A stretch of 64,000 nt of DNA from Pseudodesulfovibrio sp. 5S69 (lineage in GTDB: Bacteria; Desulfobacterota; Desulfovibrionia; Desulfovibrionales; Desulfovibrionaceae): positions 3,157,501 through 3,221,500 of the forward strand of contig NZ_CP146609.1 of NCBI RefSeq assembly GCF_037094465.1. The letters are read 5' to 3'. The translations under genes and the position numbers were made by a program. How positions within the stretch are numbered: position 1 is the first letter of the stretch; each line of letters starts with the position of its first letter. The notes under the pieces were generated by a model. The model saw only the letters and a list, made by a program, of their open reading frames with translations, did no database searches and was not told where the DNA came from. Below, piece by piece: positions 1-64,000 of the stretch.

Positions 1-371
1 ATATATTGAAAGTGGAACCCAAGGAGCTTGCAGGCGGGAAAAGTGTGACCTACCATGACCCCTGCCACTTGAAGAACTCCCTGGGCATCACGGCCCAGCC
101 CCGGACCCTGATCAAGGCGGCCGGGTGCGACTTCAAGGAAATGACCGACGCGGGCACCTGCTGTGGCTGCGGCGGAAGCTTCAATATCGCCCACTACGAG
201 CTGTCCAAGGAAATCGGCAGCCGCAAGGCGGACAACATCATCGCGTCCAAGGCCAGCGTGGCTGCCACCAGCTGCCCGGCCTGCATGCTCCAGATAACGG
301 ACATGCTATCGCAGAAAGGAGCCGACATGAGCGTCAAGCATGTCATCGAGCTCTATGCCGACTCCTTATAA
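1..371 (+). CDS. Fe-S (CCG-domain) subunit of lactate/glycolate-type dehydrogenase, 3' part only
   Basis: This is the C-terminal end of a GlcF/LldE-like protein; the reading frame is open to the left edge, so the start lies outside the window. It shows one CCG domain: the pair YHDPCH and GTCCGCGGSF, then TSCPACMLQI, which in this family ligand a [4Fe-4S] or heterodisulfide-reductase-type cluster. The expected role is passing electrons from a FAD-linked D-lactate dehydrogenase subunit to the membrane. It lies 34 bp before pta in the order known for the lactate-oxidation locus of Desulfovibrio. The family is clear; the exact substrate (lactate rather than glycolate) is inferred from the neighbours. 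Confidence 0.85.
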   Translation, partial: ILKVEPKELAGGKSVTYHDPCHLKNSLGITAQPRTLIKAAGCDFKEMTDAGTCCGCGGSFNIAHYELSKEIGSRKADNIIASKASVAATSCPACMLQITDMLSQKGADMSVKHVIELYADSL

Positions 372-405
372 CGGATAACCAACGGCAAAACACAAGGAAA
401 AGACC

Positions 406-2520
406 ATGTCCAAGAACCTGTACGTGAGCGCCACCGAAGAACGCAGCGGCAAGTCCGCCGTGGTCCTCGGAGTCATGCAGATGCTCACGAGGGAACTCCA
501 CAACGTCGCCATCTTCCGGCCCATCATCAATGATCCGGGAGAAGGGAAACAGGACCACGACATCGCTCTGATGATCGATCACTTCAAGCTGTCCATTCCC
601 TACGAAGACACCTACGCCTACACCCTGAAGCGGACCCGCGAGTTGATCAACTCCGGCCAGCACGCCCTTGTGCTCGAGAACATTCTCAACAAGTATAAGA
701 CGCTGGAGGAGCAGTACGACTTCGTGCTCTGCGAAGGAACCGATTTCAAGGGCAAGGACCCCGCCTTTGAATTCGACCTCAACGCGGACATCGCCGCCAA
801 CATCGGTGCCCCCATGCTGGTGGTGACGTCCGGCCGCGAGAAGGCCCCGGAGGAAGTGGTCAACATATCCCAGACCACCTTGGACACATTGGCTGAAAAA
901 GGCGTGGACTCCCTGGCCTGCATCGTCAACCGCGCGCCCGAAGGCATGACCGACGAATTGGTCCGCCACATCGAGCGCAAGGGCGGCCAGGAGCCCATGC
1001 CCGTTTACGTCATCCCCGAGGACGAAGCGCTGGGCAAGCCCAGCATCAACGACGTGCGCCGCTGGCTCGACGCCGACGTCCTCTACGGGCACTCCGGTCT
1101 GCAGGCGCTGGTCGACAACTACGTCGTCGCCGCCATGCAGATCGGCAATTTCCTCCAGTACATCCGGCCCGGCAGCCTGATCATCACCCCCGGCGACCGC
1201 TCGGACATCATCCTGTCCAGCCTGGCCTCCCGGCTGTCCAGCTCCTACCCGGACATCGCGGGCATCGTCCTGACCGGCGGCCTGGACGTGTCGGTCAACG
1301 TGCACCGGCTCATCGAGGGCTGGACCGGCGTGCCGGTCCCGGTGCTGTCCGCCAAGGGCCACACCTACCAGACCGTACAGGAGCTCAACTGCCTGTACGG
1401 CCGCATCGAAGCCGACGACTACCAGCGCATCGCCACCGCGCTCGGCGGCTTCGCCCAGCACGTGGACGTCAGCGAACTGCGCGACCGCGTGGTCGAGAAG
1501 CGCTCCACCAAGGTCACGCCCAAGATGTTCGAGTACTCCCTGATGGACAAGGCCTCCCGCAATCCGCAGCGCATCGTCCTGCCCGAGGGCGTGGAGGAGC
1601 GCATCCTGCGCGCCGCCGACATCATCCTGCGCCGCGGCGCGGCCGAGGTCATCCTGCTGGGCAACGTCCAGACCATCAAGGACAACGCCTCCAAGTACGG
1701 CGTGGACATCTCCGGCGCGCAGCTCATCGACCCGACCGACTCCGACCTGCTTGATCCGTTCGCCGAGGAATACCTGGAACTGCGCAAGCACAAGGGTCTG
1801 ATCGCGGAGCAGGCATGGGACCGCATGGCCGATCCGACTTACTTCGGCACCATGATGGTCCACAAGGGCTTTGCCGACGGCATGGTCTCCGGCTCCATCA
1901 ACACCACGGCGCACACCATCCGGCCCGCCTTCGAGTTCGTCAAGACCAAGCCGGGCAGCTCCATCGTGTCGAGCGTCTTCCTCATGTGCCTCAAGGACCG
2001 CGTACTGGTCTACGGCGACTGCGCCGTGAACCCCAATCCCGACGCCCGGCAACTGGCCGAGATCGCCCTGGGCTCCGCCGAGACCGCCAGGATCTTCGGC
2101 GTGGAGCCGCGCGTGGCCATGCTCAGCTACTCCACCGGCTCGTCCGGCAAGGGTGAGGACGTGGAAAAGGTCAACGAGGCCACCAAGATTGCCCGCGAGC
2201 TCCTCAAGGAGCGCGGCCTGGACATCCCCCTGGAGGGGCCGATCCAGTACGACGCGGCCATCGATCCGGATGTGGCCCGGGTAAAGATGCCGGACTCCGA
2301 CGTGGCCGGAAAGGCAACCGTATTCATCTTCCCGGATCTGAACACCGGCAACAACACATACAAGGCAGTGCAGCGGGCCGCCAACGCCGTGGCCATCGGC
2401 CCGGTTCTCCAAGGCCTGAACAAGCCGGTCAACGACCTGTCCCGCGGCTGCACCGTTCCCGATATCGTCAACACAGTCGCCATCACGGCCATCCAGGCCC
2501 AGGCGGAAAAAGGTGAATAG
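406..2520 (+). CDS. pta: Phosphate acetyltransferase (long form)
   Basis: Converts acetyl-CoA and phosphate to acetyl phosphate in the cytoplasm, the step before ATP formation by AckA. The 704 residues match the long Pta class: an N-terminal P-loop/dethiobiotin-synthetase-like domain (SATEERSGKSA near residue 8), a DRTGG-type regulatory middle, and the PTA_PTB catalytic domain from about residue 375 (YSLMDKASRNPQRIVLPEG). AGGAAAAG precedes the ATG. The stop codon directly abuts the ackA start, implying one transcript and coupled translation. Confidence 0.96.
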   Translation: MSKNLYVSATEERSGKSAVVLGVMQMLTRELHNVAIFRPIINDPGEGKQDHDIALMIDHFKLSIPYEDTYAYTLKRTRELINSGQHALVLENILNKYKTLEEQYDFVLCEGTDFKGKDPAFEFDLNADIAANIGAPMLVVTSGREKAPEEVVNISQTTLDTLAEKGVDSLACIVNRAPEGMTDELVRHIERKGGQEPMPVYVIPEDEALGKPSINDVRRWLDADVLYGHSGLQALVDNYVVAAMQIGNFLQYIRPGSLIITPGDRSDIILSSLASRLSSSYPDIAGIVLTGGLDVSVNVHRLIEGWTGVPVPVLSAKGHTYQTVQELNCLYGRIEADDYQRIATALGGFAQHVDVSELRDRVVEKRSTKVTPKMFEYSLMDKASRNPQRIVLPEGVEERILRAADIILRRGAAEVILLGNVQTIKDNASKYGVDISGAQLIDPTDSDLLDPFAEEYLELRKHKGLIAEQAWDRMADPTYFGTMMVHKGFADGMVSGSINTTAHTIRPAFEFVKTKPGSSIVSSVFLMCLKDRVLVYGDCAVNPNPDARQLAEIALGSAETARIFGVEPRVAMLSYSTGSSGKGEDVEKVNEATKIARELLKERGLDIPLEGPIQYDAAIDPDVARVKMPDSDVAGKATVFIFPDLNTGNNTYKAVQRAANAVAIGPVLQGLNKPVNDLSRGCTVPDIVNTVAITAIQAQAEKGE

Positions 2521-3723
2521 ATGAAAGTTCTCGTGATCAACTCAGGCAGTTCCTCCATCAAATACCAGCTCATCGACATGAGCGATGAATCCGTCATGGT
2601 CTCCGGCCTGGTGGAGCGCATCGGCGAAGAAGTGGGCAGCCTGACCAACAAGACCTTCCCCGGCACGGACAAGGAGGTCAAAACCGAAATCGAACGGCCC
2701 ATCCCCACTCACGGGGTGGGCCTCGAAATGTCCATCGACCTGATCTGCAAGGGCGAGAACGCCGTCTGCGCCATGGACGAGATCGACGTTGTCGGCCACC
2801 GCGTGGTGGCCGGCGGCGAAAAGTTCAACGTGCCGGTGATCATCACCGAGGACATGTGGCCCGATCTGACCGAGACCGAGCGGCTGGCTCCCCTGCACAA
2901 CCCCGCCAACCTGGGCGGGGCCAAGGACGCCACCAAGCTGTTCCCGGGCGTGCCCCAGGTCCTGGTCTTCGACACGGCCTTCCACCAGACCATCCCGCCC
3001 CATGCCTTCATGTACGCCCTGCCGTACGAGTACTATGAGGAGGACCACATCCGCCGCTACGGTGCGCACGGCACCTCCCACAAGTACGTGGCCAACGAAT
3101 GCGCCCGGCTCATGGGCAGGCCCGTTGAGGAAATGAATCTGATCACCATCCACATGGGCAACGGCGCGTCCATGTCGGCCGTCAAGAACGGGCTGTGCGC
3201 CGATACCTCCATGGGACTGACCCCGCTCGAAGGGCTGGTCATGGGCACCCGTTCCGGCGACGTGGATCCCGCGGTGCACAACTACCTGGCCGTGAACCGC
3301 GGCCTGGACATCGCCGCCATCGACAACATCCTGCACAAGGAATCCGGCCTCAAGGGGCTGTGCGGCATGAACGACATGCGCGACATCCACGCGGCCGTGG
3401 AAAAGGGCGACGAGCGCGCCAAGCTGGCCCTGGACGTCCAGACCTACCGGACCCGCAAATACATCGGCTCCTACATGGCCGTGCTGGGCCGAGTGGACGC
3501 AATCGTCTTCACCGCCGGCATCGGCGAGAACGACGACATCGTCCGCGCCGAGACCATCAAGGGGCTGGAGCCCTTCGGCATGAAAATCGACCCCGAAGTC
3601 AACGGGACCCGGTCCAAGGAGGCCCGCAGGATCAGCACCGCTGACAGCGCCGTGGCCATCTGGGTCATCCCGACCAACGAGGAACTGGCCATTGCCCGCG
3701 AGGCCATGGCTCTCGTCAAGTAA
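2521..3723 (+). CDS. ackA: Acetate kinase
   Basis: Transfers phosphate from acetyl phosphate to ADP, giving acetate and ATP; this is the substrate-level ATP of lactate oxidation. The 400 residues begin with the ASKHA signature NSGSSSIKY (residues 7-15) and contain FDTAFHQTIP, GNGAS, MGTRSGDVDP and TAGIGEN, all diagnostic for AckA. The ATG follows the pta stop with no gap. A 60-bp spacer with a hairpin separates it from lutC. Confidence 0.97.
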   Translation: MKVLVINSGSSSIKYQLIDMSDESVMVSGLVERIGEEVGSLTNKTFPGTDKEVKTEIERPIPTHGVGLEMSIDLICKGENAVCAMDEIDVVGHRVVAGGEKFNVPVIITEDMWPDLTETERLAPLHNPANLGGAKDATKLFPGVPQVLVFDTAFHQTIPPHAFMYALPYEYYEEDHIRRYGAHGTSHKYVANECARLMGRPVEEMNLITIHMGNGASMSAVKNGLCADTSMGLTPLEGLVMGTRSGDVDPAVHNYLAVNRGLDIAAIDNILHKESGLKGLCGMNDMRDIHAAVEKGDERAKLALDVQTYRTRKYIGSYMAVLGRVDAIVFTAGIGENDDIVRAETIKGLEPFGMKIDPEVNGTRSKEARRISTADSAVAIWVIPTNEELAIAREAMALVK

Positions 3724-3726
3724 CCC

Positions 3727-3760
3727 GACCCGTTGCGGCGGCCCGGCAGGGCCTGGGGTC
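3727..3760 (+). other. Intercistronic hairpin between ackA and lutC
   Basis: Two nested inverted repeats: GACCC (3727-3731) pairs with GGGTC (3756-3760), and GGCCC (3740-3744) with GGGCC (3749-3753) around a GGCA loop. No T-run follows, so it is probably not a terminator. It may mark an mRNA processing or stabilising site between the pta-ackA and lut parts of the operon; this role is an inference. Confidence 0.4.
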
Positions 3761-3783
3761 AAACATACATGGAGGTAGGTACC

Positions 3784-4410
3784 ATGCCTTCCAAGGAAGA
3801 CCTGTACCAGTTATTCGTGGAAAAGGCGGAGCTCGTCTCCGCCAAGGTGACGACCATCGCCCATGAGGACGATGCGCTCAAATATGTCATCAACCTGTGT
3901 GGCGAGAAGGAGGCCTGCCAGCTCCTGGTCAGCGGCTGCGAAGCCGACCTGTCCGACAAGGCCGAAGCGCTCTGCGAGACCAAGCAGAAGAAGGTCATTG
4001 CCGCGCCGGGTCTGAACGCGGACCTGTACAAGAAGCTGGCGGCTCAGGCCAAGAAGGCCGGGTTCGAATGCATCGACAAGGGCATGCGCGACCACCTGGC
4101 CGGCGTGGACATCGGGTTCACCTACGCCGAGTACGGCATTGCCGACACCGGTACGCTGATGCTCGACTGTCCCAGCGAGGAGCTGCGCCTGGCCACCATG
4201 GTCAGCGAGTTCCACGTTTGCGTGCTGCCCAAGTCCAAGATCAAGGCCAACACGTACGCCGTGGAAAAGATGATGCTGACGAGGATGAAGAAGACGCCGG
4301 ACTACCTGGCCTTCATCACCGGCGCCAGCCGGACCGCCGACATTGAGCGCGTCCTGGCGCTGGGCGTTCACGGCCCCCTTGAATTGCACATCCTGATCCT
4401 GGAGGACTAG
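3784..4410 (+). CDS. lutC: LutC/LldG-type lactate utilization protein (LUD domain)
   Basis: A 208-residue LUD (DUF162) protein, partner of LutA/LutB in L-lactate oxidation. The start at 3784 (MPSKEDLYQLF) is chosen because GGAGGT lies just upstream; a longer frame to 3733 has no ribosome-binding site. Family features include GFTYAEYGIADTGTLML and the C-terminal GASRTADIERVLALGVHGP. It ends 2 bp before the lutB-lutA fusion, so the two are translated together. The molecular role of the LUD domain is still only partly known. Confidence 0.9.
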   Translation: MPSKEDLYQLFVEKAELVSAKVTTIAHEDDALKYVINLCGEKEACQLLVSGCEADLSDKAEALCETKQKKVIAAPGLNADLYKKLAAQAKKAGFECIDKGMRDHLAGVDIGFTYAEYGIADTGTLMLDCPSEELRLATMVSEFHVCVLPKSKIKANTYAVEKMMLTRMKKTPDYLAFITGASRTADIERVLALGVHGPLELHILILED

Positions 4411-4412
4411 CC

Positions 4413-6563
4413 ATGCAGAAAGCTCACAACCTCAAAGAATACCGCGAAGAGCTCCACGAGACGCTGGACAACGACTTCCTGCGAACCACGCTCGACAACT
4501 TCGCCATCGCCTACCGCGCGGGCCGGGCCAACGCCTTCAAGGGCATGGACGTCCGGGGCCTGATCCAGGAGATCGCCGACTCCAAGGACGCCGCGGCCCA
4601 GAACGCCGACGCCCTGTACAAGGAGTTCAAGGCCAACGCCGAGGCGGCTGGGGTCCACGTGCACTTCGCCAAGGACGGCGACGAGGCCAACCGGATCATC
4701 ACCAAGATCGCCAAGGACGCGGACTGCAAGAAGATCGTCAAGTCCAAGTCCATGACCGCCGAGGAGACGCTCCTCAACCACGACCTGGAGGACGCCGGAA
4801 TCGAAGTGACCGAGACCGACCTGGGCGAGTGGATCATCCAGCTCAGGCATGAGGGCCCGTCCCACATGGTCATGCCGGCCATCCACCTGTCCCGCTTCCA
4901 GGTGGGAGACCTGTTCACCGAGGTGACCGGCAAGAAGCAGGACACCGAGATCGAGAAACTGGTCAAGGTGGCCCGCCGCGAGCTTCGCCAGAAGTACGTC
5001 GAGGCGGACATGGGCATCTCCGGCGCCAACTTCGCCATCGCCGAGACCGGCGGCATCGGCATCGTCACCAACGAGGGCAACGCCCGGCTGGTGACCACCC
5101 TGCCCCGCGTCCACGTGGCCCTGATGGGCATCGACAAGCTCCTGCCCAACCTGCGGGACGCCCTGCGCATCCTCAAGGTCCTGCCGCGCAACGCCACCGG
5201 CCAGCAACTGACCTCCTACGTGACCTGGATCACCGGCAACAACGAATGCCTGGCGGCCGAGGACGGCAAGAAGGAAATCCACTACGTGGTCCTGGACAAC
5301 GGCCGGAGCGAGCTGATCAAGGATCCGCTCTTCTCCCAGGTCAACCGTTGCGTACGCTGCGGCGCCTGCGCCAACGTCTGTCCGGTTTACCGGCTGGTGG
5401 GCGGCCACAAGATGGGCCACATTTACATCGGCGCCATCGGCCTGATCCTGACCTACTTCTTCCACGGCAAGGACAAGGCCAAGAACCTGGTCCAGAACTG
5501 CATCAACTGCGAGGCATGCAAGGACGTCTGCGCGGGCGGCATCGACCTGCCGCGACTGATCAAGGAGATCCACGCGCGCATCCAGGACGAGGACGGCCAT
5601 CCGCTGCCCAGCTTCCTGCTCGGCAAGGTCATGCGCAACCGCAAGCTGTTCCACACCCTGCTGCGCACCGCCAAGTGGGGCCAGAAGCCCGTGGCCGAGA
5701 AGGACGGATTCATCCGCCATCTGCCCATGATCTTCTCCAAGGAGCACAGCTTCCGCGCCCTGCCGACCATCGCCGAGACCCCGTTCCGCGACTGGTGGAA
5801 GGAGAACCGCCCCGAGGTGGAGAATCCCAAGTATCGCGTGGCCCTGTTCTCTGGCTGCGTCCAGGACTTCGTCTACCCCGAGCAGATGCAGGCGGCCGTG
5901 GACGTGTTCGCGGCCAATGGCGTGGCCATGGAATTCCCGGAGAAACAGTCCTGCTGCGGCCTGCCCGTGCAGATGATGGGCGAGACCAAGGCCTCCCGCG
6001 ACGTGGCCGCGCAGAACCTGCGCGCCTTCGAACCGGACGCCTACGACTACATCGTCACCCTGTGCGCCTCCTGCGCCGCGCACCTCAAGCACAACTACCC
6101 GAAGCTGGTCATGGACAAGCCGTCGCTGAAGCTCCGCGCCGACGCGTTCTCGGCCAAGATCATCGACTACTCGTCCTTCGTCAACGATGTGCTCAAGGTG
6201 GAGGCAAAGGACTTTACGCAGTCCGGCGAAAAGGCTACCTATCACGCGCCCTGCCACTTGTGCAGGGGCCTGGACGTGCACGAAGCGCCGCGCCAGCTCA
6301 TCGAAAAGAGCGGCATGGAGTACGTGGAGTGCGCCGAGGAAGAGGTCTGCTGCGGTTTCGGCGGCACCTTCTCCATGAAGTTCCCGGAGCTCTCGGCCGA
6401 GCTGCTCAAGAAGAAGCTCGACAACGTCGAGGCCACCGGGGCGGACACCCTGCTGACCGACTGCCCCGGCTGCATCATGCAGCTTCGGGGCGGACTCAAG
6501 CGCCGGGGGTCCAAGGTCCAGGTGAAGCATGTGGCCGAGGTCATGTCCAAACACAAAAAATAA
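4413..6563 (+). CDS. lutB: Fused LutB-LutA iron-sulfur L-lactate dehydrogenase subunit
   Basis: This 716-residue protein joins what are separate LutB and LutA proteins in Bacillus. Residues about 1-300 form the LUD-like LutB part (GANFAIAETGGIGIVTNEGNAR), followed by two ferredoxin-like motifs, CVRCGACANVC (near 312) and CINCEACKDVC (near 361). The LutA part (about 470-710) has two CCG domains: SGCVQDF...SCCGLP and YHAPCHLC...VCCGFGGTFS...DCPGCIMQL. GGAGG precedes the ATG. The same fusion is known at the D. vulgaris lactate locus. It probably feeds electrons to the membrane pool; a hairpin terminator follows. Confidence 0.92.
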   Translation: MQKAHNLKEYREELHETLDNDFLRTTLDNFAIAYRAGRANAFKGMDVRGLIQEIADSKDAAAQNADALYKEFKANAEAAGVHVHFAKDGDEANRIITKIAKDADCKKIVKSKSMTAEETLLNHDLEDAGIEVTETDLGEWIIQLRHEGPSHMVMPAIHLSRFQVGDLFTEVTGKKQDTEIEKLVKVARRELRQKYVEADMGISGANFAIAETGGIGIVTNEGNARLVTTLPRVHVALMGIDKLLPNLRDALRILKVLPRNATGQQLTSYVTWITGNNECLAAEDGKKEIHYVVLDNGRSELIKDPLFSQVNRCVRCGACANVCPVYRLVGGHKMGHIYIGAIGLILTYFFHGKDKAKNLVQNCINCEACKDVCAGGIDLPRLIKEIHARIQDEDGHPLPSFLLGKVMRNRKLFHTLLRTAKWGQKPVAEKDGFIRHLPMIFSKEHSFRALPTIAETPFRDWWKENRPEVENPKYRVALFSGCVQDFVYPEQMQAAVDVFAANGVAMEFPEKQSCCGLPVQMMGETKASRDVAAQNLRAFEPDAYDYIVTLCASCAAHLKHNYPKLVMDKPSLKLRADAFSAKIIDYSSFVNDVLKVEAKDFTQSGEKATYHAPCHLCRGLDVHEAPRQLIEKSGMEYVECAEEEVCCGFGGTFSMKFPELSAELLKKKLDNVEATGADTLLTDCPGCIMQLRGGLKRRGSKVQVKHVAEVMSKHKK

Positions 6564-6661
6564 CCGGCGTTGCCGGAACATTTGAGGCTCTCAGAAGGTA
6601 AGGACCGCAATCCGTAGAAGCACCCACACCCTGCTTCCTCCTGAACGAACCGGCCTCAATC

Positions 6662-6700
6662 GGGTTCTCCGCCCAACCCACGGGCGGAGAACCCTCCTTA
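6662..6700 (+). terminator. Terminator of the lactate operon
   Basis: A perfect 13-bp stem, GGGTTCTCCGCCC (6662-6674) with GGGCGGAGAACCC (6682-6694), a 7-nt loop, then a T-rich TCCTTATTTC tail. It closes the pta-ackA-lut transcript. Confidence 0.85.
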
Positions 6701-6714
6701 TTTCAAGCCACGGG

Positions 6715-8301
6715 ATGGCAACAATGTTTCAGAACACCCCCTTTTGCTTCAAATTGTCCATCGGCCTCTACGGGGCGACCCTGCTCGTCGCGGCCGTGGT
6801 GTCCGCCGTCTGTTTCTTTCTCTTCGGCACGTCGTCCATCAGCATGCCCGCCGTGGCGGCCATGCTAGCGGCCTTCACCCTACTGGGCGTGATTATCATG
6901 TGGCTCCTGTACGGCGCCCTGGTCCGCCCGGCCGCCGTGCTCTCCGAGTTCACCGGGCACATGCTCAACGAGGAGTACGGCCTAGCCGACTCCGACGCCC
7001 TGGCCGCGACGGTGCCGGGCCTCGGCGCGCAGGTGGGCGAACTGGCTTCGCGCTACAAGGAACGCCTCGGGTTCGCCCGTTCCATCCTGCACGGCCTGCC
7101 CATCCCCTGCGCCATCGTGGACACGAACCAGCGGCTGACCTACCTGAACCGCGAATGCCTGGACATGCTCGGCTCCCGCGAGCAGCCCGAAGCCTTCTAC
7201 GGCCGGATGATCTCCCAGATATTCTACAAGGACGATCGGCGGTCCAAGATCGCGGACTGCATGGCCGACGACACCCGCGACATGGACGTGGAGGCGGTCT
7301 TCAAGCACGCCGACGGCAGCGACATCAACGTGCTCATCAATCTCTTCCCCCTGCACGACGTGGAGAACAAGGTCATCGGCGGCTGCTGCCTGTACCTGAA
7401 CACCACCGAGCTCAAGCGCCACGAGCGAGAGATCCTCACCCAGAACGAACGCATTTCCACCGCGGCCCGCGAGGCCACGGCCGTGTCCGAGCAACTGGGC
7501 GAATCGTCCAGGATGCTCGAAGGGCTCGTTGCCCAGGCCCGCCAGGGGTCGCGCGAGCAGACGGACCGTACCACGGAGACCGCCGCAGCCATGGAGGAGA
7601 TGAACGCCGCTGTGCTCGAAGTCGCCCGGTTCGCCCAGGAGGCGGCCCGCGACGCCAGCGACGCCAGCGAACAGGCCCGCGAGGGCGAGGCCGTGGTCGG
7701 CCAGGTCATCGAGGCCATCGACGAAGTCTCGGAGCACGCCTCGGGACTCAAGCAGTCCATGGAGCACTTGGACCACCGTGCCGAGGAGATCGGCGTGGTC
7801 CTCGGCGTCATCGAGGATATCGCGGACCAGACCAACCTCCTGGCCTTGAACGCCGCCATCGAGGCGGCCCGCGCAGGAGAGGCCGGACGGGGCTTCGCCG
7901 TGGTCGCGGACGAGGTCCGCAAGCTGGCCGAGAAGACCATGAACGCCACCAGCGAGGTCCACGCGGCGGTCAAGGGCATCCAGGAGGTGGCCAGGCAGAA
8001 CGTGCAGGCTACCCAGACCGCCGTGGACTCCGTGACCCGGAGCACCGAACTGGCCGGACGCTCGGGCGAAGCCCTGGCCTCCATCCTGTCCACCACACGG
8101 GGCACGGCCGACCAGGTACACTCCATCGCGGCCGCCGCCGAGCAGCAGTCCTCGGCCAGCGAGCAGATCAGCGCGGCCACCTCGGACGTCACCCGGGTCT
8201 GCGAGGAAACCGACGAACTCATGGCCGAGGCGTCCAAGGCCATCGACAACCTGGCCGAACTGGCCCGGCACCTGACCGCCGTGGTCGGCGAAATGAAATA
8301 A
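6715..8301 (+). CDS. Methyl-accepting chemotaxis protein with PAS domain
   Basis: Membrane-anchored cytoplasmic chemoreceptor of 528 residues. Two hydrophobic helices (about 14-36 and 45-67) are separated by only a few residues, so there is no periplasmic ligand domain; sensing is probably by the PAS domain (about 120-230, [22 protein letters not shown]). The C-terminal half is a coiled-coil signalling domain with the diagnostic hairpin tip [20 protein letters not shown] (about 370-390) followed by [19 protein letters not shown] weak ribosome-binding site leaves ATG 6715 or 6724 possible. It lies alone between two terminators. The stimulus is unknown; a redox or metabolic ligand is a guess from domain layout. 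Confidence 0.93.
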
Positions 8302-8322
8302 TCCTGTCCGGCCAAGGGCATA

Positions 8323-8360
8323 AGAAAAGCCCCCTTGGCTTCGGCCAAGGGGGCTTTTCT
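8323..8360. terminator. Bidirectional terminator between chemoreceptor and HU genes
   Basis: A 17-bp perfect stem (8323-8339 with 8344-8360) closed by a TTCG tetraloop. The A-rich left arm and T-rich right arm make it work for both convergent genes. Confidence 0.9.
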
Positions 8361-8379
8361 CTCAAAAACAGCCTCGCAG

Positions 8380-8652
8380 CTATTTTACGGCGTCTTTCAG
8401 GACCTTGCCGGGCTTGAACTGGGCGACCTTGCAGGCCGGGATGTTCAGAGCGGTGCCGGTGCGGGGGTTGCGTCCGGTGCGGGCCTTGCGCTCGCTCACG
8501 CTGAAAGTGCCGAAGCCGGTCAGGGTCAGTTTATTGCCGGCGGCCAATTCTTCCTGAATAGTCTCCAGGATGGCATTCATGGAGGCCTCGGCCTGGGCTT
8601 TGGAAGTGCCGATCTTTTCAGCGATCTTCGCTACGAGTTCAGCTTTGGTCAT
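8380..8652 (-). CDS. HU-family histone-like DNA-binding protein
   Basis: A 90-residue nucleoid protein that binds and bends DNA as a dimer. It has the full HU fold: helical N-terminus MTKAELVAKIAEKIG, the LTGFGTFSVSERKAR strand region, and the DNA-arm motif GRNPRTG followed by KPGKVLKDAV. GGAG lies upstream of the ATG. The gene is monocistronic, with an AT-rich upstream region (8653-8720) that fits a strong promoter, although I could not pick one convincing -35/-10 pair. Confidence 0.97.
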   Translation of the reverse strand: MTKAELVAKIAEKIGTSKAQAEASMNAILETIQEELAAGNKLTLTGFGTFSVSERKARTGRNPRTGTALNIPACKVAQFKPGKVLKDAVK

Positions 8653-8813
8653 AAAAAACTCCTATAGTGGTTTATTGATACTATTTACATATGACACGCA
8701 AATACGTCTTTATGTCATACACTCTCGCCAAGGATATGGGAAGCCAAAAAAGCGCTGCCCACGGAAAGTTCATACACAAAACCGGGAAGCTATGCCACCA
8801 CTTCGCATGAATT

Positions 8814-9554
8814 TCAACTGATAATATAACAGGTCGGGAATGCGCTTTTCAGGGCCTCCATGACACGCTCCGCCTGGTCGCGTGACTTGAAGCTCCCGGC
8901 CTGGACGATGTGCAGGATCTGGCCGTCGCGATCAACCACGGAGATGTTCGCTCCGCTGTAGCCCTGGGCCAGCAATTGCCTGTGCACGCGCAACGCATTG
9001 TCGCGCACGGCAAAGGCTCCGACGCGGACACTGTAGAGCTTGCCGGGCGTATCCGCAAGTCTCGTGGGCACGATGGTCGTATCCAGGGAGGTCACCCGGA
9101 CCCGGGCCACGCCGGTCTGTACGGTGCCGAGCTTCCTGGCCGCGCCGTAGGACAGGTCGAGGATACGTTCGTTCACGAACGGGCCCCGGTCGTTGATGGT
9201 CAGGATCACGGTGCGGTTGTTCTCCAGGTTGGTCACCCGCACCCGGCTCCCCAGGGGCAGGGTCTTGTGGGCCGCGGACACGCCGTACATGTTGTAGGTC
9301 TGCCCGTTGGCCGTCTTCCTGCCATGGAAGTCCGCGCCGTACCAGGAGGCCAGGCCTACCTCGTCGTAGCCCGCGGCCGACTTCAGCGGATAGTAGGTCC
9401 TGCCCAGGACCGTGTACGGCTTGGTCTTGGCATCATACCGGCCATTCTTGGACGGCGGCGCGGAATAGACGTGCTGCGGATAGGGATTGACCGTACCGCA
9501 CCCCGCCAGGGCCAGCAGGGCCGCCAGAGTGAACAGGGCTGTGAGATGACGCAT
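8814..9554 (-). CDS. rlpA: RlpA-like septal ring lipoprotein with SPOR domain
   Basis: A 246-residue lipoprotein. The start at 9554 is chosen because GGAGGA lies just upstream and the protein then begins with a lipoprotein signal, MRHLTALFTLAALLALAGCG (lipobox LAGC). It has an RlpA-like double-psi beta-barrel (GLASWYGADFHGRKTANGQ, then TINDRGPF and ILDLSYGAARKLG) and a C-terminal SPOR domain (LYSVRVGAFAVRDNA, VQAGSFKSRDQAE) that binds denuded peptidoglycan at division septa. RlpA proteins in some bacteria are lytic transglycosylases; enzymatic activity here is not shown by sequence alone. Confidence 0.92.
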   Translation of the reverse strand: MRHLTALFTLAALLALAGCGTVNPYPQHVYSAPPSKNGRYDAKTKPYTVLGRTYYPLKSAAGYDEVGLASWYGADFHGRKTANGQTYNMYGVSAAHKTLPLGSRVRVTNLENNRTVILTINDRGPFVNERILDLSYGAARKLGTVQTGVARVRVTSLDTTIVPTRLADTPGKLYSVRVGAFAVRDNALRVHRQLLAQGYSGANISVVDRDGQILHIVQAGSFKSRDQAERVMEALKSAFPTCYIIS

Positions 9555-9631
9555 GCTTCCTCCGTTTGCCCGAAGCAGGGAACGGGAGATTGTCTCGATT
9601 TTCTCTAAAAACCGTAGAGGAAGTGGGCGCA

Positions 9632-9672
9632 AAAAGCAACGGCCCGCCGCGCATCGTCACACACGGCGGGCC
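9632..9672 (-). terminator. Terminator of aspA
   Basis: Stem GGCCCGCCG (9641-9649) with CGGCGGGCC (9664-9672); read on the minus strand it is followed by a TTGCTTTTT tail. It ends the permease-aspA transcript. Confidence 0.8.
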
Positions 9673-9691
9673 TTGATGGAGATCGGGCCGG

Positions 9692-11101
9692 TCAGGACCG
9701 GTGCACGTAGCGCGGCTTGACCATGTTCTCGGGCTTGAGGATGTCGTCCAACTCCTCGCGGCTGAGGTAGCCCTTTTCCAGGACGATTTCGTACACGGCC
9801 CCCCCCGTTTTCATTGCCTCCTTGGCAATCTCGGCGGCCTTCTCGTAGCCGATGTACGGATTCAGCGCCGTGACCAGGCCGATGGAGTGCTCGACCATCT
9901 CGCGGCACCGCTCGCGGTTGGCGGTGATGCCCAGGACGCACTTGTCGGCCAGGGTCAGGCAGGCGCGGCGGAGCATGTTCATGGACTGGAACAGGGAGTA
10001 GCCGATGACCGGTTCCATGACGTTGAGTTCCAGTTGTCCGGCCTCGCAGGCCATGGTCACGGTCATGTCGTGTCCCACCACGGTGAAGGCCACCTGGTTG
10101 ACCACCTCGGGGATGACCGGATTGACCTTGCCCGGCATGATCGAGGAACCGGGCTGCATGGGCGGCAGATTGATCTCGTTCACGCCGCAGCGCGGGCCGC
10201 TGGAGAGCAGGCGCAGGTCGTTGCAGATCTTGGACAGCTTCACGGCAGCCCGCTTGAGCACGCCGGATAGCTGGACGTAGGCGCCCGTGTCCTGGGTGGC
10301 CTCCACCAGGTCCGGGGAGGAGACCAGTTGCAGGGTGGTCAGTTGGACGAGCTTTTCCGTGACCGTGCGGGCATAGTCCGGGTGGGAGTTGAGCCCGGTG
10401 CCGATGGCCGTGGCCCCCATGTTGATCTCGTGGACCAGGGCCTGGGCCTCGTCCAGCCGCTGGATGTCCTCGCCGATAGTTACGGCCCAGGCCGAGAACT
10501 CCTGGCCGAGCGTCATGGGCACGGCGTCCTGGAGTTGGGTGCGGCCCATCTTGATGACGTCGGCGAACTCATCGCCCTTGCGCCTGAAGGCCTTGCGCAG
10601 ATAGTCCATGGCGTCGACGAGCTCGCGGATGTCCAGAATCAGGGCGATGTTCAGGGCCGACGGATAGACGTCGTTGGTGGACTGGGACATGTTCACGTGG
10701 TTCAACGGATGGAGATGCTCGTACTCCCCCCTGGCGTGGCCCAGATGCTCCAGGGCTCGGTTGCAGATGACCTCGTTGGCGTTCATGTTCGCCGAGGTGC
10801 CCGCCCCGCCCTGGACCACGTCGACCACGAACTGGTCGTGCAGCCTGCCGTCCAGGATGTCCTCGCAGGCCCGGCAGATGGCCCGGCTCTTGTCCTCGTC
10901 CAACAGCCCCAGGGAGGCGTTGGCCTCGGCCGCGGCCATCTTGATGTAGGCCAGGGCGTTGATCATCCGGGGGTAGTGGGACATGGGGATGCCCGAGATG
11001 TGAAAATTGTCCAGGGCGCGATGGGTCTGGACGCCGTAATAGGCGTCTTCGGGCACGGCCGCTTCGCCGAGGCTGTCGTGTTCAATCCGCATTTTGGTCA
11101 T
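9692..11101 (-). CDS. aspA: Aspartate ammonia-lyase
   Basis: Cytoplasmic enzyme splitting L-aspartate into fumarate and ammonia. The 469 residues carry the fumarase/aspartase superfamily signature GSSIMPGKVNP and the aspartase-type segments GAGTSANMNANEVICNRA and HVNMSQSTNDVYPSALN. The C-terminus (LKPENMVKPRYV) also resembles AspA more than FumC. GGAGG precedes the ATG. It starts 13 bp downstream of a frameshifted amino-acid permease gene, suggesting an uptake-and-deamination unit that would feed fumarate respiration or the reductive branch of central metabolism. Confidence 0.93.
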   Translation of the reverse strand: MTKMRIEHDSLGEAAVPEDAYYGVQTHRALDNFHISGIPMSHYPRMINALAYIKMAAAEANASLGLLDEDKSRAICRACEDILDGRLHDQFVVDVVQGGAGTSANMNANEVICNRALEHLGHARGEYEHLHPLNHVNMSQSTNDVYPSALNIALILDIRELVDAMDYLRKAFRRKGDEFADVIKMGRTQLQDAVPMTLGQEFSAWAVTIGEDIQRLDEAQALVHEINMGATAIGTGLNSHPDYARTVTEKLVQLTTLQLVSSPDLVEATQDTGAYVQLSGVLKRAAVKLSKICNDLRLLSSGPRCGVNEINLPPMQPGSSIMPGKVNPVIPEVVNQVAFTVVGHDMTVTMACEAGQLELNVMEPVIGYSLFQSMNMLRRACLTLADKCVLGITANRERCREMVEHSIGLVTALNPYIGYEKAAEIAKEAMKTGGAVYEIVLEKGYLSREELDDILKPENMVKPRYVHRS

Positions 11102-11113
11102 GGATTTCCTCCC

Positions 11114-12382
11114 TTAATGAAAACGGTGCGCGGACCAGTACTCCACGTCCGGGCTGATTTGCAACATGCCGGTCTCCTGGGCCAGCTCCACCAACAGCAC
11201 GCAGACGAACCGCCGACCAGCAGCCAGCCCAGCCGCCGTGTCCGGGAGCCGGGCGCGCCCCGGCGCACGAGCAGCACACCGGGCAATATGCCGAACAGTG
11301 TGCCCACGCCGAACCCGCCGACCACGTTCAGGGCCTTGAGAAAGATGTCCGGATAGAGGGCTCCGATACCCACGGGCGGCAGAAAGGTCAGCAGCCAGAT
11401 GGCCGTCCCGTTGCGCACCCGCTCGCCCGCCACGTCCTTGAGAAAGGCGGTCAGGGCCACGCCCGTGGCCATGTACGAGGTGGTCATGGCGACCACCGCG
11501 AACCCGATGGAGGCGTCCACGAACAGGGGCGATTTGATGAGTTGGTTGAGGGGCACGGTGGCGGGCACCCCGGCCTTGAAGGCCGCAATGATGGACACGC
11601 CGTCCGCCGACTCCATGGGCAGGGTGATCATCACGGCCACGGTCCACAGCAGGGTCATGAACGCGCCGATGCCGGACCCGAGCCAGATGGCCCTGGTGAT
11701 GGCCCTGCGGTCGTGGTTCAGCGTCCGGCACAGGGTCGGGACCACGTTGTGGAAGTTGAAGGCCGTGACCAGGATGGGTAGCCCCGAGGTGAAGAAGGTC
11801 AGGTCCCCGGCCGACAGGTCCGCCCTGCGGAAATGGGGCACGACCAGGACCAGCAGAGCCCCGAACAAGAGCCACATGACGGTCGTGAGCACGGCGTTGG
11901 ACCGCCGGAGCACCGCGCTGCCGAAGGAGGCCAGGAGCGTGGCCGCGCAGAAGTAGATGAGCAGCCAGCCCCACTCCGGGATGCCGAGATCGCAGGAGCC
12001 GGCCGCCACCGAGGCGACCCCGGCCAGGTAGGCCGTGAGCAGCCCGTACAGGATGACCAGGTTGGCGGCCACGGAGAGCCATTTGCCGCAGGGGCCGAGC
12101 ACGGCCTCGAAAAAGGTGGGCAGGTCCGCGCTCTCGTTCTCCCGGAGGAACGGCTGGCGGGCGATGACCAGGCCGGTGGAGGTCATGATCCCACATGGCC
12201 AGGGCCCCCAGCACGGCGGGCAGGAATCCCGAGGGGCCGAGGTTGACGGGCAGGGCCAGGATGCCCGCCCCGACCATGTTGCCGGTGACGATCAACGCCG
12301 TGGTCGCCATCCGGCCGGCCGAAGGGACTCCGCCGCCCACGGGGCCGTCCGCCCCACCCCGATCGATCCTGCTGCTCAGCAT
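11114..12382 (-). pseudogene. Aromatic-amino-acid-type (HAAAP/APC) permease broken by two compensating frameshifts
   Basis: Membrane permease upstream of aspA. The N-terminus (start 12382, MLSSRIDRGG, with TGNMVGAGILALPVNLGPSG) reads in one frame up to GALAMW; the body then continues in a second frame from about 12187 (MTSTGLVIARQPFLREN...), and the tail returns to the first frame near 11210 (FVCVLLVELAQETGML). One extra C in the CCC run at 12190-12192 and one missing base in AACCGCC near 11208-11213 explain it; restoring both gives a continuous protein of about 422 residues with some 11 membrane segments. The HAAAP-like fold suggests Trp/Tyr- or aspartate-related transport, but the substrate is not certain. 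This is either a young pseudogene or two base errors in short homopolymers. Confidence 0.75.
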
Positions 12383-12495
12383 CCTGCCATCCTTTCTCCG
12401 AACCGGCGCGAACGGCCTGTACGGCGGCATTTCCGGCCAATTTTCGGCGACGATATTACCATTGCAATATCCATTCAAACATGTAAAGCATCGGC

Positions 12496-13440
12496 ATGCC
12501 TTCGCTCGCCGCCATCCTGAGGGCTTTTGCCATTGTCCTTGCCTCGACCTGCCTTTCCGCGCTTCCCGGACATGCCCAAACCGGCACACCGGTGACCGTG
12601 ACCGCCAACGCCCCGATCATCAAGGCGTACCGGGAAATCCTGTCGCGCTTCGACGGCGACCCCCTCAAGGTGACCCCGGACCTGCCGCCCGGACGGTACG
12701 ACCGGACCGCGGTCGAGATGGTCATCGTCGTCAGGGCCCTGCGCCTGGGCGGCCTGGACAGGCCCATCGCCTTCGTCAAGGCGAGCAATGCCCGGCGCGC
12801 CGTGGAGGAGGTCCTCTGCGGCAACGCGGTCATGACCGGCCAGCAGCTCGACGCCTCCGTGCTCAACGACTGGCAAGACATCAAGGACCTGTACCTCAGC
12901 GATCCCGTAACCCCTGTAAGCGAATTTCACAAGCTATTCTACTGTCTTCCGGAAAACAAAAAGGTGCTTGCCGCGCGCAGCGTGGAGGAATTGAACCGCG
13001 CCGGGCGCGGCATCATCGGCACGGTATGGGAAAACGACCGGCGGATCCTCAACGACATGGGGATCACCAACCTGACCCAGGCGCCGACCTTCCCGAGCCT
13101 GATCAAGATGATCCTGGCGGGCCGGGCGGACTGGATTCCCATGGAGGCCAGCAACCAGCCGGGCATGGAGAGGATCATGGAGGGAAGACGGTTCGTGCCC
13201 GTGCCGGGCATCCGCTTCTCGCTCATCGAGAGCCGCCATTTCATGGTCTCGCGCTCCGCTCCCGACGGCGAGGAGATTTTCACCGCCCTGCAAAAGGGGC
13301 TCCGGCAGCTTCGCCGCCAGGGATTCATCCGCGCCATGCTCGATGCCACGGGCTTCCACGAGACGGACCGGCTGGGCTGGCAAACCCTGAACCGGGACGC
13401 CGTGGACCGGTGCCGCGCCCGGTCCTCTTCCGCGAAATAG
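12496..13440 (+). CDS. Periplasmic solute-binding-like protein, function unknown
   Basis: A 314-residue exported protein with a clear signal peptide ([25 protein letters not shown]). The rest resembles type-II periplasmic binding folds: an N-terminal lobe starting [17 protein letters not shown], a hinge near [18 protein letters not shown], and [19 protein letters not shown], typical of family-3-like proteins of sensing systems rather than classical transport. No ABC permease lies nearby. The ribosome-binding site is weak. It is divergent from the permease gene and ends 129 bp before typA. The ligand is unknown. Confidence 0.75.
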
Positions 13441-13569
13441 CCCGTCCCGCCCCGGCCCGAATGCCCGGCCTTTTCCCGGCCGACGCGAAATCTCCTCTTG
13501 CCAGCCGACCCGCTTTCGGTTAACCGCTTCCCTGCGCACTTGCGCCTATTACATATTATCGGAGAAACC

Positions 13570-15417
13570 ATGAGCAACAAAGTATACAACAACGGACTTC
13601 GCAATATCGCCATCATCGCCCACGTCGACCATGGCAAAACCACCCTGGTGGACGGCATGTTCAAGCAATCGGGCCTCTTCCGCGAGGGCCAGGACGTGAG
13701 CGAGCGCATCATGGACTCCATGGACCTGGAGCGGGAGCGCGGCATCACCATCGCCGCCAAGAACTGTTCCGTCTCCTGGAAGGGCACCAAGATCAACATC
13801 ATCGACACCCCCGGCCACGCCGACTTCGGCGGCGAGGTGGAGCGTTCCCTGTCCATGGCCGACGGCGCCATCCTCCTGGTGGACGCCTCCGAAGGCCCGC
13901 TCCCCCAGACCCGTTTCGTGCTGAAGAAGGCCCTGGAGCAGAATCTTTCCCTGATGGTGGTCATCAACAAGGTCGACCGCCAGGACGCCCGCCCGGACGA
14001 AGTGCTCAACGAAATCTACGACCTGTTCATCGATCTGGACGCGAGCGAGGACCAGCTCGACTTCCCCCTGCTCTACGCCATCGGGCGCGACGGCATCGCC
14101 ATGGAGTCCCCGGACGAGCGCGGCGAGAACCTGCACATTCTCCTCGACATGATCGTGGACCACGTGCCCGGCCCGGTGCACGACCCGGACGAGCCCTTCC
14201 AGATGCTCGTCTCCGACCTGTCCTACTCCGACTACGTGGGCCGGCTGGCCATCGGCAAGGTCCACCACGGCGTGGCCAAGTCCAACGACCAGCTCCTGTG
14301 CATCGCCGACGGCGGCCGGACCGTGCCGCTCAAGGTGACCAAGCTCCAGACCTACGACGGCCTCCAGGTGGTCCCCACCGACACCTGCGAACCCGGCGAC
14401 ATCGTCGTCATCGCGGGCATCGAAGACGTGCACATCGGCGACACCATCTGCACCAAGGAAGACCCCAGGGCCCTGCCCCGCATCACCGTGGACGAACCCA
14501 CCGTGTCCATGCGCTTCGGCATCAACACCTCGCCCCTGGCGGGCCAGGAGGGCAAGCTGGTCCAGACCAACAAGATCCGCGAACGGCTGCACAAGGAGAC
14601 CCTGCTCAATGTGGCCATCCAGGTGGAGGACACCGAAGGCCGGGAAGCCTACCTGGTCAAAGGACGCGGCGAGTTCCAGATGGCCATCCTGGTGGAACAG
14701 ATGCGCCGCGAGGGATTCGAGCTCTCCGTGGGCCGTCCCGAGGTCATCCTCAAGTACGAGGACGGCCAGAAGCTGGAGCCCATCGAGCACCTCTACGTAG
14801 ACTGCGACGAGAGCTTCATGGGCATCGTCACCGAGAAGATCCAGATCCGCAAGGGCCGCATGACCAACATGGTCAACCACGGCACCGGCCGGGTCCGCCT
14901 GGAGTTCTCGGTCCCGTCCCGCGCGCTCATCGGCTACCGCGACGAATTCCTGACCGACACCAAGGGCACGGGCATCATGAACTCCTACCTCGAGGGGTAC
15001 GGCGAATACCGGGGCGAGTTCACCTCCCGGTACACCGGCTCCCTGGTGGCCGACCGCTCCGGCAAGGCCGTGGCCTACGGCCTGTTCAACCTGGAGCCGC
15101 GCGGCCGCATCTTCGTGGTCCCCGGCGATCCGATCTACGAGGGCATGATCATCGGCGAGCACAATCGGGAAAACGACATCAACGTCAACCCGGCCAAGGA
15201 AAAGAAGCTGACCAACATGCGCGCCTCGGGCAAGGACGAGGCCGTGGTCCTCACCCCGGTCAAGCCCATGACCCTGGAATACGCCCTGAACTTCATCAAG
15301 GACGATGAGGAAGTGGAGGTCACTCCCGTGTCCATCCGGCTGCGCAAGACCGAGCTCTCGGCCCTGGTGCGGCATCGTGAGGAAGGGAAGAAGAAAAAGG
15401 GCAAGGAAAACGGCTAA
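13570..15417 (+). CDS. typA: Ribosome-binding translational GTPase TypA/BipA
   Basis: A 615-residue translation-factor GTPase involved in 50S assembly and stress/cold adaptation in other bacteria. The start at 13570 ([20 protein letters not shown]) follows GGAGAAACC; a longer frame upstream lacks a site. It has all G motifs: [24 protein letters not shown] and NKVDR. EF-G-like domains and the BipA-specific C-terminal domain follow ([20 protein letters not shown], and [19 protein letters not shown]). It is monocistronic, ending in a strong terminator. Confidence 0.97.
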
Positions 15418-15440
15418 AAATAACATAATGCCAACAGGAA

Positions 15441-15468
15441 AGGCTGCGTTTCGGCGCAGCCTTTTTTT
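15441..15468 (+). terminator. Terminator of typA
   Basis: Stem AGGCTGCG (15441-15448) with CGCAGCCT (15455-15462), loop TTTCGG, followed by an uninterrupted T-run to 15467. Confidence 0.93.
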
Positions 15469-15555
15469 GTGCCGAAGCCTTGGGGAGGGATGCCTCAACG
15501 ACCGTTTTCGGTGGCCGAAAATGACCCGAAATCGCACCATAATGGTATAAATTGA

Positions 15556-15592
15556 CTGAACAATTGACACATTGTTCAGAGGTGAGCATAAT
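15556..15592 (+). promoter_or_regulatory. Sigma-70 promoter of wtpABC with overlapping palindromic operator
   Basis: A -35 box TTGACA (15564-15569) and -10 box CATAAT (15587-15592) have exactly 17 bp between them. A perfect 9-bp inverted repeat, CTGAACAAT (15556-15564) and ATTGTTCAG (15571-15579) with a 6-bp spacer, straddles the -35 box, the position expected of a repressor operator. A further hairpin, TTTTCGG/CCGAAAA (15505-15521), lies upstream. The 5' leader of about 45 nt is too short for a molybdenum-cofactor riboswitch, so protein-mediated control by tungstate or molybdate is inferred. Confidence 0.75.
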
Positions 15593-15642
15593 CTGCGATA
15601 GGTTACTGAAAACCGCATTCCAATCTTGCAAGGAGAGTGACA

Positions 15643-16623
15643 ATGTCTTACCGCATCACCGCATTCATGGCCTGCCTGGCCATGGCCCTGGTCCTGCTCG
15701 TGGCACCTGGCGCCGCCCAGGCCGAGCCGTCCGGCAAACTGATCATCTTCCACGCGGGCAGCCTGTCCGTGCCCTTCGCCGCCATTGAAAAGAACTTCGA
15801 AGCCAAGTATCCCAAGGTGGACGTCCTGCGCGAGGCAGGCGGCTCCACCAAGATGGCCCGGCTGATCTCCGAGGTAGGCAAGCCCGCCGACATCATGGCC
15901 TCGGCCGATTACGTGGTCATCGACAAGACCCTGATCCCCAAGTTCGCCTCATGGAACGTGCGCTTCGCATCCAACCAGATGGTCCTGTGCTACACGGACA
16001 AGTCCAAGTTCGCCGATGAAATCAACTCGGACAACTGGGCCGACATCCTGCTGCGCAAGGGCGTGGTCTGGGGCCATTCCGACCCCAACCTTGATCCATG
16101 CGGCTACCGCTCCCTCATGGTCCTGCAACTGGCCGAGAAATTTTACAATCGGCCCGGCCTGTACGAAAAGCTCCTGGCCAACCGGCCCGAAAAGAACATC
16201 CGGCCCAAGTCCGTGGAACTCATTTCCCTGCTGCAGGCCGGGCACATGGACTACGCCTGGGAATACCTGTCCGTGGCCGTGCAGCACGACCTCAAATACG
16301 TCACCCTGGACAACCACCTGAACCTGAGCGACATGGCCATGAACGACTTCTACGCCAGCGCCAAGGTCCAGGTCACCGGCAAGAAGCCCGGCACCTTCAT
16401 CGAGCGCACGGGCAAGTCCATCACCTACGGCATCACCAAGATAGACAAGGCCCCGAACCCCGAGGCGGCCGATGCCTTCCTGGCCTACCTGTTCGATCCC
16501 GAGGGCGGCCTGAAGATCCTCAAGGAAATGGGGCAGCCGCCATTCGTTCCGGTGCGCACCACCGCCGCCGGCATGGCCAAGATGCCCGCGTCCCTCAAGC
16601 CCCTGGTGACCGTCTCCGAATAA
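15643..16623 (+). CDS. wtpA: Tungstate/molybdate ABC transporter, substrate-binding protein WtpA
   Basis: Exported oxyanion-binding protein of 326 residues that captures tungstate or molybdate in the periplasm. ATG 15643 is preceded by AGGAGA; an in-frame GTG two codons earlier is less well placed. A signal peptide ends near APGAAQA. The mature protein opens with [14 protein letters not shown] and has the family hallmarks [25 protein letters not shown] and [13 protein letters not shown]. The sequence is closer to the WtpA branch than to ModA or TupA, hence preference for tungstate is likely but not proven. First gene of a three-gene operon. Confidence 0.9.
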
Positions 16624-16626
16624 CCC

Positions 16627-17454
16627 ATGCCCGAAACGACCCTCCGGGGAGGGAGCGGCTTCATGCGCTCCTTCTCCGGCCGCATATTCCACGGATGGAT
16701 GCTCGCCTCGGCGGCCCTGGTCCTGCTGTTCATCGGCCTGCCCATGCTGAGCACCCTGGCCAGCCCGACCTGGGACGTCTTTGTCGAGACTCTGGGCGAC
16801 AAGGACGTCATGGCCTCGGTCTGGCTGTCCATGTCCACCTCGGCCACCGCCGCGGCCATCGCCTTCGTCTTCGGCACCCCGCTCGCCTACCTGCTCGCGC
16901 GCAACGAGTTCCCCGGCAAGAAGGTGGTCGAGAGCCTGGTGGATTTGCCGATCATGATCCCCCACCCGGTGGTGGGCATCGCCCTGCTCGGCCTGACCAG
17001 TCCGAACACCGCCTTCGGGCAGATGCTGCAATCCATGGGCATCGAGATCATGGGCACCACCACGGGCATCGTGGCCGTGCTCGTGTTCGTGGGCGTGCCC
17101 TTCTACGTGAACGCCGCCAAGTCGGGCATGGAGTCCATCCCCCGGCGGCTGGAGAACGTCTCGCGCTCGCTGGGGGCCGGGGCCGCAGCCACCTTTTTCC
17201 GCATCACCCTGCCCCTGTGCTGGCGCTACATGCTGGTCGGCATGATCATGTGCATGGCCCGCGCCCTGTCCGAATTCGGGGCTATCATCATCGTGGCCTA
17301 CCACCCCATGGTCGCCCCGGTGCTCATGTACGAGCGGTTCACGGCCTACGGCCTGCAATACTCCCAGCCCGTGGCCGTCATCCTCATCCTGGTCAGCATG
17401 GTCTTCTTCCTGCTGCTCCGGACCCTGTCGCTGCCCAAGGGGAACAATTCGTGA
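16627..17454 (+). CDS. wtpB: Tungstate/molybdate ABC transporter permease
   Basis: A 275-residue inner-membrane permease with about six membrane helices. The EAA-loop motif is present as ENVSRSLGAGAAATFFRITLP, the segment that contacts the ATPase. The start follows the wtpA stop by 3 bp and its stop codon overlaps the wtpC start. It would form a homodimeric channel for oxyanion import. Confidence 0.92.
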   Translation: MPETTLRGGSGFMRSFSGRIFHGWMLASAALVLLFIGLPMLSTLASPTWDVFVETLGDKDVMASVWLSMSTSATAAAIAFVFGTPLAYLLARNEFPGKKVVESLVDLPIMIPHPVVGIALLGLTSPNTAFGQMLQSMGIEIMGTTTGIVAVLVFVGVPFYVNAAKSGMESIPRRLENVSRSLGAGAAATFFRITLPLCWRYMLVGMIMCMARALSEFGAIIIVAYHPMVAPVLMYERFTAYGLQYSQPVAVILILVSMVFFLLLRTLSLPKGNNS

Positions 17455-18503
17455 TCCGCCTGACCGACCTGACCCTCCGCTATCCCGGCTTCACCCTGGA
17501 TCACGTCTCCCTGCACGTCCGGCCCGGCGAATTTTTCGCCCTCATGGGCTCCACCGGCTCGGGCAAGACCCTGGTCCTGGAGTCCGTGGCCGGGCTGACG
17601 AAACTCGACGAGGGAACCGTGGCCATCGGCGGCCGCGACGTGACCCGCCTGGCGCCCGAGGAGCGCAATGTCAGCCTGGTCTACCAGGACCACGCCCTGT
17701 TCCCGCACCTGAGCGTGCTGCAAAACGTCCTGTACGGCCAGCGCTACCACGGCATCAACAAAGAGGACGGCCGGCGCGAGGCCCGGGACCTGCTCGCCGC
17801 CCTGAGCCTGTCACGCCTGGAAAACCGGCGGCCCGAGCACCTGTCCGGCGGGGAGAAACAGCGCACGGCACTGGCCCGCGCCCTGGCCTGCCGCCCGGAC
17901 GTGGTCCTGCTGGACGAGCCCCTCTCCTCCCTGGACCCCCAGTTCCGGGGCGAGTTGCGCCGGACCCTGAAAAACGTACACGAGACCACCCGGACCACCT
18001 TCCTGATGGTCACCCACGATTTCACGGACGCCATGATCCTGGCCGAGCGCGGCGCGGTCATCAAGGACGGCCGCCTGCACCAGCAGGACACGGTGGCCAA
18101 CATCTTCCGCCGCCCGGCCACGCCGTTCACCGCCTCCTTCGTGGGCATGACCAACGTGTTCCCGGCCAGCTACTCGGAGGGATGCTGCACCTTCGCGGGG
18201 CACGCCTTCGAAGGTCTGCCCGAGTTGCCCGCATGGTCCTTGGGCTTCGCGGCCCTGCGGCCCGAAGACGTGTTTGTGGGGAGTGTCGAGGATTTCCCGA
18301 AGGACTGGCATGTCCTGCGGGGGACCGTGGAGCGCGTGGAGCGCGAGGGGTTCACCTGGACCGCCGTTGTCCGCTGCGGCGACCAGGCCGTGACCGCCCT
18401 GGTGGACCGGCACATGGTCCTCAGCCGGGGCCTGGAAAGCGGTTCGCAGGTGACCGTCGGCTTTGCCGGGGAACACCTCCACCACATGCCCGAAACGAAC
18501 TAA
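17451..18503 (+). CDS. wtpC: Tungstate/molybdate ABC transporter ATP-binding protein
   Basis: A 350-residue ATPase that powers the importer. It starts at GTG 17451 inside the wtpB stop region (GTGA overlap), the usual arrangement for translational coupling. Visible motifs are Walker A GSTGSGKT, Q-loop VYQDHALFPH, signature LSGGEKQRTALARAL, Walker B VVLLDEP and the H-loop THD. A C-terminal TOBE-like domain follows residue 240. Its last four bases overlap the end of the convergent exporter gene. Confidence 0.93.
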   Translation: MIRLTDLTLRYPGFTLDHVSLHVRPGEFFALMGSTGSGKTLVLESVAGLTKLDEGTVAIGGRDVTRLAPEERNVSLVYQDHALFPHLSVLQNVLYGQRYHGINKEDGRREARDLLAALSLSRLENRRPEHLSGGEKQRTALARALACRPDVVLLDEPLSSLDPQFRGELRRTLKNVHETTRTTFLMVTHDFTDAMILAERGAVIKDGRLHQQDTVANIFRRPATPFTASFVGMTNVFPASYSEGCCTFAGHAFEGLPELPAWSLGFAALRPEDVFVGSVEDFPKDWHVLRGTVERVEREGFTWTAVVRCGDQAVTALVDRHMVLSRGLESGSQVTVGFAGEHLHHMPETN

Positions 18504-19438
18504 GTCCGGCTCTGCACCGTGATATAGAGCATCAGCCCGCCCATGGTCAGCCCGATGCCGAGCCAGCCCATGAGGCCTGGCATGACGTGCCCCAACAGGA
18601 TGGCTTCGCCCGCCAGGGAAAAGACCACCTCCATGGACTGGGTGCAGTCGGCCGCGGCCAGCTCGGCCGTGGAACCGGCCGTGTTCCGTGCCACCAGGAA
18701 CAGGCTGGTGGCCACTACCCCCGAACAGGCCGCGACGATGGCCGTCTGGATCAACTGACCCGTGGACGGGGGCGGCGGCGCGGTGACCGCGATGAGTGCG
18801 AACCACAGGGGCAGCGAGCCGATGGTCAGAAGCAGCACCCGGCAGAAGGGATCGTCCATGGCCGGGTGGTCGATGTGCGGCAGGAACCGCTTCTCGCCCC
18901 GCCGCGCCTCCCAGACCAACTGGTTGCCGAAGGGATAGGCGAAGGCCGCCACCAGCACGGGCAGGGCACCCAGCAGGACCTCGTGCAGGCCGGACTCGGT
19001 GGCCTGCTCCAGGTTGATCAGGACCACGCCCGCGAAGATCAGCAGCGTCAGGGCCAGTGCCCCCAGCGGCACCCTGCGGCCGAAGCCGAGCAGGACCAGG
19101 GGGGCGGCCAGGATGGTGGTCTGCCAGGTGGCCGCGACGACCCAGCCCGGGGCGAAGACCGAACTGAAGGTGATCAGGGCGTAGAACACGCCGAACCCGA
19201 CGCTCCCTGCAACCGTCCAGAACACCCAGTGCCGGGCGAAGAGCCGGACCGAGTCCGCGGCCAGCCGCCCCTTGCCCGTGGCCGCCAGCCAGCCGAAGAG
19301 CATGACCAGCATCCAGAAATAGCGCAGGGACGCGGACCAGACCCAATGCCCGCCCTCCAGGCTCATGGCCCGGTTGAGCACGAAGGTGGAGGAAAAGAAG
19401 AGCGCGGCGAGCACGCCCAGGAAGATGATGCGGAACAT
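18500..19438 (-). CDS. EmrE-type multidrug/metabolite exporter (DMT superfamily)
   Basis: A 312-residue inner-membrane protein with about ten hydrophobic helices in two repeated halves, the layout of DMT transporters. It begins FRIIFLGVLAALFFSSTFVLNRAMS and has the helix pattern of the multidrug resistance efflux family. It is preceded 12 bp upstream by a DUF202 gene, so the two are probably cotranscribed. The substrate cannot be read from sequence. Confidence 0.85.
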   Translation of the reverse strand: MFRIIFLGVLAALFFSSTFVLNRAMSLEGGHWVWSASLRYFWMLVMLFGWLAATGKGRLAADSVRLFARHWVFWTVAGSVGFGVFYALITFSSVFAPGWVVAATWQTTILAAPLVLLGFGRRVPLGALALTLLIFAGVVLINLEQATESGLHEVLLGALPVLVAAFAYPFGNQLVWEARRGEKRFLPHIDHPAMDDPFCRVLLLTIGSLPLWFALIAVTAPPPPSTGQLIQTAIVAACSGVVATSLFLVARNTAGSTAELAAADCTQSMEVVFSLAGEAILLGHVMPGLMGWLGIGLTMGGLMLYITVQSRT

Positions 19439-19450
19439 GGACGTGACCGG

Positions 19451-19867
19451 CTAGACGATAAACAGGTAGATGACGGCGCTGGCCATGATCACGCTGAACA
19501 GGACCAGTTCGGGGATCGCATAGAGATCGCCGGAGTCGAAGCCCAGTTCCTTTTCGAGGCGATAGTACCGAATGGCCGCGAAGATCACCAGCACCGGGCC
19601 GCCCACAAAGGCGAACTTGCCGAGCTCGGCCAGATCCGAGACCACCTGCGCGGGCGCGGCGGCTTTCTGCAGGGCCACGAAGGTATCGACCTTTTCCAGC
19701 AGGAAGCCGAAGGTCATGAAGGCCAGGGCCGTCCGGCACCAGGCCAGGAAGGTCCGCCGATTGGCCAGCCGGGTGCGCTTCACGGCCATGTCGCAGCGCT
19801 CGCGGGCCAAGACGTTGCGTTCGCAGGCCAGTTCGGTGCGCAAATCCTCGGAACGGTTGTCAGTCAT
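19451..19867 (-). CDS. DUF202 membrane protein
   Basis: A 138-residue protein with a charged, Arg-rich N-terminus (CERNVLARERCDMAVKRTRLANRRTFLAWCRTALAF is spread over residues 15-50) and three membrane helices: about 48-68, 83-103 and 118-138. The motif NRRTFLAWCRTALAFMTFG is the DUF202 core. The start at 19867 is chosen for the GGAGG six bases upstream. Function of the family is unknown; it lies upstream of, and probably in an operon with, the exporter gene. Confidence 0.85.
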   Translation of the reverse strand: MTDNRSEDLRTELACERNVLARERCDMAVKRTRLANRRTFLAWCRTALAFMTFGFLLEKVDTFVALQKAAAPAQVVSDLAELGKFAFVGGPVLVIFAAIRYYRLEKELGFDSGDLYAIPELVLFSVIMASAVIYLFIV

Positions 19868-19924
19868 CTGTTGCCTCCGCAGCACGACCTACCAGATTCT
19901 TTGCCGAATGTCCCGGCCCTGGCG

Positions 19925-19952
19925 TTGACATTGTCGCTTCAGCCGGTATTAT
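19925..19952 (+). promoter_or_regulatory. Sigma-70-type promoter of the ferredoxin-domain gene
   Basis: TTGACA (19925-19930), 16-bp spacer, TATTAT (19947-19952), located 39 bp before the ATG at 19992. Confidence 0.65.
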
Positions 19953-19991
19953 CATCATACTTGTTACACACATACCGGGCAAGAATCGACC

Positions 19992-20921
19992 ATGAAAGCA
20001 CCCTTCGTCAAGCAATCGACCCGCGACTACTACCGCGCATGCCGCGAAAACGGCATGTCCCTGTTCGAATTCATCCACGGCTACGTCTACGGGCGGTGGT
20101 GCTACCACTACATCGGCCTGGCCGGGGACAAGGACCCGTGGTGGCGCTGGCTGTGGGTTCCGCTGGTCCTCATCATCGACCGGGTCCACCCGTTCACCGA
20201 GAACGACGCGCACCGCTCCGGAGACCCGGACCAGACCAAACCCACCTGGAGCGATGCCTACCACGGCAAGCCGCTGCCGCTGAACGAGGCCACCAAGCTG
20301 ATCCGCCTCGACCGGCCGGTGAACACCGCCCTGCCCGAGACCGTCCTGCCCTACACCCGGGCGCGCGACCTCATCCTGGACAACCCGGAAAAGATCGTCC
20401 TCCTGGACTGCCCCTGCCGCGCGGGCATGAAGAACCCGTGCACGCCCACGGACGTCTGCATCCTCATCGGCGATCCCTTCGCCACCTTCATGCTCGAACA
20501 CCACCCGGACAAGACGCGGGCCATCACCGCGGACGAGGCCGTGGCCGTGGTCAAGGCCGAGCAGGCTCGCGGCCACGTGTCCCACGCCTTTTTCAAGGAC
20601 GTGGCCCTCGGCAAGTTCTACGCCATCTGCAACTGTTGCGCCTGCTGCTGCGGGGCCATGAAGGCCCACGCCATGGGCATCCCCATGCTCTGCTCGTCGG
20701 GCTACCTCGCCCAGGTGGACCAGGATTTGTGCACGAAGTGCGGCACCTGCGCCCAGAAATGCCAGTTCAAGGCCATCGGCTTCAACAAGGAAGGCGCCTA
20801 CATCCGCGAGGACCGCTGCATGGGCTGCGGCGTGTGCACGTTGTCTTGCAGCAAGGACGCCATCACCTTGCGGCTGGCCCCCGAAAAGGGAGAGCCCCTC
20901 AAGGTCGACGCCCTGCATTAG
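19992..20921 (+). CDS. Cysteine-rich protein with C-terminal 2[4Fe-4S] ferredoxin domain
   Basis: A 309-residue cytoplasmic protein not matched to a characterised enzyme. Residues 1-130 are unlike known domains. A cysteine-rich middle follows: CPCRAGMKNPCTPTDVC (about 138-154) and CNCCACCCGAMKAHA (about 215-229). The C-terminus is a bacterial ferredoxin with two clusters, CTKCGTCAQKC and CMGCGVCTLSC. At least 18 cysteines suggest three or more metal centres. It is monocistronic with its own promoter and a strong terminator. An electron-transfer or redox-sensing role is likely; partners are unknown. Confidence 0.8.
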   Translation: MKAPFVKQSTRDYYRACRENGMSLFEFIHGYVYGRWCYHYIGLAGDKDPWWRWLWVPLVLIIDRVHPFTENDAHRSGDPDQTKPTWSDAYHGKPLPLNEATKLIRLDRPVNTALPETVLPYTRARDLILDNPEKIVLLDCPCRAGMKNPCTPTDVCILIGDPFATFMLEHHPDKTRAITADEAVAVVKAEQARGHVSHAFFKDVALGKFYAICNCCACCCGAMKAHAMGIPMLCSSGYLAQVDQDLCTKCGTCAQKCQFKAIGFNKEGAYIREDRCMGCGVCTLSCSKDAITLRLAPEKGEPLKVDALH

Positions 20922-20946
20922 CGGTTTAATCCCGAATCCCGGTATG

Positions 20947-20989
20947 CGGGCACGAAAAAAGGCGCTTGAAGCGCCTTTTTTCGTGCCCG
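20947..20989. terminator. Bidirectional terminator
   Basis: A perfect 19-bp stem (20947-20965 with 20971-20989) around a TTGAA loop, with A6/T6 tracts inside the stem, separating two convergent genes. Confidence 0.92.
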
Positions 20990-21002
20990 TGGCTTGAATG
21001 CG

Positions 21003-21383
21003 TCAGGCCAGGGTGATGGTCAGCGGGATGATGTGGAGTTCGCGGGAGATTTCGCGGGTGTTGCCGAACTTCCAGTCGGCGGACGGGGCTCCGGCGGCCT
21101 GGGCCACGGCTTCGGCAATGCCGCTTACGTTGATGACCGGATGCCGGGAGAAGACCTGGGGCAGGCCGTAGGTCAGGTTGCAGGCCAGGCACTTGCCGGG
21201 GCGCTGGGTGAGCTTGAGCTCGAAGTCCAGGTCCTGGCCCCGGCTCCCCGCAAAGGCCAGGGCGATGTCGTAGCTGCCTTCCTCGGCGTCGCCGAACAGG
21301 GCCTCGAAAAACGCCTCGGTGCGCTCGGGCGGGAAGATGGCCTGCAAGGTGTCCTCGGTAAAGATATGGCCGTATGGGCTCAT
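21003..21383 (-). CDS. Conserved-looking hypothetical protein
   Basis: A 126-residue soluble protein with GGGGGA before the ATG. No signal peptide or membrane segment. The sequence has a single CLAC pair (PGKCLACNLTYGLPQVFSRHP) and ends in a tryptophan-containing stretch SADWKFGNTREISRELHIIPL. Normal codon use, good ribosome-binding site and a terminator support a real gene. I do not recognise a characterised family. Confidence 0.75.
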   Translation of the reverse strand: MSPYGHIFTEDTLQAIFPPERTEAFFEALFGDAEEGSYDIALAFAGSRGQDLDFELKLTQRPGKCLACNLTYGLPQVFSRHPVINVSGIAEAVAQAAGAPSADWKFGNTREISRELHIIPLTITLA

Positions 21384-21497
21384 GAACGGTCCCCCAAAAG
21401 CAAATGGTTTGCTGGAACGCCTACTCGGGCAAGGCCACGTGTGTACCTAAAAACCCCGCACCGGGCAAGACTCTCCGGCGCGGGTTCCCTGGCATGG

Positions 21498-22784
21498 CTA
21501 AACGTAGAGGAAGAAGAGGGCCACCCCCGAGGCCAGGAAGACGAGGCACGGGGCCACCACCTTACGCCAGGTCCGGCCCAGGTCGCACTGGAAGTATTCG
21601 CAGGTCAGGATGAAGCAGATGTGGATGGGCGAGATCATCACGCCGGTGAAGCCGCAGAAGGTGGCCAGGACTATGTAGGGCACGGTCTGGTCCTGCATGC
21701 CCAGCGAGGAGAGCACGCCGAGCAGCAGCGGGAAGGTCGCGCCGACAAAGGCCACATTGATGCCCGCGACCATGCCCACCAGGAACGGCAGGAACGCGGC
21801 CGAGGCGAACAAGGCCGCGTCGCCGCCCGCCACACGTGCCATTTCCTGAACAACGCCCGCTCCCTGGAGAATGTCCTTGAAGATGAAGATGGCGCAGATG
21901 ACCGAGATCATGGACCACAGGGAGCGCTTGGACAGCACCTTACGCAGAAAGTTCAGGCCGAGCTGGGTGTTCTGGACCATGACGCAAACCACGGCGGCGG
22001 CCAGGGCCGCGACCACGCCGAACTCGAAGGGGATGGACGGTGCAAGCGCGGCGATGGAGGTCTCAAGCCCGATGGCCCCGACGATGGCGATGAGCAGGGG
22101 CAGCCCTTCCCGGAGAGCCGCGGATTTGCTCCGGGTGGTCAGGGGCATGGGCACGGTCAGGTCCTTGGCGCCGAGCACGCCGGGCCGCAGGAAGAAGAAC
22201 CAGCCGGTCAAAAGCATGATCGGAGTGGCGGGCCAGGTGTAGGAGACGAGGTCGATGATCTGGAGGTCGGCCAGAGCCAGGGTCAGGATGATGCCGGGAT
22301 ACAGCGGCCAGATCAACTCCCAGACGTGGCGGAACCAGTAATTGAGCACGGCCCGGTCCGAGTTGCTGATGCGCATGTCCTCGGACACGGTCTTGATCAT
22401 GGGCGCGGAAAAGACCGCGCCGCCGGGCATGGGCAGCAGCCCGATGAGGGCGGGGAAAAAGACGAGCCGGAGCCTCGGGCTGGTCAGGAAGCCGGACAGG
22501 GCCTCCATGAGCCGCTTGGACTGGCCGGACCGCTCCATGGCGTCGCTCAGGATCAGGATGAGGCCGACGATGGCGGCCAGGAACAGGAACTTGTCCTGGG
22601 TCAGGGCCAGGGCGCCTGTCTTGACGATGGGCAGCACGCCCATGCCGAAGAGCAGCCCCATGGCCACGCCGCCCAGAAGGATGGACAGCCCCAGGCCGAT
22701 GCGCAGGCGCATGCCCGCGAGCATGAGCAGAAAGGAGAAGAGGACCTTGAGAAAGGGAGCGAGAGTGACGAACAGCGAATCCAT
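21498..22784 (-). CDS. DUF401-family integral membrane protein
   Basis: A 428-residue polytopic protein with about eleven hydrophobic helices, resembling the DUF401 (AF_0261-type) family, distantly like anion/organic-acid permeases of the ion-transporter superfamily. The start at 22784 (MDSLFVTLAPFLKVLFSFLL) follows AAGGA; the frame is open further upstream but without a site. A conserved-looking loop is PALIGLLPMPGGAVFSAPMI, repeated in weak form as GFTGVMISPIHICFILTCEYF in the second half, which suggests an inverted-repeat transporter fold. Substrate unknown. Confidence 0.8.
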   Translation of the reverse strand: MDSLFVTLAPFLKVLFSFLLMLAGMRLRIGLGLSILLGGVAMGLLFGMGVLPIVKTGALALTQDKFLFLAAIVGLILILSDAMERSGQSKRLMEALSGFLTSPRLRLVFFPALIGLLPMPGGAVFSAPMIKTVSEDMRISNSDRAVLNYWFRHVWELIWPLYPGIILTLALADLQIIDLVSYTWPATPIMLLTGWFFFLRPGVLGAKDLTVPMPLTTRSKSAALREGLPLLIAIVGAIGLETSIAALAPSIPFEFGVVAALAAAVVCVMVQNTQLGLNFLRKVLSKRSLWSMISVICAIFIFKDILQGAGVVQEMARVAGGDAALFASAAFLPFLVGMVAGINVAFVGATFPLLLGVLSSLGMQDQTVPYIVLATFCGFTGVMISPIHICFILTCEYFQCDLGRTWRKVVAPCLVFLASGVALFFLYV

Positions 22785-22995
22785 GCGAAAATTCCTTGTG
22801 CGTAGGGATGAAGACGGCGTCGGGGACCGGACCAGCTTCCGTTCTTCGGGATCAAAATGCAAGCAAAAGCCGCAGCCTTGTCCGGGACCGAGGAAGCCGG
22901 AAAGGATTCCGGCCCCTTGCCCGGACCGCCGCATTGCGTTACAGAGTATGTCGCAGGCAAGGTCTATCACCACGTAGAGACATGGATACGCGAGC

Positions 22996-23463
22996 ATGAA
23001 CAAGAAACAGATACGAGCCCACATTTTTTCCACCATCATCAGCAAGGTCGAGGAGCAGGACGAAAGCCGTCGGCTGGAGGCCCTGAACGAATTCCTGGCC
23101 GTGACCGGCACCGCAGGCAACGCCCCGGATCAGGTGGCCAGCCTGATTCCGCCCATCATGCACGAGCTCTACGAGAAGTGGATCACCCTGTTCATCGACC
23201 GGCTGCTCGAAACCGTGGATGCGAAGAACATCGAGCTGCTGTGCGACGGTTCCGACGACAACAACGCCGCCCTGGTCCTGGCCTACGTCATGTTCCTGGA
23301 GTCCGCGCGCATGGAGAAGCAGATCGACGAGGACCTGCGCCAGCACGGTATGAAGGGCACGGGGCAGGACGACATGGGCGACGTGGCCGCCAGCTACATC
23401 CGCGCCCAGATGGCCAAGATCGCCCAGCAAATGGGCGACGACGAGCCCAAGGGCAACTGCTGA
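22996..23463 (+). CDS. Hypothetical helical protein
   Basis: A 155-residue acidic protein predicted to be mostly helical, with no signal peptide. It contains the stretch MHELYEKWITLFIDRLLETVDAKN split over residues 52-76 and a C-terminal MGDVAASYIRAQMAKIAQQMG helix. Codon use matches neighbours and a strong terminator follows, so it is likely real. No family recognised. Confidence 0.7.
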   Translation: MNKKQIRAHIFSTIISKVEEQDESRRLEALNEFLAVTGTAGNAPDQVASLIPPIMHELYEKWITLFIDRLLETVDAKNIELLCDGSDDNNAALVLAYVMFLESARMEKQIDEDLRQHGMKGTGQDDMGDVAASYIRAQMAKIAQQMGDDEPKGNC

Positions 23464-23472
23464 GCGCCCTTT

Positions 23473-23526
23473 CCGGACGCGAAAACGCCCCGTCACCGTT
23501 GAGTGGCGGGGCGTTTTCGCGTCCGG
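23473..23526. terminator. Bidirectional terminator
   Basis: A perfect 20-bp stem (23473-23492 with 23507-23526) with internal A4/T4 tracts, shared by two convergent genes. Confidence 0.92.
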
Positions 23527-23543
23527 GTCAGGGATACCCGCGA

Positions 23544-24071
23544 TCAACCCACGGCGTCGCCGGACTCGGCAATGGCCTTTTCCACGGCCAGGGCGATGTC
23601 CTCGTCCGGGTCGGGCTGGTGGCTCTCGATGAGCCCCAGTTGGAGGTTGAGTTCGCGCATGACCTTCACGGCGGACGGGTTGAAATAGCGGGACCACACG
23701 GCCGGGGTCTTCTCCGGCCGCCCCAGACGGACCAGGGTCAGCCCGAGGTAGAGAAAGGCGTCCTGGTAGGTCTGGTCGATGCGCAAGGTCCGTTCGAACT
23801 CAAGCTTGGCCTGGCGGTACATGCCGAGCCGGTAGGAGCAGACCCCGAGCCGGTAGCGCACGTCCGCGTCGTTCTTGTCCTGTTCGATGCACTCCTTGTA
23901 CTTGAGGCGCGCCCCTTCCCAGTTTTCGTCCACGTACAGTGCGTTGGCCGCCTTGACCACGTCGATGCCCCCGGCGGTCGAGGCCACGGGCTGGTCGTCC
24001 TCCTTCCTGATGCGGCGCACGGCCCCGAACAGGAAATTGCGGCGGGATTTGTCGATCTTCTTTTCGGCCAT
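23544..24071 (-). CDS. TPR-repeat protein
   Basis: A 175-residue protein with two to three tetratricopeptide repeats: ALYVDENWEGARLKYKECIE (about 44-63), RYRLGVCSYRLGMYRQAKLE (about 72-91) and AFLYLGLTLVRLGRPEKTPA (about 104-123). GGAGG precedes the ATG. No signal peptide; a basic N-terminus (KKIDKSRRNFLFGAVRRIRK) resembles the start of some Tat-type or redox-module proteins but lacks a hydrophobic core. It is divergent from the aor operon. It probably acts as a protein-protein adaptor; the partner is unknown. Confidence 0.8.
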   Translation of the reverse strand: MAEKKIDKSRRNFLFGAVRRIRKEDDQPVASTAGGIDVVKAANALYVDENWEGARLKYKECIEQDKNDADVRYRLGVCSYRLGMYRQAKLEFERTLRIDQTYQDAFLYLGLTLVRLGRPEKTPAVWSRYFNPSAVKVMRELNLQLGLIESHQPDPDEDIALAVEKAIAESGDAVG

Positions 24072-24163
24072 GTTTCCTCCGGTCCGCAGAATACCCGTTT
24101 CACCCGCATCGTCAAGACGGCAACCGGTTGCCTTTTCAGGCGGTTCATGGAAGATTCCTCCCC

Positions 24164-25915
24164 ATGGACGAATTCTACGGCCGGACCGGCATGGTCCTCC
24201 ATATAGACCTGACCACGGGCACGGCCACTCCCGAACACCCGGACGAGGCCGTCTACGGGCGGTATCTCGGCGGCCGGGGGCTGGCCGGGTACTACCTGCA
24301 CCCCTTTGCCGACCGCGAATACACCGACCCGGAACTCCCCTTGCTCATCTTCACCGGCCCGCTGACCGGGACCGACTCGCCCACCTCCGGGCGCGGCACG
24401 ATCCTGTCCCGCTCGCCCCTGACCGGGGCCGTGTGCGACGGCTCCATCGGCGGCGGCCTGCCCACCCGGCTGAAAAAGGCCGGATACGACGGCCTGGTCA
24501 TCACCGGCCGCGCCGAGACGCCCTGCGGCATCGAGATCGACGACCACGACGTGCGCGTGGTCGAGACCTCCTTGTGGGGCACGGACTCGGACGCGGTCCT
24601 GCACGGGCTGGAACGGCAACTGCCCGAGGACACTTCGCTGGCCTGCATCGGCCCGGCGGCGGAGAACGGTTCGCTCCTCGGCTCGGTGGCCGTGGACCAC
24701 CGCCACGGCGGCGTGCGCGGCGGACTCGGCCTGGTCTGGGCGGCCAAAAATCTCAAATATCTGACCGTGCGCGGCAGCGGCGAGGTCCGGGTCCACGACC
24801 CGGCGGCCCTCGCGGAAGCGCGCGAGGCCATCGTGCGCCTGACCATGGCCTCGCCCGTGCTCATGGGCGGCCACGGCTTCTCGCACTGGGGCACCGGGGC
24901 CCTGTTCGACCTGATCAACTCGCGGCGCATGCTGCCCACGGACAATTTCCAAAAGACCTTTTTCGAACAGGGGGCCGCAGTCAATGCCGCCGCCCTGGCC
25001 GAGCTGTACAAGCCCCGCGACCACGGCTGCCTCGGCTGCCACATCCACTGCCGCAAGATCGCCCGGGACGGACGCAGCCTGCCCGGCTTCGAAACCATGG
25101 CCCACTTCACCGCAAACGTGGGCAACGCGGACCCCGAATCGGCCATGGAAGCGGCGGACCTGTGCGGCAAGCTCGGACTGGACCCGATCTCGGCCGCGTC
25201 CACCCTGGCCTGCCTGCGCGAGATCACCGGCCAGGACTACACGGACAAGACGCTCCTCTCGACCCTGCGCGCCATGGCCGAGGGCGGCGACCTGGCCAAG
25301 GGCGCCCTCAACCTGGCCCAGGCGTGCGGCCGCCCGGAAGCGGCCATGACGGTCAAAGGGCTGGAGCTCCCCGCCTTCGACCCGCGTGGCGGCTACGGCC
25401 TGGCCCTGGCCTACGCCGTGTCCACCCGCGGCGGCTGCCATCAGCACGCCTACCCCATCAGCCACGAGGTCCTGCGCAAACCCGTGGCCACGGACCGCTT
25501 CACCTTCAGCGGCAAGGCGCGGATCATCAAGCTGGCCGAGGACACCATCGCGGCCTGCGACTCCATGAACGCCTGCCGCCTCATCTTCCTGGCCGCCGGG
25601 CTCGAAGAGTACGCCAAGGCACTCACGGCGGTCACCGGACAGGACTGGTCGGTCCAGTCCCTGCTCGAAGTCGGCGAACGGACCACCGTAAACGAGCGGC
25701 GCATGAACGCGGGAAACGGCTTCGACGCCACGGACGACGATCTGCCCGGGCGGTTTTTCACCGAGCCCGGGACTTCGGGCGGCGGCGTGGAAATCCCGCC
25801 CATAGACCGCGAGAAATTTCTCCAGGCCCGGCGCAACTACTACGCCGTGCGCGGGCTGGACGAGAACGGGGCCCCTACCACGGAAACGCTGCAACGGCTG
25901 GGGCTCGACCAATGA
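24164..25915 (+). CDS. aor: Aldehyde:ferredoxin oxidoreductase (first copy)
   Basis: A 583-residue enzyme of the AOR family, which oxidises aldehydes to acids with ferredoxin as acceptor using a bis-pyranopterin tungsten cofactor and one [4Fe-4S] cluster. Seen: the N-terminal GRYLGGRGLAGYYL, PTSGRGTILSRSPLTGAVCDG, cofactor-binding segments, and cluster ligands CLGCHIHC (about 290) with a later GGCHQH. The start at 24164 (MDEFYGRTGMVLHIDL) has only a distant GGAAG upstream. Its stop overlaps the next gene (ATGA). The aldehyde substrate is unknown; the linked aldolase suggests an aldehyde made by aldol cleavage. Confidence 0.92.
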   Translation: MDEFYGRTGMVLHIDLTTGTATPEHPDEAVYGRYLGGRGLAGYYLHPFADREYTDPELPLLIFTGPLTGTDSPTSGRGTILSRSPLTGAVCDGSIGGGLPTRLKKAGYDGLVITGRAETPCGIEIDDHDVRVVETSLWGTDSDAVLHGLERQLPEDTSLACIGPAAENGSLLGSVAVDHRHGGVRGGLGLVWAAKNLKYLTVRGSGEVRVHDPAALAEAREAIVRLTMASPVLMGGHGFSHWGTGALFDLINSRRMLPTDNFQKTFFEQGAAVNAAALAELYKPRDHGCLGCHIHCRKIARDGRSLPGFETMAHFTANVGNADPESAMEAADLCGKLGLDPISAASTLACLREITGQDYTDKTLLSTLRAMAEGGDLAKGALNLAQACGRPEAAMTVKGLELPAFDPRGGYGLALAYAVSTRGGCHQHAYPISHEVLRKPVATDRFTFSGKARIIKLAEDTIAACDSMNACRLIFLAAGLEEYAKALTAVTGQDWSVQSLLEVGERTTVNERRMNAGNGFDATDDDLPGRFFTEPGTSGGGVEIPPIDREKFLQARRNYYAVRGLDENGAPTTETLQRLGLDQ

Positions 25916-27084
25916 AGGCCCTCTGCGAAAAATACGCGGCCAAGCTGGCCGCCCAGGGACTGGCCTCCGGCACCGGGCCGGACGCGCCGTTGGTCGGCGG
26001 CCTGGACGCGGACCTGACCTGGAATCGCGAGGACCCGCGCACCGGCGAACTGGCCGGGCTGTTTTCGCGCCTGTCCATCAACTCCCTGGTGTTCATCCGC
26101 CCGGCCGAGCCTTACCGGACCATCCTGGACTTCCTGGCCGCGCGCAACCCGGACGGCATCCGGCCCGAGGACACCGAGACCCGGACTTTTTTGCACGACA
26201 TCCCGGTCTGCGCCGACTTCACCGCCGAAGCCATGGCCGCGCAGCTCAAGCGGCGCAAGGTCATCGTGATCCCCGGCCAGGGCGTGGCCGCCTGCGGCAC
26301 AGTCACGCCGGAACAGGGGTTCGTGTCCGTCTCATCACTGGTCTTCTCCTCCTTCGTGCTCTTCTTCTCGGACTACCTGAACCGTGCCCGGCGCGTCGAG
26401 TTGGACGACGAGTACGCAGACGCGTTCTCCCATGTGGTCCGGCTCCTGCCCGAGCCGCACACGGACCTGCCCGGGCTCGCTGCCGGGCCCTTCACCGACG
26501 AGGAAGGCGTAGTCGCGGCCATGGCCGAAGCGGGCCGCAAGGTCGTGGGCTACGGCCTGGTTGATTCGTTCTTCGGCAATATTTCCTACAAGCTGGACGA
26601 GACCGTCTATATCTCGCAGACCGGCAGCTCCCTGGACGAACTCGAAGGGTGCATCGATCCGTGCCCCTTGGACGGCTCCACCACCAACGGGTTGACCGCG
26701 TCGAGCGAGCTGTCCGCCCACGAGGACGTCTACCGCCGATCAAACTATGACTGCATCCTGCACGGCCACCCGAAATTCTCGGTAATCATGTCCATGGACT
26801 GCGAGCGCGACGACTGCCCCAACCGGGGCCACTGCCACATCCACTGCACCGAATGCCGGACCGTGGACGGCGTGCCCATCGTGCCCGGCGAGGTCGGCAC
26901 CGGCCCCACCGGGCTGTGCCACACCCTGCCGCCCGCCATGGCGGCAAACGGCGCGGCCATCGTCCACGGGCACGGCCTGTTCACCGCCGGAAACAACGAC
27001 TTCAACGCCCCCTTTGCCCGGCTCCTGGAGATCGAGAACCGCTGCCGGGACCTCTATTTCGACAGGCTGTCGCGCTATGCCTGA
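25912..27084 (+). CDS. Tandem class II aldolase/adducin-like protein
   Basis: A 390-residue protein overlapping aor by four bases. The C-terminal domain (about 195-390) has class II aldolase features: GNISYKLDETVYISQTGSSLDEL, the metal ligands in CILHGHP and AAIVHGHGLFTAG. The N-terminal half seems a degenerate copy (VIVIPGQGVAACGTVTPEQ takes the place of the HGH motif). An unusual insert between the ligand pairs has five cysteines (CERDDCPNRGHCHIHCTEC, about 295-313). A metal-dependent aldol cleavage feeding the linked oxidoreductase is plausible but not shown. Confidence 0.82.
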   Translation: MKALCEKYAAKLAAQGLASGTGPDAPLVGGLDADLTWNREDPRTGELAGLFSRLSINSLVFIRPAEPYRTILDFLAARNPDGIRPEDTETRTFLHDIPVCADFTAEAMAAQLKRRKVIVIPGQGVAACGTVTPEQGFVSVSSLVFSSFVLFFSDYLNRARRVELDDEYADAFSHVVRLLPEPHTDLPGLAAGPFTDEEGVVAAMAEAGRKVVGYGLVDSFFGNISYKLDETVYISQTGSSLDELEGCIDPCPLDGSTTNGLTASSELSAHEDVYRRSNYDCILHGHPKFSVIMSMDCERDDCPNRGHCHIHCTECRTVDGVPIVPGEVGTGPTGLCHTLPPAMAANGAAIVHGHGLFTAGNNDFNAPFARLLEIENRCRDLYFDRLSRYA

Positions 27085-27991
27085 TCCGAGCGCCCGCACC
27101 GGCCGTTCGTCGGACCGCGACTTCGGCCCCTTCCGGCCCGGCCCGGTACTGGCCTTCGTGCTCATCGTCTTCGCGGCCACCTGGGGAGTGGAAGGCGCAC
27201 TCATCGCGGACGGCCTGCGCTTCGACGACCTGGTGGGCCAGTCCGCGCCCGCCCTGTGGCTCATGGGCGTCATGTGGATTCCCGGCCTGGCCGCGCTCCT
27301 CGTGCCCCTGCTCCTGGAGCGGACCTCCGTGCGGGGCCTGATCCCGGTCCTCTCCCTGCGCATGGGGTCCGTCGGCCCCTACTTCCTCGGCATCGCCCTC
27401 ATTCCCGTCGCCTATGCCGTCATGTACGGCATTACATGGAGTGCCGGACTCTCCGGCTTCGACCCCGACCTGAACTCCTTATCCTCATTATCCGGCACAC
27501 CCATCGGCCGCAACACGGCCCTCCAGGTCTTGCTGCCCCTGTCCATCTTCCTCGGCCCGCTAATCAATTTCGTCTTCGGCCTGGGCGAGGAACTGGGCTG
27601 GCGCGGGTTCCTGCTGCCCCGGCTCATGCCGCTGGGCAAACCCGCCGCCTACCTCATTCTCGGCCTGCTCTGGGGCCTGTGGCACGCGCCCCTGATCCTC
27701 GCCGGGCTCAACTATCCCAGCCAGCCTGCCCCCGGCATCCTGATGATGTGCCTCATCTGCCTGGCCTTCGGCGCGTTCCTCAACGAGATGACCCTGCACT
27801 ACCGGTCCTCCATCCTGGCCGGATTCCTCCACGGCGCTGCCAACGCCCAGGGCTACGGCATCTGGGCCTGGATGTTCCCCGGCGCCCACCCGCTCCTCGG
27901 CGGCGCCATGGGCCTGACCGGCGTCCTCACCTGGACCGCCCTCACCTGTCTCACCATCACCGTGCTCCGCAGACTGCGGCGCGCCCAATAA
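27077..27991 (+). CDS. CPBP-family intramembrane metalloprotease
   Basis: A 304-residue membrane protein with seven to eight helices and the CPBP (CaaX-protease/Abi) motifs: GEELGWRGFLLP (glutamate pair and arginine), the LLWGLWHAPLIL helix and FLHGAANAQG. It starts at ATG 27077 inside the end of the aldolase gene, so the three genes form an overlapping operon. Family members cleave within membranes or modify prenylated or peptide substrates; the target here is unknown and the link to aldehyde oxidation is not obvious. Confidence 0.88.
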   Translation: MPDPSARTGRSSDRDFGPFRPGPVLAFVLIVFAATWGVEGALIADGLRFDDLVGQSAPALWLMGVMWIPGLAALLVPLLLERTSVRGLIPVLSLRMGSVGPYFLGIALIPVAYAVMYGITWSAGLSGFDPDLNSLSSLSGTPIGRNTALQVLLPLSIFLGPLINFVFGLGEELGWRGFLLPRLMPLGKPAAYLILGLLWGLWHAPLILAGLNYPSQPAPGILMMCLICLAFGAFLNEMTLHYRSSILAGFLHGAANAQGYGIWAWMFPGAHPLLGGAMGLTGVLTWTALTCLTITVLRRLRRAQ

Positions 27992-28060
27992 GCCTCCGGC
28001 GGGGCCTCGCCGGCCGGGCGTCTCCGACGGCTTAAGAACCTTTTGAAAAAGGTTCTTAAG
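27992..28060. repeat. Intergenic palindromic repeat, Desulfovibrio-type
   Basis: GCCTCCGGCGGG (27992-28003) forms a stem with CGCCGG at 28008-28013, followed by a perfect 14-bp palindrome CTTAAGAACCTTTT / AAAAGGTTCTTAAG (28031-28044 with 28047-28060), then CATCTCCCAAACTTTTT. The GCCTCCGGCGGG block recurs at 51446. It may terminate the aor operon. Recurrence in related genomes is from memory, not computed. Confidence 0.6.
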
Positions 28061-28157
28061 CATCTCCCAAACTTTTTATCTCCGCTTCGCGGGCGAGACT
28101 CCCCAAAGGCCCCATGCCTAATCCCCTCAACTGGAGCAATTCGGATGCGCGCAGCAC

Positions 28158-28315
28158 CCGACAGCGGCTCTCTCTTCCGCCGCCAACTAGCACTCGGAAT
28201 AGGCTTTCGAGAGTGAGTCAGCTGTGCATTTTCTTTCGGTGGGCGCTGACCGCAGCGTAGCCGTCTACGTGAGATCAGCGCCCGCCGGAAAAATGTGCAG
28301 ATGGCCCGCTATCGG
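28158..28315. repeat. Long imperfect inverted-repeat element
   Basis: Part of a 564-bp stretch without a gene (27992-28555). Outer arms CCGACAGCGG (28158-28167) and CCGCTATCGG (28306-28315) pair 9 of 10; inner arms 28222-28249 and 28275-28300 pair over about 26 bp with a few mismatches (GGGCGCTGA with TCAGCGCCC at the core), closed by CGTAG/CTACG at the tip. A side hairpin CACTC/GAGTG sits at 28191-28215. The element could fold as a long RNA or be a mobile palindromic repeat. No coding potential is evident. Confidence 0.5.
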
Positions 28316-28335
28316 AAGCCGCCACGCACCATAAA

Positions 28336-28360
28336 AAAAGCCCCCTGCACGGGGGCTTTT
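28336..28360. terminator. Terminator, strongest on the minus strand
   Basis: AAAAGCCCCC (28336-28345) with GGGGGCTTTT (28351-28360), loop TGCAC. On the minus strand it is followed by TTTTTTTAT; on the plus strand only by TTTTG. Confidence 0.88.
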
Positions 28361-28501
28361 GTAAATGTTGCCTACTGAGGTTGCCGAGTTACGGGCCTCT
28401 ACCAAAGGACGTTGTTGTTAGCGGGTTGCCTTGAAACGCTGTCTAGGTTCACTAAATCATGCGGTTTGTCTGGCGTTGCCTGGAAACACTTCCTTTGACT
28501 T
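28336..28501 (-). ncRNA. Candidate small RNA with four GGCAAC motifs
   Basis: The 195 bp between the rubredoxin gene and the terminator have no open frame of note, yet end in a strong minus-strand terminator. A possible promoter lies at 28508-28537. The transcript of about 166 nt would carry GGCAAC four times (plus-strand GTTGCC at 28367, 28380, 28425 and 28475) in loop-like settings such as GGC-AAC-GCC and GAGG...CCTC. Composition is more AT-rich than the neighbours. I cannot match it to 6S, SRP, tmRNA, RNase P or a riboswitch. It could instead be a long structured 3' UTR of rubredoxin. Confidence 0.4.
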
Positions 28502-28507
28502 GATTCA

Positions 28508-28537
28508 ACCATACACTCGTTACATGGCGGATGGCAA
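28508..28537 (-). promoter_or_regulatory. Possible promoter of the candidate small RNA
   Basis: On the minus strand TTGCCA (28537-28532), 18-bp spacer and TATGGT (28513-28508), just after the rubredoxin stop codon. Both boxes are imperfect. Confidence 0.3.
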
Positions 28538-28555
28538 TGGCTTGTTACGATTTTT

Positions 28556-28711
28556 TTACAGTTTTTCGAAATATTCCTTTTCCGCGCCGCACTGGGGGCA
28601 GACCCAGTCGTCGGGCAGGTCTTCGAACTTGGTTCCGATGGGGATATTGCTGTCCGGGTCGCCTTCCGCAGGGTCGTACACGTAGCCGCACGGGCATTCC
28701 CATTTGTCCAT
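28556..28711 (-). CDS. Rubredoxin
   Basis: A 51-residue electron carrier with one FeS4 centre. The cysteine pairs are [14 protein letters not shown] and [13 protein letters not shown], with the expected aromatic and DDWVCP features. The start at 28711 is set by GGAGG upstream and by the usual rubredoxin length. In these anaerobes rubredoxin carries electrons to oxygen- or superoxide-detoxifying enzymes; no such partner gene is adjacent. Confidence 0.97.
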
Positions 28712-28808
28712 GGTCAGGTACCTCCGATAGGGTTTGTCGTTCTGCCCCATGCTACCGGAACGGGCCGGGGAAACAATGATTTTTCGCCACAGGAAGGTGA
28801 GGACAGGC

Positions 28809-29795
28809 CTAGAGTAGAGAGGCCTGATCGTCTTCCATGCGCATCTTGAGGTGCTGGTACGCCTTGGCCGTGGCCACGCGCCCGCGCGGGGTGCGCTTCA
28901 GGAAACCGCACTGAATGAGGTATGGCTCGTAGATGTCCTCGATGGTCCGGACCTCCTCGGCGCAGGCCGCGGCAATGGTCTTGAGCCCCACCGGGCCGCC
29001 GTTGAAGTGCTCGACCATGAGGGTCAGGATCTTGCGGTCCATGTTGTCCAGGCCGTACTGGTCCACGTCCAGGCGTTCGAGCGAGGATTCGGCCAGCTCG
29101 CGGCTGACCACCCCCGTGCCGTGGACCAAGGCGTAGTCGCGCACGCGCCGAAGCAGCCGGTTGGCGATGCGCGGGGTGCCGCGCGCCCTGCGGCCGATGG
29201 CCAGGGCTCCCTCGGGCTCCACCTCCACGCCCAGAATGGCGGCGCTGCGCTCCACGATACGCCCGAGCTCCTCGGGGGAGTAGAATTCGATACGGAAGAT
29301 GCAGCCAAAGCGGTCACGCAGGGGCGAGGTCAACAGCCCGAGCCGGGTGGTCGCCCCGACCAGGGTAAACGGTTCGAGGTCGAGCTTGACCGTACGCGCG
29401 CCGGGGCCGGAACCGATGACCAGGTCGATCTGAAAATCCTCCATGGCCGGATAGAGCACTTCCTCCACGGTGGGCGGCATGCGATGAATCTCGTCGATGA
29501 ACAGGATGTCGCCGCGTTCCAAATTGGTCAGGATGGCCGCCAGGTCGCCGGACCGCTCGATGACCGGTCCCGAGGTGGAGACCATGTTCACGCCCAGCTC
29601 CGAGGCCATGATCCGGGCCAAGGTGGTCTTGCCCAGGCCTGGGTTGCCGTAGAACAGGGTATGGTCCAGGGAGCGCTCGCGCTCACGCGCGGCCCGGATA
29701 AAAACGTCGAGGTTGGTGCGCAGGTCCACCTGACCGATGAAATCGGACAGTTTCCGGGGCCGGACGTTTTCCTCGGGAAGGGTGCATTTGCTCAT
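28809..29795 (-). CDS. ruvB: Holliday junction branch migration helicase RuvB
   Basis: A 328-residue AAA+ motor that, as a hexamer with RuvA, drives branch migration. Walker [11 protein letters not shown], Walker B LFIDEIH, sensor [18 protein letters not shown] and the C-terminal winged helix ([13 protein letters not shown]) are all present. Its start overlaps the ruvA stop by four bases. Confidence 0.98.
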
Positions 29796-30403
29796 GAGCG
29801 TGCCGCGTTGATCTTCTTGAGCACCGCGCGGATAGCGCCGGCGGCGTCGAGATCGGGTTCATCGTCGAAGGTTTCGAGAAGCATGGGCCGGATTTCGTCC
29901 TCACCGTAGCCCAACCCCTTGAGCCCCGCAAGGGCGTCCAGGTACTCGCCCTGCGGCCCCTGGGGCGCGCTCGGCGCCTTGCCGGTCACCGGGGTCAGCT
30001 TGTCGACCTTGTCCTTGAGATTCCAGAGGATCTGCTTGGCGGACTTGGGCCCGATGCCGGGCACGGTGGATAGGGTGGTCACGTCCTCGCGGAAGGCGAT
30101 CTCGCGCAGGTGGGCCGCGTCGAACATGGACAGGATGGCCATGGCCTTCTTGGGCCCGAGCTTGTCGATGGAGATGAGCGTACGGAAGAGGTCCAGGTCG
30201 TCGGCCTCCAGGAAGCCGAACAGGTCGATGGCCTTTTCGGCCACCTGGGTATGGACGTACAGCCGCACCTCCTTGCCCCTGCCCGGCAGCTTGGCCAGGA
30301 CCGACGTGGGCGCGGCCACTTCGTAGCCCACGCCGCCAGGGGTGAGCAGGACAAGTCCCTTCTCATCCGCCGAGAGCAGTTCACCCTGCAGGTATGCGAT
30401 CAT
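29792..30403 (-). CDS. ruvA: Holliday junction branch migration protein RuvA
   Basis: A 203-residue tetrameric junction-binding protein. [20 protein letters not shown] is the N-terminal OB fold; helix-hairpin-helix motifs follow ([14 protein letters not shown] and [13 protein letters not shown]), then the flexible linker and the RuvB-binding domain III. The start at 30403 has GGAGG six bases upstream. Confidence 0.97.
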
Positions 30404-30463
30404 GGAAATCCTCCGTGCTGTGACTTTATCCGAATAGTGAACGTAATTCAAAGGGTATCCACC

Positions 30464-30492
30464 TTGACCAACCCCGCTGGTCATTTTATATT
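30464..30492 (+). promoter_or_regulatory. Promoter of the secreted Met/Lys-rich protein, with internal inverted repeat
   Basis: TTGACC (30464-30469), 17-bp spacer, TATATT (30487-30492). An inverted repeat TGACCA (30465-30470) / TGGTCA (30478-30483) lies between the boxes, a possible operator. Confidence 0.6.
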
Positions 30493-30560
30493 CAAGGCTG
30501 GATTTTTCGTCCTCCGTCCGCGAATCGTGGGTGGAACCAACCTGTAACGAGGAGCTCCCC

Positions 30561-31091
30561 ATGAAAACAATCGCATATTACCTGCTGGCAGGCGCCCTGC
30601 TGCTCCTGGCCGCCTCCCCGGCCCTGGCCCAGGGCGAGGACCTGACCCAGGACGAACTCGTATCGCTGGTGGGCGAGGCCGTGGTTCAGGAGGCCGCCAA
30701 CTCCTCGGAAGAAGTGGCCAAGGCCAAGGAAATCCTGGACGCCGTCCGCAACAGGAAGAAAGCCTCCCAGGAGGAAGTGGCCGCGGCGCAGATGGAATAC
30801 GAACAGGCCCAGGATCGATACCGCCGGGCCGAGTCCAACCTGGACAACGCCAAGGTGGACCAGCTCGCCCGTCAGTGCGGCAAGACCAGCGACCAGATTC
30901 GGGCCATGCGCGACTCCGGCATGGGCTGGGGCCGCATCGCCAAGGAGTGCGGCGGGCACGGCGTGGGCAAGGCCAAAGGCAAGGACAAGGGGATGATGCA
31001 TCAAAACATGAATCAGAACATGAACCAGGACATGGACGCCATGTCCAAGGGCAAGGGGAAGGGAAAGGACAAGAAGCCCAAGAAGAAGTAG
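30561..31091 (+). CDS. Secreted coiled-coil protein with Met-rich and Lys-rich tail
   Basis: A 176-residue exported protein. The start at 30561 follows AGGAG and opens a signal peptide (MKTIAYYLLAGALLLLAASP, cut after ALAQ). Residues 40-112 are charged helix, likely coiled coil. MRDSGMGWGRIAKECG (116-131) recalls a motif in small exported proteins of unknown function. The tail is striking: a Met/Asn/Gln repeat at 145-161 (MMHQNMNQNMNQDMDAM), then KGKGKGKDKKPKKK. Methionine repeats can bind Cu(I), so a metal role is possible. The gene is opposite in direction to the ruv genes on both sides, with its own promoter and terminator. Confidence 0.78.
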   Translation: MKTIAYYLLAGALLLLAASPALAQGEDLTQDELVSLVGEAVVQEAANSSEEVAKAKEILDAVRNRKKASQEEVAAAQMEYEQAQDRYRRAESNLDNAKVDQLARQCGKTSDQIRAMRDSGMGWGRIAKECGGHGVGKAKGKDKGMMHQNMNQNMNQDMDAMSKGKGKGKDKKPKKK

Positions 31092-31109
31092 CTGCGGAAA
31101 CACGCAACA

Positions 31110-31144
31110 AAAAGGCCCGCCCGGTGCTACCGGACGGGCCTTTT
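31110..31144. terminator. Bidirectional terminator
   Basis: AAAAGGCCCG-C-CCGGT (31110-31125) with ACCGG-A-CGGGCCTTTT (31129-31144), one internal mismatch and a 3-nt loop; serves the secreted protein gene and ruvC. Confidence 0.88.
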
Positions 31145-31162
31145 CCGCGTCCTGCCGAAAGA

Positions 31163-31666
31163 TCAGGAGCAGGTCAGCTTGCGCATGCGCCGCTCGTTCA
31201 AGTGGCAGATGGCTATGGCCAGGGCGTCCGAGGCGTCCTCGGGCCAATCCGGCTTCTTGATGCCCAGGCAATGGGCCACCATGTAGGCCACCTGGGACTT
31301 GGGCGCGTTGCCCACGCCGACCAGGTTCTTCTTGACCTTGGAAGGCTCGTACTCGCCCATGGGGATGTTGTTCACGGCGCAGGCGGCCATGCAGGCACCC
31401 CTCGCCTGCCCGAGTTTGAGGGCCGACGAGGGGTTCTTGGAAACGAACACGTTTTCGATGGCGGCTTCCGCCGGCGCGTGGGCCCGGATCAGCTCCTGGA
31501 GCTGGCTGAAGATGACCCCCATGCGGGTGGCCATGTCCTTCTTGACCGGGGTGCGGATGGTGCCGGTGGCGACCAGCTCGGCCTTGCCCGAGAGTTCCCG
31601 GACCACGCCGTAGCCGGTGACCCTCGTGCCGGGGTCGAGCCCCAGGACGATCAGCCCTTCCGCCAT
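31163..31666 (-). CDS. ruvC: Holliday junction resolvase RuvC
   Basis: A 167-residue endonuclease cutting Holliday junctions. It starts with the catalytic LIVLGLDPGTRVTGYGVV (first Asp), has AIENVFVSKNPSSALKLGQARG (Glu) and the C-terminal DASDALAIAICH (Asp pair). It lies 5 bp after yebC, a common pairing, but is separated from ruvAB by an opposing gene. Confidence 0.97.
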   Translation of the reverse strand: MAEGLIVLGLDPGTRVTGYGVVRELSGKAELVATGTIRTPVKKDMATRMGVIFSQLQELIRAHAPAEAAIENVFVSKNPSSALKLGQARGACMAACAVNNIPMGEYEPSKVKKNLVGVGNAPKSQVAYMVAHCLGIKKPDWPEDASDALAIAICHLNERRMRKLTCS

Positions 31667-31671
31667 GGAGC

Positions 31672-32418
31672 CTAGTCTTCCTCGTCGAACAGGTCGTCCG
31701 GCAGGTCGGCGTTCATGTAGACGTTCTGGGTGTCGTCGTTGTCTTCCAGGGCATCGAACAGGTTCATGACCTTCTTGCCCACGGCGGCATCCACCGGCAC
31801 CAGGTTCTCGGGGACCTGGTTGAACTCGGCGGACTCGTACTCCATGCCCGCGTCGGCAAAAGCCTGCTGCACGGCCATGAAGTCGCCGGGCTCGGTGTAG
31901 ACGATGAAGGTGTCGCCGTCCTCGACGATGTCGTCGGCCCCGGCCTCCAGCCCCGCTTCCATAAGCTCGTCCTCGGTGTATTTTTCACCGTTGAAGACGA
32001 TCACGCCCTTGCGGTTGAACATGTAGGAGACCGCGCCGTTCTCGGCCATGTTCCCGCCGTGCTTGGTGAAGGCATGGCGAATTTCGGCCACGGTGCGGTT
32101 CTTGTTATCCGTGGCCACCTCGACGAGCATGGCCACGCCGCCGGGGCCGTAGCCTTCGTACATGACTTCGGCCAGATCGCCGCCGGCCAGTTCGCCGGTG
32201 CCCTTCTTGATGGCGTTGTCGATCTTGTCCTTGGGCAGGTTCACGGCCTTGGCCTTCTGGATGGCCAGGCGCAGTGTCGAGTTGTCGTCGGGGTTGCCGC
32301 CGCCCGCCTTGGCGGCCAGGATGATGTCCTTGGCGGCCTTGGTGAAAAATTTCGCCTTTTTGGCGTCCTGACGCCCCTTACGGTGCTGAATGTTCGCCCA
32401 TTTACTATGTCCGGCCAT
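31672..32418 (-). CDS. yebC: YebC/PmpR-family protein
   Basis: A 248-residue protein of the YebC/TACO1 family. It begins MAGHSKWANIQHRKGRQDAK, the family signature, and contains GYGPGGVAMLVEVATDNKNRT. Members were described as transcription regulators and, more recently, as factors relieving ribosome stalling. AGGAGG precedes the ATG. Probably cotranscribed with ruvC. Confidence 0.96.
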   Translation of the reverse strand: MAGHSKWANIQHRKGRQDAKKAKFFTKAAKDIILAAKAGGGNPDDNSTLRLAIQKAKAVNLPKDKIDNAIKKGTGELAGGDLAEVMYEGYGPGGVAMLVEVATDNKNRTVAEIRHAFTKHGGNMAENGAVSYMFNRKGVIVFNGEKYTEDELMEAGLEAGADDIVEDGDTFIVYTEPGDFMAVQQAFADAGMEYESAEFNQVPENLVPVDAAVGKKVMNLFDALEDNDDTQNVYMNADLPDDLFDEED

Positions 32419-32471
32419 ATTTCCTCCTGAATATATCGCTATCGGTCTTAATTGCTGGTCGGTCCAATGTT

Positions 32472-33071
32472 CTACCCGTCAACGCCCTTAAAGCCAAGCG
32501 CAACGATGAAGATCTCCTTGCTCTCGGACCGGGAACTGTACGGTTTGAAATTCTTTATCTTCCCGAAATACGGGCGGATCTCGTTTCGGTAGTCGTTGAT
32601 CTCACCGCCCTCGAAGATCTTCACGGCGAAGTTGCCGCCCTTCTTGAGGTATTTGCACGCCACCTCGAAGGCCCGCTCGCACAGCTCCAGCGAGTTGGCC
32701 TGGTCCGCGAACTTGATTCCGGTTGTCTTGGGGGCCATGTCGCTGATAATGACGTCGAACGGCGCGAGCGGTTCGATGGCCTCGAGCAGCTCGGGCGAGT
32801 CAGAGAACACGTCCGCCTGCAGAAAAGTGATATTGTCGGCAAAGGTGTGCTTGGTGGTCTGCAGGTCCACGCCGAGCACCCGCCCCTGCGGCCCCACCCG
32901 CTCTCCGGCGAACTGGGTCCAGGAACCGGGGGCGGCGCCGAGATCGAGCACGGTCTGGCCGCGCTTGAAGATCCCGAACCGCTTGTCCATCTCCTTGAGC
33001 TTGTAGACCGAGCGGGCGGCGTAGTTTTCCTTTTTGGCCCTTTTGAAGTATTTGTCCTGGTATTGTTTCAT
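32472..33071 (-). CDS. rlmE: 23S rRNA 2'-O-methyltransferase RlmE (FtsJ/RrmJ)
   Basis: A 199-residue SAM-dependent enzyme that methylates the 2'-OH of U2552 in the ribosomal A loop. Motifs: [19 protein letters not shown] with the catalytic Lys, SAM site [13 protein letters not shown], the Asp in [21 protein letters not shown] (Lys), and [11 protein letters not shown] (Glu): the K-D-K-E tetrad is complete. GGAGCG precedes the ATG. Confidence 0.96.
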
Positions 33072-33131
33072 GGTATCGCTCCGTCAATGCGGCGTGGAGC
33101 GGTTAGTAGCCGAATCCGCCGGAAAAGCCAA

Positions 33132-34682
33132 GTGAACAACGTGCCCAGACCCCGACATATCTCCATCCGCGACGAACTCGGCCTGACCAAGTCCATGCCC
33201 GCCGACAAGACCCACTTCGAATGGCGGGTCAACCGCTCCCTGGACGAGGCCCCGGTGATCTTTCTCGGACTCGGCCCCGAGCCCGACAAGGTCCCGAAAT
33301 GGTTCGACCTGCCGGACGACGAGACATTCTTCTACCTGGACTGCCCGGACTTCATCGGTCAGGTGGACGGCTGGCACGACCGCGTGCCCGCCAACTTCGA
33401 AGCCATGGCCCCCGAGGACTTCACCATCGCCTCGTCCGCCCGCGCCCACGTGGTCCGCTACCTGCCCGTACAGAAGGCCTTCCCGTCCTTCTACGGCCCG
33501 CTGACCGCCCGGCTGAGCCTGGCGGACCGCATCCGGCCGAAGCTTGCGCGCACCGTATGGCTGCCGGTCGGGGACGACGCCCTGCTCGTCGAGGAACTGG
33601 CCAGGGCCTTCATGGACGCGGGCTGGCGGGTGGTCCGCATCGACCACGAGTCTCTGGGCAAGCATCCCGGCAAGGTCTTGCCCGACTATCTGCAGGAGGG
33701 CGTGCCGGACCTCTTCTTCTCGGTCAATTTTCGCGGACTCGACCACTTCGGCCTGGGCCAGGCCATCCTGCACGAGGCCGGAGTCAAGGTGGCGGTCTGG
33801 ATGGTGGACAACCCGTTCAACCTGCTCACCGCAGTCAAGACCGAGGCGTGGCGCGAGCTCAACCTGTTCGTCACGGACCACAGCTTCATCGGTCCGCTCA
33901 TCGAAAACGGCGCAAGGAGGGTGACCCACCTGCCCCTGGCCGCCTCCCCGGCCCTGTTCGAGGCTGGCGGCACGCTGCCCGACCACGCCCGGGACATCGA
34001 GGGCAGGCTGGTCTTCGTGGGCCGCTCCCGGTTCCCGGACCGGGACAAATTCTTCGCGGGCGAGACCATGCCCGAGGACGCCGCCGAACTGGTCGCGGGC
34101 AGCGCCGGGCCGACCCGCTTCGACTACCACTGGTGGCGCGACCGGTTGAACGTCGATCCACTCTGGCCGGGCAACCGGGGCCGGGCCGTAGGCGCGGGCG
34201 CGGAATTCGCCTCGAATCTCTGGAAAAAGCGCTGCCTGAACGCGGCGGGCCGGATCGTCATCTTCGGCGACGACGGCTGGCGGGACCTCGACAACCAGGA
34301 CGCGGACGTCCGCCCGGTGGTGGACTACTACGCCCACCTGCCCGCCCTGTACCGGAGTGCGGGCGTGGTCCTCAACGTCACCGGCATGCAGCTCCCGGCC
34401 GGGCTGAACCAACGCAACTTCGACGTCTGGTGCGCGGGCGGCTTCCTGCTGACCGATCTCCACCCCGGCCTGCAAATCTTTCCGGACGACCTGGTCGAGG
34501 CGATCACCTATTCCCGCCCCGACGACATCCACGATCTGGTCATCCGCCATCGCGAGGAGACCCCGAAAAAATGCGCCCTGCGCCGAGCCTGGAGGGAATG
34601 CATCCTCCTGGACCACACCTACCGAAACCGGGTGGAAACCATTTTCAAGGCAATGAATCTTTTATCCGCTCAAAAGGCTTGA
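33132..34682 (+). CDS. CgeB-like glycosyltransferase
   Basis: A protein of about 516 residues combining an N-terminal DUF3880-like half (ARTVWLPVGDDALLVEELARAF, DLFFSVNFRGLDHFG, VAVWMVDNPFNLL) with a C-terminal glycosyltransferase-1-like half (VIFGDDGWRDL, YRSAGVVLNVTGMQLPAGLNQRNFDVWCAGGFLLTD over 370-410). This layout is typical of CgeB-type glycosyltransferases. The GTG at 33132 is chosen for the GGAAAAG upstream; ATG 33090 and GTG 33141 are alternatives. The acceptor, perhaps flagellin or surface polysaccharide, is unknown. Divergent from rlmE. Confidence 0.8.
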   Translation: MNNVPRPRHISIRDELGLTKSMPADKTHFEWRVNRSLDEAPVIFLGLGPEPDKVPKWFDLPDDETFFYLDCPDFIGQVDGWHDRVPANFEAMAPEDFTIASSARAHVVRYLPVQKAFPSFYGPLTARLSLADRIRPKLARTVWLPVGDDALLVEELARAFMDAGWRVVRIDHESLGKHPGKVLPDYLQEGVPDLFFSVNFRGLDHFGLGQAILHEAGVKVAVWMVDNPFNLLTAVKTEAWRELNLFVTDHSFIGPLIENGARRVTHLPLAASPALFEAGGTLPDHARDIEGRLVFVGRSRFPDRDKFFAGETMPEDAAELVAGSAGPTRFDYHWWRDRLNVDPLWPGNRGRAVGAGAEFASNLWKKRCLNAAGRIVIFGDDGWRDLDNQDADVRPVVDYYAHLPALYRSAGVVLNVTGMQLPAGLNQRNFDVWCAGGFLLTDLHPGLQIFPDDLVEAITYSRPDDIHDLVIRHREETPKKCALRRAWRECILLDHTYRNRVETIFKAMNLLSAQKA

Positions 34683-34719
34683 GCTTCATCCCGAAAAGCG
34701 GTAACAACGCTCCACCAAC

Positions 34720-34795
34720 GGGGACGTAGCTCAGCTGGGAGAGCACTGCCTTCGCAAGGCAGGGGTCGAGAGTTCAAATCTCTTCGTCTCCACCA
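34720..34795 (+). tRNA. tRNA-Ala (anticodon CGC)
   Basis: A complete cloverleaf of 76 nt. Acceptor stem GGGGACG/CGTCTCC (one G-T pair), D-arm AGCTCAGCTGGGAGAGC, anticodon stem CTGCC/GGCAG with loop TTCGCAA giving CGC, T-arm GAGAGTTCAAATCTCTT, and an encoded CCA end. It decodes GCG alanine codons. Confidence 0.98.
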
Positions 34796-34805
34796 AGACA
34801 ACGAA

Positions 34806-34842
34806 AAGCCCCGCCGTGAAAATCACGGCGGGGCTTCTTTTT
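34806..34842. terminator. Terminator after tRNA-Ala
   Basis: A perfect 14-bp stem AAGCCCCGCCGTGA (34806-34819) / TCACGGCGGGGCTT (34823-34836), followed by CTTTTTG on the plus strand and TTTTC on the minus strand. Confidence 0.9.
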
Positions 34843-34861
34843 GTGGTACGGCCGGGGGCGC

Positions 34862-35596
34862 CTAGTACGTGAAATTCCGTTCCATGATCCTCTGGTAGAC
34901 GCCGTTCTCCTTCAGGGTGTCGAGGGCGTTCTGCCATTTTCGAATGGTTTGGTCCGGGACGTCCAGGGAGAAGGCGAGCCAGGCGGCGGAGTTGCCGAAC
35001 TTGCAGTCCGTGCGCTCGAACTCCACGGGATTGAGGCCGGCCTTCTTGACCATATAGTAATAGGTACGCTCGCCCATGAGCACGAGATCCACGCGGTCCT
35101 CGACCAGTTTCCTGTAGCTGGACTCGTAGGTCGGTCCCACGTCGAGGTTGGTGAATCCCTTGGCGGCCAGAGCCTGATGGGTGTAGCCGTCCTTGCGCAC
35201 GGCGATCCGTTCGACCCGGCGCGCGTCGTTCAGGTTCTCGATCCGCAGGGACGATCCCCTATGTTTGAAGAAATAGTCCCCCTCGCCGAAGATCGGGCCG
35301 ACCCACTTGAAGAGCTTTTCCCGCTCCGGGATGCGGACAATGGCGAACAGGGCCTGCCGGGGCAGCTTCTGCGTCTGCTCATAACCACGCAGCCAGGGCG
35401 TCTCTTTCAGCGGGCTGTCGTCGCCCACGATTTTCTGGATCTCCAGGACCATCTCGGGAGCCACACCCCACAGCTTGCCCTGATCGGCATAGACCAATGG
35501 GGGATAGACAATGGCTTGCATGTTGAAATCGCCGCCAAAGGCCGCCACCGGCAGAAACAGTGTCAGGCACAGGCCCAATACGATAATTCTCTGCAC
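34862..35596 (-). CDS. Periplasmic solute-binding protein, family 3-like
   Basis: An exported protein of about 244 residues. GTG 35596 is chosen because GGAGAG lies just before it; an in-frame GTG at 35608 has no site. The signal peptide is QRIIVLGLCLTLFLPVAAFG. The mature part reads like an amino-acid-binding-type domain: GVAPEMVLEIQKIVGDDSP, YRKLVEDRVDLVLMGERTYYY, and a C-terminal helix WQNALDTLKENGVYQRIMERN. No transporter genes adjoin it, so it may serve a distant ABC system or signalling. Convergent with the tRNA gene. Confidence 0.82.
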   Translation of the reverse strand: MQRIIVLGLCLTLFLPVAAFGGDFNMQAIVYPPLVYADQGKLWGVAPEMVLEIQKIVGDDSPLKETPWLRGYEQTQKLPRQALFAIVRIPEREKLFKWVGPIFGEGDYFFKHRGSSLRIENLNDARRVERIAVRKDGYTHQALAAKGFTNLDVGPTYESSYRKLVEDRVDLVLMGERTYYYMVKKAGLNPVEFERTDCKFGNSAAWLAFSLDVPDQTIRKWQNALDTLKENGVYQRIMERNFTY

Positions 35597-35880
35597 GAAC
35601 TCTCCCACGTTGTAGCTAAACAGGTGTTCACCATATACGAGGCGTTAGGCAGTGTCCATTATCGACTGAGAACACCCTGTCGCCCCCTGGGGGGGCCGGC
35701 GCTGTCCCGATCTGAATCGCACAGCATAGCGCCTCCACTCCAGACCCGCTCCGGAACTTTTTTATGAAAATCAATCATATCAGACGCAAGCAGGGACGAC
35801 TTTTTGATGACATCCCGCAGGGAATGGGCTAAATCCGAAAATAAGATTCAATGTTGCATCAAAACCGGCAGGAGTGCGGC

Positions 35881-37587
35881 GTGGCCGAGACCAATCCCGT
35901 GGACATCCCCTTTCATTGCATCCTGAACCACCTGAACGTAGCGGCCCTGGCCGCGGACTCTTCCGGGCTCATCGCCTATGCCACGCCGTGCGCGGAGCAG
36001 ACCTTCGGGTTCGGGCCGGGGCGCATGCACGGCCTGCCCATGGCCGAGGTCATGCCCGAGGCATTCGTCAACGGGCAGACGGCCGCGAACCTGGAGATGC
36101 CCGACGGCACCCTGAACGCGGTCTCGCGCAGCCCCATCGTCATGAACGGCGAGACCGTGGGCAGCCTGCTCACCCTCCAACCGGAACCGGCCCCGGATCG
36201 GGTGGCGCGGACCGCGACCTACCGCACCCTGGCCGAACACATGGAGGCGGTCTTCAACGCGTCCAGCGACGGCATCTGGCTGACCGACGGTCACGGCGTG
36301 GTCCTGAACATCAACAACGCCTCGGAGAGCCTCAACTCCATCTCGGCGGACGAGGTCATCGGCAGGCCCGTGGCCACCCTGGTGGAGAACGGGACCATCG
36401 ACCGGTCCGCCACCCTGGAGGTGCTCCGCAAGAAACGACGGGTCTCGGTCCTGCAGGAGGTCACCCGCACCGGGCGCCAGCTCATTGTCACCGGCACGCC
36501 GACCTTTGATGCGGACGGCAACATCCGCCTGGTGGTCCTGAACGAGCGGGACATCACCGACCTGAACGAGCTGCGAACCACCCTGGCCCAGACCCGCAAG
36601 GCCAAGGAAAAGGCCGAGGCCGAGTTGACCGGCATGTCCCTCATGGAACTCAAGAAGAGCCATGTGGTGGCCGAGAGCCCGGCCATGCGCAAGGCCATGG
36701 CCACAGCCCAGAAGCTGGCCCAGTTCGAGACCTCGGAGATCCTGCTCATGGGCGACTCCGGCACGGGCAAGGGGCTGCTGGCCAAATTCATCCACGACAC
36801 CAGCCCCCGGCGGGGCAAGCCGTTCATCCAGGTCAACTGCGCGACCCTGCCCGAGACCCTGTTCGAGGCCGAGCTGTTCGGTTACGAGAAGGGGGCCTTC
36901 ACCGGCGCGTCCGAACAGGGCAAGTCCGGCCTGTTCGAGCTGGCCTCCGGCGGGACCTTCTTCCTGGACGAGGTGGGCGAGATCCCCTTGGATATGCAGG
37001 CCAAGCTGCTCAACTGCCTGGACGACCACATGTACTACCCGCTGGGCGCGAGCAAGCCCAAGCGCATGGACTGCATCATCGTGGCCGCCACCAACCGCGA
37101 CTTGGAGGCCCAGGTGCGCAAGCAGGCCTTCCGCCGCGACCTGCTCTACCGCCTGAACACCTTCACCGTGCGCATCCCGCCCCTCAGGAAGCGGCCCGAG
37201 GACGTGTTCGAACTGATCAACCACTACCTGCGGCAATTCAACGCCGCCTTCCGCACGAACAAACGCATCGGCCCGGCGGGCATGAAGCTGCTCCAGTCGT
37301 ACCCGTTCCCGGGCAACGTCCGCGAACTCATCGGCATCATCAAGAAGGCCGTGGTCATCTGCGAGGACGACCTGCTCGACGACTACCTGCGGGAGCTCTT
37401 CGACAACACCGAAGACGCCGTGATGGAAAACGGCACCCTGCCCGAAGAAGTGGCCCGGCTGGAGCGCCGCATGCTCCGCCAGGCCATGGAGGCGTGCTCC
37501 AACACCCGCGAGATGGCCGGATTCCTCGGCGTCAGCCAGCCCACCGTGGTGCGCAAGATGCAACGGTACAAGCTGAACAATTCCTGA
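35881..37587 (+). CDS. PAS-domain sigma-54-dependent activator of the polyamine operon
   Basis: A bacterial enhancer-binding protein of about 568 residues. GTG 35881 is preferred (AGGAG six bases upstream); ATG 35851 has no site. Two PAS domains (about 10-95 and 115-235) come first and probably sense a ligand. The AAA+ domain follows with Walker A GDSGTGKG, the sigma-54 contact loop GAFTGA in ELFGYEKGAFTGASEQG, and Walker B GGTFFLDEVGEIP. The C-terminal helix-turn-helix (MAGFLGVSQPTVVRKMQRYKL) is TyrR/Fis-like. No receiver domain, so control is by small molecule. Its stop codon lies inside the first of three palindromes ahead of the operon it presumably activates. Confidence 0.93.
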   Translation: MAETNPVDIPFHCILNHLNVAALAADSSGLIAYATPCAEQTFGFGPGRMHGLPMAEVMPEAFVNGQTAANLEMPDGTLNAVSRSPIVMNGETVGSLLTLQPEPAPDRVARTATYRTLAEHMEAVFNASSDGIWLTDGHGVVLNINNASESLNSISADEVIGRPVATLVENGTIDRSATLEVLRKKRRVSVLQEVTRTGRQLIVTGTPTFDADGNIRLVVLNERDITDLNELRTTLAQTRKAKEKAEAELTGMSLMELKKSHVVAESPAMRKAMATAQKLAQFETSEILLMGDSGTGKGLLAKFIHDTSPRRGKPFIQVNCATLPETLFEAELFGYEKGAFTGASEQGKSGLFELASGGTFFLDEVGEIPLDMQAKLLNCLDDHMYYPLGASKPKRMDCIIVAATNRDLEAQVRKQAFRRDLLYRLNTFTVRIPPLRKRPEDVFELINHYLRQFNAAFRTNKRIGPAGMKLLQSYPFPGNVRELIGIIKKAVVICEDDLLDDYLRELFDNTEDAVMENGTLPEEVARLERRMLRQAMEACSNTREMAGFLGVSQPTVVRKMQRYKLNNS

Positions 37588-37602
37588 TTCGTTTTTGAAT
37601 CA
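37585..37602. promoter_or_regulatory. Upstream activator palindrome, site 1
   Basis: TGATTCGTTTTTGAATCA: TGATT-N8-AATCA, overlapping the stop codon of the activator gene. The half-site TGAATCA is perfect; the left half has one mismatch to its complement. See sites 2 and 3. Confidence 0.65.
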
Positions 37603-37763
37603 ATCCGATTCGCGAAATAGCATATTTAACAGTATTGTCATTTTCTCCACTGTATTAACGGAGGTAAAGACGGTGTCTGACTTTTTTGCAACGCGAAGGA
37701 CATTTTTACCGCCACATCATCCGATCGCTGGAACCATCAGAACATTATTGTTAATTTTTGATT

Positions 37764-37781
37764 TGATTTAATTATGAATCA
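37764..37781. promoter_or_regulatory. Upstream activator palindrome, site 2
   Basis: TGATTTAATTATGAATCA, same TGATT-N8-AATCA layout as sites 1 and 3 with identical right half TGAATCA, about 125 bp upstream of the GG of the proposed sigma-54 element. Confidence 0.7.
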
Positions 37782-37821
37782 TATTTTTATCACCTGTTTT
37801 CAATAGGTTAGTAAAATCGTG

Positions 37822-37839
37822 TGATTTATTTTTGAATCA
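37822..37839. promoter_or_regulatory. Upstream activator palindrome, site 3
   Basis: TGATTTATTTTTGAATCA, differing from site 2 at only two central positions and lying 58 bp further on (centre to centre), about 67 bp upstream of the sigma-54 element. Spacing and distance suit an enhancer-binding protein. Confidence 0.7.
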
Positions 37840-37904
37840 AGAAGCAAACGGACGGGCCGTGTATTCTGCATATAACCATTTGTAATAAATTGATTATTGC
37901 AACT

Positions 37905-37920
37905 CGGACCGGCGTTTGCT
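37905..37920 (+). promoter_or_regulatory. Candidate sigma-54 promoter of the polyamine operon
   Basis: GG at 37906-37907, ten bases, then GC at 37918-37919 in the context TTTGCT, as in the -24/-12 consensus (TGGC-N7-TTGCW). The -24 half is CGGACC, weaker than consensus. It sits 55 bp before the gabT ATG. No good sigma-70 pair competes. The rest of the 387-bp gap 37588-37974 is AT-rich and gene-free. Confidence 0.55.
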
Positions 37921-37974
37921 TTATGAGAGACGGTTTTCGACTTCAACTCTTACAATATATTTGGTGGATACATC

Positions 37975-39276
37975 ATGACCAACAAGGAACTGCAACAGAG
38001 AAGAGAGGCGGCCGTCCCCAGGGGGGTCTCCAATGCCGGCCCCATTTTCGCGGCCGGCGCCCAAGGCGCGACGGTCACCGACGTGGAAGGCAAAGAGTTC
38101 ATAGATTTCGCGGGCGGTATCGGCGTGAACAACGTGGGCCACTGCCATCCCAAGGTGGTCGAGGCCGTGCGCGAGCAGGCGGGCAAGCTCCTGCATTCCT
38201 GCTACCATGTCTTTCAATATGAGGGATACGTGGCCCTGGCCGAGAAGCTCAACGCCCTGACCCCAGGCGACCACGCCAAGAAGACCGTACTGGTCAACTC
38301 AGGGTCCGAGGCCGTGGAGAACGCGGTCAAGGTGGCCCGCCGGGCCACAGGACGACCGGCCGTCGTGGCCTCGGCCTCCGGTTTCCACGGCCGCACCCTG
38401 CTGGCCTCGACCCTGACCGCCAAGGTCATGCCCTACAAGGCCGGGTTCGGGCCCTACGCCCCCGAGGTCTACCACATCCCCTACGCCTACTGTTACCGCT
38501 GCCCCGTTGGCCGCTCCTATCCCGGGTGCAAGATGGAATGCGCCGAACTGCTGAAGAAGAGCTTCGTGGACATGGTCAACCCCGAGAGCGTGGCCGCCGT
38601 GATCCTGGAGCCCGTGGCCGGCGAAGGCGGCTTCGTGGTCCCGCCCAAAGAATATTTTCCGCGCATCAAGGAGATCTGCGACGAATTCGGCATCCTGCTG
38701 ATCATCGACGAGGTCCAGTCCGGCATCTGCCGCACCGGCACCCTGTTCGCCATCGAGCAGTGGGACGTAATCCCGGACCTGCTGACCTCGGCCAAATCCC
38801 TGGGCGGCGGCACGGTCATCTCGGCCTGCACCGGCCGGGCCGAACTCATGGACGCGCCCCAGGTGGGCGGCCTGGGCGGCACCTACGGCGGCAACCCGGT
38901 GAGCTGCGCAGCGGCCCTGGCCGTGCTCGACGTGGTCGAGAGCGAGAACCTGGTCGCCAAGTCGCAGACCCTGGGCGCCAAGGTCCGCGCCGCCTTCGAG
39001 GATCTGGCCGGGAAGTATGCGTGCATCGGCGACGTGCGCGGCCTGGGCTCCATGCTGGCCATGGAGCTGGTCCACGACAGGACGGTCAAAACCCCGGCCC
39101 CGGACATCGCCAAGGCCCTGGTCGCCAAGTGCCGCGAGGATGGCCTGATCATCCTGTCCTGCGGCCACTCCGGCAACGTCATCCGTACGCTCATGCCCCT
39201 GGTCATCACCGATGCCGAACTGGAAAAGGGACTGTCCGTCCTCGAAGCGGCCTTTGCCGAAGTGACCAAGGGGTAA
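37975..39276 (+). CDS. gabT: 4-aminobutyrate (GABA) aminotransferase
   Basis: A 433-residue PLP enzyme of class III, moving the amino group of GABA to 2-oxoglutarate to give succinate semialdehyde and glutamate. Seen: NSGSEAVENAVKVAR (phosphate cup), GFHGRT, EPVAGEGGF, the cofactor Asp in LLIIDEVQSG (245), and the Schiff-base lysine in LTSAKSLGGG (274). GabT rather than a putrescine enzyme is inferred from sequence style and from a second, PatA-like aminotransferase in the operon. First gene after the sigma-54 element; only 6 bp separate it from the second aor. Confidence 0.9.
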   Translation: MTNKELQQRREAAVPRGVSNAGPIFAAGAQGATVTDVEGKEFIDFAGGIGVNNVGHCHPKVVEAVREQAGKLLHSCYHVFQYEGYVALAEKLNALTPGDHAKKTVLVNSGSEAVENAVKVARRATGRPAVVASASGFHGRTLLASTLTAKVMPYKAGFGPYAPEVYHIPYAYCYRCPVGRSYPGCKMECAELLKKSFVDMVNPESVAAVILEPVAGEGGFVVPPKEYFPRIKEICDEFGILLIIDEVQSGICRTGTLFAIEQWDVIPDLLTSAKSLGGGTVISACTGRAELMDAPQVGGLGGTYGGNPVSCAAALAVLDVVESENLVAKSQTLGAKVRAAFEDLAGKYACIGDVRGLGSMLAMELVHDRTVKTPAPDIAKALVAKCREDGLIILSCGHSGNVIRTLMPLVITDAELEKGLSVLEAAFAEVTKG

Positions 39277-39282
39277 CATTCG

Positions 39283-41055
39283 GTGCACGGCATTCACGGA
39301 CGCATACTCTTCATCGATGTCTCCGAGCGGACGTTCTCCATCGAGCCGCTCGGGGACACCGGCCTGCCCCTTCCCGGCGGCAAGGCGTTGGGTACGCGCC
39401 TGCTTCTCGAACACAACCCGGCCGGGGTAGACCCGCTCTCTCCCGACAACCGGATCGTCATCGCCACGGGCCCGTGCAGCGGCACGCCGACCTGGGGCTC
39501 CAGCCGGTACGGCGTCTTCTCCAAGTCGCCGCAGACCGGCTTCTACGCGGAATCCTACTCCGGGGGCAGAACCCCGGAGGCCATCGACCGGGCCGGTTTC
39601 GACGCCATCGTCGTAACCGGCGCGGCCGACGCGCTGACCGTCCTGTCCATCCACCCGGACGGTTGCGATTTTCACGAGGCCCCGCAGCTCAAAGGGCTCG
39701 AAACCTATGCCGCCGAGGACGCCCTGATCCAGGACTATGCCCCCAGGGGCGAGGGCTACGGCCGCCCCGGGGCCATGGTCATCGGCCCGGCGGGCGAAAA
39801 TCTGGTGGCCTTCTCGGTCATCGAGAACGACTACTGGCGCAGCGCCGGGCGTTGCGGCCTGGGCGCGGTACTCGGCGCGAAGAGGATCAAGGGGCTGGTC
39901 TTTGCCGGGGACCGCAAGCGCCGGGTGGCCGACCCCGAGGGATTGAAGGCCTTTGCCAAGGCATTCCGGACCGCCAACGGCGACTCCCCGGCGGTCAAGG
40001 CGTACCGGGCCCGGGGCACCACCCAGATGGTCGCCCTGATGAACACCGTGGGCGCCTTTCCGAGCCGCTACTGGTCGGCCGGAAGTTGCGACCACTGGGA
40101 GCGCATCAGCGGCGACGTCTTCCACGAACAGCACGAGGTCACGCCTCACGCCTGCCTGAAGTGCTTCATGGCCTGCGGCCGCAAGGCGCGCATCAAGAGC
40201 GGCCCGCACAAGGGCCTGACCATCGAGGGTCCGGAGTACGAGACCATCTACGCCTTCGGCGGGCTGTGCATGGTCCGCAACATCGACGAGATCGCCCACC
40301 TGAACGACCTCTGCGACCGTCTCGGCCTGGACACCATCTCGGCGGGCAACCTCTGCGCCATGGTCGCCGAGGCCTCCAGCCAAGGCCGCCTGGACGCCCC
40401 CCTGACCTACGGCGACGCGGCCACCATCTCCGCCCTGCTGGAACAGATCGCGAACCGCGAGGGGCTGGGCGACGTCCTGGCCGACGGCATCGTCAAGGGC
40501 GCGGCCAGCCTGGGCCTGTCCGACATGGCCGTGCACGTCAAGGGCCTGGAGCCCGCCGGATACGACCCCCGCGTGCTCAAGGGCATGGGGCTGACCTACG
40601 GGACCTCCCCGCGCGGGGCCTGCCACCTGCGGACCACCTTCTACAAGGCGGAACTGTCCGGGATGATCTCCTCGGACGCCGTGGAGGGCAAGGCGGACCT
40701 GCTCATAGATTTCGAGGACAGGCTGGTCGTGTTCGACTGTCTGATCCTGTGCCGCTTCTACCGCGACATGTACGACTGGGCCACCCTGGTCCGTCTACTC
40801 GCGCTGATCACCGGAGAATCCTGGGACGAGACCTCCCTGCGCCGGGCCGCGTCCCGCGTGGTGGACGACACCCGGCGGTTCAACGTCCGCGAGGGACTGA
40901 CCCCGGACGACGACCGACTGCCCAGAAAGCTCCACGAAGCCCTGCCCACCGGGCAGGTCATAACCCGGGAGGAGTACGCGCTCCTTCTCAATGAATACTA
41001 TCGCCTGCGCGGCTGGGATGAATCGGGCGTACCGCCTGTCCCGGCTGCCGAATAG
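39283..41055 (+). CDS. aor: Aldehyde:ferredoxin oxidoreductase (second copy), likely acting on succinate semialdehyde
   Basis: A 590-residue AOR-family protein starting at GTG 39283. Features: PGGKALGTRLLLEH, GPCSGTPTWGSSRYGVFSKSP, and cluster ligands CLKCFMACGRKAR (about 288) with GACHLRT near 446. It is divergent from the first copy (short local identities only), so it is not a recent duplicate. Its place directly after gabT, with no NAD(P)-dependent succinate semialdehyde dehydrogenase in the operon, suggests it oxidises succinate semialdehyde (or 4-aminobutyraldehyde) with ferredoxin, using tungsten. The family is firm; the substrate is an inference. Confidence 0.9.
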   Translation: MHGIHGRILFIDVSERTFSIEPLGDTGLPLPGGKALGTRLLLEHNPAGVDPLSPDNRIVIATGPCSGTPTWGSSRYGVFSKSPQTGFYAESYSGGRTPEAIDRAGFDAIVVTGAADALTVLSIHPDGCDFHEAPQLKGLETYAAEDALIQDYAPRGEGYGRPGAMVIGPAGENLVAFSVIENDYWRSAGRCGLGAVLGAKRIKGLVFAGDRKRRVADPEGLKAFAKAFRTANGDSPAVKAYRARGTTQMVALMNTVGAFPSRYWSAGSCDHWERISGDVFHEQHEVTPHACLKCFMACGRKARIKSGPHKGLTIEGPEYETIYAFGGLCMVRNIDEIAHLNDLCDRLGLDTISAGNLCAMVAEASSQGRLDAPLTYGDAATISALLEQIANREGLGDVLADGIVKGAASLGLSDMAVHVKGLEPAGYDPRVLKGMGLTYGTSPRGACHLRTTFYKAELSGMISSDAVEGKADLLIDFEDRLVVFDCLILCRFYRDMYDWATLVRLLALITGESWDETSLRRAASRVVDDTRRFNVREGLTPDDDRLPRKLHEALPTGQVITREEYALLLNEYYRLRGWDESGVPPVPAAE

Positions 41056-41065
41056 GAGGAAAGAT

Positions 41066-42088
41066 ATGACCCTTGAAGCGTATGCCGTCCACAAGAGCTA
41101 CGGCGACGTCCAGGCCCTGAAGAACGTCGACCTGACCGTCCAGAAGGGCGAGCTGTTCACCCTGCTCGGCCCGTCCGGCTGCGGCAAGACCACCCTGCTG
41201 CGGATTATCGCCGGACTGGAACAGGCGGACTCGGGATCGGTCTTCCTCAACGGCCTGCCCATCACCCAGAAGCCCGCCAACGAACGTCCGGTGAACACGG
41301 TCTTCCAGAGCTACGCGCTGTTCCCGCACATGACCAACGCGGACAACGTGGCCTTCGGCCTGCGCTCCCAGAAGATCCCGGAGGGCGACATCCGGACCAG
41401 AGTGAACAAGATTCTCGAAATGCTCGAACTGACCGGTTTCAAGGACCGCTACCCGGACCAGTTGTCCGGCGGCCAGCGACAACGCGTGGCCATGGCCCGC
41501 GCCCTGGTCTGCGAGCCCGAACTGCTCCTGCTGGACGAGCCCATGTCGGCCCTGGACGCCAAGCTGCGCACCCAGTTGCAGGTTCAGCTCAGACGGTTGC
41601 AGCAACAGTTGAACAAGACCTTCATCCTGGTCACCCACGACCAGGACGAGGCCCTGACCGTATCCGACCGCATCGCGGTCATGAAGGACGGCGAGGTCCT
41701 GCAGCACGGCTCGCCCCAACAGATCTACGACCGCCCCAACTGCCGCTTCGTGGCCGAATTCATCGGCACGGCCAACATCCTCGAAGCCGAGCGGCGCAAC
41801 GACCTGATCGTCACCCACGCGGGCAGGCTGGTCGTGCCCTCCCCGCCCCAGTGGAAGCGCGGCGCCCTGGTCATCCGGCCCGAGGGCATCGTCCTGCGCG
41901 ACCAGGAGCCCGAGACCAACGGCGTCCTGGCTACGGTCACCGAAACCTTCTACCGCGGCAACTTCCTGGACATCACCCTGGACCCGGCCGGCCTGCGCAT
42001 GCGCTGCGCCCCGCACAAAAAACTCCAGGTGGGCGACAAGGTCTGGGTCGAACTGCTCAAGGACGCACTGGTGGCCATCGATGACTAG
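41066..42088 (+). CDS. potA: Spermidine/putrescine ABC transporter ATPase
   Basis: A 340-residue ATPase. The start at 41066 follows AGGAGGA. Motifs: Walker [11 protein letters not shown]-loop [11 protein letters not shown], signature [15 protein letters not shown], Walker [13 protein letters not shown]-loop THDQDEA; a TOBE domain ends the protein ([12 protein letters not shown]). It overlaps potB by 8 bp. The full potABCD set argues for polyamine import. Confidence 0.94.
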
Positions 42089-43001
42089 CGAGCAACAGAA
42101 CGACACCCGCATCTGGTACGGCGAGCTGACCACCCGCTCGGCGCTCAGGCGGCGCGGCCTGCTCCAGGTCTCGCCCGGCCTGTTCTGGATCCTCATTTTC
42201 CTGACCGTGCCCGCCCTGGCGCTCATCGCCCTGTCCTTCGCCACACGCGGCGGCTACGGCGAGATCGAATGGATATTCACCTTCGAAAATTTCTCCCGGC
42301 TGGCCGGGTACGGCATGTTCGGCTGGAGCCCGGACTACCTGATCATCCTGGCCCGCTCCCTGTGGGTGGCCTTCGTGACCACCACGATCTGCACGGCGCT
42401 CGCCTTCCCCCTGGCCTTCTTCATCGCGCGCAAGCCCAAGTCCACCCGGTACGTCTGGCTGACCCTGGTGATCATCCCGTTCTGGACCAACCTGGTCATC
42501 CGCACCTACGCCTGGCAGTTGGTCCTCTCCCCGGACCTGCCCATCGCCAAGTTCGCGGCCGTGCTCGGGCTGATCCCGGCGGGCAGTCCGCTCTACCCGT
42601 CCGAGTTCGCCGTGTACCTGGGCATGATCTCCGCCTTCCTGCCCTTCGTGGTCCTGCCGCTTTACTCCAGCGTCGAGAAACTCGACTGGTCCCTGGTGGA
42701 GGCGGCCTACGACCTCTACTCCAACCGGCGGCGGGTGTTCATGCAGGCCGTCCTGCCCCAGACCCTGCCCGGTCTGTCCGTAGGGGCCATCCTGACCTTT
42801 GTCCCGGCCATGGGCATGTTCCTCATCCCGGACTTCCTGGGCGGGGCCAAGTACATGCTGGTCGGCAACCTGATCCAGCAGCAGTTCGGCAAGAGCCGCG
42901 ACTGGCCCTTCGGCGCGGCGGTTTCCCTGGCCCTGATGGTCCTGACCCTCGTCGGCCTGTTCGTCTTCCGCCGGAAGGGCGAAAAAATGGAGGTGGTCTA
43001 G
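42081..43001 (+). CDS. potB: Spermidine/putrescine ABC transporter permease PotB
   Basis: A 306-residue permease with six membrane helices. PotB-type features include IIPFWTNLVIRTYAW and the EAA loop EAAYDLYSNRRRVFMQAVLPQ (about 213-233). It overlaps potA and is separated from potC by 1 bp. Confidence 0.94.
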   Translation: MTSEQQNDTRIWYGELTTRSALRRRGLLQVSPGLFWILIFLTVPALALIALSFATRGGYGEIEWIFTFENFSRLAGYGMFGWSPDYLIILARSLWVAFVTTTICTALAFPLAFFIARKPKSTRYVWLTLVIIPFWTNLVIRTYAWQLVLSPDLPIAKFAAVLGLIPAGSPLYPSEFAVYLGMISAFLPFVVLPLYSSVEKLDWSLVEAAYDLYSNRRRVFMQAVLPQTLPGLSVGAILTFVPAMGMFLIPDFLGGAKYMLVGNLIQQQFGKSRDWPFGAAVSLALMVLTLVGLFVFRRKGEKMEVV

Positions 43002-43002
43002 G

Positions 43003-43824
43003 ATGCAGACCCGACGCAAGCCGATCCTGATCCCGGCCCTGGCCCTGGGCACCCTGGCCTTCCTGTACATCCCGCTCATGGCCGTGGCCTCGTTCTCGGT
43101 GAACAACTCCCGCTTCGGCCTGACCTGGCACGGCTTCACCTGGAAATGGTACCTGGAACTCTTCCGGAACGAGCAGATCCTCGAAGCCGTGGGCAACACC
43201 CTGTTCCTGGGCCTGGTCTCCACGGTCATCGCCACGGTGGTGGGCACGGCCCTGGCCATCGGCATGAGCCGGTTCCCGTGGTCCAAGAAGACCTCGGCCT
43301 TCTTCGAATTCAACCTGTACATGCCGGTCATCACCCCGGAGATCGTGTTCGCGGGCGCGCTGGTCATCGCGTTTGCCTCCCTGCGCTACTTCTCCTCGGC
43401 GTTCGAGCCCGGCATGCTGAACATGATCATCGGCCACGTGACCTTCCAGGTGGCCTTCGTGGCCCTGGTGGTCCGCTCGCGCCTGGCGGCCTTCAACAAC
43501 GAGATCGAGGAGGCCTCCCACGACCTCTATGCCTCCAGTTGGTACACCCTGCGCAAGGTCATCCTGCCCATGCTCACGCCGGGCATCGTGTCCGGGGCCA
43601 TGCTCGCCTTCACCCTGTCGCTGGACGACTTCATCATCAGCTTCTTCACGGCCGGCCCCACCTCGGTGACCCTGCCGCTCTACATATACGCGGAAGTGCA
43701 TCGCGGCATCACGCCGAAGATCCACGCCCTGTCCACGGTCGGTCTGCTGGTGACCATCATACTGGTCATCGCCTCGCAAAAAATATCAAACAGTTTCAAT
43801 GAAAAGGAGAGAGATGATGCGTAA
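43003..43824 (+). CDS. potC: Spermidine/putrescine ABC transporter permease PotC
   Basis: A 273-residue permease, second channel subunit. It has six membrane helices and the EAA loop EEASHDLYASSWYTLRKVILP, followed by the PotC-like SLDDFIISFFTAGP. Its end overlaps the potD start. Confidence 0.94.
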   Translation: MQTRRKPILIPALALGTLAFLYIPLMAVASFSVNNSRFGLTWHGFTWKWYLELFRNEQILEAVGNTLFLGLVSTVIATVVGTALAIGMSRFPWSKKTSAFFEFNLYMPVITPEIVFAGALVIAFASLRYFSSAFEPGMLNMIIGHVTFQVAFVALVVRSRLAAFNNEIEEASHDLYASSWYTLRKVILPMLTPGIVSGAMLAFTLSLDDFIISFFTAGPTSVTLPLYIYAEVHRGITPKIHALSTVGLLVTIILVIASQKISNSFNEKERDDA

Positions 43825-44857
43825 ACTGCTGCTGGCCATCCTGATGGTCCTGGTCATGGTGCCGTCCGCATTCGCGGCGGAGGAAATGCGCCTGCTCATC
43901 TGGAGCGAATACATGCCCGAGGATTTCCTGACGGATTTCGAGCACGACACGGGCATCAAGGTGCGCGTGGAGTACTATGAATCCATGGAGGAGATGGTCG
44001 CCAAGCTCCAGGCGGGCGGCAAGAACCAGTATGACGTGGTCGTCCCGTCCGACTACATCATCCCGGCCATGATCAAACTGAACCTGCTCAAGGAGCTGGA
44101 CCACTCCAAGCTGCCCAACCTGAAGAACCTCGAAGCGACCTTCATCAACCCCGCCTGGGACAACGGCAACAAGTACACCGTGGCCTACCAGTGGGGCACC
44201 CTGGGCATGATGTACCGCAAGGACAAACTCAAGGACTTCGACGGCTCCTGGTCGGTCATGTTCGACCCGGCCAAGCGCCAGGGCCCGTTCATCTTCATCG
44301 ACTCCATCCGCGAAATGCTCGGCTGCGCACAGTGCGCCATGGGCATGGACGTGAACACCACCAACAAGACGGAACTCAAGCAGCTCCTCGACAAAATGCT
44401 TGAGGCCAAGAAATCCGACTACTTCGCCGGATTCGACGTGGGCACCGGCGGCCGCTCCAAGGTCGTGGCCGGCACCGCCGTGGCCGCCATCGTCTACAAC
44501 GGCGACGCCCTGCGCGCCGTGGCCGACAACCCGGACACCTGCGGATTCGTGAACCCCAAGGAAGGGACCATCGGCTGGGTGGACAACATGTCCATCCCCA
44601 TCGGCGCCCCGAACCCGGACCTTGCGTACACCTTCATCAACTGGGTGCTCGAGCCCAAGGTCGGCGCCAAGCTGTCCAACTGGACCCAGTACGCCACCCC
44701 GAACGAGGCGGCCTACCCGTACATCACCCCCGAGGACTTCAAGAACCCGGCCATCTACCCGGAGAAGGCCTACATGTCCAAGATCCAATTCATCAAGGAC
44801 CTGGGCACCGACAACAAGATGTACGACCAGATCTGGACCATGGTAAAGACCCGTTAA
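43817..44857 (+). CDS. potD: Spermidine/putrescine-binding periplasmic protein PotD
   Basis: A 346-residue exported binding protein. ATG 43817 is chosen for its spacing to GGAGAG; ATG 43814 and 43799 are in frame. The signal peptide RKLLLAILMVLVMVPSAFA is followed by the typical start LLIWSEYMPEDFLTDFE, YDVVVPSDYIIPAMIKLNLL, YQWGTLGMMYRKDKL and IGWVDNMSIPIGAPNPD, a PotD/PotF acidic-pocket segment. An 11-bp hairpin follows the stop, as often seen after binding-protein genes. Confidence 0.94.
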   Translation: MRKLLLAILMVLVMVPSAFAAEEMRLLIWSEYMPEDFLTDFEHDTGIKVRVEYYESMEEMVAKLQAGGKNQYDVVVPSDYIIPAMIKLNLLKELDHSKLPNLKNLEATFINPAWDNGNKYTVAYQWGTLGMMYRKDKLKDFDGSWSVMFDPAKRQGPFIFIDSIREMLGCAQCAMGMDVNTTNKTELKQLLDKMLEAKKSDYFAGFDVGTGGRSKVVAGTAVAAIVYNGDALRAVADNPDTCGFVNPKEGTIGWVDNMSIPIGAPNPDLAYTFINWVLEPKVGAKLSNWTQYATPNEAAYPYITPEDFKNPAIYPEKAYMSKIQFIKDLGTDNKMYDQIWTMVKTR

Positions 44858-44868
44858 TCATCCAACCC

Positions 44869-44897
44869 GGCGGCCGGGGGACCATACCCCGGCCGCC
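44869..44897 (+). other. Intercistronic stem-loop after potD
   Basis: A perfect 11-bp GC stem, GGCGGCCGGGG (44869-44879) / CCCCGGCCGCC (44887-44897), with a 7-nt loop and no T-run. It probably protects the 3' end of the potABCD part of the mRNA or dampens read-through. Confidence 0.6.
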
Positions 44898-44906
44898 CTA
44901 CTCATC

Positions 44907-46460
44907 ATGCTAGACCATTATTTGCTGACAAACGGAAACATCATCACCATGGACGGCCGGGAATCCCGCGCCCAGGCCATGGCCGTAGAGAACGGCCGCA
45001 TCCTCCGGGTCGGCTCGAACCAAGACATGGCCGACCTCGCCGAGGCGGGCTGGCCCGTCACCGATCTGGAAGGCCGGACCGTGCTGCCCGGCTTCATCGA
45101 CACCCACCAGCACCTCGGGCTGACCGGCCAGGTCCTGAACGGCATCGACTTCCAGGGGACCAAATCCCTGCAAACCGTGTTCGACAAGGTCGGGGAAACG
45201 GCCCAGTCCGCCGCGCCCGGTGCCTGGGTCCTCGGCTACACCCTGAACGATTTCTCGCTCAAAGAAAAACGGATGCCCCTCAAGGAGGAGCTGGACGCGG
45301 TCTGCGCCGACCATCCGGTCATGATCGTGCACTCCTCCTGGCACATGTGCGCCCTGAACTCCCTGGCCCTTGAGATTTTATCGCCGCCCGCCGACCTGCC
45401 GGGCATGGACCTCAAGCCGGACGGCGAACCCACCGGCGTGGTCCGCGACCCCGGCGCGCCCGATTTCATCTTCCCGGCCGTGTCCTCGCGCACCCCGGAG
45501 GAGGTCAAGCTGACGAGCTTCCGCAAGGCATGCGAGGCGGCGTTGAAACAGGGCATCACCACCCTGCATTGCCTGGAGGGCGGCGGCTTCGGCCCCGGCG
45601 ACACCCGCATCGTCCATGACAACCTGGACAAGCTCCCGGTCAACGTGGTCCTCTGGAACCAGGTCATGGACGTGGACGAGACCGTGGGCATGGGGCTCAC
45701 GCGCATCGGCGGGTGCATCTGCGCGGACGGGGCCATCGACGCCTACACCGCGGCCCTGTTCGAACCGTACTGCGACCAGCCCGGCAACTGCGGCACCCTG
45801 AACTTCACCCAGGAGGAGATGGACGAGTTCGTCCTGAATTCACACAAGGCCGGGCTCCAGGTGGCCGTGCACTGCGAGACCGACAAGGCCATCGAACAGG
45901 TCCTGTCCGCCATGGAGAAGGCCATCGCGGCCTTTCCGCGCGACGACCACCGCCACCGCATCGAGCACTGCGAGATCCCGACAAGGGATCAGGTGGAGCG
46001 TATGGGCCGGGCAAAAATCCTTGCGGGCATGCAGCCCGCCTTCATCCATTACCTGGTTGACATGGAAGACTACGAGAAGCGGTTCGGCTGGGACCGGCTG
46101 CGCTGGATGCACCCCTACCGGACCATGCTCGACAACGGCGTGATCATGACCGGCGGATCGGACTGCCCGGTCACTCCGCACGGTCCGCTCGTCGGCATCC
46201 AGACCGCCGTGCTCCACCCCATCAAGGAGGAGCGCCTGACCCCCATGGAAGCCATCCGCATGTTTACCGTCGACGCCGCCTACAGCGCCTTTGACGAGGC
46301 CAACCGCGGCAGCATCGAACCGGACAAGATCGCCGACCTGGTGATTCTGAGCGCCGACCCGACCGAGGTTCCCCCCGAGTCCATCCGCGAGATCAAGATC
46401 GTCAAGACCATCGTGGAGGGCAAACCGGTGGAGGACCCGCGAGACGGTCCCGCGGCCTAG
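44907..46460 (+). CDS. Amidohydrolase-3 family (YtcJ-like) metal-dependent hydrolase
   Basis: A 517-residue enzyme with the amidohydrolase fold: N-terminal DGRESRAQAMAVENGRILRVG, metal ligands in GFIDTHQHLG, an AVHCETDKAIEQVL histidine, HRHRIEHCE and the Asp of MTGGSDCPVTP; a C-terminal IEPDKIADLVILSADP strand closes the composite barrel. The exact substrate is unknown; in this operon hydrolysis of an amide or cyclic polyamine derivative, or of an acylated polyamine, is conceivable. The family usually acts on amide or ester bonds. Confidence 0.87.
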   Translation: MLDHYLLTNGNIITMDGRESRAQAMAVENGRILRVGSNQDMADLAEAGWPVTDLEGRTVLPGFIDTHQHLGLTGQVLNGIDFQGTKSLQTVFDKVGETAQSAAPGAWVLGYTLNDFSLKEKRMPLKEELDAVCADHPVMIVHSSWHMCALNSLALEILSPPADLPGMDLKPDGEPTGVVRDPGAPDFIFPAVSSRTPEEVKLTSFRKACEAALKQGITTLHCLEGGGFGPGDTRIVHDNLDKLPVNVVLWNQVMDVDETVGMGLTRIGGCICADGAIDAYTAALFEPYCDQPGNCGTLNFTQEEMDEFVLNSHKAGLQVAVHCETDKAIEQVLSAMEKAIAAFPRDDHRHRIEHCEIPTRDQVERMGRAKILAGMQPAFIHYLVDMEDYEKRFGWDRLRWMHPYRTMLDNGVIMTGGSDCPVTPHGPLVGIQTAVLHPIKEERLTPMEAIRMFTVDAAYSAFDEANRGSIEPDKIADLVILSADPTEVPPESIREIKIVKTIVEGKPVEDPRDGPAA

Positions 46461-46518
46461 CCGCCCTCATCCCCCGACCGAAATCCCGAAGCATCACCAG
46501 TAAAAACGGAGTGGAATC

Positions 46519-47874
46519 ATGACCCGCAACATCGACGAAGCGTTTAAGGAAGCAATCGAATTCATTGATATTATTACGAAGCCTGTGGGCACGGTTTCCC
46601 TTGAGGAACGGCGCAAGATCGCCACCGAGACCGTGGAGAACTTCCGCGACTACATCAACAAGGGCTTTCTGGAGTACCGCAAGTCCGTGACCGAGGCGGG
46701 CGAATTCGCCGTGACCGAGTGGATGGGCCAGGGGTCCATCCTCAAGGACGCCCTGGACCGCGAGTTCATCGACATCCTCGGCGGGTTCGGCCTGTACAGC
46801 TACGGCATCCGCCACCCCAAGATCGTGGAGGCGGTCAAGGCCCAACTCGACCGCTCGCCCCAGTACTCCCAGGAGATGCTCGACCCCCTGCGCGCCAAGC
46901 TCGCCCGGGTCATCGCCAAGCTGACCCCCGGCGACATCCAGTACGGCTTCTTCGCCAACTCCGGCACCGAAGCCGTGGAAGGGGCCATGAAGCTGGCCAA
47001 GTTCTACACCGGAAAGAAGGGCTTCATCTCCATGCTCAAGGGCTTCCACGGCAAGACCCTCGGCTCCCTGTCCCTGATGGGCAAGAACGACTACCGCGCC
47101 CCGCTCCTGCCCCTGCTTGAAGGCATGCGCCACGTGCCCTTCGGTGACGTGGCGGCCGTCGAGCGCGAATTGAAGTACGCGGCCGCCGTGGGCGACGACA
47201 TCGCCGCCGTGGTGGCCGAGCCCATCCAGGGCGAGGCCGGCGCCATCGTGCCGCCGGACGATTTCTGGCCCGGCCTGCGCGAGGTCTGCGACAAGTACGG
47301 CGTGCTGCTCATCGCGGACGAAGTCCAGACCGGCTTCGGCCGCACGGGCGAGATCTTCGGCGTGGACCACTGGGACGTGGCCCCGGACATCATGTGCTTC
47401 GGCAAGGCGCTCGGCGGCGGCGTGGTGCCCATGTCCGGCTTCTTCTCCACCCCCAAGATATGGGAGGTCATGGAGCCCAACCCGTTCATGCACACCACCA
47501 CCACGGGCGGCAACCCCATCGCCTGCGCCTCGGCCCTGGCCGCCATCACGGTCATGCACGAGGAAAACCTGCCCGCCCAGGCCGCCGAAAAGGGCGAATA
47601 CGTGAAGAAACGGTTGCAGGAGCTGTCCGAGCGGCACCCCGGCATCCTGGACAAGGTCACCGGCAAGGGGTTGCTCATCGGCATGCACTTTGTGGACGAC
47701 GAGATCGGCTACCACGTGGCGTCGGGCCTGTTCGCGCGCGGCGTGATCACGGCCGGAACCCTGACCAACGCCCGGTGCATCCGCTTCGAGCCCGCCTTGA
47801 ACATCCCCATGGAACTGCTTGACGAGGCCCTGAACAAAATGGAAGACGTCTTTAAATCGCTGCCCAGCAGCTAA
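46519..47874 (+). CDS. patA: Putrescine aminotransferase
   Basis: A 451-residue class III PLP enzyme close in layout to E. coli PatA (YgjG), which turns putrescine into 4-aminobutanal. The extended N-terminus (EERRKIATETVENFRDYINKG) is typical of PatA and not of GabT. Cofactor residues: NSGTEAVEGAMKLAKFYTGK, GFHGKTLGSLS, EPIQGEAGAIVPP, IADEVQTGFGRTG (Asp 267) and the lysine in CFGKALGGG (296). GGAG precedes the ATG. 11 bp separate it from the aldehyde dehydrogenase. Confidence 0.92.
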   Translation: MTRNIDEAFKEAIEFIDIITKPVGTVSLEERRKIATETVENFRDYINKGFLEYRKSVTEAGEFAVTEWMGQGSILKDALDREFIDILGGFGLYSYGIRHPKIVEAVKAQLDRSPQYSQEMLDPLRAKLARVIAKLTPGDIQYGFFANSGTEAVEGAMKLAKFYTGKKGFISMLKGFHGKTLGSLSLMGKNDYRAPLLPLLEGMRHVPFGDVAAVERELKYAAAVGDDIAAVVAEPIQGEAGAIVPPDDFWPGLREVCDKYGVLLIADEVQTGFGRTGEIFGVDHWDVAPDIMCFGKALGGGVVPMSGFFSTPKIWEVMEPNPFMHTTTTGGNPIACASALAAITVMHEENLPAQAAEKGEYVKKRLQELSERHPGILDKVTGKGLLIGMHFVDDEIGYHVASGLFARGVITAGTLTNARCIRFEPALNIPMELLDEALNKMEDVFKSLPSS

Positions 47875-47885
47875 GGAGGATTCCC

Positions 47886-49328
47886 ATGAGCTCGACAGAC
47901 ATGAAGCTTTGGATCAACGGCCAATGGACCGACGCCGCCGATGGCGGCGTAATGGAAGTGGAGAATCCCGCAACCGGCGAAACGGTCGCCACCGTGGCCA
48001 AGGCCGGGGAAAAGGACGTGCTCAAGGCCGTGGCCGCGGCCAAGACCGCCTTTGACGACGGCCGCTGGTCCGGGCTGACTCCGGCCGAGCGCTCAAGGTG
48101 CCTGTGGAAGCTGGCCGACCTGCTGGAGAGCCGCATGGAGGAATTCGCCCGGGTCGAGTCCGAGGACACCGGCAAGCCCTACGAATTCCTCAGCCTGGGT
48201 GCGGACCTGCCGTTCTGCATCGACAACCTGCGCTTCTTCGCCGCCGCCGCGCGCGACACCGGCGGCCACCACGCGGGCGAGTTCGCTCCGGGCTACACCT
48301 CCATCTACCGCCGCGACCCGGTGGGCCCGGTGGGCCAGATCGCCCCGTGGAACTACCCCCTGCTCATGGGCGTGTGGAAGCTCGGCCCGTCCCTGGCCGC
48401 AGGCTGCACCGCCGTGCTCAAGCCCGCCAGCCTGACCCCGCGCACCTCGCTCATGCTCGGCGAGATGACCGCCGAGGCGGGCATCCCGGACGGCGTGGTC
48501 AACGTTGTCGCGGGAAGCGTCGGGCACATCCTGACCAGCCACCCGGACATCCGCATGGTCTCCCTGACCGGCGCAACCGAGACCGGCAAATCGGTCATGA
48601 AGAGCTGCGCCGACACGGTCAAGCGCGTGCACCTGGAGCTGGGCGGCAAAGCCCCGTGCCTGGTCTTCAGCGACGCGGACATCGACCTGGTGGCCGAGAA
48701 ACTGTCCCTGGCCGCCTTCTGCAATTCCGGCCAGGACTGCACCGCCGCGACCCGCATCATCTGCCACAAGTCCATCGAAAAGCAGGTCTGCAACGTCATG
48801 GCCGAGGCCATGAAGAAGGTCGTGGTCGGCGATCCCTTCGATTCCGCGACCATGATGGGCTCGATGATCTCCGGCCGCCACCTGGACATGGTCTCCGGCT
48901 TCGTGGAGCGCGCCCGCGCCGACGGGGCCACCGTGCTCTGCGGCGGGCAGAAGATCGATAGACCCGGCCACTTCTACGAGCCCACGGTCATCACCGACGT
49001 GCGCCAGGACTCCGAGATCGTCCAGCAGGAGGTTTTCGGCCCGGTCATCACCATCCAGACCTTCGACGACGAACCCCAGGCCATCAAGATGGGCAACGAC
49101 GTGGTCTTCGGCCTGGCGTCGTCCGTGTTCACCCGCGACGTGGCCCGGACCATGCGCGTGTCCAAGGCGCTGGAATTCGGCACCGTGTGGGTCAACGACC
49201 ACCTGCCCCTGGCCTCCGAGACCCCGCACGGCGGGTTCAAGCAGTCCGGTTTCGGCAAGGACCTGTCCGCCGAGGCCGTGGGCGACTACCTGGTGACCAA
49301 GCACGTGATGATCAACACCGGCGCCTAG
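47886..49328 (+). CDS. Aldehyde dehydrogenase, probably 4-aminobutyraldehyde dehydrogenase
   Basis: A 480-residue NAD(P)-dependent aldehyde dehydrogenase. The catalytic pair is Glu 251 in LELGGKAP and Cys 285 in NSGQDCTA; the cofactor site is IAPWNYPLLMGVWKLGPSLAAG (148-169) and SLTGATETGKSV. It resembles the betaine aldehyde/aminobutyraldehyde branch (PatD/YdcW, PuuC). Next to patA, the expected step is 4-aminobutanal to GABA. Action on succinate semialdehyde too cannot be excluded. Confidence 0.88.
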   Translation: MSSTDMKLWINGQWTDAADGGVMEVENPATGETVATVAKAGEKDVLKAVAAAKTAFDDGRWSGLTPAERSRCLWKLADLLESRMEEFARVESEDTGKPYEFLSLGADLPFCIDNLRFFAAAARDTGGHHAGEFAPGYTSIYRRDPVGPVGQIAPWNYPLLMGVWKLGPSLAAGCTAVLKPASLTPRTSLMLGEMTAEAGIPDGVVNVVAGSVGHILTSHPDIRMVSLTGATETGKSVMKSCADTVKRVHLELGGKAPCLVFSDADIDLVAEKLSLAAFCNSGQDCTAATRIICHKSIEKQVCNVMAEAMKKVVVGDPFDSATMMGSMISGRHLDMVSGFVERARADGATVLCGGQKIDRPGHFYEPTVITDVRQDSEIVQQEVFGPVITIQTFDDEPQAIKMGNDVVFGLASSVFTRDVARTMRVSKALEFGTVWVNDHLPLASETPHGGFKQSGFGKDLSAEAVGDYLVTKHVMINTGA

Positions 49329-49378
49329 CACCGGCGACCGAACCTTCAACCGCCTGCCCGAGGCAGGCAGAGAACGAC

Positions 49379-50449
49379 ATGGCGAACACCCCCGTTACCC
49401 CCGTCCGCGTCCCGGTCCGTGCACCGGCCTGCGACGGGCTGTACATGCCCGGCGAATGGGCCGAGCACGAGGCCACCTGGATGATCTGGCCCTGCAAGCC
49501 GTCGGCCTGGCCTTTCGGCCTGGAAAAACCCCGGCTCGCCTATGCCGAGGTGGCCAAGGCCATCAGCCGGTTCGAGCCGGTCTACATGATGTGCCGCCCC
49601 GAGCTCATGGACCAAGCCAAAGCCCTGTGCGGCGACGCCGTGACCCTGGTGCCCATGGACACCCGCGACTCCTGGGCACGCGACTCGGCCCCGACCTTCG
49701 TCGTCGACGGCAAGGGCGGCGTGGCCGGCGTGGACTGGGTCTTCAACGACTGGGGCCACATCGCCCGCTACGAGGGCAAATACGACGAGCCCATGGCCCA
49801 GGCCGTGCTCGAACACCTGTCCATGCGCCGCTACGCCGCGCCCTGCATCATCGAGGGCGGCGGCATCCACGCGGACGGCGAGGGTACCCTGCTGACCACC
49901 GAACAGGTCCAGTTCGACCCCCGGCGCAACGCGGGCTTCTCGAAAAAGGACTTCGAGGACCTCTTCGCCGCCTACCTGGGCACGGAAAAGGTCGTCTGGC
50001 TCGGCAACGGGCTGGAGGACGACGAGACCAACGGGCACGTGGACATCCTGGCCTGCTTCGCCCGCCCCGGCGTGGTCATGGTCCACGACTGCACCGACCC
50101 GGACGACGCCAACCACAAGGTCTCGCAGGACGCCATCCAGCGCCTTGAGTCCACCACGGACGCGCGTGGTCGGTCCTTCGAGATCATCCGCATGCCCCAA
50201 CCTGCGCCGCGCTACAACGGCGACTGGCGCATGGACCTGAGCTACATCAACTTCTACATCGCCAACCGGGGCATCGTCATGTCCTCCTTCGACGACCCCA
50301 TGGACGCGACGGCGTACAAGCTGATGTGCGAGGCCTTCCCCGACCGCGAGGTGATCCAGCTCCCGTGCCTGGACATCTTCGCCGGGGGCGGCGGCATCCA
50401 CTGCATTACCCAGCAGCAGCCCAAGGGCGCTCCGCTGCCGGTATTTTAG
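49379..50449 (+). CDS. aguA: Agmatine deiminase
   Basis: A 356-residue guanidino-group-modifying enzyme that turns agmatine into N-carbamoylputrescine and ammonia. Catalytic features: DTRDSWARDSAP (about 94-105), EGGGIHADGEGTLL, the His in NGHVDILACF (220) and nucleophile Cys 342 in GGGGIHCITQQQP. ATG 49379 gives the family's usual length. A small hairpin, GCCTGCC/GGCAGGC (49352-49368), lies just upstream and could influence initiation, since the ribosome-binding site is weak. Confidence 0.95.
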   Translation: MANTPVTPVRVPVRAPACDGLYMPGEWAEHEATWMIWPCKPSAWPFGLEKPRLAYAEVAKAISRFEPVYMMCRPELMDQAKALCGDAVTLVPMDTRDSWARDSAPTFVVDGKGGVAGVDWVFNDWGHIARYEGKYDEPMAQAVLEHLSMRRYAAPCIIEGGGIHADGEGTLLTTEQVQFDPRRNAGFSKKDFEDLFAAYLGTEKVVWLGNGLEDDETNGHVDILACFARPGVVMVHDCTDPDDANHKVSQDAIQRLESTTDARGRSFEIIRMPQPAPRYNGDWRMDLSYINFYIANRGIVMSSFDDPMDATAYKLMCEAFPDREVIQLPCLDIFAGGGGIHCITQQQPKGAPLPVF

Positions 50450-50458
50450 GAGCAAGAC

Positions 50459-51340
<882 letters not shown>

Positions 51341-51359
51341 GGGAGGAAATCCCGCGAAT

Positions 51360-51394
51360 AAAAAGGGCGCCCGGTTTGACCGGGCGCCCTTTTT
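51360..51394 (+). terminator. Terminator of the polyamine operon
   Basis: A perfect 16-bp stem (51360-51375 with 51379-51394), loop TTG, right arm ending in T5. Confidence 0.95.
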
Positions 51395-51445
51395 GTTGAA
51401 AATCAGATTTTGAAAGCCGCTTCGCGGCGATAGTCGGATGATTTC

Positions 51446-51476
51446 GCCTCCGGCGGGCAGGGGCTCGCACCCCTGC
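51446..51476. repeat. Intergenic repeat with hairpin
   Basis: GCCTCCGGCGGG (51446-51457), identical to the block at 27992, runs into the inverted repeat GCAGGGG (51457-51463) / CCCCTGC (51470-51476). It lies just beyond the 3' end of the radical SAM gene and may act as its terminator. Confidence 0.5.
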
Positions 51477-51525
51477 ACCCCATACGTTGGGTTGAATCGT
51501 CCCCGTTATTGCCTGCTCCGCTTTC

Positions 51526-52902
51526 TCACAGCAGGCATTGCAACCCGCCCATGCACCACAGGCAGTGGCCGCAGGGGATGGTCGCGCCCAGGCAATCGCA
51601 GTCGAAAGGAAGCGGCGCGCCCTTGATGTCGTCGCACGGCACGAACGGGCAATTCGAGCAATAGGGATACTCGTATTCCAGCACCTGCCGGCGGAAGTCC
51701 GCGTAGTCCGCGCCCTGCCAGATGTCCACCAGGTCGCGTTCGCGGATGTTGCCGAACAGCCACGGGCGGACCACCTTACGGCCGCCGTCCAGGTGGCAGG
51801 CGTATTGGTGCCACAGGAACTGGCACGGGCTGACGTCGCCCAGCGAGGTGACGAAGGCCGTGCCGTCCTCCAGGAAATGGCAGCGCCGTTCATCCAGGGC
51901 CTGAAGCGGCGGCAGGCGCACCTCCATCCCGGCGCGCCCCGCAGCGTCCCCGGCCTGCCGAAACAGATGCGCCAACTCCTGCTCCGCCCCGGCACGGTTG
52001 CGCCGGTCCCATTCGAGCAGGTGGGGCAGGTGAACCCACACGCCCGACGCCTCGGCCTCACGGAGCAGCCCCTTGACCAACTCGTGCAGCCGCTTCTCCC
52101 GGTCCGTCTTGACGAACTTCCAGGCCACGCCGTGCTGCTCGTGCAGGTCGAGGCCCTCCCCCTGCGCCCTGGCCTGCCACTTCTCGAACAGGGCCGTGGC
52201 CGTCGGCGTGTTGGGGTTGAACAGGGACTGGTCCTGCATGGACTGGTCGTAGGGCAGCACGTGAGAGACGATGACGAAATCCAGACCGAGTTCCCCGGCC
52301 CAGCGCACCACCAGAGGCAGTTGGTCGGCGGTGTCGCGCATGAGCACGAGTTCCACCCCCAGGCGCAGCGTACGGTTGTACCGCTCCCCGGCCTGGCGCA
52401 GCAGGCGGAAGGCGCGCTCCAGGCGGGCCGCGCCGGTCCCGCCGTGCAGCTCGCCGTCGCCGTGGGGTTGCCCGTGGCCGCCCATCTCCAGGGTGTCCAC
52501 AGAGATGCAGAAGGTGTCCACGCCCGCCTCGACCAGCCGGTCGGCCCGTTCCTCTGTGACCAGCAGCCCGTTGGTCTGGAAGCCGATCCAACCGGACTCG
52601 GGCATGGTTTCGCGGGCAAAGGCGGCCATGCCGGGCAGGTCGGGATTGAGCAGCGGCTCGCCGATGCCGTTCAGGACCAGCGCCTCACAACGGGCCAAGG
52701 CGGGCGAGAGCCGCTTGAAGGCCTCAAGATCGAGATCGGTTTCGGGAATGCGGCTGTCCGGGGCGGACTTGACGCACATGGCGCAACGCATGTTGCAACG
52801 GGTGGTCACCTCCACCTGGAGCCTGGACGGGAACAACGGCTCCGGCCTTGGGGCGGCGGGAGTCGGGGTTGGTTGAAGACGATTCATGGTCGGCGGTTCC
52901 AT
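51526..52902 (-). CDS. Radical SAM/SPASM-domain protein
   Basis: A 458-residue radical SAM enzyme. The SAM-cluster motif is CNMRCAMC (Cys 36, 40, 43), followed by GIGEPLLNPDL (SAM-binding GxGEP). The C-terminal third is rich in cysteine: CHFLEDG, GDVSPCQFLW, CSNCPFVPCDD, CDCLGATIPCGHCLWCMGGLQC (437-458), consistent with a SPASM domain holding one or two extra clusters. Such proteins often modify peptides or act as sulfatase-maturase-like enzymes, but no precursor gene is evident nearby. The start may instead be ATG 52887. Confidence 0.87.
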   Translation of the reverse strand: MEPPTMNRLQPTPTPAAPRPEPLFPSRLQVEVTTRCNMRCAMCVKSAPDSRIPETDLDLEAFKRLSPALARCEALVLNGIGEPLLNPDLPGMAAFARETMPESGWIGFQTNGLLVTEERADRLVEAGVDTFCISVDTLEMGGHGQPHGDGELHGGTGAARLERAFRLLRQAGERYNRTLRLGVELVLMRDTADQLPLVVRWAGELGLDFVIVSHVLPYDQSMQDQSLFNPNTPTATALFEKWQARAQGEGLDLHEQHGVAWKFVKTDREKRLHELVKGLLREAEASGVWVHLPHLLEWDRRNRAGAEQELAHLFRQAGDAAGRAGMEVRLPPLQALDERRCHFLEDGTAFVTSLGDVSPCQFLWHQYACHLDGGRKVVRPWLFGNIRERDLVDIWQGADYADFRRQVLEYEYPYCSNCPFVPCDDIKGAPLPFDCDCLGATIPCGHCLWCMGGLQCLL

Positions 52903-52981
52903 CGGGTTGGGTCGGGGGAAACGCCTGTATACGGCAAACCGATCCCGCCGTCGATATCCCTTTGCGGGAAGGAAAGATGTC

Positions 52982-53329
52982 CTACGACCGGACAGTGTCC
53001 GACAACCCCTCCACCGAGGCGTCGATGAATTCGTCCAGGGTGGCCCCGTCCGACTCGCCGATGAGCCGGTTGACCTCGTGGCCGCGGTGGAACAGCAAGA
53101 AGGTGGGCGTGCCCTTGACCGCGAAACGGTCGGTGGCCGTGTCCAGGTAATCCGCGTTGTACAGGAAGCACCTGACGGCCCCGCCGTGAGCCCGACAGGC
53201 CGCTTCCAGCACCTTCACCTGGCCGGAGTATTTCTCGTTTCTCTTCAGGAAGGCGACCAGGAGAGGTCCCTCACCGCTCTGCAATTCTATATCAACGGCT
53301 TGTGGCTCAATGGTCTTGATCGTGCGCAT
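52982..53329 (-). CDS. Thioredoxin-fold protein lacking the CXXC motif
   Basis: A 115-residue thioredoxin-like protein. The fold is recognisable from PLLVAFLKRNEKYSGQVKVL, where the active-site CGPC is replaced by residues 31-37 without cysteine, and from the cis-proline segment VKGTPTFLLFHRGHEVNRLIG (Pro 75). Without redox cysteines it is probably a binding or chaperone-like protein rather than a disulfide reductase. AGGAG precedes the ATG. Confidence 0.85.
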   Translation of the reverse strand: MRTIKTIEPQAVDIELQSGEGPLLVAFLKRNEKYSGQVKVLEAACRAHGGAVRCFLYNADYLDTATDRFAVKGTPTFLLFHRGHEVNRLIGESDGATLDEFIDASVEGLSDTVRS

Positions 53330-53488
53330 GCTTTCGCTCCTCGCCGGGTCGCGGACACAAAGGTCCGCAGTCCGGGCTTGCCTTGGAACATAGCAGGGAG
53401 CGGGCCGCGTTGCATTACATCAACTCGTTAGTATGGTTATAAATCCGCATGGGCGACGGGCACTTGAAGCCGGACCCGGAAAGCGGTC

Positions 53489-56362
53489 TCAACCGTCCAG
53501 GCCCCAGGCCTTGAGCTTACGGTACAGGGTGGCCCGGTGGATGCCCAACCGGCGGGCGGCCTGAACCTTGTTGCCTCCGCACTCGCCGAGCACGGCCAGG
53601 ATGTCCTCCCTGCCGGGCCTGTGCAACGAGAACGACGCCGGGACGCCCTGCTCGACAGCCGGGGCCGGTTGTTCCGGGACGCCGCTGCGGATCTGGTCCA
53701 CCAGGTCCTTGCGGATGTGCCGGAGCTCGATGGTCTTGCCCGGGGACAGAATGCAGGCGTGTTCCAGGGCGTGCTTGAGTTCGCGCACGTTGCCCGGCCA
53801 GGAATAGGTCAGGAGCAGGTCCATGACCTCCTCGGACACCCCGTCGAAATGCTTGCCGAAGTTCTCCGCGAACATGGACAGGAAGTGGTCCGTCAGCATG
53901 GGGATGTCCGGCTGCCGGTCCCTGAGCGGCGGCAGGGTCACGGGCATGACGTTGAGCCGGTAGTACAGATCCTCCCGGAAGGCCCCCCTGCGCACGGCAT
54001 CGCGCAGGTCCGCGTTGGTGGCCGCAATGATGCGCACATCCGCGGTGCAGGTCTTGGACTCACCCACCCGCTCGTATTCCCGACTCTCCAGAAAGCGCAG
54101 GAGCTTGAGCTGGAGCATGGGCGAGATGTCGCCGATCTCGTCCAGGAACAAGGTGCCGCCCTGGGCCGCCTGGATGCGCCCGACCTTGTCCCGAACCGCG
54201 CCGGTGAAGGCCCCGCGCACATGCCCGAACAGCTCGCTTTCGAGCAGGCTCTCGGACAGGGCCGAGCAGTTGACTTTGATCAGCGGCTTACCCGCGCGCA
54301 CCCCGCCGTAGTGCAGGGCCTCGGCGACCAGCTCCTTGCCCGTGCCCGACTCGCCCAGGATGAGCACGATGGAATCCAGGGACGAGAGTTGTTCCAGGAG
54401 CTGGTAGATGTCCTGCATGGGACCGCTGCGCCCGACGATCCCCCGGAAGCCGTGCCGCTGCTGCAACTGTTTTTCCAGGTCCGCGATGTGGGAAATGTCG
54501 CGCACGACGAGCACCGCGCCCGCGTGTTGCCGGTCCTTGTCCACCAGGGGCGAACAGTTGATCTCGACCATGCGCTCGCCCATGGCCGGGGTCTTCAGCT
54601 CGATCTCGTAGCCGCGCACCGGCTTGTCCGTCTTCAGGACCTGGCGCAGCACCTGGACGCACGGGTTGCCGTCGTCCCCGACCACGTCCTCGAGCCGACG
54701 CCCCCTGGAGCGCTCCTCCGCGAACCCGAACAGACTCTTGGCCGCGCTGTTGGTGGCGATGACCGACAGTCCGGAGTCCACGGTCAGGATGGCATCCGGG
54801 ATGGAGGCGAAGGTGGCCTCCAGATTCAGCCGGTACTGCTCCTTCTCCTGGGTGGCCTGGGCCAGGGCGCTCTCGGCGGCCTTGTGTTCGGTCTCGTCGC
54901 GACCCACGGCCTGAATCTCCACCACCGACTTCCGGTCGTTGAGCACAGCCCGGTGGGTCCACGATATCCAGCGCTCCTCCCCGTCCGAGCGGACCTGCCG
55001 GACCTCCATGTCGAATACGGGCCGGGCCGGGTCGAAGCGGTCCAGCCATTCGGTCAGGACCCGCCGGTCCATGGAGCCCATGGAGGAAAAGAAATCTCTG
55101 CCCAGGACGTCCTCCTCGTCCTGGCCCACGAACCGCTCGAAGGCGTTGTTCACGAACGTCAGCTTGCCGTCCGGCCCGTAGCGGCAAATCAGCTCGGTCT
55201 GGTCCTCGACCACGGCCCGGTACAGCCGCGCGCCCTCGCGCAGGGCCTCCTCCACGATCCTGCGCCGGGAGATGTCCTGGGCGTAGAGGATGCACACGTC
55301 CCGCCCGGCGTTGGTGAAATAGCTCATGACCAGCTCCACGGGGAGCGAAGAGCCGTTCTTGCGCTTGAGGTAATCGTAGGAGACCCGCTTGCCGCCCTGG
55401 GCCATGGCCGCCATGAACTGCTCCGGGTGGGCGACCAGGTCCTGGACGGCCAGACCGCGTATCTCGGCCTGATCGTAACCCAGGGCGCGGCAGGCTGCGT
55501 CGTTGCATTCCATGACCGTGCCCCGCTCCCGGTCCACCAGGACGATGGCGTCCGTGGCCCCGGCAAAGACGCTGCGATACTGCTTCTCGCTTTCGGCCAG
55601 CCCGACTTCGCCGCGCCGCCTGGTGGTGATGTCCCTGATCGAGACCACGAACCCGGACAGGGTGTACCCCTGCAACACGGGCCGAACGCGGGTCTCCAGG
55701 ACCATGCCGCTACGGTGCTCCTCGATCCGGGCCGTCTCGCGGGTGGTCCGCGCCTTGGCGATGGCTCCCTCGTGCAGGTTGGACACGGCGTCCGAAAACA
55801 GCGAAGGATAGGACTGCCCCGTGCACTGGCCCACGTCCCGGCCGAGCAGGCTCTCCACCGGCCCGCTGCACTCGATGACCGAGGCCTCCTCGTCCAGCAG
55901 GAAAATGACGCCCTCATCGGCGTTGAGCATGGATTGCAGGAAGGCCTTGGCCGCGGACAGCCGGGCCTCCTGGAGCGTGGCCGTGGACCGCAGCTCGTTC
56001 TCGGCCAGGCCGAGGCGGACGAGCATTTCGAGTTGGGAGCGGACCACGGGTTTTTGCAGATAGGCCATGGCCCCGCAGTCGCGGGCCAGCCGTCCGGGGT
56101 CGTCGATGGCGGCGGCGATGAGCAGGATGACCGGGGTGACCAGGCCGAGCCGGGCCGCCTCGTGGACCAGGGAGCCGCCGTCGTCCTCGTCGCCGTGGGC
56201 GGCCAGGACCAAAGCCGGGCTCCGGCGGGCCATGAGCGCGGCCGCGGAGGCCGGGCTGGAGGCGGTCTCCACCCCGTAGCCCCTGGCTTCGAGGATGTCC
56301 TTGATCAGCGCGCGTATGGAGGCGTCGCCGTCGGCGACGAGAATGGTCGAGCTCACCGGCAT
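53489..56362 (-). CDS. Multi-PAS sigma-54-dependent regulator with degenerate receiver
   Basis: A 957-residue protein. Order: receiver-like domain (1-125), four PAS domains (about 140-255, 258-385, 386-505 and 510-635), AAA+ domain (about 650-880: GESGTGKE, ELFGHVRGAFTGAVRD, GGTLFLDEIGDIS), and a Fis-type helix-turn-helix at the end (NKVQAARRLGIHRATLYRKLKAWGL). In the receiver the phospho-acceptor Asp is replaced by Ala (ALVLAAHG, about 55) and the Thr/Ser is lost, while Lys 104 remains, so it is not controlled by usual phosphorylation. Start may be GTG 56356, better spaced from AGGAG. Targets are unknown. Confidence 0.92.
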   Translation of the reverse strand: MPVSSTILVADGDASIRALIKDILEARGYGVETASSPASAAALMARRSPALVLAAHGDEDDGGSLVHEAARLGLVTPVILLIAAAIDDPGRLARDCGAMAYLQKPVVRSQLEMLVRLGLAENELRSTATLQEARLSAAKAFLQSMLNADEGVIFLLDEEASVIECSGPVESLLGRDVGQCTGQSYPSLFSDAVSNLHEGAIAKARTTRETARIEEHRSGMVLETRVRPVLQGYTLSGFVVSIRDITTRRRGEVGLAESEKQYRSVFAGATDAIVLVDRERGTVMECNDAACRALGYDQAEIRGLAVQDLVAHPEQFMAAMAQGGKRVSYDYLKRKNGSSLPVELVMSYFTNAGRDVCILYAQDISRRRIVEEALREGARLYRAVVEDQTELICRYGPDGKLTFVNNAFERFVGQDEEDVLGRDFFSSMGSMDRRVLTEWLDRFDPARPVFDMEVRQVRSDGEERWISWTHRAVLNDRKSVVEIQAVGRDETEHKAAESALAQATQEKEQYRLNLEATFASIPDAILTVDSGLSVIATNSAAKSLFGFAEERSRGRRLEDVVGDDGNPCVQVLRQVLKTDKPVRGYEIELKTPAMGERMVEINCSPLVDKDRQHAGAVLVVRDISHIADLEKQLQQRHGFRGIVGRSGPMQDIYQLLEQLSSLDSIVLILGESGTGKELVAEALHYGGVRAGKPLIKVNCSALSESLLESELFGHVRGAFTGAVRDKVGRIQAAQGGTLFLDEIGDISPMLQLKLLRFLESREYERVGESKTCTADVRIIAATNADLRDAVRRGAFREDLYYRLNVMPVTLPPLRDRQPDIPMLTDHFLSMFAENFGKHFDGVSEEVMDLLLTYSWPGNVRELKHALEHACILSPGKTIELRHIRKDLVDQIRSGVPEQPAPAVEQGVPASFSLHRPGREDILAVLGECGGNKVQAARRLGIHRATLYRKLKAWGLDG

Positions 56363-56505
56363 ATCTCCTGGAATGACTCATACATCACTTGCCCGTCGAA
56401 AACCAGCCCCGTGCCGCCGCGTTCCGTTTTTGGCTGTTCATTTCCCTTTTCTCGGTGTATAGCCCAGGTCATGGTGGAGTCTTTTCCATAACCTAGGAGG
56501 ATAGT

Positions 56506-56748
56506 ATGTCATCTTTTACCGAAGCAGATCTGCCCGTCGATGTCCATCATGGAGAAATGATTACCCTTGCGGACGGAACCACGGTCAGGTTCGAATCCAA
56601 CGGGGAGGCCAAGGATATCATGATCAATGATGGCTTTGCGGCCGCCTGCACCCTGTTCCCCGGCAACGATTTCATCGTCGAAACCGGCAACGGCAACTAC
56701 AAGGTCACCTGTGATTTCGGTGACGTCATGCACGTCGAAAAGGCCTGA
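56506..56748 (+). CDS. Small acidic hypothetical protein
   Basis: An 80-residue acidic protein with AGGAGG well placed before the ATG. Predicted beta-rich: GEMITLADGTTVRFESN, IMINDGFAAACTLFPGND, FIVETGNGNYKVTCDFG. One or two cysteines, no signal peptide or membrane segment. It lies divergent from the large regulator. No family recognised. Confidence 0.72.
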   Translation: MSSFTEADLPVDVHHGEMITLADGTTVRFESNGEAKDIMINDGFAAACTLFPGNDFIVETGNGNYKVTCDFGDVMHVEKA

Positions 56749-56934
56749 TTTCATGGCCGCGCCCGCCTCGGCGAGCGCGGCCCCCGTTCCTTTTCCATCC
56801 CCCTTTCCCTTCCCGCCCGGTTTCGTGCTGGGCCACTTCTAACGCCGATGACACGGCGGCCATTGTCTGCTATCCGTTAATTCTCAACGTCCACCAAAGC
56901 CGCATATCGCGCCAAAAGGAGGGGAAGGTCAGCC

Positions 56935-57324
56935 ATGGCCAAGATACTGATCGCCGAAGATGACCGCATATCCCAGAAACTCGCCGCCAAGATCGTCAAG
57001 GAACTGGGCCATATCGTCTTTGTCAGCCCGCACGGGAAGCACGCCTATGAGACCCTCATGGCCAACAACGACTTCGATCTGCTGCTGACAGACATCATGA
57101 TGCCCGAAATGGACGGTCAGCAGCTGATCAAGACCCTGCGCGGCGACCAGCAGTTCAACGACCTGCCGATCATCATCATGTCCGCCGTGGTCGGCATCAG
57201 CGACATCTCCAACCTGCTCAAGCTCGGCGCCACGCTGTTTCTGGCCAAGCCGCTGGAACGGGAGGAGCTCCAGAACTACATCACCCGCTGTCTCGACACG
57301 GACGGCAAGTGCCTGCACAACTGA
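56935..57324 (+). CDS. Single-domain response regulator (CheY-like)
   Basis: A 129-residue receiver without an output domain. Acidic pair ILIAEDD, phospho-acceptor Asp 53 in LLLTDIMMPEMDG, and Lys 105 in LAKPLEREEL are intact. GGAGGGG precedes the ATG. It could be partnered with the truncated hybrid kinase 0.8 kb downstream or with a kinase elsewhere. Confidence 0.92.
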   Translation: MAKILIAEDDRISQKLAAKIVKELGHIVFVSPHGKHAYETLMANNDFDLLLTDIMMPEMDGQQLIKTLRGDQQFNDLPIIIMSAVVGISDISNLLKLGATLFLAKPLEREELQNYITRCLDTDGKCLHN

Positions 57325-57454
57325 TCCGGGCCGGGCTCCGCGCGAAAGCCGCCGCCATCGGCTTCCATTCCGGGACAAAAATCGCTACACCCGTGAGGGA
57401 CGCGCCCCTTTTCGGGCCGCGCCGCATCGCCCAAACACAACCCACGGGAGCGAA

Positions 57455-58000
<546 letters not shown>

Positions 58001-58010
58001 CGAGCCCTCC

Positions 58011-58050
58011 GGGAAAGGAGCGGCCTTCGGACGAAGTCCGTTCCTTTCCC
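58011..58050 (+). terminator. Long hairpin after the cyclophilin gene
   Basis: GGGAAAGGA (58011-58019) pairs with TCCTTTCCC (58042-58050), inner CGG/CCG and CTTC/GAAG pairs extend it around a GGAC loop. A pyrimidine-rich but not T-run tail follows, so terminator strength is uncertain. Confidence 0.55.
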
Positions 58051-58105
58051 TCTCCCCCCTTCCCCGCCCGATCGGCCGACCGCGCGAACCGGATACCCGG
58101 CCCGC

Positions 58106-58927
58106 GTGCACCCCGACATCCCCCCGACCCTGCTCGACGACGTCTCCCGCCTGCAACAGGTGCTCAGCAACATCGTGGGCAACGCCGTCAAGTTCACCGA
58201 CCGCGGCGCCATCGAGGTGGACGCCCGCCCCATGCCGCAGACAAGGCCGCACGAGTGCCGCGTGCTGTTCTCGGTCGCGGACACCGGGATCGGCATCGGC
58301 GACAAGGCCCTGGAAAGGCTGTTCGCCCCGTTTACCCAGATCGATTCCAGCCTTTCCCGCCAGTATCAGGGAGCCGGGCTGGGGTTGGCCATCACCAAGC
58401 GCCTGACCACGCTCATGAACGGGGTCATCGCCGTCGAAAGCAACGAGGGACTGGGATCGACGTTCTACGTCAGCATCCCGTTCGGCCTGGAGGACGCGGA
58501 TCAGGCCTGTACGCCCGAGCCCGCATACAGCGCCGGGGATGGCGCTGCCTCTCCGCTCCGGGTGCTGGTCGTGGAAGACGATCCCGTTAACCTCATCACC
58601 GCCAACAAGATCGTCAAACGTCTGGGACATGAGGCGGTGTCCGCCATAGACGGGCAAAAGGCCCTGGAGGCCCTGCGCAAAACGTCTTTCGACCTCGTCC
58701 TGATGGACGTGCAGATGCCGGTGATGGACGGAGTGGAGACCACGAAACGCATTCGCAGCGGTGAGGCGGGCGAGGGGAACAGGCGCGTGCCGATCATCGC
58801 GATGACCGCGTATGCCATGCTGGGGGACAGGGAGAAATTTCTGGCCGCGGGCATGGACGACTACCTGGCCAAACTCGTGGACATCGAGAGCTTCCGGACC
58901 GCGCTTGCCAAGACGGCCGGGACGTAG
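58106..58927 (+). CDS. Truncated hybrid histidine kinase (ATPase plus receiver only)
   Basis: A 273-residue remnant or atypical protein. It starts directly in the N-box region of a histidine kinase ATPase domain (RLQQVLSNIVGNAVKFTDRG, 15-34), continues with ADTGIGIGD and GAGLGLAITKRL, then a receiver (150-273) with VVEDD, Asp 201 in LVLMDVQMP, and a Lys followed by Leu instead of the usual Pro (LAKLVDIE). Sensor domain and the HisKA helix with the phosphorylated His are missing; the 105 bp upstream to the previous stop do not encode them. GTG 58106 has no ribosome-binding site. Probably a decayed kinase. Confidence 0.75.
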   Translation: MHPDIPPTLLDDVSRLQQVLSNIVGNAVKFTDRGAIEVDARPMPQTRPHECRVLFSVADTGIGIGDKALERLFAPFTQIDSSLSRQYQGAGLGLAITKRLTTLMNGVIAVESNEGLGSTFYVSIPFGLEDADQACTPEPAYSAGDGAASPLRVLVVEDDPVNLITANKIVKRLGHEAVSAIDGQKALEALRKTSFDLVLMDVQMPVMDGVETTKRIRSGEAGEGNRRVPIIAMTAYAMLGDREKFLAAGMDDYLAKLVDIESFRTALAKTAGT

Positions 58928-58973
58928 GTCCCGCTCCCGCACTTCCCGGCGCGCCCCCGGCACCGCCCCCACG

Positions 58974-60833
58974 CTACTGGTCGGTATACAGGAATCGCTT
59001 GATCTTCTGGGTGGGCGTTTTCTCGAAGGGCTCGATCTGTTCGACCACGCGGTTGAGCCGCGCGAAGGAGGAGACCTTGGAATTGACGTCCTTGTGGATG
59101 TCGTCGAGGATCTTGCGCACCCTGTCCCGGACCTCGGACTCGATCAGCTTCTTGACATCGAACTGCTCGTCCAGGGCCTCGTAGTTGAGGTGGATGCGGG
59201 CCACCAGCCTGCCGCCGGACTCAAGGACCAGGGACTCCTGGACGTAGTCGTTGGCGTTGATGATGGACTCCACTTCTTCGGGGTAGATGTTCTCGCCGCT
59301 GGGCCCGATGATGACGTTCTTGAGCCGCCCCTTGAGATAGAGGTAGCCGTCCTCGAACTTGCCCAGGTCGCCGGTCCGCAGCCAGCCGTCTTCGGTGAAG
59401 GTCGCCTCGGTGTCGTTGGGGGCCTTGTAGTACTCGCGCATGATGTTCGGCCCCTTGGCCAGGACCTCGCCCTCGCCCGTCTCCGGGTCGGGCTCGTCGA
59501 TCTTGAGCTCCACGCCGGGGATGGCCGGGCCTATGGCCTTGAAGCGCTGTTCTTCCGGGCTGACACCGGCCAGCAGCGGGGCGGATTCGGTCATGCCGTA
59601 CCCCTTGGCGTAGGGCACCTTGGCGTCGATCAGGAACAACTCCACCTCCGGGGCCAAGGGAGCGCCGCCGATGCACAGGCAGCGCAGGTCGCCGCCGAAG
59701 GCCTCGATGAGCTTCTTGCCCGCCACCTGTGAGAGCTTGCGCCGGGTCACACCGATCTTCATCAGCCCGCGTGTCACGCCCGAGCCGGTCAGCTTTTTCT
59801 TGATCCGGCTCTTGTATATCTTCTCAATGATCAGCGGAACCACGTTCATGATCGTGGGTTTGACCTTCTGCATGGCGGGCAGCAGCGTCTTGGGGGTCGG
59901 CGGCTTTTGCAGGTAGAAGACCGAACTGCCGGAATAGAGCGGGATGACCAGCCCCACGGTGCATTCGTAGGTGTGGGCCATGGGCAGCACGGACAGAAAG
60001 CGGTCGGTCTCGAGGACCGGAATGGTGTTGATCCCGGAAATACAGTTCTGGACCAGGTTGCGGTGGGTCAGGACCACGCCCTTGGAGTGGCCGGTGGTGC
60101 CCGAGGTGTACAGGATGGCGGCCACGTGGTCCCCGGTCAGCTCAAAGGGCTTGCCGGTCTTCCAGTCGATGAAGCGGCGGGCCGAGGCGCTGAACCACTC
60201 CACGGTCTCCTTGTAGGAGTCGGAGAATTTCCCCATCGTCTCCCGCGCGCTGTCGCTGAACTTGTTCATGCGCTCCCGGGCGGTCTCGGACAGCTTCTCC
60301 CTGGCCACCTCGCCCAGGTGCTCAACCCGCTCGCGAGCCGCCTCGGCGAACTGCTCGATACGCTCGCCCGCGTTTTCCAGGGCCTCGCGATAGGTCGTCC
60401 GCGTGCCCTCCTCGTCCTCCATGGAGAAGTCGTCCATGACCATGATGGTCTCGAGGTTGGGGAAATTCTCGCTTTCGACCTTGTCCATGTAGCGGCGGGA
60501 GGCGACGACCATCTTGGCCTCGGAGTGGCGCAGGATGTGCTGCACCGCGCTGGGGTGGAACTCCTGGAGGATGGGCACCACAATGGCCCCCATGGTGGTC
60601 GCGGCAAAGTAGGCGATGGCCCAGTTGGGCATGTTCTCGCCGATGAGGGCGATCTTGTCCTCGGGCTTGATGCCGAGGCCGCGCAGCACGGTCTGCAGTT
60701 CTTCCACGCGCTCGCCGAACCGGCCATAGGTCATGGGCTCGCCGTCCACGAACGACAGCGCGGTCCGCTCGGCGTACCGCTCCACGGAACGGCTCAGCAA
60801 ATCCTTCAAGGTCATGTCGACAGTCTCGCTCAC
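58974..60833 (-). CDS. Long-chain acyl-CoA synthetase with 11-residue-repeat insertion
   Basis: A 619-residue adenylate-forming enzyme activating fatty acids to acyl-CoA. GTG 60833 is chosen for GGGGAGGG upstream. Core motifs: YTSGTTGHSKGVVLTH (242-257), YGMTESAPLL, GWLRTGDLG, LKNVIIGPSGENIYPEEVE and the C-terminal KTPTQKIKR lysine. Unusual: between the N-terminal part and the P-loop (about 148-222) lies a charged helical insert of near-perfect 11-mers: ERIEQFAEAAR, ERVEHLGEVAR, ERMNKFSDSAR, ETMGKFSDSYK, ETVEWFSASAR. Such repeats resemble lipid-binding amphipathic helices and may attach the enzyme to the membrane. Confidence 0.92.
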   Translation of the reverse strand: MSETVDMTLKDLLSRSVERYAERTALSFVDGEPMTYGRFGERVEELQTVLRGLGIKPEDKIALIGENMPNWAIAYFAATTMGAIVVPILQEFHPSAVQHILRHSEAKMVVASRRYMDKVESENFPNLETIMVMDDFSMEDEEGTRTTYREALENAGERIEQFAEAARERVEHLGEVAREKLSETARERMNKFSDSARETMGKFSDSYKETVEWFSASARRFIDWKTGKPFELTGDHVAAILYTSGTTGHSKGVVLTHRNLVQNCISGINTIPVLETDRFLSVLPMAHTYECTVGLVIPLYSGSSVFYLQKPPTPKTLLPAMQKVKPTIMNVVPLIIEKIYKSRIKKKLTGSGVTRGLMKIGVTRRKLSQVAGKKLIEAFGGDLRCLCIGGAPLAPEVELFLIDAKVPYAKGYGMTESAPLLAGVSPEEQRFKAIGPAIPGVELKIDEPDPETGEGEVLAKGPNIMREYYKAPNDTEATFTEDGWLRTGDLGKFEDGYLYLKGRLKNVIIGPSGENIYPEEVESIINANDYVQESLVLESGGRLVARIHLNYEALDEQFDVKKLIESEVRDRVRKILDDIHKDVNSKVSSFARLNRVVEQIEPFEKTPTQKIKRFLYTDQ

Positions 60834-60950
60834 ACACCCTCCCCGATGAACATGAGACAAAAGCGGGCCACCGCGGCGCGCCAACATGGCATATCACGTT
60901 ACGGGAGAGCGTCAAGCGCGGGATTGGGACAATGGGCGGACCGGGCGGGA

Positions 60951-61640
60951 TCAGCCCAGGGCTGCCTCCACCACCTTTTCGGCGTGGATGCGACAGGTGT
61001 CCAGGGTGGGTACTTCGGTATCGCCCGGCCGGACCAGCAGGCCGATCTCGGTACAGCCGAGGACGACCGCCTCGGCCCCGCGCGCGGCAAGCCCCTCGAT
61101 GATGCGCACGAACTCGGCGCGGGAGCCGTCCAGGAACAACCCCCTGCACATCTCGTCGAAGATGACCCGGTCCACCAGGCTGCGGTCCCCGGCGTCGGGC
61201 ACCAGGACCTCGAAGCCATGCTCCTTGAGACGGCCCACGTAGAAGTCATCCTCCATGGTCAGGGCGGTCCCGAGCAGGGCCACCCTGGAGAAGCCGCCCG
61301 CGCGGGCGGCCTCGGCCGTGGCGTCGGCGATGTGGACAAGTGGCACGGAGACCGCCGCCTCAACCTCGGGGGCCACCTTGTGCATGGTGTTAGTGCCGAT
61401 GACCATGAGTTCGGCCCCGGCGTCCTCCAAGGTACGGGCCGCGTCGGCCAGATGCCCACCCACGGCCGCCCAGTCGCCTGCGAGCATCTGCTCGCGCAGG
61501 GGGGCGAAGTCCACGGAGTTCATGAGGATGCGGGCCGAATGCAGGCCGCCCAAGCGCGCCTTCACGGCCTCGTTCATGAACCGGTAGTATTCCAGGGAGG
61601 ATTCCCAACTCATGCCGCCGAGGAGTCCGATGGTCTTCAT
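60951..61640 (-). CDS. Aspartate/glutamate racemase family protein (YgeA-like)
   Basis: A 229-residue racemase. The start MKTIGLLGGMSWESSLEYYR is typical, with GGAG upstream. The first catalytic position is Thr 83 (IGTNTMHK) where most relatives have Cys; the second is Cys 196 (LGCTEIGLL). This Thr/Cys pair is that described for the E. coli YgeA enzyme, which favours L-Asp/L-Glu as substrate. It follows azlD by 9 bp, so racemase and amino-acid exporter probably act together. Confidence 0.88.
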   Translation of the reverse strand: MKTIGLLGGMSWESSLEYYRFMNEAVKARLGGLHSARILMNSVDFAPLREQMLAGDWAAVGGHLADAARTLEDAGAELMVIGTNTMHKVAPEVEAAVSVPLVHIADATAEAARAGGFSRVALLGTALTMEDDFYVGRLKEHGFEVLVPDAGDRSLVDRVIFDEMCRGLFLDGSRAEFVRIIEGLAARGAEAVVLGCTEIGLLVRPGDTEVPTLDTCRIHAEKVVEAALG

Positions 61641-61649
61641 GATCCGCTC

Positions 61650-61976
61650 CTATCCGATGAAGTAGCGGCCCGCCGCCACCAGGGCCATGCCCAGTGCCAC
61701 GGTGCCGAAAAATGACTTGGTCCGCCAGGCCAGGATGAAGGCCGGGACGGCCGCCCACAGGAAGTAGTTGTCCGGGGAGACGTCCACGCCGCCGTCCTTG
61801 AGCAGCAGGGCCGGAAAGAGCATGGACGAGAGCACCGCGGCCGGGACGTAGGACAGCCAGCGGACCACCGGCTCGGGCAGGGTCCGGGAGGCCAGCGCCA
61901 CCAGCGGGACCATGCGCGGGATATAGGTCACGGCGAGCATGCCCACGATTGTCAAAAAGACTATTTTCTGGTCCAT
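61650..61976 (-). CDS. azlD: AzlD-family branched-chain amino acid transport subunit
   Basis: A 108-residue membrane protein with three to four helices: IVFLTIVGMLAVTYIPRMVP, VVRWLSYVPAAVLSSMLFPA and FGTVALGMALVAAGRYF. The start at 61976 follows GGGAG and lies inside the end of azlC (16-bp overlap). AzlC/AzlD pairs export branched-chain or related amino acids; the pair is needed together. Confidence 0.92.
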   Translation of the reverse strand: MDQKIVFLTIVGMLAVTYIPRMVPLVALASRTLPEPVVRWLSYVPAAVLSSMLFPALLLKDGGVDVSPDNYFLWAAVPAFILAWRTKSFFGTVALGMALVAAGRYFIG

Positions 61977-62704
61977 GATTCTACTCCCGCGCCAAAGGTT
62001 GCGCCGATGACCGTGGCCAGGATGACCGACCACTGAGCCGCCCCGGCTTCATTCAGGACAAGGGCGAGCAGACCGCTGAACCCGGCCACCAGTATGTGCA
62101 GGCCGTTCTTCATCTGCATGACCAGCAGGGCGATGAACATGGCGGGCAGGGCGTAGTCTATGCCCAGCGGCTCCACGCTCGGGATGGACGCCCCGGCGAA
62201 ATAACCGGCGAACGAGGCCAGCACCCAGGATATCTGGGCCAGCCCGTTGATGCCGAAGCAGGTGGTCTTGTTCAGGTCGCCGCGAGCGAAGCGTACCGAG
62301 TGCACGGCGAACGACTCGTCGGTGACCTCGTAGGCGAACAGGGCCAGTTCCCACTTGTTCCAACTCTTGAGGTTCGGAGCCAGCGACGCGCTCATGAGCA
62401 GGTGCCGCAGATTGACCACGAAGGTGGTGGCGATGATCGACACCGGGTTCAGGCCTGCCGCGAACATGGCCACGGCGATGAGCTGGGCGGACCCGGCGTA
62501 GACCAGGACCGACATGAGCACGGTGTTGAGCAGGGACAGCCCGGCCTGCTGGGCCAGGACCCCGTAGGCCGCGCCCACGGGCAGGTAGCCCATGACGATG
62601 GGCGCCACCTGCCGGGCGGCGGACATCATAGGCGAGCCGGTCTGTTCCCCGGCAAGGGCTTCGGTGGTCATGAAGAGCTTCTCTCCGATCGTTTTTCGGG
62701 CCAT
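61961..62704 (-). CDS. azlC: AzlC-family amino acid permease
   Basis: A 247-residue membrane protein with the AzlC signature: APIVMGYLPVGAAYGVLAQQAGLS, VYAGSAQLIAVAM, NLRHLLMSASLAP and EVTDESFAV. About seven helices. ATG 62704 has no clear ribosome-binding site; ATG 62671 after GGAGAG is an alternative. First gene of the azlC-azlD-racemase unit, divergent from the MocR gene. Confidence 0.92.
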   Translation of the reverse strand: MARKTIGEKLFMTTEALAGEQTGSPMMSAARQVAPIVMGYLPVGAAYGVLAQQAGLSLLNTVLMSVLVYAGSAQLIAVAMFAAGLNPVSIIATTFVVNLRHLLMSASLAPNLKSWNKWELALFAYEVTDESFAVHSVRFARGDLNKTTCFGINGLAQISWVLASFAGYFAGASIPSVEPLGIDYALPAMFIALLVMQMKNGLHILVAGFSGLLALVLNEAGAAQWSVILATVIGATFGAGVESWTRK

Positions 62705-62751
62705 GGCCCGGTTAATCTGCGGTATCCGCGTCTTGCAGTAAAGCCGAATTT

Positions 62752-62772
62752 CTGTAATCGGTACAGATACAG
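62752..62772. promoter_or_regulatory. Possible MocR operator in the azlC-mocR intergenic region
   Basis: CTGTA-ATCGG-TACAG (62752-62766) is an inverted repeat, and TACAG is repeated directly at 62768-62772. MocR-type regulators typically bind such combined repeats between divergent genes. The assignment is tentative. Confidence 0.4.
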
Positions 62773-62810
62773 TTCAAACAAAAATCATACGAAACAGATT
62801 CAGGTGAACC

Positions 62811-64000
62811 ATGGAGACATACCGCTACCGGACTGTGGAGAAGAACGTCATGTCCATGATCGACGCGGGCGCGCTCGGGCTGGGCGACAAGCTGCCCTCC
62901 CTACGCTCCCTGAGCGCCAGGCTCGGGGTATCCGTGTCCACGGTCAATCAGGCATACCTGGAGCTGGAGCGTAAGGGTATCATCGAAGCCCGAGCCCGGT
63001 CCGGTTTCTTCGTACGGCACAGATCCAAGCGGTTGCCGCGCACCGAAACCGCACCCACGCCCATGGCCCAGCCCCGGCCGGTGACCCGCATCGGGCTGAT
63101 ACAGAGCGTGCTCGAATCCGTGGGCGCTGCCGACCGCGTGGCCCTCGACGTCATCGCGCCCGGCCCCCAGCGCATGCCGCTGAGGGAGTTGGGGCGCATA
63201 ACGGCGGCCATGGTCCGGGCCGAGCCCGAGCGGGCCATGGGCTACGCGCCCATCCCCGGCGACCCGATGCTCATCCACCAGATCGCCTACCGGTCGATGG
63301 AATTCGGCATCCCGGCCGGGCCCGACGACCCGCTGATCACCTCCGGGTGCATGGAGGCCCTGTACCTCTCCCTGCGTTCCATCTGCCGCCGCGGCGACAC
63401 CGTGCTCATCCAGTCGCCCACTTACTACTGCTTCCTGCAACTGCTCGAAACCCTGGGGCTGCGCGCCATCGAGGTGCCGTCCGACCCGGAACACGGGGTG
63501 TCGCCCCGGGAACTGGCCCGCGCGCTCAAGACCTTCGACATCGCGGCCTGTGTGCTCGCGCCCAACTTCAACAACCCGGATTCCAGCCTGACCCCGGACG
63601 AGGCCAAGCGGGAGATCGTCTCCATGCTGGCCGGGCGCGACATCCCTCTGGTGGAGGACGACGTATACTCGGACCTGCACTTCGGGCCCAAGCGGCCCGG
63701 CACCTTCAAGCAGTTCGACGAGAAGGGCCTGGTCCTGCTCTGCTCGTCCTTTTCCAAGACCATCGCGCCCGGCTTCCGGGTGGGCTGGATGCTGCCGGGC
63801 CGATACCGGCAGAAGGCCCTGGAGATCAAGGCCACCACCAACGTGTCCAGCTCGGCCCCGGCCCAGATGGCCATCGCCGAATACCTCCGCCAGGGCCGCA
63901 TGGAGCGCCACCTCAAGAAGCTGCGCACGGACCTGGAACGGCAGATGGACACCATGCAGCTCCACCTGGGCCGCCACTTCCCGGCCGGGACCAGGGTGAC
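62811..64000 (+). CDS. MocR/PdxR-type regulator (GntR helix-turn-helix fused to aminotransferase), 3' end missing
   Basis: The first 396 codons of a MocR-like transcription factor; the frame runs off the right edge. An N-terminal winged helix-turn-helix (LPSLRSLSARLGVSVSTVNQ at 28-47, then AYLELERKGIIEARARSGFF) is followed by a fold-type-I aminotransferase domain: VEDDVYSDLHF and the PLP lysine in SSFSKTIAPGFRVGW. Such proteins sense an amino acid or PLP adduct. AGGTGA precedes the ATG. Being divergent from azlCD-racemase, it probably controls that unit. Confidence 0.93.
   Translation, partial: METYRYRTVEKNVMSMIDAGALGLGDKLPSLRSLSARLGVSVSTVNQAYLELERKGIIEARARSGFFVRHRSKRLPRTETAPTPMAQPRPVTRIGLIQSVLESVGAADRVALDVIAPGPQRMPLRELGRITAAMVRAEPERAMGYAPIPGDPMLIHQIAYRSMEFGIPAGPDDPLITSGCMEALYLSLRSICRRGDTVLIQSPTYYCFLQLLETLGLRAIEVPSDPEHGVSPRELARALKTFDIAACVLAPNFNNPDSSLTPDEAKREIVSMLAGRDIPLVEDDVYSDLHFGPKRPGTFKQFDEKGLVLLCSSFSKTIAPGFRVGWMLPGRYRQKALEIKATTNVSSSAPAQMAIAEYLRQGRMERHLKKLRTDLERQMDTMQLHLGRHFPAGTRV

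Follow-up and report, generated by a model that had tools for sequence, protein, structure and literature searches.

Three conserved palindromes between a PAS-type sigma-54 activator gene and gabT: a probable enhancer circuit for GABA and polyamine breakdown in Pseudodesulfovibrio

Three palindromes in front of gabT

In Pseudodesulfovibrio sp. 5S69, three 18-bp palindromes and a -24/-12 element separate the gene of a PAS-containing sigma-54 activator from gabT and a series of polyamine genes, and the sequence and its conservation indicate that this arrangement is very probably a real, conserved sigma-54 enhancer circuit for GABA/polyamine breakdown, a well-known type of switch. The window, by which we mean the whole 64,000-nucleotide stretch that was analysed, spans positions 3,157,501-3,221,500 of a one-contig genome of 4.16 Mb, and its relevant features are collected in Table 1. 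In the mechanism that we propose, a dimer of the activator would bind TGATTCA-N4-TGAATCA at each of three sites, one of which begins at the activator's own stop codon, and sensing by the PAS region of GABA, of succinic semialdehyde or of a closely related compound would lead to assembly of the activator. The assembled activator would contact the sigma-54 polymerase via a bend at an IHF-like element, and ATP hydrolysis would open the promoter at 37906-37919, turning on gabT and the genes leading from agmatine and putrescine to succinate. In this species group the activator would probably also damp its own gene via a weaker palindrome, site 0. A sequence-only reading of this DNA had described the circuit as complete; the sites, their conservation and spacing, the promoter match and the linkage are borne out by computation, while "complete" is too strong a word.

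Table 1. Features of the activator-gabT locus and the genes that follow it (window coordinates).
Feature	Position	Strand	Sequence or basis
Possible sigma-70-like promoter of activator gene	35804..35833	+	TTGATG, 18 nt, GCTAAA; by eye
Site 0	35844..35861	.	AGATTCAATGTTGCATCA; weaker palindrome copy just 5' of activator gene
Activator gene	35881..37587	+	PAS-PAS-AAA+(GAFTGA)-TyrR-type HTH, 568 aa; Pfam and model; predicted GTG start
Site 1	37585..37602	.	TGATTCGTTTTTGAATCA; activator stop codon is its first TGA
Site 2	37764..37781	.	TGATTTAATTATGAATCA
Site 3	37822..37839	.	TGATTTATTTTTGAATCA
IHF-like element	37873..37888	-	TAAC-N4-TGAAATAA; IHF-like on - strand; conserved position and columns
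-24/-12 element	37905..37920	+	CGGACCGGCGTTTGCT; GG 37906-37907, GC 37918-37919
gabT, 4-aminobutyrate transaminase	37975..39276	+	TIGR00700 546.5 bits, cut-off 506.65
aor, aldehyde ferredoxin oxidoreductase family	39283..41055	+	PF01314, PF02730
potA, potB, potC, potD, polyamine-type ABC transporter	41066..44857	+	best NCBIfam matches below cut-offs
Amidohydrolase family 3 protein	44907..46460	+	PF07969
patA, putrescine aminotransferase	46519..47874	+	NF008570 637.6 bits, cut-off 612
patD, aminobutyraldehyde dehydrogenase	47886..49328	+	NF010000 650.4 bits, cut-off 615
aguA, agmatine deiminase family	49379..50449	+	PF04371; TIGR03380 339.1 bits, below cut-off 381.8
aguB, N-carbamoylputrescine amidase	50459..51340	+	TIGR03381 449.1 bits, cut-off 410.25

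The palindromes lie at the positions first given for them (37585, 37764 and 37822), the stated spacing of 58 bp between sites 2 and 3 is correct, and the window holds no other match to the originally proposed frame TGATT-N8-AATCA with up to one mismatch. That frame matches all three repeats but is too short, the full unit being TGATTCA-N4-TGAATCA. Exact occurrences of TGATTYR-N4-TGAATCA number three in the whole genome, each at this locus. When the whole window was shuffled, 0.62 matches to the shorter frame (up to one mismatch) were expected and three were reached in 2 of 100 shuffles; because the stretch carrying the sites is A+T-rich, the fairer test of chance is to shuffle this 390-nt stretch alone, and among 20,000 dinucleotide shuffles 19,935 contained no site, 65 contained one and none contained two. 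The three repeats are not a product of chance. The full unit with up to two mismatches is found at six places in the genome, namely sites 1-3, site 0 and two elsewhere; a wider regulon was considered and rejected, these two being a number compatible with chance.

Conservation of the sites

Activator homologues were selected by protein alone (E <= 1e-125), which gave 53 genes, spread over 50 genomes among the 348 from the order; 52 loci from 13 genera, the window included, were read, and the 53rd gene (G046, 47%) was left out. At least two sites matching 11 or more of the 14 arm positions lie 3' of the activator stop codon in 51 of the 52 loci, and at least three in 35. At a threshold of 12/14 or better these loci contain 124 matching windows, as against a maximum of 3 and a mean of 0.155 for 200 palindromes with permuted arms, and the consensus of 140 sites is TGATTCA-N4-TGAATCA with a free, A+T-rich middle. 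Conservation of the motif upstream of orthologous operons was the test by which the sequence-only reading had offered to be refuted, and the motif was found there. Just two sites are kept in five of the 52 loci, at a spacing of 245-247 bp, and one locus (G098) has a single 13/14 site, with 10/14 and 9/14 matches at the expected positions of sites 2 and 3. The loci are related by kinship, and counts over them are not independent.

Beyond the order, a sample of 395 genomes of the phylum yielded 8 further activator genes in 7 genomes. Six of these eight are followed by 2-3 sites and then GG-N10-GC, and in five of the six site-bearing loci the next frame, judged by eye, resembles a class III aminotransferase; at L131 no long frame was seen 3' of the sites. 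L130 has one weak site followed by an aminotransferase-like frame, and L137 has one weak site and a next gene that is ornithine carbamoyltransferase-like (both by eye); L137 was not accepted as the same circuit. Bacillus-type homologues (about 35% identity) were likewise rejected as examples of it, gabT and main-class sites being absent nearby: among 29 such distant loci, no gabT was found nearby in the 18 searched for it, and no main-class site at 12/14 was found in 28, the one isolated match being at L034.

The activator protein

Translation of the activator probably starts at GTG 35881 rather than at ATG 35851, because AGGAG lies 6 nt upstream of the GTG and the resulting 568-aa length is that of homologues P0006-P0008; the other close homologues are 562-595 aa long. 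The protein is 94% identical to a Pseudodesulfovibrio sp. protein and 83% identical to one from Pseudodesulfovibrio indicus. The domain organization proposed earlier, of a GAFTGA-bearing activator with PAS sensors, no receiver and a TyrR/Fis-like DNA-binding end, is confirmed throughout. The AAA+ sigma-54 domain is present (PF00158, 208.1 bits) with no Response_reg match, and GAFTGA is invariant across 49 aligned sequences. One PAS domain passes Pfam in the window protein, at about residues 129-235 of a 578-aa reading; the second is recognized through homologues and a structure model, as residues 1-115 of the 568-aa reading give a weak PAS match, homologues pass a PAS cut-off in 4 of 4 cases tried, and in the model the strands and helices of the N-terminal piece are arranged in PAS-like order (mean pLDDT 78.6, pTM 0.45). 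Pfam returned no N-terminal ACT match, two PAS-type domains being found instead. At the C terminus are HTH_50/HTH_8 matches, and HTH_50 (PF18024, 40.9 bits, cut-off 27), the TyrR-type HTH, is here paired with palindromic sites of 18 bp and 7-N4-7 form. The protein falls short of the TyrR equivalog cut-off (NF008085, 235.3 bits against 576) and also of that of PrdR, its best NCBIfam match (358.9 bits against 795). Solved structures searched by sequence and fold with the whole protein gave matches led by the AAA+ part only, and the first domain returned nothing useful. With a sensor that lacks a receiver, and a -24/-12 element behind its sites, the protein qualifies, as far as sequence can tell, as a one-component sigma-54 enhancer-binding protein.

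Main-class activators carry SQ in the recognition helix (SQPT, SQPS, SQAT, SQST). In two distant paralogues from other genomes SQ is replaced by NQ and three TGATGCA-type palindromes lie behind each, which, in these two cases, fits an HTH that reads the arm. Paired palindromes were found in 2 (L013, L014) of 8 paralogue loci searched; their absence from the other 5 says little, because the search also failed to pick up weaker sites already known at L015. The activator very probably binds the palindromes.

Predicted target operon and likely signal

All five gabT products tested, that of the window and four others, pass the TIGR00700 (GABA transaminase) cut-off. As annotated, the genes of the window would convert agmatine, by way of N-carbamoylputrescine, putrescine, aminobutyraldehyde and GABA, into succinic semialdehyde, from which the aldehyde oxidoreductase would form succinate. 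The circuit had been assigned to polyamine/GABA catabolism, and of this the GABA part is the firmer: gabT stands behind the activator in 50 of the 52 loci, whereas the polyamine transporter genes are variable, with potABC in 14 of 52 (the stretch read being 9 kb at most and usually about 6 kb). The 38 loci without potABC include 34 with weak ATPase matches only, and such matches belong to liv-type transporter genes in L026 (full annotation) and in L088 and L091 (partial annotation).

Since GABA transaminase is the constant target, GABA or succinic semialdehyde is a likelier signal than a polyamine, and on this analysis we lean towards one of these two compounds. The same circuit answering to putrescine or agmatine would suit the operon of this genome, which holds potABCD, patA, patD, aguA and aguB, but is rather unlikely: potABC is scattered while the sites and gabT are constant, and the Bacillus thuringiensis GabR, a PAS sigma-54 activator of gabT, is described as responding to GABA and succinic semialdehyde in the portions of its report consulted (PMC4279683).

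Site 0 and possible control of the activator gene

Site 0 matches the consensus at 12 of 14 arm positions and is found in 7 of 7 close orthologues, the window included; in the stretches covering the other 45 of the 52 loci, some of which include little upstream DNA, no upstream site was found at 12/14. Given the GTG 35881 start, it falls just 3' of a candidate -35/-10 pair, a sigma-70-like promoter that lies inside a block conserved in close orthologues and was not listed by the consensus scan. From this placement site 0 is a possible autoregulatory operator, and autorepression through it within the close species group is plausible, if a little short of probable. The right arm of site 0, TGCATCA, is the arm found behind the paralogue L013 of another genome, as would be expected if site 0 served a TGATGCA-class paralogous activator; this is improbable, however, as C occupies that position in 17 of 140 main-class sites and this genome contains no exact TGATGCR-N4-TGCATCA.

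Autoregulation, the reading preferred here for site 0, would involve a gene that also carries a site at its other end. In 26 of the 52 loci the TGA that stops the activator frame is also the exact start of site 1, and 41 of the 52 have a site between -20 and +60 relative to the stop codon. Site 0 and the stop-codon site 1 thus bracket the activator gene, and it is conceivable, though quite doubtful, that one looped complex would silence its own gene and launch the operon, with the IHF-like element, at a fixed place behind site 3 but shifted by roughly a helical turn relative to the promoter from lineage to lineage, setting the geometry of the loop.

Linkage of motif, activator and gabT

Among 60 genomes, the present one included, the exact motif is found in 9 of the 11 with an activator scoring at least 530 bits and in 6 of the 49 without (9/2 versus 6/43, Fisher p 1.5e-5); the 530-bit line was set post hoc, and at E <= 1e-100 the counts become 9 of 14 and 6 of 46. 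Every exact match in those nine genomes sits at the activator locus, and the other two activator genomes (G020, G022) have sites that are one to three mismatches off. A gabT at E <= 1e-120 is present in 12 of the 60 genomes, 11 of which have such an activator. From this linkage it follows that the activator, the sites and gabT tend to co-occur and to vanish jointly. In the 52 loci, the start of gabT is 314-752 nt 3' of the activator stop codon wherever the gene is present, and of the two loci without it behind the activator, one is at a contig end and the other has potABC.

The single exact matches in 6 of 49 genomes lacking an activator that reaches 530 bits would be expected if the palindromes were operators of some other regulator. 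A control pattern, the motif read backwards, is nevertheless present in 4 of the 60 genomes, so that single exact matches are close to background, and the motif accompanies the activator in 13 genera within the order and for 6 of 8 genes outside it; ownership by another regulator is therefore very improbable. The sites are instead very likely the enhancer through which the adjacent activator drives a local sigma-54 circuit.

The predicted -24/-12 promoter and its spacing

The GG-N10-GC element claimed to follow the sites at 37906 was confirmed at 37906-37919; it fits 9 of 12 positions of the -24/-12 consensus, and the transcription start predicted from it is near 37931. The genome contains rpoN. 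In 46 of the 52 loci a GG-N10-GC follows a site at a distance of 72-94 bp, and six lack a promoter by the criterion set (G241, G020, G121, G122, G126, G098): G241 is cut by a contig edge, and in G020, G121, G122 and G126 a GG is present 81-83 bp past the last site, with GC replaced by GG, GA, GA and GT, respectively. From this conserved element the operon is predicted with high confidence to be sigma-54-dependent. TyrR-type proteins are able to repress, and on that ground a sigma-70 promoter could drive the operon with the sites as repressor operators; a consensus scan of the activator-gabT interval found no sigma-70-like match on the + strand, however, and with GG-N10-GC in 46 of 52 loci and GAFTGA intact this is a very unlikely arrangement. 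That the repeats function at the RNA level, forming hairpins or a terminator that closes the activator gene, would agree with every site being an inverted repeat and with site 1 lying at the stop codon, but the chance of this is negligible, as the arms are A+T-rich and their sequence is conserved beyond pairing alone (140 sites), while between 35500 and 38100 a terminator scan found none on the + strand (and one - strand match, outside the stretch) and an Rfam search gave no match.

Within the order, the distance between sites 2 and 3 is 57-58 bp in 27 of the 52 loci, with most others at 44-61 bp and two at 325-326 bp. Site 3 and the GG, measured in the 46 of 52 loci that remain after exclusion of the six without a promoter by rule, are separated by 80-85 bp in 31, 90-94 bp in 14 and 72 bp in one. 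The two spacing classes require three changes on a tree built by maximum likelihood from the 52 activators, the 72-bp locus being grouped with the 80-85 class. Outside the order the last site and the GG are 89, 91, 91, 95, 105 and 107 bp apart, distances that miss the two-class pattern, and strict phasing is therefore not general.

The IHF-like element

Read on the opposite strand, the conserved element between site 3 and the promoter is TTATTTCA-N4-GTTA, which is near, and not identical to, the E. coli IHF consensus. Of 46 loci, 38 have the element 29-34 nt past site 3 and the other 8 do not have it at this place, and its columns are more conserved than the remaining spacer (column conservation, 23 representatives). 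The distance from the element to the GG in the 38 loci is 31-34 nt in 25 and 41-43 nt in 13; with the offset from site 3 constant, the element therefore keeps its place relative to the enhancer, and the additional turn is accommodated on its promoter side. The element pattern was derived from some of the spacers later scored, and the argument is this constant offset, tested first on 32 loci and later on 46, rather than the score. A perfect E. coli IHF consensus occurs in just 1 of 32 spacers (0.21 expected), and a match with up to one mismatch in 10 of 32 (3.94 expected); a classical IHF site was for this reason rejected and the element is named IHF-like only. In this genome a perfect WATCAANNNNTTR match at 37883-37895 (- strand) overlaps the element. 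Five HU/IHF-family genes are present in the genome, and it is somewhat more likely than not that IHF bends the DNA at the conserved element.

Relation to known systems

The circuit had also been called apparently undescribed. In the literature searched, subscription papers and RegPrecise aside, neither the motif nor such a Desulfovibrionales regulator was found to be reported; close functional analogues, however, have been published in GcsR and in B. thuringiensis GabR. In the sections consulted of PMC4894688, GcsR of Pseudomonas aeruginosa is a TyrR-like sigma-54 activator adjoining its operon, with an RpoN site and three 18-bp sites of 7-bp arms around N4 (TGTAACG-N4-CGTTCCG). The present system resembles it in the three 18-bp 7-N4-7 sites, the adjacent operon, the RpoN site and an amino-acid catabolic target. 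GcsR differs in having, as TyrR does, an ACT-PAS N terminus, and in its glycine effector, arms and target (PMC4894688), where the window activator is PAS-PAS, with TGATTCA arms, a gabT target and site 1 on the regulator's stop codon. GabR is, in the parts of its report consulted, a one-component activator of the adjacent gabT, with GABA and succinic semialdehyde as effectors, one PAS domain and a 96-bp footprint that contains 21-bp inverted repeats, its own promoter being unbound (PMC4279683). An adjacent gabT target is shared, here by position only (50 of 52 loci); the present locus differs in its three separate 18-bp sites, its IHF-like element and its site 0, seen by sequence in 7 of 7 close orthologues.

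One-component sigma-54 circuits are also described from Desulfovibrio vulgaris, for example DVU0569 with ald (PMC4641369), and these are alike in having a Desulfovibrionales activator gene 5' of its target, a conserved site and a sigma-54 promoter. Table 1 of that report gives no GABA/polyamine function among its 37 activators, and the words "polyamine" and "putrescine" are absent from its main text, the comparison being with the text rather than the motif logos. The orp promoters of D. vulgaris are IHF-dependent by mutation and gel shift, according to the sections consulted of PMC3897727, and likewise have a bend site between the activator sites and the -24/-12 element, represented here by an IHF-like sequence alone. 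What is new in the present circuit is site 0, the placement of site 1 on the stop codon and the IHF-like element at a fixed offset.

The analysis supplies a sigma-54 activator family that is widely conserved, but so far named by domain only, with a predicted binding motif, target and promoter, and makes the use of GABA and polyamines by sulfate reducers testable. Within the order, the split into spacings of 80-85 and 90-94 bp, which changed three times on the tree, amounts to a natural experiment on the phasing of bend and promoter that sigma-54 activation demands.

Paralogous activators and genes of the operon region

Loci L013 and L014 each carry three TGATGCA-type palindromes immediately 3' of a paralogous activator gene, where they precede a gene judged by eye to be permease-like, and a third locus with a paralogous activator (L018) has a single palindrome of this type, also identified by eye. 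These loci are a putative sister circuit to the main class, from which they differ in the palindrome arm. Two activators of the main type are present in one genome (G055, locus L029), ~10 kb apart; one is followed by gabT and the other by potABC, and each has three sites of its own.

The putrescine/GABA operon in the window includes a gene for an aldehyde ferredoxin oxidoreductase, and its location there suggests that the final step of the pathway yields reduced ferredoxin. The genes flanking the activator and operon, and a second sigma-54 activator, are listed below.

Additional features in the window
Feature	Position	Strand	Remarks
Family 3 solute-binding protein	34865-35608	-	Divergent from activator gene
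Aldehyde ferredoxin oxidoreductase	39283-41055	+	Within operon
Radical SAM/SPASM protein	51529-52902	-	Convergent with operon end
Second sigma-54 activator	53492-56362	-	Receiver, four PAS stretches, AAA+ and HTH_8
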